From the NCBI GenBank assembly GCA_029265085.1, contig JAJUJY010000077.1, positions 1 to 19,752 of the forward strand: a stretch of DNA of 19,752 nucleotides. Direction: 5' to 3'. This DNA is from Chloroflexota bacterium. Lineage in GTDB: Bacteria; Chloroflexota; Anaerolineae; Anaerolineales; Anaerolineaceae. The notes below the pieces were generated by a model. That model did not search any database, had not been told where the DNA came from, and saw only the letters and a list, made by a program, of their open reading frames with translations. A program made the position numbers and the translations under genes. Below are positions 1 through 19,752 of the stretch, in pieces. Positions within the stretch are counted from its first letter, which is position 1; the number at the start of each line of letters is the position of its first letter.

Positions 1-118
1 GCCTGTACGCGTTTTCAGGGTCATAGTCGACTTCGAGTATCCTGATGTTTGGGTTTTTCAGGTTGGCCGCTACCCAGTCAGTCTCGCAGAGTACTTCAGG
101 ATGAGAATAGCTCACCAT
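1..118 (-). CDS. Rhodanese-type sulfurtransferase, N-terminus only (runs off left edge)
   Basis: An ATG at 118 opens a frame that stays open to the window edge, giving about 39 residues. The start, MVSYSHPEVLCETDWVAANL, followed by an N-x-N-I-R-I-L-E-V-D stretch, matches the N-terminus of thiosulfate/3-mercaptopyruvate sulfurtransferases, which usually begin with a 'Y-x-H-P-E-V-L-v-x-T-x-W-v-A' block. Rhodanese enzymes move a sulfane sulfur to a thiophilic acceptor; the active-site cysteine lies outside the window. The ATG overlaps the stop codon of the ABC ATPase upstream (TGA at 114-112), and there is no Shine-Dalgarno sequence before it. The gene looks as if it has been joined to the ATPase gene rather than having its own leader. 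The protein family is recognised from memory of its conserved start, so the call is moderately sure. Confidence 0.6.
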   Translation of the reverse strand, partial: MVSYSHPEVLCETDWVAANLKNPNIRILEVDYDPENAYR

Positions 119-130
119 ACAGTATCATCA
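112..130 (-). other. Probable breakpoint joining truncated wzt to the sulfurtransferase gene
   Basis: The Wzt reading frame loses its C-terminal domain exactly where a sulfurtransferase start codon begins: Trp-stop (TGGTGA) overlaps ATGGTG. No ribosome site, spacer or terminator separates the two unrelated genes. A frame stop (TGA at 127-125) lies just upstream of the sulfurtransferase ATG. The simplest reading is a deletion or recombination joint, or a false join in an assembly, located within about 20 bases upstream of 118. Confidence 0.5.
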
Positions 131-1023
131 TGAACAAAAGCCCGCACACGAACTTTTTCTCCTGCGAGGAAAGATAGTCCGGGCTCCCCATTTTCGCGAA
201 GCATTTTCACATCTTCGATCACGGCACTTTGACTCATCACCAGGTCAGATATGCCATTTGTGATGGAATTTCCCCGCTCATTTTGTTCTTGAGCGGCCTT
301 TCGCAAGATATTTGAATATTCAGCGGTCGCTTCGGTTACTGCGCCTTGATAAGCTGGTGTTCCACGATACATAACCAGGCAGCTGGTACAGACTCTTTGC
401 ACTGCGCGCATATTGTGAGAAACAAAAATTAAGGTTGTTCCGCGCTGAATCATTTCAACCATGCGTTCATAGCATTTTCGCTGAAAGGCCATGTCGCCTA
501 CAGCCAGGACTTCATCCACCAATAAAATTTCTGGGTCCATGTGGGCGGCTACCGAAAATCCCAACCGTGCGTACATACCCGATGAATAGCGTTTAACGGG
601 AGTGTCCAGGAACTTCTCGATTCCGGCAAACTCTACAATCTGATCAAAGCGTTGTTGGATCTCTGCTTTGCGCATCCCCAAAATTGTGCCGTTCAGAAAT
701 ATATTTTCTCGCCCGCTTAATTCCGGATGAAAACCTGCCCCTAACTCAATCAACGCAGAAAATCGTCCATTGAGATGGATTTTTCCACTGGTTGGGAAAG
801 TGACTTTCGAAAGCAATTTCAAGATAGTGGTTTTTCCTGCACCGTTTGGTCCGATGATTCCCAATGCTTCACCTGGGTTAAGCGCAAAACTGAGGTCTTT
901 GACTGCCCAGTGATAGCGCTCCTGCTCGGTGTTACGGCGCAGCCCGACCAATGAACGGAAACTCAACGGCGCCTGGCCGATGCGATAGCGTTTGGAAACC
1001 TGATCAAGTTCAATGGATGGCAT
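112..1023 (-). CDS. wzt: Polysaccharide export ABC transporter ATPase, Wzt type, C-terminally truncated
   Basis: This 303-residue protein is the nucleotide-binding subunit of an ABC-2 polysaccharide/teichoic-acid-type exporter. Visible elements are Walker A (GPNGAGKTT, 58-66), the signature loop (YSSGM, 146-150), Walker B followed by a D-loop (LLVDEVLAVGD, 167-177) and the H-loop His203 (VSHN). The ATPase domain ends near residue 240. A second domain then begins (about 260-303, 'ENGEP...F.AGEKVRVRAFV'). This resembles the first strands of the carbohydrate-binding C-terminal domain of Wzt proteins, which normally continues for over 100 more residues. Here it stops abruptly at a TGA that overlaps the start of an unrelated sulfurtransferase gene. 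The ATG at 1023 has an AGGA ribosome site that overlaps the stop of the permease gene upstream, so the two are translationally coupled. ATP hydrolysis should be intact, but glycan-terminus recognition by the C-domain is probably lost. Confidence 0.9.
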   Translation of the reverse strand: MPSIELDQVSKRYRIGQAPLSFRSLVGLRRNTEQERYHWAVKDLSFALNPGEALGIIGPNGAGKTTILKLLSKVTFPTSGKIHLNGRFSALIELGAGFHPELSGRENIFLNGTILGMRKAEIQQRFDQIVEFAGIEKFLDTPVKRYSSGMYARLGFSVAAHMDPEILLVDEVLAVGDMAFQRKCYERMVEMIQRGTTLIFVSHNMRAVQRVCTSCLVMYRGTPAYQGAVTEATAEYSNILRKAAQEQNERGNSITNGISDLVMSQSAVIEDVKMLRENGEPGLSFLAGEKVRVRAFVHDDTVW

Positions 1024-1031
1024 TGGTGATC

Positions 1032-1817
1032 CTATATAATATCTGCGAAACGGTATTCAACCCGCTTGAAAAACGTATATCCAACCAGCAGCACAACGGC
1101 CGAGATCAACGCGGAAATCCAGAACTCTGCGGTGACACTGCCGCCGTTCAAAATAACGGAGCGGTAGCTTTCAATAACTCCGGCCATTGGGTTTAGATAA
1201 TAAAATGGGCGCAATGATTCTGGCACCAGGCTGGAAGGGTAAATGATCGGAGTGGCATACAGCCATAGCTGCAAGCCTAATGCTGCCAGGTGTTTCACAT
1301 CCCGGTAAAAGGCGTTCAAAGCTGCAGCAAAGAAACCAATCCCCACAGCCAGGGAGATTTGTACAAGCAGAATGAGTGGTAAGAATGCCCAGGAGATTTG
1401 AAAAACTGGCAAATCGTAAAAAATCATCAGGAAGATTAACAGGCTGTAGGCGATCACAAAATCAATCAGACGCGCCAACATTGCTGCAATGACCAAAACT
1501 TCGCGCGGAAAATATATTTTTGCCACAAGGTTCATATTGCTGACAATCGAATCCACCATATCTGTAATGGATGTGGAGAATAACATCCAGGGAACCAGTG
1601 CGGAATATGCAAAAACGGCGTACGGAAAACCTTGGGTATCTACTTTGAGGAAAAGGGAAAAAACTGTGGTGAAGATGGCAACGGTAGCCACTGGCTGCAG
1701 GATTGCCCATAACCCCCCCAGGATGGATTGCTGGTAGCGTGCGCGAATAATGCGCATGGTCCAGGCATTTAGTAAATCGCGATGTGAAATTAATTCCTTG
1801 AGCGAACCATTTTCCAT
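1032..1817 (-). CDS. wzm: Polysaccharide export ABC-2 permease, Wzm type
   Basis: The integral membrane subunit that pairs with the adjacent ATPase to export a lipid-linked polysaccharide across the cytoplasmic membrane. It has 261 residues from the ATG at 1817. The N-terminal cytosolic segment (LKELISHRDLLNAWTMRIIRARY) and the following 'Q-S-I-L-G-G-L-W-A-I-L-Q-P' element are typical of the ABC-2 exporter family (Wzm/TagG/RfbA). About six hydrophobic segments follow, including ones near VAIFTTVFSLFL and IDFVIAYSLLIFLMIF. The family motif 'N-P-M-A-G-V-I-E-S-Y-R' lies near the C-terminus. A longer in-frame start at 1868 exists but would overlap the gene upstream. The start at 1817 sits 4 bases after that gene's stop and is preceded by a GAGA site, so it is preferred. 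Length and domain content are normal. Confidence 0.92.
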   Translation of the reverse strand: MENGSLKELISHRDLLNAWTMRIIRARYQQSILGGLWAILQPVATVAIFTTVFSLFLKVDTQGFPYAVFAYSALVPWMLFSTSITDMVDSIVSNMNLVAKIYFPREVLVIAAMLARLIDFVIAYSLLIFLMIFYDLPVFQISWAFLPLILLVQISLAVGIGFFAAALNAFYRDVKHLAALGLQLWLYATPIIYPSSLVPESLRPFYYLNPMAGVIESYRSVILNGGSVTAEFWISALISAVVLLVGYTFFKRVEYRFADII

Positions 1818-1821
1818 AGAA

Positions 1822-3291
1822 TTATCTCGGTAAATTATCTCGCCTGCTGAGCACAAGCAGCAGCCCAATCAGGATGGCTACCGGAGCCAGTCCGATAAAG
1901 ATTGGTGTTGCCGGGTTCATGATGGGTTGTGGCCGGGATGCAAAATCATTTTCGGCTGGAGGTGTTATATTGAGGTTGGTTGAAACACCAGGAGCCGCAT
2001 CTTCAATAGCGCGGGTAGAGATAGGTGTTGGCGATGGGAGCGGCACAACCGGCAATTCTGGCGCATCCAAATAGGCATAGGAATACCAGGCGCCGCTTAA
2101 ATCTTCCTTGCGCACGTTGTGCCACCAGGTAGCCAACAGGACATTCCCCTGGCTGATGATGGCTTGCGGTGCACTGGGGTCAAAGGTAGGGGTAATTGGC
2201 CCGGAAATGAGTGGTTCTAATGGAGCCCAGCCATCTCCCAGCCAACGGCTGTGCCACATGCCGTGAATTTCTGGCTCTGAGGTTCGATTTCCCAGGATCA
2301 TGTGAATGGTTCCGCTGCCATCTTTGAGTAAAATTGCGTTTTCATATTCACCGACTTGCGGAAACGGCCGGACGGGCAACTGCCATGTTTCTCCACCATC
2401 CTGTGAACGTACCATCCAGCGGGTGGCAGGGAAACTGTCTTGATAAATCACGATCAAGTCATCCCCATTGGTGATAATCGATGGCCATTGGGTGGAATAT
2501 TCCCCTTCCTCGCGGCGAGCCAGGACAATTTCATTGGTCCATTGATAGGTGGATGGGTCGGTGCGGGCATAGTGGACTTCGGTACCAACCCCTGTGTCAT
2601 TGACAATGCTCCAGACCATATGAATTTGGCCTGTGTCATCCCAGGTAAACCGGATGGAAGACGGCCACAAGTTTTCTTCATTGATGATATAGATTGGGCT
2701 GGGTTCAGACCAGGTATTTCCGCTGTCTTCAGAATGAACCTGATACAGACCAATGCCGTTGATTTGGCCGCTGTACACTATTAAAAGACGGCCATTCTCA
2801 TCTCCGGTTAAACCTGCAAAAGGCAGCGGCCCGCCGCCTTTGCCAACTGGAATAGGAACCGACCATGAGGTAGCGCGGTCTGCAATGGAGGCCAGAGCGC
2901 GCGAATACATAATGTCACCTTCTTTTTCTGCGCCGTTGTAATAAATCAGGTGTAATACGCCATTATTGTCCGCAAAGGCTCCTTGGATCGTGTTAATCCC
3001 ACTGCCTAAATCCGGCAGGATAATATCTACCCTTGGGGACCAACCGGTTTCAACACTCCATTTCCGGTAAACAATTGCGCTGCGAACTGGTGAGACGGCT
3101 TCATAACTAAATGCGTGAACGGTGCGATTGCGGTCTGCCGCCAGAAAAGGAGCGCGCGCCGTGTCATCATAATTGGGGATCTGGCGCGGCAAAGTCCACT
3201 GCTCAATGCCCTGGGCTGTTGCCGGAGTGAATAATCCTGCCATGAGCAGTGCAAGAAGGATGAAAAAATAAAAGAAATTTCTCAATTTCAT
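1822..3291 (-). CDS. Secreted, membrane-anchored Asp-box (BNR/sialidase-like) propeller protein
   Basis: The 489-residue protein starts with a clear signal peptide (hydrophobic run 5-20, cleavage near ATAQ 24-27). The body is rich in beta-propeller features. Two Asp-box motifs of the S-x-D-x-G-x-x-W form are visible (SEDSGNTW, 187-194; SQDGGETW, 296-303), and further degenerate blades contain 'G-x-x-H-x-x-W/Y' strands. A Pro/Thr/Ser linker (about 415-460) leads to a C-terminal transmembrane helix (about 463-484) and a short basic tail. The protein should sit on the outer face of the membrane. I do not see the catalytic Arg triad, Tyr and Glu of true sialidases, so the enzyme activity is unknown; glycan binding is equally possible. 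It precedes wzm by 4 bases and probably shares its transcript. The start ATG has no recognisable Shine-Dalgarno sequence. Confidence 0.8.
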   Translation of the reverse strand: MKLRNFFYFFILLALLMAGLFTPATAQGIEQWTLPRQIPNYDDTARAPFLAADRNRTVHAFSYEAVSPVRSAIVYRKWSVETGWSPRVDIILPDLGSGINTIQGAFADNNGVLHLIYYNGAEKEGDIMYSRALASIADRATSWSVPIPVGKGGGPLPFAGLTGDENGRLLIVYSGQINGIGLYQVHSEDSGNTWSEPSPIYIINEENLWPSSIRFTWDDTGQIHMVWSIVNDTGVGTEVHYARTDPSTYQWTNEIVLARREEGEYSTQWPSIITNGDDLIVIYQDSFPATRWMVRSQDGGETWQLPVRPFPQVGEYENAILLKDGSGTIHMILGNRTSEPEIHGMWHSRWLGDGWAPLEPLISGPITPTFDPSAPQAIISQGNVLLATWWHNVRKEDLSGAWYSYAYLDAPELPVVPLPSPTPISTRAIEDAAPGVSTNLNITPPAENDFASRPQPIMNPATPIFIGLAPVAILIGLLLVLSRRDNLPR

Positions 3292-3392
3292 ATAAGATAA
3301 TTATGATATAAATAGTGGACAAATTTCTTATAAAAACATAATAGTATTTCATCGATAGAAAATAGGCCGGGATGGCAAACAGGAGGATAGCA
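3292..3392. promoter_or_regulatory. Divergent AT-rich intergenic region with likely promoters
   Basis: This stretch separates two outward-facing genes and is very AT-rich, as expected for back-to-back promoters. On the plus strand a possible pair is TGGACA (3316-3321) and CATAAT (3337-3342), but the 15-base spacer is short, so the assignment is weak. No convincing -35/-10 pair is found on the minus strand. An AT-rich block ending directly at the minus-strand ATG leaves little room for a leader there. Confidence 0.35.
3381..3386 (+). promoter_or_regulatory. Strong ribosome binding site deciding the start at 3393
   Basis: AGGAGG lies 6 bases before the ATG at 3393 and downstream of an alternative in-frame ATG at 3372. 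It therefore selects 3393, which also places the lipoprotein signal peptide directly at the N-terminus. Confidence 0.85.
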
Positions 3393-4364
3393 ATGAATTG
3401 GAAAATATGGCTTGGCGGAATGGCTGCATTGGTTATACTGACAGCCTGCACACCCAAAAGTACACCTTCCGTTCTACTGCAGGCCACAGCGACACCTTTA
3501 CCCGCGGTTACGATCCAACCAACGCCTGCGATTCCTACAAAAACGCTGCCTCCTACTGAGGTTGCCACACTACCTGCTGCTACATCGACTGCTGAGCCTA
3601 CCCGGACATTGAACGAATCAACCCCAGCGGTTGATCAAATTGTCATCGACCATACCTCTTTGGTTTTGTTTGACCAGATTCCGGATGAGAAGATTGCTGA
3701 GGCTGCGAAAATCCGCCTTCTTTTCCGGCATGCCTCGGTTGGGGAAAATATCAATTTTGGATTGTCTTGCCTGTGGGGAAATTATGCAGGCCGGCGGCCA
3801 GGGGTTTGTAGTGATTTTTATAATCTGAAATATGACCGCAGTAATTGGGTATTTCAATTTCGCGGCAATCCAGGTTGGATTGAAAAGGTTGATGATTTTG
3901 TTGTGCAGACTGATTTGCAAGCAGAACAATTTGATGCTCTGACGTTCACCCTCGGTTATCTGGATGGGTTGGATGGAATGACCTACCCTACCATTTCTGA
4001 TGAAGAAAATTTCCAGAAACATTTTGTTGAACCGCTTGAAGCCCTGGAGGCAAGGCACCCCGATAAGATCTTTATTTATTGGACAATGTCTCTGGCGCGG
4101 CAAGGCCATGCCAACACGACAAAATTTAATGAGATGCTGCGCGGCTATGCCCGAGAACATGGGAAAATTTTGATCGATATTGCTGATATCGAATCGCATG
4201 ATCCGGACGGCAGCCTGGTTACTGACGCCAATGGAAATCCAATTATTTCAGATTTTTATACGGATGAAGTAAATGCCGGCCATTTAAATACCTTGGGGCG
4301 TGAAGTTATGGCAAAGGCATTTTGGGTGCTCATGGCGCGCGTTGCTGGTTGGGATGGCGAATAA
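3393..4364 (+). CDS. Lipoprotein with SGNH-hydrolase-like domain
   Basis: Starting at 3393 the protein has 323 residues. It opens with a lipoprotein signal peptide whose lipobox LTAC gives lipidated Cys19. A Thr/Pro-rich linker (about 25-75) follows, then a globular domain of about 220 residues. The domain begins with LLFRHASVGENINFG (H113, S115), resembling the 'H-x-S-V-G-x-N-I' nucleophile block of a divergent SGNH/GDSL esterase group. It ends with 'E-V-N-A-G-H-L-N-T-L-G-R', where His297 in a G-H-L-N-x-x-G setting would serve as the block-V catalytic His. Between them lie 'A-L-T-F-T-L-G-Y-L-D' and 'I-F-I-Y-W-T-M-S' strands of an alpha/beta fold. If active, it could remove or transfer O-acyl groups on a surface glycan. 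The family assignment rests on these two motifs and is moderate. It stands first in a two-lipoprotein unit. Confidence 0.65.
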   Translation: MNWKIWLGGMAALVILTACTPKSTPSVLLQATATPLPAVTIQPTPAIPTKTLPPTEVATLPAATSTAEPTRTLNESTPAVDQIVIDHTSLVLFDQIPDEKIAEAAKIRLLFRHASVGENINFGLSCLWGNYAGRRPGVCSDFYNLKYDRSNWVFQFRGNPGWIEKVDDFVVQTDLQAEQFDALTFTLGYLDGLDGMTYPTISDEENFQKHFVEPLEALEARHPDKIFIYWTMSLARQGHANTTKFNEMLRGYAREHGKILIDIADIESHDPDGSLVTDANGNPIISDFYTDEVNAGHLNTLGREVMAKAFWVLMARVAGWDGE

Positions 4365-4373
4365 TTATAAAGA

Positions 4374-4598
4374 GGTAAGTCCTTACAATTTTGTTAGGTG
4401 GTCAAAGAATCTGGATATCTGGTGTTTTTCGTACCGCAAAGAAAGGCAGTTGAACACCGATGAGGTGCTTCCCGGTGAAACCTGATATTTTTGTAAGTTG
4501 TTTGTCAGTCAGTCTCATGTTATTTATGGTATATCGCTAATTGTATTTAGCGTATTCTTATCCAATTAACCCTGAGTGGTATTGATAAAGGACTTACC
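4374..4598 (+). promoter_or_regulatory. Candidate structured leader (or MITE-like element) with 11-base inverted ends covering the next gene's ribosome site
   Basis: The 240-base gap between the two lipoprotein genes contains perfect 11-base inverted repeats, GGTAAGTCCTT (4374-4384) and AAGGACTTACC (4588-4598). The right arm contains AAGGA (4588-4592), the best ribosome site for the ATG at 4605. Other pairings compete. CTTACAA (4382-4388) matches TTGTAAG (4491-4497) over 7 pairs, GTAAGT (4493-4498) matches ACTTAC (4592-4597), and GTAA/TTAC can close a local hairpin at 4375-4386. Inside the 7-pair stem, GGTGTT (4421-4426) pairs with AACACC (4453-4458). A further perfect hairpin, CGCTAA/TTAGCG, lies at 4535-4552. 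I could not match the core to a known riboswitch class. The inverted ends with flanking GA dinucleotides on both sides would also fit a small non-autonomous mobile element. Confidence 0.45.
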
Positions 4599-4604
4599 GA
4601 CCTG

Positions 4605-7379
4605 ATGAAAAAACTGTGCTTAACAGTATTTGCTTTTATGATCTTGCTGAGTGCCTGCCAACCTGGGCCTCAGATTCCAATTACCGGTAAACGCAAAGAA
4701 CCGACACCGCCGCCCGCTAACTCGATTTATTTACCTGTTATTAGCAACACTTCTTCTCCGGTTCCCCAGCCGACCCAGCCGCCGAGCCCGCCGCCCAATG
4801 TACAGGGATGGAGCATGGCTGCCGGTAATTCTGAGCGGACCTCCTGGACATCGGAGGAAGTTACCGGTACGATGCGCGTAGAATGGTACCGCCCAATTGA
4901 AGCGTATATTCCGCAAAATGTGCAGTTAATCGCCAGTGATGGCTTGATTTTTGTTTCTACTTCACGCGGTTTATATGCGCTGTATGCGGAAGGTGGTCAA
5001 ATTGCCTGGCGGTTTGATACGGAAATGCCTTTGGGCAATTCTCCCACCGTATCCAATGGCATTGTTTATGTGGGTGGTTTCGACCGGAAACTTCATGCCT
5101 TGCGTGCCAGTGATGGAACCTATTTATGGTCGTTTGACGGCGCTCAGGCAGGGTATAGCACGAATCCTTTGGTGGTTGAAGGATTGGTGATTGTGGGGAA
5201 TCGTGACGGCGCAATGTATGCCGTTGGTGCGAATGGTACCGCCCGTCAGGGACAATTGGTTTGGAAATATCAAACGGACGGGCTGATTGACCTGTCAGCC
5301 GCATATAAAGACGGCGTGGTTTACTTCGCTGCCAATGATAACTTTGCGTACGCATTACGCGCCTCAAATGGCGCGTTGGTTTGGAAATCAGATAAACTGC
5401 CCGGAGATGGATACCAGTCCTATTGGCCGGTAATTTTCCAGGATAAAGTAATTTTCGCGGCTGCTTCTGGATACCGCACGGGCTTGACCCCTGGCACCAG
5501 CACGATTAAAGACGCGAGTAATAACCAATACGGCAAAATTTTTGATATGGAACGAGATGCTATTTTTCAAAATATGCCAGATGGCAGCCTGTTTGGCAGC
5601 ACTGTTCCAAATCAGAGCTGGGCAAATGGCAAAACCGTTCTTAACGGCTCGCGCCTGACCGAATATCTTGAGGATGATCCGGATGCAAATGATTTGCTGC
5701 ATAAACCCTGGCGGCGTGTACTTATTGTGCTCAACCGCTCGGATGGAAGTGAATATACGTTTGATTCCGATGGAGACGGTAACCCGGAATATATCCCTGC
5801 CTTGATGTGGGGAACGCATTCCGGAAATCGCTTCCCGCCGATTGTCGGACCGGATGGTATCCTGTATTTCAGCAATATATTACAGAAGTTTAACATCCCG
5901 CAAGGGCGTGTGATGGGTTGGTTGCCGGGTACACCGTATCTCTCTCAGATTGGCGGCCAGGGCGCGGTGGATGAACCGCAAGCGCTCTCGATGGGCGGCA
6001 CAACCATTTATCGCACAATTTGCTGCGACCGGGTTGGAGATTACTTCAGTATCAATTCCAGCCGAACCGGCTCGCTGTGGGGCTACAGCAACCCGCTTTC
6101 CACGATGCTGCCCGGTTATGATCAGATGTGGTATGGGGTTATTCCAGGGGATACGATCCGTCTGCAAGGAAATTACGGTACCCAAAATGGGATTTATCAC
6201 AATCACGGCGACCAAAATCCGCTGATCCCTTATAACGGACATTTGTTTGTTCATCGGAGCAACGCGGTAATTGCTTTTGGTCCAGGTCCTGGTCCAGGGT
6301 CGCTGCCTTTGTTGAACATCAATTCGGTTACAGATCGTGCGGTTGTGCCCAGTGAGTCTGACCTGATCCAAAAACTGGAAGCGGAGGTGTGGAAGATCGT
6401 TGAGGCAGGCCATTTGCGACCGGGATATTACAATGCGGGTCAGTTCAGTGTGTACAGCAATCTGGCCAGTTATTTTGAAAATCCTGGAGATACGCTATAC
6501 GCGCTTGCGCGAGCTTACCCCTACCTTTCCACTGAATTGAAAGCACAAGTGCGCCTGATGCTGGAAGATGAATTCCGGATGTATTTTGATACAGCCATGG
6601 TTGCCCGGATTGGCTGGGCTGATGGCGCACCTCGTGAGGCGGCTCCATTACCCAATGATGTGGAAGCAGCGTTAGCCAGTATGGGGCCAACCCCGTCCAG
6701 TGACTCTCGCTCATCGTGGAGTTACCCTCCGCATAATTTTTATGCCTTATGGAAATATGTTCAAATTGTTCCGGAAGATACTGCCCGGGCATATGACCTT
6801 GCCAAGAGTAAAATCCAGGTTCCTGTTCCTGCCCTGGCAACAAATGATCTGCTGATGCAGCGTCCATTTGAACATAATGCATATATTGCAGGTTACTATG
6901 GATTTTTGCAACTTCAGGAATTGGCCGGCAAGAGCGCTCAAGATAGTACGCTGCGCACCCAGGTGACCAATGAATTAAACCGCCTGATGATCCTGCGAAC
7001 CAACCAGTTCTCCAAGGATACTTATTGGGTGGATGGTACGGGCAGTTATCACCTGCGCACCTTGAATGTGGCCAGAAACTTTATCTTCTTGACGCCTGAA
7101 TTGGGTGAAACACTGCGGCAAAACAACCTTGCCGAAGTTCAAGCCGCATTGCAAGAATACAACGATACAGCTCCTTTCTGGTTTGCTGCCAGGACCAATG
7201 CGGCCATCAATGAAGGTGCACGCCAAAACTTATATGATTATCATGCCTTGTTTTTGGCAAGGGCGTTTATTCTCAAAGAGAACCAGGCGGACCTGGTCAA
7301 ATACCTGGATGTCCCTGCATTTGAGCGCGGTGATCTGTTTTATTTACAAAACCTGGTTGCCGCAATTGAAGCACCCTGA
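4605..7379 (+). CDS. Large lipoprotein: PQQ-like beta-propeller plus C-terminal helical domain
   Basis: A 924-residue lipoprotein with signal peptide MKKLCLTVFAFMILLSAC (lipobox LSAC, Cys18) and a Pro-rich linker to about residue 65. Residues about 100-300 carry PQQ/quinoprotein-like propeller repeats of the form 'D-G-x-V-Y-V-G-x-x-D-x-x-x-x-A-L-x-A-x-x-G-x-x-x-W', for example ASDGLIFVSTSRGLYAL, SNGIVYVGGFDRKLHAL and KDGVVYFAANDNFAYAL. A long insert follows with 'SDGDGNPEY' (possibly metal-binding) and several W/Y-rich strands. Near 558-564 a GPGPGPG hinge introduces a C-terminal domain of about 360 residues. That domain is rich in helices and aromatic residues and resembles an (alpha/alpha)-toroid as in polysaccharide lyases or glycosidases; I cannot name a family or catalytic residues. 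Surface glycan binding or processing is plausible, not shown. The ATG lies 12 bases from its AAGGA ribosome site, a wide spacing, inside a possible stem. Confidence 0.75.
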   Translation: MKKLCLTVFAFMILLSACQPGPQIPITGKRKEPTPPPANSIYLPVISNTSSPVPQPTQPPSPPPNVQGWSMAAGNSERTSWTSEEVTGTMRVEWYRPIEAYIPQNVQLIASDGLIFVSTSRGLYALYAEGGQIAWRFDTEMPLGNSPTVSNGIVYVGGFDRKLHALRASDGTYLWSFDGAQAGYSTNPLVVEGLVIVGNRDGAMYAVGANGTARQGQLVWKYQTDGLIDLSAAYKDGVVYFAANDNFAYALRASNGALVWKSDKLPGDGYQSYWPVIFQDKVIFAAASGYRTGLTPGTSTIKDASNNQYGKIFDMERDAIFQNMPDGSLFGSTVPNQSWANGKTVLNGSRLTEYLEDDPDANDLLHKPWRRVLIVLNRSDGSEYTFDSDGDGNPEYIPALMWGTHSGNRFPPIVGPDGILYFSNILQKFNIPQGRVMGWLPGTPYLSQIGGQGAVDEPQALSMGGTTIYRTICCDRVGDYFSINSSRTGSLWGYSNPLSTMLPGYDQMWYGVIPGDTIRLQGNYGTQNGIYHNHGDQNPLIPYNGHLFVHRSNAVIAFGPGPGPGSLPLLNINSVTDRAVVPSESDLIQKLEAEVWKIVEAGHLRPGYYNAGQFSVYSNLASYFENPGDTLYALARAYPYLSTELKAQVRLMLEDEFRMYFDTAMVARIGWADGAPREAAPLPNDVEAALASMGPTPSSDSRSSWSYPPHNFYALWKYVQIVPEDTARAYDLAKSKIQVPVPALATNDLLMQRPFEHNAYIAGYYGFLQLQELAGKSAQDSTLRTQVTNELNRLMILRTNQFSKDTYWVDGTGSYHLRTLNVARNFIFLTPELGETLRQNNLAEVQAALQEYNDTAPFWFAARTNAAINEGARQNLYDYHALFLARAFILKENQADLVKYLDVPAFERGDLFYLQNLVAAIEAP

Positions 7380-7398
7380 TCTTTCAGCGTGAAAAGAA

Positions 7399-7443
7399 AA
7401 AACCCATCCAACTTTCCAGATCACTGGAGATTGGATGGGTTTT
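7399..7443. terminator. Bidirectional terminator between convergent genes
   Basis: AAAACCCATCCAA (7399-7411) pairs perfectly with TTGGATGGGTTTT (7431-7443), and an inner CCAG/CTGG stem (7416-7419 with 7424-7427) closes the loop. A T run follows on the plus strand, and an A run before the stem gives the U tract on the minus strand. It lies 20 bases after the plus-strand lipoprotein gene and just past the end of the minus-strand acyltransferase gene, so it can serve both. Confidence 0.9.
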
Positions 7444-7469
7444 GATTAACCAGTAGATTTGTTTAGCCG

Positions 7470-8513
7470 TTATCCAAACACAGCTCGGTATACGCTGCGT
7501 CCGGGGATCCTTTCAACGGCGCTCATTAACCACCCTGGCAATACGAAGGTGATTGCTGCCAATACAATCGACAACAGGGACAGCCAGCCGAGTAAAAACG
7601 GCAGCCAGCTCTGGACGGCAAACAAAAGCAGGTTGATCACGACCAGGTTAGTCAGGTAAAGCCCATAAGATCGTTTGCCGAGATTCTCTAAAAATTTTAC
7701 GGCGGGGATCCGGTTGCGCGGAATGACTGGCGCAAGCAGGATGGCGGCCAAAGGGCAAAATACCTCTGCCAGGACTGCATTGACTGCCGTGAGTAGGTTG
7801 GCGGTGGCTAATCCGTATAGAACCAGGGTCACCAGGAGGGAAATCCAGGCATACCGTTTTAAAATAGGGGTTATTCTGGCAGCGTGGCATCCGTAGATAA
7901 TCCCCAGCGGATAAAACACACCCCAAACTGCGAATGGCAAAGCCAATACAGGTGGGGATAGGACCCGCACCCAACCTGGAAGCTCAAACGACAGTAGTTC
8001 TGGCTTGAGTACAACGATGTTGATGGCTTGAATGATGCCAAACACAACTATTACGAATCCCGGAAATTGCCTGGCTGCGCGAATCAGGATTGGGGCAATC
8101 AGGTAAAAGAAAACCAGGATCGGAACAAAGTTATACGGATATCCAACCAGTAAATTTTTGGCGTACCCAGCCAGGGAATATTGTTCTCCCCGGAGAAGGA
8201 ATACAACCCCATAATAGATTGCCGACCAGATCACATAGGGAACTAGAATGTGAAATACACTGTTCCAAACGATCCGGTAAGATGCCTTCAGGTCTTTTCC
8301 CTGCACCGCATAGACGAAGAAACTGCCTGCCAGAAAGAGGAAAATTGGAACAGCCAGAATGCCGACCTCTTTAACGGCCAACAGAATCACTTTTTCAATT
8401 TGCCCAAGATCAAATCCAGCCTGCCGGGCAGCCTGCAAGCCCAGCGTGATGGAGTGATTAACCACTACCAGGAAGATAGCAAATCCGCGCAGTGCAGGGA
8501 ATTGGCGGTTCAT
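7470..8513 (-). CDS. Membrane acyltransferase, family 3 (OafA/YrhL type)
   Basis: This 347-residue polytopic membrane protein transfers acyl groups (often acetyl or succinyl) to sugars of exported glycans. The N-terminus, FPALRGFAIFLVVVNHS, contains the family's R-x10-H motif (R9 to H20). About ten hydrophobic helices follow to the C-terminus, as usual for the transmembrane-only version without a periplasmic SGNH domain. The stop codon of the Sat-CysC gene upstream is separated from this ATG by a single base, so translation is almost certainly coupled. It is the last gene of the long minus-strand unit and is followed by the terminator at 7399-7443. The acyl donor and sugar acceptor cannot be read from the sequence. 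Interestingly, an SGNH-like lipoprotein, a possible partner activity, is encoded separately at 3393-4364. Confidence 0.88.
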   Translation of the reverse strand: MNRQFPALRGFAIFLVVVNHSITLGLQAARQAGFDLGQIEKVILLAVKEVGILAVPIFLFLAGSFFVYAVQGKDLKASYRIVWNSVFHILVPYVIWSAIYYGVVFLLRGEQYSLAGYAKNLLVGYPYNFVPILVFFYLIAPILIRAARQFPGFVIVVFGIIQAINIVVLKPELLSFELPGWVRVLSPPVLALPFAVWGVFYPLGIIYGCHAARITPILKRYAWISLLVTLVLYGLATANLLTAVNAVLAEVFCPLAAILLAPVIPRNRIPAVKFLENLGKRSYGLYLTNLVVINLLLFAVQSWLPFLLGWLSLLSIVLAAITFVLPGWLMSAVERIPGRSVYRAVFG

Positions 8514-8514
8514 C

Positions 8515-10296
<1,782 letters not shown>

Positions 10297-10321
10297 TCAA
10301 TAGATTGGAAGAAATGGATTG

Positions 10322-11308
10322 TTAAACAGTAAGTGGAGCCGTGCGCAGATAATCAGTTGTGCGCTGTTTCCGTTGGATATCCTGAATGACTCGTTCTACC
10401 TGAGCTGGTGTGAGATCCAAGGCGGCGGCAATGTTTTCTGTGGAAATCTTTTGTTCGTGACCGAGCCAAATCAGATCCAACACCTCGAACGGCAGGCGAA
10501 AGAAAAATTCTTCTTGTGTGCTGCCGGCACTGTAGGTGTCTGAGGTGGGGGTGCGTTCTTGGATTTCTTTGGGTATGTTGAGATAAGCGGCCAGTTGGTA
10601 CACCTGGCTCTTGAAAAGGTGGGTAATAGGATGAACATCCACCCCGCCGTCACCATGTTTGACAAAGAAACCCAGGTCATGTTCGTTTTTATTAGCCGTG
10701 CCGATCACCGCATAATTGCGTAATTCAGCATGATAGTAGAGCATAGCCATACGGGTTCGTTGTTTAAAATTGGAAGCCGCCATGATTTGAAAGAATTCAG
10801 ACGGGGGAATCCGTTTGCGGATTTCTTGCCCCTCTGGACTAACCGCAGTTAAGGAAAAAACATTGAGGGTATCTTCTTCTAAGAGGCTGCCGGGTAAGGT
10901 GATTTTGGATTTCCATCCGCTGGTGAATTCCGGAATAACCCGCCGGACAGCTTCATCTCGGCGGGCATAACACCCGGCCCCTTCTAATGCTCCGCTGATA
11001 TCCTCAATGATGGTATTCACCCCCAGGGATGCAGCCAGTTCCAATGCCAGGCGAGTGCTGTCCGGGCTGGATTCTTTTTCTGGCAGCAGTACCCCAATGA
11101 CTCGTTGCGGCCCAAGAGCAAGGACCGATAAAGCCAGCACGACTGAGGAATCAATCCCGCCGCTGATACCGATGATGGCACCGCGCCGGTGTAAATTTTG
11201 CAGAACAGCATTTCGCAGCATCTGCGAAATGCGATCCACTTCCACTGCCGAATCCAGGGTCAATGCCTGGCGGCTAAAAATGTTTGATGTTGGGGGAGAA
11301 CCATTCAT
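10322..11308 (-). CDS. NadE-like ATP-dependent amide synthetase (variant NAD synthase family)
   Basis: A member of the N-type ATP pyrophosphatase/NAD synthase family, 328 residues from the ATG at 11308. A TTG five codons upstream is possible, but a GGAG site 9 bases before the ATG favours 11308. Visible family motifs are the PP-loop SGGIDSS (49-55), N-F-K-Q-R-x-R-M, GTANKNE (203-209) and KHGDGGVD (217-224). Canonical NadE enzymes adenylate the carboxylate of nicotinate adenine dinucleotide and amidate it with ammonia. This protein differs: it carries about 60 additional residues between the PP-loop half and the N-F-K-Q-R motif. Where housekeeping enzymes have a 'S-A-D-L-W-x-G-Q-T-D-E' type segment, it reads TSDTYSAGSTQEEFFF (about 255-270). 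I recall such variants from surface-polysaccharide clusters. It lies 20 bases after asnB, so amidation of another substrate is plausible. There is no N-terminal glutaminase domain. Confidence 0.8.
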   Translation of the reverse strand: MNGSPPTSNIFSRQALTLDSAVEVDRISQMLRNAVLQNLHRRGAIIGISGGIDSSVVLALSVLALGPQRVIGVLLPEKESSPDSTRLALELAASLGVNTIIEDISGALEGAGCYARRDEAVRRVIPEFTSGWKSKITLPGSLLEEDTLNVFSLTAVSPEGQEIRKRIPPSEFFQIMAASNFKQRTRMAMLYYHAELRNYAVIGTANKNEHDLGFFVKHGDGGVDVHPITHLFKSQVYQLAAYLNIPKEIQERTPTSDTYSAGSTQEEFFFRLPFEVLDLIWLGHEQKISTENIAAALDLTPAQVERVIQDIQRKQRTTDYLRTAPLTV

Positions 11309-11328
11309 CAGATCCGGCTCCAATAATT

Positions 11329-13293
11329 TTAATAAACTTGTTCTGTGATCCGCAGAGGGGCAGTGGTACTGGTGGTAACTGCATGGTTCCGCTGAACGTA
11401 CATCTGGTGAAGCAGCTGCGTGGAAAGGATACCCACCAGAGCCATTTCTTCCACCTCGCTCAACTCATTTTCTGAACGAGCTTTTTGTACCAGTTTGCCA
11501 ACTGCCACCGGATTGAAATATCCGCTGGTCTGCAAGGCTTGAGTCGAAAGCAGTTCTAAAACGTATTCCGGGGCGTTATCGGAGAAGAAACTGCGCTGAA
11601 TTGGTGCGCGGTAGGGGCGTTTGGTACGTTTCCAGATTTCCGGGGGTAAGATCTTCTTGCCAAATTGGCGCAAGAGGTATTTTTCACTCAGTCCGCGCAG
11701 TTTTAAGTCGGCTGGCAGGCGGTTGCAAAATTCCACCACCCGGAAATCCAGGAATGGGAAACGTCCTTCCACCGAATGTGCCATAGCCGGGCGGTCGCCT
11801 TGTGATGAAAGTAAATAGGGCGACATAAAGGTGGTAATTTCGAGGTATTGCGCCTTAGCCAGGGGAGACCAATCCTTAAATTTTTCTGGAAGATGCAGCA
11901 GATTGTTTTCTGTGGTGGGTAATTCCGGCGGGGTGCCGTTGCGCCCTGCGAAGAATCGCAAGGTACGGGCTGTATTTGACCAGCGAATCGAGTGAGAATA
12001 ATACGGTGATCCGGTGTTGAGCAAATCTCGGGCAAAGAAGGCGGATAAGAATCCGCCTGATTGAGAAAGGCGGGGAATATCTGGATAAATCTTCTTATAC
12101 AATAATGGGCGTAATTCTGATTCCGGATGGCGGGCTACAAACCGGCGAATTTTCATTTCTTTGAAAATGTCGTATCCGCCTAATATTTCATCTGCACCTT
12201 CGCCGGTCAGGACGACCTTGTAGTTGTTGCGGTGAACCAGATCGGAGAGCAAAAACATTGGCGCGGGCGAGGTGCGTAAAATGGGAATTTCGGTGTGCCA
12301 GATTACTTCCGGAAAAACGCGTCCAATATCCTCAGGACGGCACTCCACAACCTGGTGGTGTGTACCAAGGAATTGCGCCATCTGAACCTGAAATTCACTT
12401 TCGTTAAACTGCGGTGTGGAAAATGCGATCGAAAAAGTATCCAGGTTGGCATTGCTGTAATTGCGGATGATTGCAGCGGTGGTTGATGAATCCAGGCCGC
12501 CGCTCAAGTACGCGCCGACAGGAACATCGGCACGCAGGCGAATCTGGGCTGCATCCACCAAAAGGCTGCTGAACTCTTCTACATAGGCTTCGTCGGATTT
12601 GCGTTGGGTGTCTTCGGTAAAATCCAAAGACCAGTAAGGGCGAACCTGGATTGCACCATCTTTTAATAACAAATAATGGGCTGGGGGAACTTCCTGCACG
12701 CCCTGGAAAATCGAACGTGGAGAAAGCGGGCTCCAGTAAGTGAAGATTTGCTCCAGTGCCGCAGGATCAATCACTGGATTCCAGCCGGGTAAAGCCAGGA
12801 AAGATTTGATTTCCGATGCAAAAGCAAGCTGCCCCTGGTGTTCGGTATAAAAAATTGGGCGAATACCTAAGCGGTCGCGGGCTAAGAGCAGACTGCGTTG
12901 GCGGGTATCCCAAATGGCAATAGCAAATTGGCCGTTAAGATGGTTAAGACAATCGGGGCCATACTCTTCGTATAGGTGAAGAATCACCTCGGTGTCAGAT
13001 TGGGTGGCAAACTGGTGGCCTTTCGCTTCCAAAGCGGGGCGCAGCTCAATGTAATTAAATATTTCACCGTTAAAAACGATCCGTAATGACCCGTCTTCGT
13101 TGGTCATGGGCTGCTGCCCGCCGGATAAGTCGATGATGCTCAGTCTTGCGGAGGCTAAGCCAGCGGTTGTGTCGCGGTAAATGCCAAATTCATCCGGGCC
13201 GCGGTGGTGCAAGGCCAGGATCATGCGCTGCAAAGTTTCCAGCGCAGGCGAATGTTTCGAATGGAGATTAATTAATCCGGCGATACCGCACAT
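11329..13293 (-). CDS. asnB: AsnB-type glutamine-dependent amidotransferase
   Basis: A 654-residue class II (Ntn) amidotransferase of the asparagine synthetase B family. Cys2, exposed after Met removal (MCGIAGL), is the glutaminase nucleophile. RGPDEFG (about 31-37), FNGEIFNY and the 'S-D-T-E-V-I-L' block complete the glutaminase domain. The synthetase domain has the PP-loop SGGLDSS (264-270) and GEGADEILGGY. Such enzymes release ammonia from glutamine, adenylate a carboxylate and form an amide. Aspartate is the housekeeping substrate, but many glycan-cluster homologues act on other carboxylates. The ATG at 13293 lies 3 bases after the stop of the acyl ligase, with GAGGTG as ribosome site inside that gene's end, so the two are coupled. 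A NadE-like amide synthetase follows at once. Domain content and length are normal. Confidence 0.92.
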   Translation of the reverse strand: MCGIAGLINLHSKHSPALETLQRMILALHHRGPDEFGIYRDTTAGLASARLSIIDLSGGQQPMTNEDGSLRIVFNGEIFNYIELRPALEAKGHQFATQSDTEVILHLYEEYGPDCLNHLNGQFAIAIWDTRQRSLLLARDRLGIRPIFYTEHQGQLAFASEIKSFLALPGWNPVIDPAALEQIFTYWSPLSPRSIFQGVQEVPPAHYLLLKDGAIQVRPYWSLDFTEDTQRKSDEAYVEEFSSLLVDAAQIRLRADVPVGAYLSGGLDSSTTAAIIRNYSNANLDTFSIAFSTPQFNESEFQVQMAQFLGTHHQVVECRPEDIGRVFPEVIWHTEIPILRTSPAPMFLLSDLVHRNNYKVVLTGEGADEILGGYDIFKEMKIRRFVARHPESELRPLLYKKIYPDIPRLSQSGGFLSAFFARDLLNTGSPYYSHSIRWSNTARTLRFFAGRNGTPPELPTTENNLLHLPEKFKDWSPLAKAQYLEITTFMSPYLLSSQGDRPAMAHSVEGRFPFLDFRVVEFCNRLPADLKLRGLSEKYLLRQFGKKILPPEIWKRTKRPYRAPIQRSFFSDNAPEYVLELLSTQALQTSGYFNPVAVGKLVQKARSENELSEVEEMALVGILSTQLLHQMYVQRNHAVTTSTTAPLRITEQVY

Positions 13294-13296
13294 AGT

Positions 13297-14832
13297 TCAC
13301 CTCAAATCTGTTTTTTTAATTTTGCCGGACGTGGTTTTTGGCAGTTCAGCACAAAATTCCACGAATTTTGGAACCATAAAATCTTCCAGATTGGCTTTGC
13401 AATGGCGAAAGATATCATTCTCGGTCAGGTCGTTCCCGTTTTGGACGACAAATACTTTAATTGCCTGCCCTAGCACAGGGTCCGGTACGCCGATGACGGC
13501 TGCTTCTAAAACGCCGGGCAAGCGGTAGAGCACATTTTCCACTTCTTTGGGAGAAACTTTTTCACCACGGCTCTTGATGATATCGTCTTTGCGGGCGACA
13601 AAATAGAAATAACCTTCTGCATCTGTGCGGAATAAATCGCCAGAATAACATAAGCGTTCACCAGGGATTGGCCCCGTACGGAACCGCCGGGCGGACATTT
13701 CTGGGTCGCCCCAATAGCCGCGCATTACGTGCCTGCCGCGTACTACCAGTTCACCGGTTTCGCCCGGTTCCAGGCGCTGTCCCTGTTCATTCTCCAGCCA
13801 GACCTCGGTACCCGGTATAGCAATTCCCACTGAATCGGGTCGGCGTTCGAGTTGGTCTGGCGGCAGGTAAAGAGTACGCTTGGTTTCGGTTAATCCATAC
13901 ATAGAAAAGAGCGTGACCCAGGGGAATTTCTCCCGGATTTGCAGAATGTGCGCCGGGGGTAGGGCAGCCGCTGTATTGGTCATGTAGCGCAGGCTGGAAA
14001 GATCATATGCAGACAAATCCATATTGACCAGTACGGAATAAATTGTTGGTACACCGGGGAAACCGGTAACCTTTTCAGCCTGGATTTTTTCCAAAATGAC
14101 CGCGGGATACGTAAAGCCTTTTTCCAGCACCAGCCGTCCGGAAAAACTAAAGGTCATCAGTAGCTGGTACAGCCCATAATCAAATGAGAGCGGCAGCATG
14201 TTGATAACCACATCATCCTGTGTGTTTTGTAGATAGGTCGTGATCGATCCAACAGCAAAAACTACATTGCTGTGATCGGACATAACCCCTTTGGGTTCGC
14301 CTGTGCTGCCGGAGGTGTAAATCAGGCAGGCAAGATCAAGGTCGATGTTGGCTGGTTTGGGACGTGCTGGCAGCCCGGCTGCTAGAAATTCCGTAAAGCG
14401 GAAGAGCCTGGAAGATGCCTCTATCGTTCCTGATCCTGTAATTAAGCCAAACTTCAACGAGGGCAGTTCGTTCAGGAGCGTCTCAGCCACATTTTGCTGA
14501 GCTGACCAGGTGACCAGTGCGCTGGCCTGGCAGTTATTGGCGATATAGGCCAGTTTATCTGCCTTGGTGGTGTGGTTTACCACTACAAAAACGCCCCCTG
14601 CTTTTAATATTCCAAAAAGCGCAATGACCAGTTCAACCGAGTTCGGTAAATACAATATCACCCGTTGCCCGCGTTGAATACCGTGAGCGGCGAGTTGATT
14701 TGCTAATTGGTTCGCCTGGGTTTCGATTTGGCTATAGGTCAGCCGCTGTTGATCGCATACCAGGGCGACCTTCTCCGGAAATTGATCTGCGCTGTTTTCG
14801 AGAAATTGCTGTACAAGACGGGCGGGGGGCAT
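13297..14832 (-). CDS. AMP-forming acyl/amino-acyl ligase (ANL superfamily)
   Basis: A 511-residue adenylating enzyme. Core motifs are the A3 phosphate loop YTSGSTGEPKG (172-182), MYGLTET (A5), YSGDLFRTDAEGYFYFVARKDDIIKSRG split over the A7-A8 hinge, and the C-terminal catalytic Lys504 in T-T-S-G-K-I-K-K. It should activate a carboxylic acid as the acyl-AMP and load it on a thiol. Because the neighbouring upstream gene is a stand-alone acyl carrier protein 21 bases away, the ACP phosphopantetheine is the likely acceptor. Substrate cannot be read with confidence. Ligase, ACP and AsnB-like amidotransferase neighbours also occur in exosortase-linked EPS loci of Gram-negative bacteria (from memory), but I see no exosortase here. 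The start ATG at 14832 is preceded by AGGA at 8 bases. Confidence 0.9.
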   Translation of the reverse strand: MPPARLVQQFLENSADQFPEKVALVCDQQRLTYSQIETQANQLANQLAAHGIQRGQRVILYLPNSVELVIALFGILKAGGVFVVVNHTTKADKLAYIANNCQASALVTWSAQQNVAETLLNELPSLKFGLITGSGTIEASSRLFRFTEFLAAGLPARPKPANIDLDLACLIYTSGSTGEPKGVMSDHSNVVFAVGSITTYLQNTQDDVVINMLPLSFDYGLYQLLMTFSFSGRLVLEKGFTYPAVILEKIQAEKVTGFPGVPTIYSVLVNMDLSAYDLSSLRYMTNTAAALPPAHILQIREKFPWVTLFSMYGLTETKRTLYLPPDQLERRPDSVGIAIPGTEVWLENEQGQRLEPGETGELVVRGRHVMRGYWGDPEMSARRFRTGPIPGERLCYSGDLFRTDAEGYFYFVARKDDIIKSRGEKVSPKEVENVLYRLPGVLEAAVIGVPDPVLGQAIKVFVVQNGNDLTENDIFRHCKANLEDFMVPKFVEFCAELPKTTSGKIKKTDLR

Positions 14833-14853
14833 AAATTTTTCCTGGATATCGAA

Positions 14854-15111
14854 TTAATGAGAACCGTTTTGTTTGCGGCGGACAAACCCGGCCAGATTGC
14901 TGACCGAATCGAAATTTGACGGGACGATCTCACTGTCTGCAATATCGATCCCATAAGTTTCCTCAACATATGAAACCAGTTCCATGACATTCATCGAATC
15001 GACGATGCCATTTTCTAGAAAAGAGGTCTCATTGGAGTATGGATACCCATTATTGCTGTAAAGAATATTTTCCGAAATATATTTGCGAACGTTCTCTTCT
15101 ATACTGCCCAT
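14854..15111 (-). CDS. Acyl carrier protein
   Basis: An 85-residue phosphopantetheine-binding protein. Helix I starts at IEENVRKYI. The attachment site is Ser39 in GIVDSMNVMELV, the family's D-S-L/M motif, followed by helix II and 'EETYGIDIADSEI', typical of ACPs. The ATG at 15111 is chosen because GGAGG (15124-15120) lies 8 bases upstream; a longer frame upstream of it would overlap the preceding gene and adds non-ACP sequence. The protein precedes an AMP-forming ligase by 21 bases, making an activate-and-carry pair. It is unlikely to be the housekeeping fatty-acid ACP, since no fab genes adjoin it and the sequence around the Ser is DSM rather than DSLD. Confidence 0.9.
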   Translation of the reverse strand: MGSIEENVRKYISENILYSNNGYPYSNETSFLENGIVDSMNVMELVSYVEETYGIDIADSEIVPSNFDSVSNLAGFVRRKQNGSH

Positions 15112-15142
15112 TTTTTCATCCTCCAAAAAATATACGGTGAAC

Positions 15143-17842
15143 CTAATCCAGGTTCGATTTCTTGACCACTTTGCTGTACACAAAAGTTCCTGTGGTTAAA
15201 GCGACAGCCAGAAATACGCCAACGACAATGCCAACTACAGGACTGCTGTTTGAACCGTTGCGGGTGCGGTTGAAATTTGCTGCGATCGCGGTTGGGGTGA
15301 GTTCCGGCTGCGGGGTGGCTAAAGTCTGGCTGGCTGTGGGGGTGTTGGTTGGAAGAACAGCCGGGCTGGATTCCGGTATGCTGACCTGCGGAACATCTAT
15401 CTGTAAAGCAGTGAAGGAAATTTGGGTTTGATCACCCTGATCGGTGCTGGAAGCTGCCTTGCTGGTGAATGCGGCCAGCATTTTTCCAGTAGGGTCAATG
15501 GCTACAGATAAAACGCCCAGGTCTTTTATCGAGCTTACGGCCGACATGATTTCAGGCCCAGATTCCCAGCGCGCTCCATTTCCAACCAGATAATCAATCT
15601 TCACTTTGCTTCCCCGTTGTTGGCTGGCCTGCAAAAGGTGTAATTGTCCAGCCCGGTCGATGGTTAAAGCAGTTTCTCCAACTTCCCCTTCCAGAGCAAT
15701 AAATTTGTTTGGCTGTGACCAGGTAAGGCCGCCGTCTTGAGAGATTGAGGTAAATAAACTGGTTTCACCTGGTTGAACTTCTTTCCAAAAGCGATGTACG
15801 GTTTGTCCACCATATGCGATTACTTGATTCCAAATGGTTGGTTGAGCACTGATTTGTTCTGGCGCGTCCCAGGTTATTCCGGCATCGATCGAGCGCAGTC
15901 CGTAGAGCGTTAACGAACCTGCCCCGCCAGGCAGGGTGGCGCAAGTCCAAAGGATGTTGATGGTCTGGCTGCCGTTGATTGCGATCGAGGGGTTTTCAAC
16001 CATTGGGCAATTAAGGGTTGTGCCGTCCAGAATCTTTTCGGCCTCTGTCCAGCTTGTGCCGCCATCTTGTGATTTTGTCAGATACAGCCCCCGATTTTCG
16101 TTCAATGGGATGCCATATAACGCATACAGGGTCCCATCGGTGCTCAGTACCATGACTGGTGACAATCCGGGGGTGTTTTCAGGCTGGATGGTTTTTGGCT
16201 CAATCCAATTCGACCGGTTGCCTGCCTGTTCTGGTGAGGTATAGCTGGAATAAATTTGCCCCAGTTCACCTGCCTGCCAAAGGGCAACCAAGCGATTGGT
16301 TGAGGGTTGTACAGCGGCTGCGAGCTGATCGGGAATCCCTAATTTAGCAGTGATTATGGGGTAGGGGCCGGAAAAAGAACTGCCTTTCCAGAATGCGTAA
16401 CTTATCCCATTTTCAGAAACAATAGCATTCGGTCCTTTTAATTCCGACCAAAGCACATGCAGGCCGTCCTGCATGTCTGGTTGAATTACTAAGGAAGTAA
16501 CCGTTAGATCGCCAAGATTGGTCGTGAGGGGAGCGCTCCAGGCTGCCTTCGGCATGAACCAATCGGTTAATGAGTCAACTTCCCGGCTAACTGCCCAGAT
16601 ATCGCCGCCGCGTCCTGTATCGCAGCCAATGATCAGGAGCTGTTTGCCGTTGAATATAGGTTGGTAACAGCGGAATTCGACAACATTTAATGTGTTGGGA
16701 TCAAAAAATCCGTCCAACGCATTTTGATTTTGGATATCACTCCAGATTTCGCCGTTCCAGGCCTGTAAAAATGGCTGGCCCTGGATATTGGCAAATAAGA
16801 AAGAGGTTTTTGAGTCGACTGAATAGAAATGGATATCTTGCGGACAGGTATTGAATTCTTGCCAGAGATTACCGTTTGCCTGAAACGTATCTCCTCCATC
16901 CTGGGAGGAGCGGTACCTTTGAATGCAGCTCCCACCTACTGGATCGGTAGATTGCCAGAGGAAAACAACATTACTGCCGTTTGCATGGATGATTAATTTC
17001 TTCGGTGTCTGGTATGCAGAGGATGAATTTGGACCATCTACCTGGGTTGTTTCGCTCCAATTCCCTCCTTCATCCACCGAGCGGGTGTAATAGATGCGCT
17101 TAAGGGCAGGATTTTCCCAGGCAATGAAAATCCAATTGTTCTCCTCTACCAGTGTGGCTTCAACATCAATGCTGACATCGAAGTTGGCTGCCATGCTTCG
17201 CGCTGCACTTTGATCGGGTGGGGGAATGAGCGTGCGAAAATAACGAGACTGGTCGATTAGACGTGGAAAAGACCACCCCGATGTGCCTGGATAGGTACGA
17301 ATGTAATAAACCCCGGCAGGAAAATCATTGGTATCCAAGGCGCGAATATAGCCCAGGTGTAACTGCCCTTTGGAATCCAGGCGCACATCGTATGCGACAA
17401 CCGAAACAGCCAGGCGAACCGGTGCAGCCCATTGATCCATGCTTGATATCAAATTTGCCGGAACGCTCGAATAATAAAAATCATATTCGTCATCAATCCA
17501 GAATGCATAGATCAGCCCATCTGGAGTTGCGATCAGGCGGTATTTTAAACCACTAAATGGCAAATCGAGGTTAACAGGCGTTTCCCAGGTTGTGCCATCC
17601 CCCTGGGTATGGACAATACCTGCATAGGCATCCTGCCAAAACACGTGATAGGTCTGGTTGAAATCCAATACGACATTGGGTTGGCTGGTAGCTCCGGAAT
17701 TCGACAAATTAATGGGTGTTCCCCATTCACTTGAACCGGTTTGTGCTTGCACGTTCGCTGGATAACTTGAACCCAACAGGACCATTACCAGGATAAGCGC
17801 CTGCAGAATTGCTTTTGATGATGACAGGGTTTTATGTTTCAA
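15143..17842 (-). CDS. Large secreted Asp-box (BNR) repeat protein with C-terminal membrane anchor
   Basis: About 899 residues. A signal peptide (basic KHK, hydrophobic 11-24, cleavage near VQAQ) is followed by a long beta-propeller-rich body and a Thr/Pro-rich stalk (about 825-862). A C-terminal transmembrane helix and a basic tail (KVVKK) finish it. Asp-box motifs include SVDEGGNW (255-262) and SQDGGDTF (313-320, Phe for Trp); further S-x-D-x-G-x-x-W boxes occur at SQDGGTSW, SIDAGITW and SQDGGLTW. With so many boxes it may contain two propellers. No sialidase active-site set is evident. The start is not ATG: the best candidate is TTG at 17842, with CTG at 17854 as an alternative, since no in-frame ATG precedes the signal peptide. 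It shares its overall plan with the protein at 1822-3291 and is co-transcribed with ACP (31-base gap). Its role is unknown; sensing or binding an extracellular glycan is one possibility. Confidence 0.8.
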   Translation of the reverse strand: MKHKTLSSSKAILQALILVMVLLGSSYPANVQAQTGSSEWGTPINLSNSGATSQPNVVLDFNQTYHVFWQDAYAGIVHTQGDGTTWETPVNLDLPFSGLKYRLIATPDGLIYAFWIDDEYDFYYSSVPANLISSMDQWAAPVRLAVSVVAYDVRLDSKGQLHLGYIRALDTNDFPAGVYYIRTYPGTSGWSFPRLIDQSRYFRTLIPPPDQSAARSMAANFDVSIDVEATLVEENNWIFIAWENPALKRIYYTRSVDEGGNWSETTQVDGPNSSSAYQTPKKLIIHANGSNVVFLWQSTDPVGGSCIQRYRSSQDGGDTFQANGNLWQEFNTCPQDIHFYSVDSKTSFLFANIQGQPFLQAWNGEIWSDIQNQNALDGFFDPNTLNVVEFRCYQPIFNGKQLLIIGCDTGRGGDIWAVSREVDSLTDWFMPKAAWSAPLTTNLGDLTVTSLVIQPDMQDGLHVLWSELKGPNAIVSENGISYAFWKGSSFSGPYPIITAKLGIPDQLAAAVQPSTNRLVALWQAGELGQIYSSYTSPEQAGNRSNWIEPKTIQPENTPGLSPVMVLSTDGTLYALYGIPLNENRGLYLTKSQDGGTSWTEAEKILDGTTLNCPMVENPSIAINGSQTINILWTCATLPGGAGSLTLYGLRSIDAGITWDAPEQISAQPTIWNQVIAYGGQTVHRFWKEVQPGETSLFTSISQDGGLTWSQPNKFIALEGEVGETALTIDRAGQLHLLQASQQRGSKVKIDYLVGNGARWESGPEIMSAVSSIKDLGVLSVAIDPTGKMLAAFTSKAASSTDQGDQTQISFTALQIDVPQVSIPESSPAVLPTNTPTASQTLATPQPELTPTAIAANFNRTRNGSNSSPVVGIVVGVFLAVALTTGTFVYSKVVKKSNLD

Positions 17843-17871
17843 AGTTCGTCTCAGTCGTTTTGGATAGGAAT

Positions 17872-19524
17872 TTACGATTCGGCTTTCTTTGATTGCCAGC
17901 TCAGGTGCTGTAAGCCAACGCTGAGCGCTGACTTCATTGTGGAGAAATCAGAGAATAGCATTTTGAGATAGGTCAAAATGGGTCCAGGCCGTAAAGCCCA
18001 TTCTCGCCAGGCTCGTTTTTGCCAGTAGAGCAGCCGTTCGGCTGGTAAGCCGGGGTAATCCAATACCGTACCTTTATCCATGTCCACCTGTTCCCAACGT
18101 GTGCCTGGACGGAACCAGCCCTCACGGACAACTTCAAAGAAGAAGGGTGTGCCGGGGTAGGGTGCAGCTACGTGGAAAAGGGCAATATCCAGCGGTAAGG
18201 ATTTGGAGAATTGAATGGTTTGCTGGATCGATTCTTCCGTTTCAGTTGGCAGCCCGATAATGAAGTAGCCCCAGTTTTTAATTCCGGCTTTCTTAGCCCA
18301 GGTCAACGCCCGTACTGCCTGTTCCGGGTAAACACCTTTGCGGGCATGCCGCAGCACCTGTTCACTGCCGGACTCCAGTCCCCAGGTCATAAACCAACAG
18401 CCGGCTTTAGCCATCAGCTGCAATTCTTCTTCATCCACATAATCAACCCGGCTGTTGCAGGTCCATTTCATGTTGATGCCGGATTCGATCATTAACTTGC
18501 ACAGATTCACTACCTGCTCACGGTTTGCTGTGAACAAATCGGCATACATATTGACATTGTTAATGCCTAATTTCTTTAAGACCCACAATTCTTCTAGAAT
18601 TTTCTCGGGAGAACGCAGGCGCACACTGTATTGGTAGCTGACATGCTTGATACAGTAAATACAGCCCGCGGTGCATCCTCGGCTGGTGACAATGAAGGTA
18701 AAGGGTCCCTTGATGAGCGGCATCCGGTATTTGTCAAAAGGCAGCATTTCATGAGCCGGAATTGGTAAATCATCCAGGCTGCTGATAAACGGCCGGGGAA
18801 GGTTAACCACGATTTCACTGCCGTTGCGCCATGCCAGACCTTTAATACCACGCAAATCAGCGCTGCCGTCTTCCTTTAGTGAAGGGCGATAGGTTGGATC
18901 GTGATTGTCAAACATTTTTTGAACCGTCGGTGGCCGGTCGTTGGTTTTGCCTTCCAGGTGATCGATCAAATCTCGGATCGTTAAGTCGGGTTCACCCACC
19001 AGACCAAAATCCAGTGATGGGTATGGACGCATTGTCTCAACCGGAATTGGGGTGATATGCGTACCAAATGCAATAGTCGTGGCTCCTCGTGCCTTAGCCA
19101 GAAAACAACCATACAGGTCATTTTCCAGCGTAGGTGCGGTGAGTTGGGTCATGTAATACTTCGGCTGATATTTACTGATTTGATCCGCGAATTCTTTCCA
19201 GTTCATTCGTTCAGCATTGGCATCAATGATCTTGACGGTATAGGTTGGCATCAAAATTGCCGCCATCTGTGCTAGAGAAACTTGCGGCCAGACCATGTTC
19301 TCGCGTGTGCGGCGGCCAACCCGGTGCTGGGTGCGAATCCATAAACCACCGTCGGGGGTGGGGGGATTAACCAATAACACATCCACTGCATCGGGTGAAC
19401 GACGATTTTTCATAACGCCTTCGCGGACAATGGCATCCGCGTTGGGAAAATTCGCCATTTTCAAACTTGCCAACCGGTGGGCGCCGAGATTTTTAAATTT
19501 TAAGGTATCTGGATTTTCGCTCAT
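17872..19524 (-). CDS. Radical SAM protein with B12-binding-type N-domain
   Basis: A 550-residue enzyme. Residues about 45-195 form a cobalamin-binding-like Rossmann domain (VDVLLVNPPTP, 'Y-T-V-K-I-I-D-A-N', 'F-G-L-V-G-E-P-D'). The radical SAM core starts at about 275 with the cluster motif C-x3-C-x2-C (CTAGCIYC; Cys284, 288, 291), followed by 'M-T-W-G-L-E-S-G-S-E' and 'I-K-N-W-G-Y-F-I-I-G-L-P-T-E-T', both usual in this family. The N-domain lacks a clear D-x-H-x-x-G, so base-off cobalamin binding is uncertain. These enzymes methylate or rearrange unreactive carbons of lipids, sugars and peptides; the substrate here is unknown. The ATG at 19524 has AGAGGA upstream. It lies 30 bases after the gene upstream and 29 bases before the next, consistent with one operon. 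Confidence 0.88.
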   Translation of the reverse strand: MSENPDTLKFKNLGAHRLASLKMANFPNADAIVREGVMKNRRSPDAVDVLLVNPPTPDGGLWIRTQHRVGRRTRENMVWPQVSLAQMAAILMPTYTVKIIDANAERMNWKEFADQISKYQPKYYMTQLTAPTLENDLYGCFLAKARGATTIAFGTHITPIPVETMRPYPSLDFGLVGEPDLTIRDLIDHLEGKTNDRPPTVQKMFDNHDPTYRPSLKEDGSADLRGIKGLAWRNGSEIVVNLPRPFISSLDDLPIPAHEMLPFDKYRMPLIKGPFTFIVTSRGCTAGCIYCIKHVSYQYSVRLRSPEKILEELWVLKKLGINNVNMYADLFTANREQVVNLCKLMIESGINMKWTCNSRVDYVDEEELQLMAKAGCWFMTWGLESGSEQVLRHARKGVYPEQAVRALTWAKKAGIKNWGYFIIGLPTETEESIQQTIQFSKSLPLDIALFHVAAPYPGTPFFFEVVREGWFRPGTRWEQVDMDKGTVLDYPGLPAERLLYWQKRAWREWALRPGPILTYLKMLFSDFSTMKSALSVGLQHLSWQSKKAES

Positions 19525-19554
19525 GATGTTTCCTCTTTCTTTACCATTAACCGT

Positions 19555-19752
19555 TCAGGATGATGAGGCAGATAAATCTTTGGAGATCAGGTGTTCGCGT
19601 TGGCTGAGGTCTTGCAGCACGCGCATTAATCCCCAATAGGTTATCAAGTTAAAACCGATTAAAATCAGCATTGCACTGCCCAGCAGGTACAACCAGATGC
19701 GGGCAATTTCCCAACCGTTAATACCTAACAACAAACTGGTCAATCCCATGCC
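19555..19752 (-). CDS. C-terminal end of a probable membrane glycosyltransferase (runs off right edge)
   Basis: The frame is open to the window edge and gives the last 65 residues of a protein. One strong hydrophobic segment (ARIWLYLLGSAMLILIGFNLI) is followed by 'W-G-L-M-R-V-L-Q-D-L-S-Q-R-E' and a polar tail. This ending resembles the C-terminal helices of family 2 glycosyltransferases of the dolichyl-phosphate/polyprenyl-phosphate sugar type. The assignment is from the tail only, because the catalytic domain lies outside the window. It is the first gene of the visible minus-strand series. Confidence 0.45.
   Translation of the reverse strand, partial: GMGLTSLLLGINGWEIARIWLYLLGSAMLILIGFNLITYWGLMRVLQDLSQREHLISKDLSASSS

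Follow-up and report, generated by a model that had tools for sequence, protein, structure and literature searches.

What would a stand-alone acyl carrier protein (ACP), an AMP-forming ligase, an AsnB-family amidotransferase, and a relative of NAD synthetase make when encoded side by side? In the window (the whole 19,752-nucleotide stretch of DNA analyzed here), these four genes are transcribed from the minus strand in the order ACP, AMP ligase, AsnB, NadE-like, within positions 10322–15111 (Table 1). The gaps of 21, 3, and 5 bases (ACP/ligase, ligase/AsnB, and AsnB/NadE-like, respectively) confirm the four adjacent genes with gaps of 3–21 bases described in a first-pass annotation. The ACP gene begins with an ATG preceded by a ribosome-binding site (GGAGG), and promoter and terminator scans gave results at or below chance. 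At a probability of roughly 0.5, we read the four genes as a portable module that would activate, carry, and amidate an acid and supply the amidated (amino)acyl-ACP to varied acceptors, often surface glycans. The gene set itself, its conservation, the intact motifs, the correlated divergence of the proteins, and the paralogy of NadE form the basis of this reading.

Table 1. Genes of the window, with coordinates, strand, and basis of assignment.
Feature	Position	Strand	Basis
Stand-alone carrier (ACP/PCP), 85 aa	14854..15111	-	DS phosphopantetheine motif; PF00550, 27 bits
AMP-forming (amino)acyl ligase, 511 aa	13297..14832	-	PF00501 and PF13193
AsnB-family glutamine amidotransferase, 654 aa	11329..13293	-	GATase_7 and Asn_synthase
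NadE-like amide synthetase, 333 aa	10322..11323	-	NAD_synthase, PF02540
Bifunctional ATP sulfurylase/APS kinase (PAPS supply)	8515..10287	-	NF004040, 865 bits (cut-off 669)
Acyltransferase-3 membrane protein	7470..8513	-	PF01757, 83.5 bits
BNR-repeat protein, 899 aa, upstream of ACP	15143..17842	-	PF13088 (BNR_2)
Radical SAM protein	17872..19524	-	PF04055; HpnJ, 198 bits (under cut-off 578)
Wzm-like ABC exporter permease	1032..1868	-	ORF; family name by inspection only
Wzt-like ABC exporter ATPase	112..1023	-	ORF with Walker and signature motifs; family name by inspection only

Conservation of the Four-Gene Set

A total of 87 loci were compared: the window, six plasmid loci, and 80 genome loci, which are the best 80 of at least 571 relatives, so that the counts refer to the closest relatives. 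The scoring profiles derive from the window and the plasmid loci, and more distant partners may escape them. Among these best 80 of at least 571, all four genes occur together in 48 loci and in 32 of the 44 with full flanks (at least 6 kb on both sides). The set is complete in all six plasmid loci, and the cassette spans nine phyla among the loci compared; Sinorhizobium meliloti 1021 and Shinella zoogloeoides are among its hosts. A single strand carries all four genes in 45 of the 48 complete loci, while L063, L070, and L071 have at least one member on the opposite strand; asnB and nadE are adjacent 50 times, with a median gap of 10 bases. In a matched control of 20 cassette genomes, which left out one cassette genome without partners, neither AsnB, ligase, nor ACP was found near the canonical nadE (0/20 loci), against AsnB in 20, ACP in 18, ligase in 18, and all four genes in 16 of the cassette loci of the same genomes. 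The co-occurrence of the four families, which the first-pass annotation had proposed as its own test, is thus found, and the four-gene set is a conserved accessory module.

The pairwise distances of the four proteins also correlate (Mantel r 0.45–0.78, with none of 999 permutations as high for any of the six pairs), and AsnB and NadE are the best-correlated pair (r 0.78). Common ancestry produces part of these correlations. By the matched control and these Mantel tests, the association of the four genes exceeds chance. The four genes are not inseparable, since 12 of the 44 full-flank loci among the best 80 of at least 571 are incomplete. The NadE-like gene occurs without AsnB in L028, L048, L049, and L054, as well as on the short contigs of L033 and L056, and without any partner in L036, L065, and L067.

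Carrier, Ligase, and Amidotransferase Compared with Known Systems

The carrier serine is kept in all 68 aligned cassette carriers, and four of the five PDB sequence matches of the window ACP are peptidyl carrier proteins, including PltL. The best NCBIfam match of the window ligase is TIGR03098. After visual alignment to the GrsA code, the pocket of this ligase reads D-Y-Y-P-T-T-M-R-T-K. Position 235 is D in 35, C in 24, G in 3, and S, I, or K in 7 of 69 cassette ligases; an Asp at the amino-group position is found in 35 of the 69, the window ligase included. As the pockets form at least four classes, a single common substrate is doubtful. The window AsnB has the features of a glutamine amidotransferase, with an N-terminal Cys shared by 67 of the 68 relatives aligned (the last has a gap) and the synthetase motifs SGG-D and E in 68 of 68. 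It scores above the cut-off of TIGR01536 (524 bits; cut-off 267), and TIGR03108 is its second-best NCBIfam match. In three of eight genomes (G001, G002, and G015) no AsnB other than the cassette copy exceeds the TIGR01536 cut-off, so this copy may synthesize asparagine there.

The matches to TIGR03098 and TIGR03108, together with a common glycan setting, recall the XrtA/PEP-CTERM EPS locus. However, four cassette ligases fall below the TIGR03098 cut-off of 592 bits (window 479, L001 458, L047 433, and L055 300 bits) and three AsnB proteins below the TIGR03108 cut-off of 817 (window 451, L001 443, and L073 429 bits). Moreover, the partners in the XrtA locus are a PLP decarboxylase and hydrolases, whereas the window cassette has the NadE-like protein, and an exosortase match is missing in 16 of 25 cassette genomes and present in nine. 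The earlier description of the cassette as resembling, but differing from, the exosortase set therefore stands.

The cassette shares a free ligase and stand-alone carrier with the Dlt system (DltA ligase, DltC carrier, DltB MBOAT, and DltD SGNH), and three cassette loci (L059, L075, and L080) have an MBOAT and an SGNH-like protein alongside. Unlike Dlt, the cassette adds two amidating enzymes, the window has an acyltransferase-3 in place of an MBOAT, and the window carrier reaches only 22 bits on the DltC model (cut-off 68). Free A domain/PCP pairs of the PltF/PltL type are also similar by sequence, as the window ligase matches the L-prolyl ligase 6o6e and the carrier matches PltL, although Plt is partnered by an oxidase and the cassette by amidating enzymes.

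The AsnB family and a surface-sugar setting are also shared with the amidotransferases WbpS and WbqG, which synthesize sugar uronamides or are needed for their synthesis, and with P. gingivalis PGN_1234; the available portion of that description has no counterpart of the ligase, ACP, and NadE partners (PMC7468200). AsnB, and possibly the NadE-like protein, could accordingly amidate nucleotide-linked uronic acids, with the ligase and ACP providing an aminoacyl group for GNAT/FemAB transfer to a de-N-acetylated amino sugar. The Wbp/Vim linking sugar (2-N-seryl, 3-N-acetylglucuronamide) is a precedent, and NadE would fit this route, since it normally acts on a dinucleotide carboxylate. The window AsnB matches TIGR03108, the family given to WbpS/WbqG, and a deletion showed that WbpS makes the uronamide, according to the same partial source (PMC7468200). 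Polysaccharide deacetylase profile matches occur in five and FemAB-type matches in four of the 87 loci, and both only in L053. Nevertheless, the TIGR03108 cut-off is missed and the rhizobial copies have no adjoining glycan cluster, and we regard this route as unlikely.

Neighboring Genes and Potential Acceptors

The acyltransferase-3 of the window is the probable end-user of the carrier-bound group. Its cluster is found in 10 loci, window included, and in seven of these it follows NadE immediately, at a spacing of −3 to 49 bases. Acyltransferase-3 proteins often use acetyl-CoA, in which case this neighbor would be unrelated to the cassette. Between it and the NadE-like gene sits the ATP sulfurylase/APS kinase, for which no clustered relative was found in the other 86 loci. 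The Wzm-like permease has relatives in L007 and L011, and the Wzt-like ATPase belongs to cluster c12. The export (Wzm/Wzt), O-acylation, and PAPS synthesis genes reported nearby by the first-pass annotation are thus present, the exporter genes by ORF inspection and the others by profile. The cluster of the BNR-repeat protein is common to the window, L007, L009, and L011, and that of the radical SAM protein to the window, L011, L013, and L037. The BNR-repeat protein has 88 matches, itself included.

Among 84 mapped loci, 24 have a transferase-type gene (acyltransferase-3, MBOAT, C-TE, GNAT, or FemAB) within 6 kb and 60 have none of the five types within that distance; Wzc-type genes lie within 6 kb in 15 and GT-group-1 genes in 14. 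MBOAT matches occur in six of 87 loci, in five of them within 6 kb of NadE. The SGNH-like identity of the protein accompanying MBOAT is only a hint from a low-confidence model (pLDDT 62.9, built on three sequences), which matches rhamnogalacturonan acetylesterase (E 6e-5), TesA (3e-4), and PatB (0.012). A surface glycan or lipid had been proposed as the target, and glycan genes near many loci agree with this, but the rhizobial cassettes on L001–L003 have few alongside.

Instead of a glycan decoration, the unit may make a free small metabolite, such as a peptide-like amide. A C-PCP-TE-type protein adjoins the cassette in L010, L015, L028, L035, and L038 (domains seen in L038, the others by profile), and the rhizobial operons stand alone. 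Against this possibility, which we consider unlikely, stand the surface-glycan genes found close to many loci, including the window.

The NadE-Like Protein and NAD Synthetase

The NadE-like protein passes NCBIfam NF002048 (452 bits; cut-off 313), and has the fold and catalytic motifs of NH3-dependent NAD synthetase or NMN synthetase (3fiu), with the ATP-pyrophosphatase motif SGG-D kept in all 89 aligned sequences. It differs from these enzymes by about 54 extra residues relative to 2e18 (CYxRRD region), an altered C-terminal motif (QEEFFF..LPFEVLD), and the presence of a canonical copy in the genome: a second NAD synthetase is encoded in 25 of 25 cassette genomes, making the NadE-like protein an extra copy. 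The cassette type is patchy, scoring above cut-off in three of 61 Chloroflexota genomes, one of which is the chosen center. The homologue search gave at least 8000 candidates, a figure that is no measure of abundance, and a search against viral models gave a single match at E < 0.001, to a tRNA-lysidine synthetase-type protein. Each of the second synthetase, the patchy spread, and the remodeled sequence argues against a true NAD (or NMN) synthetase that, with a true asparagine synthetase, would couple nitrogen/redox supply to the ligase and ACP, and this seems quite unlikely. Genes of the NF002048 type annotated as "NadE" should not be assumed to serve NAD biosynthesis without testing.

The close pairing of AsnB with a NadE-like protein that has no glutaminase domain of its own (Pfam) would suit an AsnB with chiefly glutaminase activity, supplying the NadE-like protein with ammonia for one amidation while the AsnB synthetase site is idle or used elsewhere, but the invariant synthetase motifs and the several loci with NadE-like and no AsnB make this very unlikely.

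The first-pass interpretation is therefore supported in part. Co-occurrence and the distinction from the exosortase set hold, as does the status of the NadE-like protein as an extra rather than the only housekeeping copy; for AsnB this holds only partly, given the three genomes where it is the sole strong copy, and the glycan role likewise.

Proposed Pathway

For the activate, carry, and amidate module, we infer the substrates, order of reactions, acceptor, and product as follows. The ligase would adenylate a small acid (carboxylic or amino) and load it onto the phosphopantetheine of the ACP. AsnB would use glutamine nitrogen to convert a free carboxylate to a primary amide, and the NadE-like protein, as an ATP-pyrophosphatase with a remodeled acceptor region, may either form a second amide or make the amide on another form of the building block. 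Once complete, the acyl-ACP would pass to a transferase whose type differs by lineage: acyltransferase-3 in the window as in other Chloroflexota, an MBOAT accompanied by an SGNH-like protein in certain Bacteroidota, GNAT/FemAB proteins in rhizobia among others, and an NRPS-like C-PCP-TE protein elsewhere. Because the neighboring transferases vary, the likeliest role is the supply of amidated (amino)acyl-ACP to a range of acceptors; for the window, an exported and possibly sulfated surface glycan is the probable acceptor.

Implications

No description of the four-gene set was found in the literature searched, a scope that most subscription papers fall outside. The portion available of a study on Azospirillum NadE and PII describes enzymes that depend on glutamine, along with a set thought likely to use ammonia (putative ammonia-dependent enzymes) (PMC7196632), and that of a study on Shinella flocs describes two asparagine synthetase genes in an EPS cluster conserved in Zoogloea resiniphila and Aquincola tertiaricarbonis (PMC9012009); the cassette is absent from both portions. 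As a candidate for the cassette AsnB, S. meliloti asnO, on which FixT activity depends, was dropped, since the part of the source available ties asnO to N-acetylglutaminylglutamine synthesis (PMC7078487). Five annotated plasmid records label the cassette genes as NAD(+) synthase, asparagine synthase, AMP-binding or class I adenylate-forming protein, and acyl carrier protein, and such housekeeping names may hide a common pathway.

More tentatively, a NadE descendant may have become a dedicated amide synthetase that works with AsnB on a carrier- or nucleotide-bound acid, yielding a (bis-)amidated acyl donor that would serve glycans, lipids, and peptides interchangeably across many phyla, and thus a widespread undescribed pathway. 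Should the module indeed produce an amidated acyl donor, it would account for a so far unknown component of bacterial surfaces or metabolites.

Gene Content and Layout of the Cassette

Pfam and NCBIfam searches agree with the family names that the first-pass annotation gave to the four cassette genes, which are separated by gaps of 21, 3, and 5 bases in the order ACP, ligase, AsnB, and NadE-like gene. No tRNA genes were found in the window.

Positions of the cassette genes and their neighbors in the window
Feature	Position	Strand	Basis or location
ACP	15111-14854	minus	start and ribosome-binding site read from sequence
AMP ligase	14832-13297	minus	Pfam, NCBIfam
AsnB	13293-11329	minus	Pfam, NCBIfam
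NadE-like	11323-10322	minus	Pfam, NCBIfam
Bifunctional ATP sulfurylase/APS kinase	8515-10287		downstream, between NadE and acyltransferase
Acyltransferase-3	7470-8513		downstream of cassette
Lipoprotein-like gene and 924-aa PQQ-repeat gene	3372-7379	plus	
Wzm/Wzt-like genes	112-1868		names by inspection
BNR-repeat protein, 899 aa	15143-17842		upstream of cassette
Radical SAM protein	17872-19524		upstream of cassette

The gene order of the genome locus L011 is nearly that of the whole window without the sulfurylase (radical SAM, BNR, ACP, ligase, AsnB, NadE, acyltransferase-3, the opposite-strand pair of PQQ and lipoprotein genes, BNR, Wzm-like, and Wzt-like). The BNR-repeat family has 88 matches including the window's own protein, with all named organisms belonging to Chloroflexota, and a member lies beside or near the cassette also in L007, L009, and L011. 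The radical SAM protein, which is distantly HpnJ/BchE-like, recurs at the cassette loci L011, L013, and L037, and the lipoprotein-like/PQQ-repeat pair is conserved in L007, L008, and L011.

Distribution of the Four-Gene Set

A scan of GTDB representative genomes yielded at least 571 relatives, and the best 80 of these were analyzed by custom profile searches, with a locus counted as complete when all four genes lay within 7 kb of NadE. Among these best 80 of at least 571, 48 loci carry the complete set, on a single strand in 45 of them. When both flanks must span at least 6 kb, the share is 32 of 44. The other 32 of the 80 loci are incomplete; one or both flanks are shorter than 6 kb in 20 of these, and neither is in 12. 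Representatives of nine phyla carry the complete set, namely Chloroflexota, Cyanobacteriota, Acidobacteriota, Bacteroidota, Ignavibacteriota, Calditrichota, Planctomycetota, Myxococcota, and Pseudomonadota. Gaps between adjacent pairs are short (asnB-nadE was adjacent 50 times, median gap 10 bases). On two short contigs (L033 and L056), ACP and ligase are accompanied by two NadE-like genes, without AsnB, as if one NadE-like copy were replacing AsnB. The ligase at L042:6474-7916 is spread over three frames beside whole ACP, AsnB, and NadE genes; either the gene has decayed or the contig is misassembled here.

The set is also found on plasmids, where a tblastn search with the NadE-like protein returned 116 records at E ≤ 1e-40, mainly from Sinorhizobium, Azospirillum, Ensifer, Shinella, and Mesorhizobium. 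The four genes are adjacent in all five annotated plasmid regions inspected (L001, L002, L004, L005, and L006), in the order asnB-acp-lig-nadE or acp-lig-asnB-nadE, and are present too in pSymB of S. meliloti 1021 (L003), which is unannotated in the plasmid collection.

Comparison With Canonical nadE and Housekeeping Copies

As a matched control, the surroundings of canonical nadE (about 8.5 kb each side, shortened by a contig end in L093) were compared with cassette loci (up to 10 kb each side) of the same 20 cassette-bearing genomes. AsnB, ligase, or ACP was found around canonical nadE in none of the 20 genomes, while AsnB was present at all 20 cassette loci, ACP and ligase at 18 each, and the full set of four at 16. 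The co-occurrence of the four families expected by the first-pass annotation is thus borne out, both by this control and by the complete loci. The 20 genomes were drawn from 25. Five had been set aside in advance: the canonical match was weak in G005, G006, and G025, the canonical gene of G023 lay close to the end of its contig, and in G017 the cassette-type gene (L065) stands without partners; with G017 included, the cassette side becomes 20, 18, 18, and 16 of 21.

The premise that the cassette enzymes are not the sole housekeeping copies held for NadE, as a second NAD synthetase was present in all 25 genomes searched, although the second copies of G005, G006, and G025 match less strongly, at 83 to 102 bits, and lie in frames of 670-708 codons. 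It held only in part for AsnB, since the cassette copy was the sole match above the TIGR01536 cut-off in three of eight genomes (G001, G002, and G015). The cassette AsnB of G021 scored only 130 bits with TIGR01536.

Cassette-type NadE is an accessory gene. It exceeded the NF002048 cut-off in 3 of 61 Chloroflexota genomes, the central one included (>430 bits, against ≤104 bits in the others), and in 1 of 14 control genomes. Pairwise distances among the four proteins correlate, from r = 0.45 for nadE-lig (66 loci) to 0.78 for nadE-asnB (68 loci), and none of 999 permutations reached the observed value in any of the six tests; shared ancestry contributes to these correlations. The NadE-like tree largely groups phyla and places the window in a four-row set with three Chloroflexota (support 98/96), yet rows from Cyanobacteriota and Acidobacteriota fall among Chloroflexota, which suggests, without proving, transfer between phyla.

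Genes Adjoining the Cassette

The shared core is the ACP with the two amidating enzymes, whereas the ligase and the transferase are exchangeable. Acyltransferase-3 occurs at 10 loci, immediately behind NadE (-3 to 49 bases) in seven, and within 6 kb of NadE are MBOAT at five, GNAT or FemAB at four, and a putative SGNH-like protein, so named from a fold hint, at three. A C-PCP-TE type protein, next to the cassette and within 6 kb of NadE at five loci, is NRPS-like (Condensation-PCP-Thioesterase without an adenylation domain), as assigned by Pfam domains for L038 and by profile similarity for L010, L015, L028, and L035. Acyltransferase-3, MBOAT, C-PCP-TE, GNAT, or FemAB lies within 6 kb at 24 of 84 mapped loci, and at the other 60 none of them does; L025, L068, and L070 were left unmapped owing to the choice among overlapping frames. 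Also within 6 kb are Wzc-type genes (15 loci) and group-1 glycosyltransferases (14 loci). A class-III aminotransferase is found in L040 and L058, and the gene set of L041 includes a glutamine synthetase.

A PrmC/HemK-like methyltransferase is within 6 kb of NadE at seven loci and at any distance at nine. Loci where it recurs with the cassette are L035, L038, L059, L068, L075, L080, L001, L002, and L030. PrmC methylates a glutamine amide and, by analogy, this neighbor might methylate the amide made by the cassette. Sulfotransferases are within 6 kb of NadE at three loci. The cassette has sulfotransferase-type genes nearby in L019, L034, and L053 (profile hit), and 7.7 kb away in L022; together with the PAPS-making sulfurylase/APS kinase of the window, they suggest sulfated glycans.

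Relation to Known Systems and Possible Function

The cassette ligase and AsnB are relatives of the pair associated with exosortases, but score under its cut-offs. No exosortase match turned up in 16 of the 25 cassette genomes; in G021 the distance from such a match to the cassette NadE is about 3 kb, and in G018 a weak match is about 13 kb away. The comparison with the Dlt system breaks down at two points, the score with DltC and the window's lack of an MBOAT gene. Since, in addition, no description of the four-gene set was found in the literature searched, which was of limited coverage, there is a real chance that the cassette represents a new pathway.

The most concrete of the rival explanations is a Wbp/Vim-like sugar carrying a uronamide and an aminoacyl group, which is backed by experimental work on WbpS (PMC7468200). 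The simplest reading is that the cassette is a donor-supply unit, in which an acid would be loaded onto the ACP, then amidated, and then passed on. In the window, the acceptor of this donor would likely be an exported glycan, perhaps a sulfated one.
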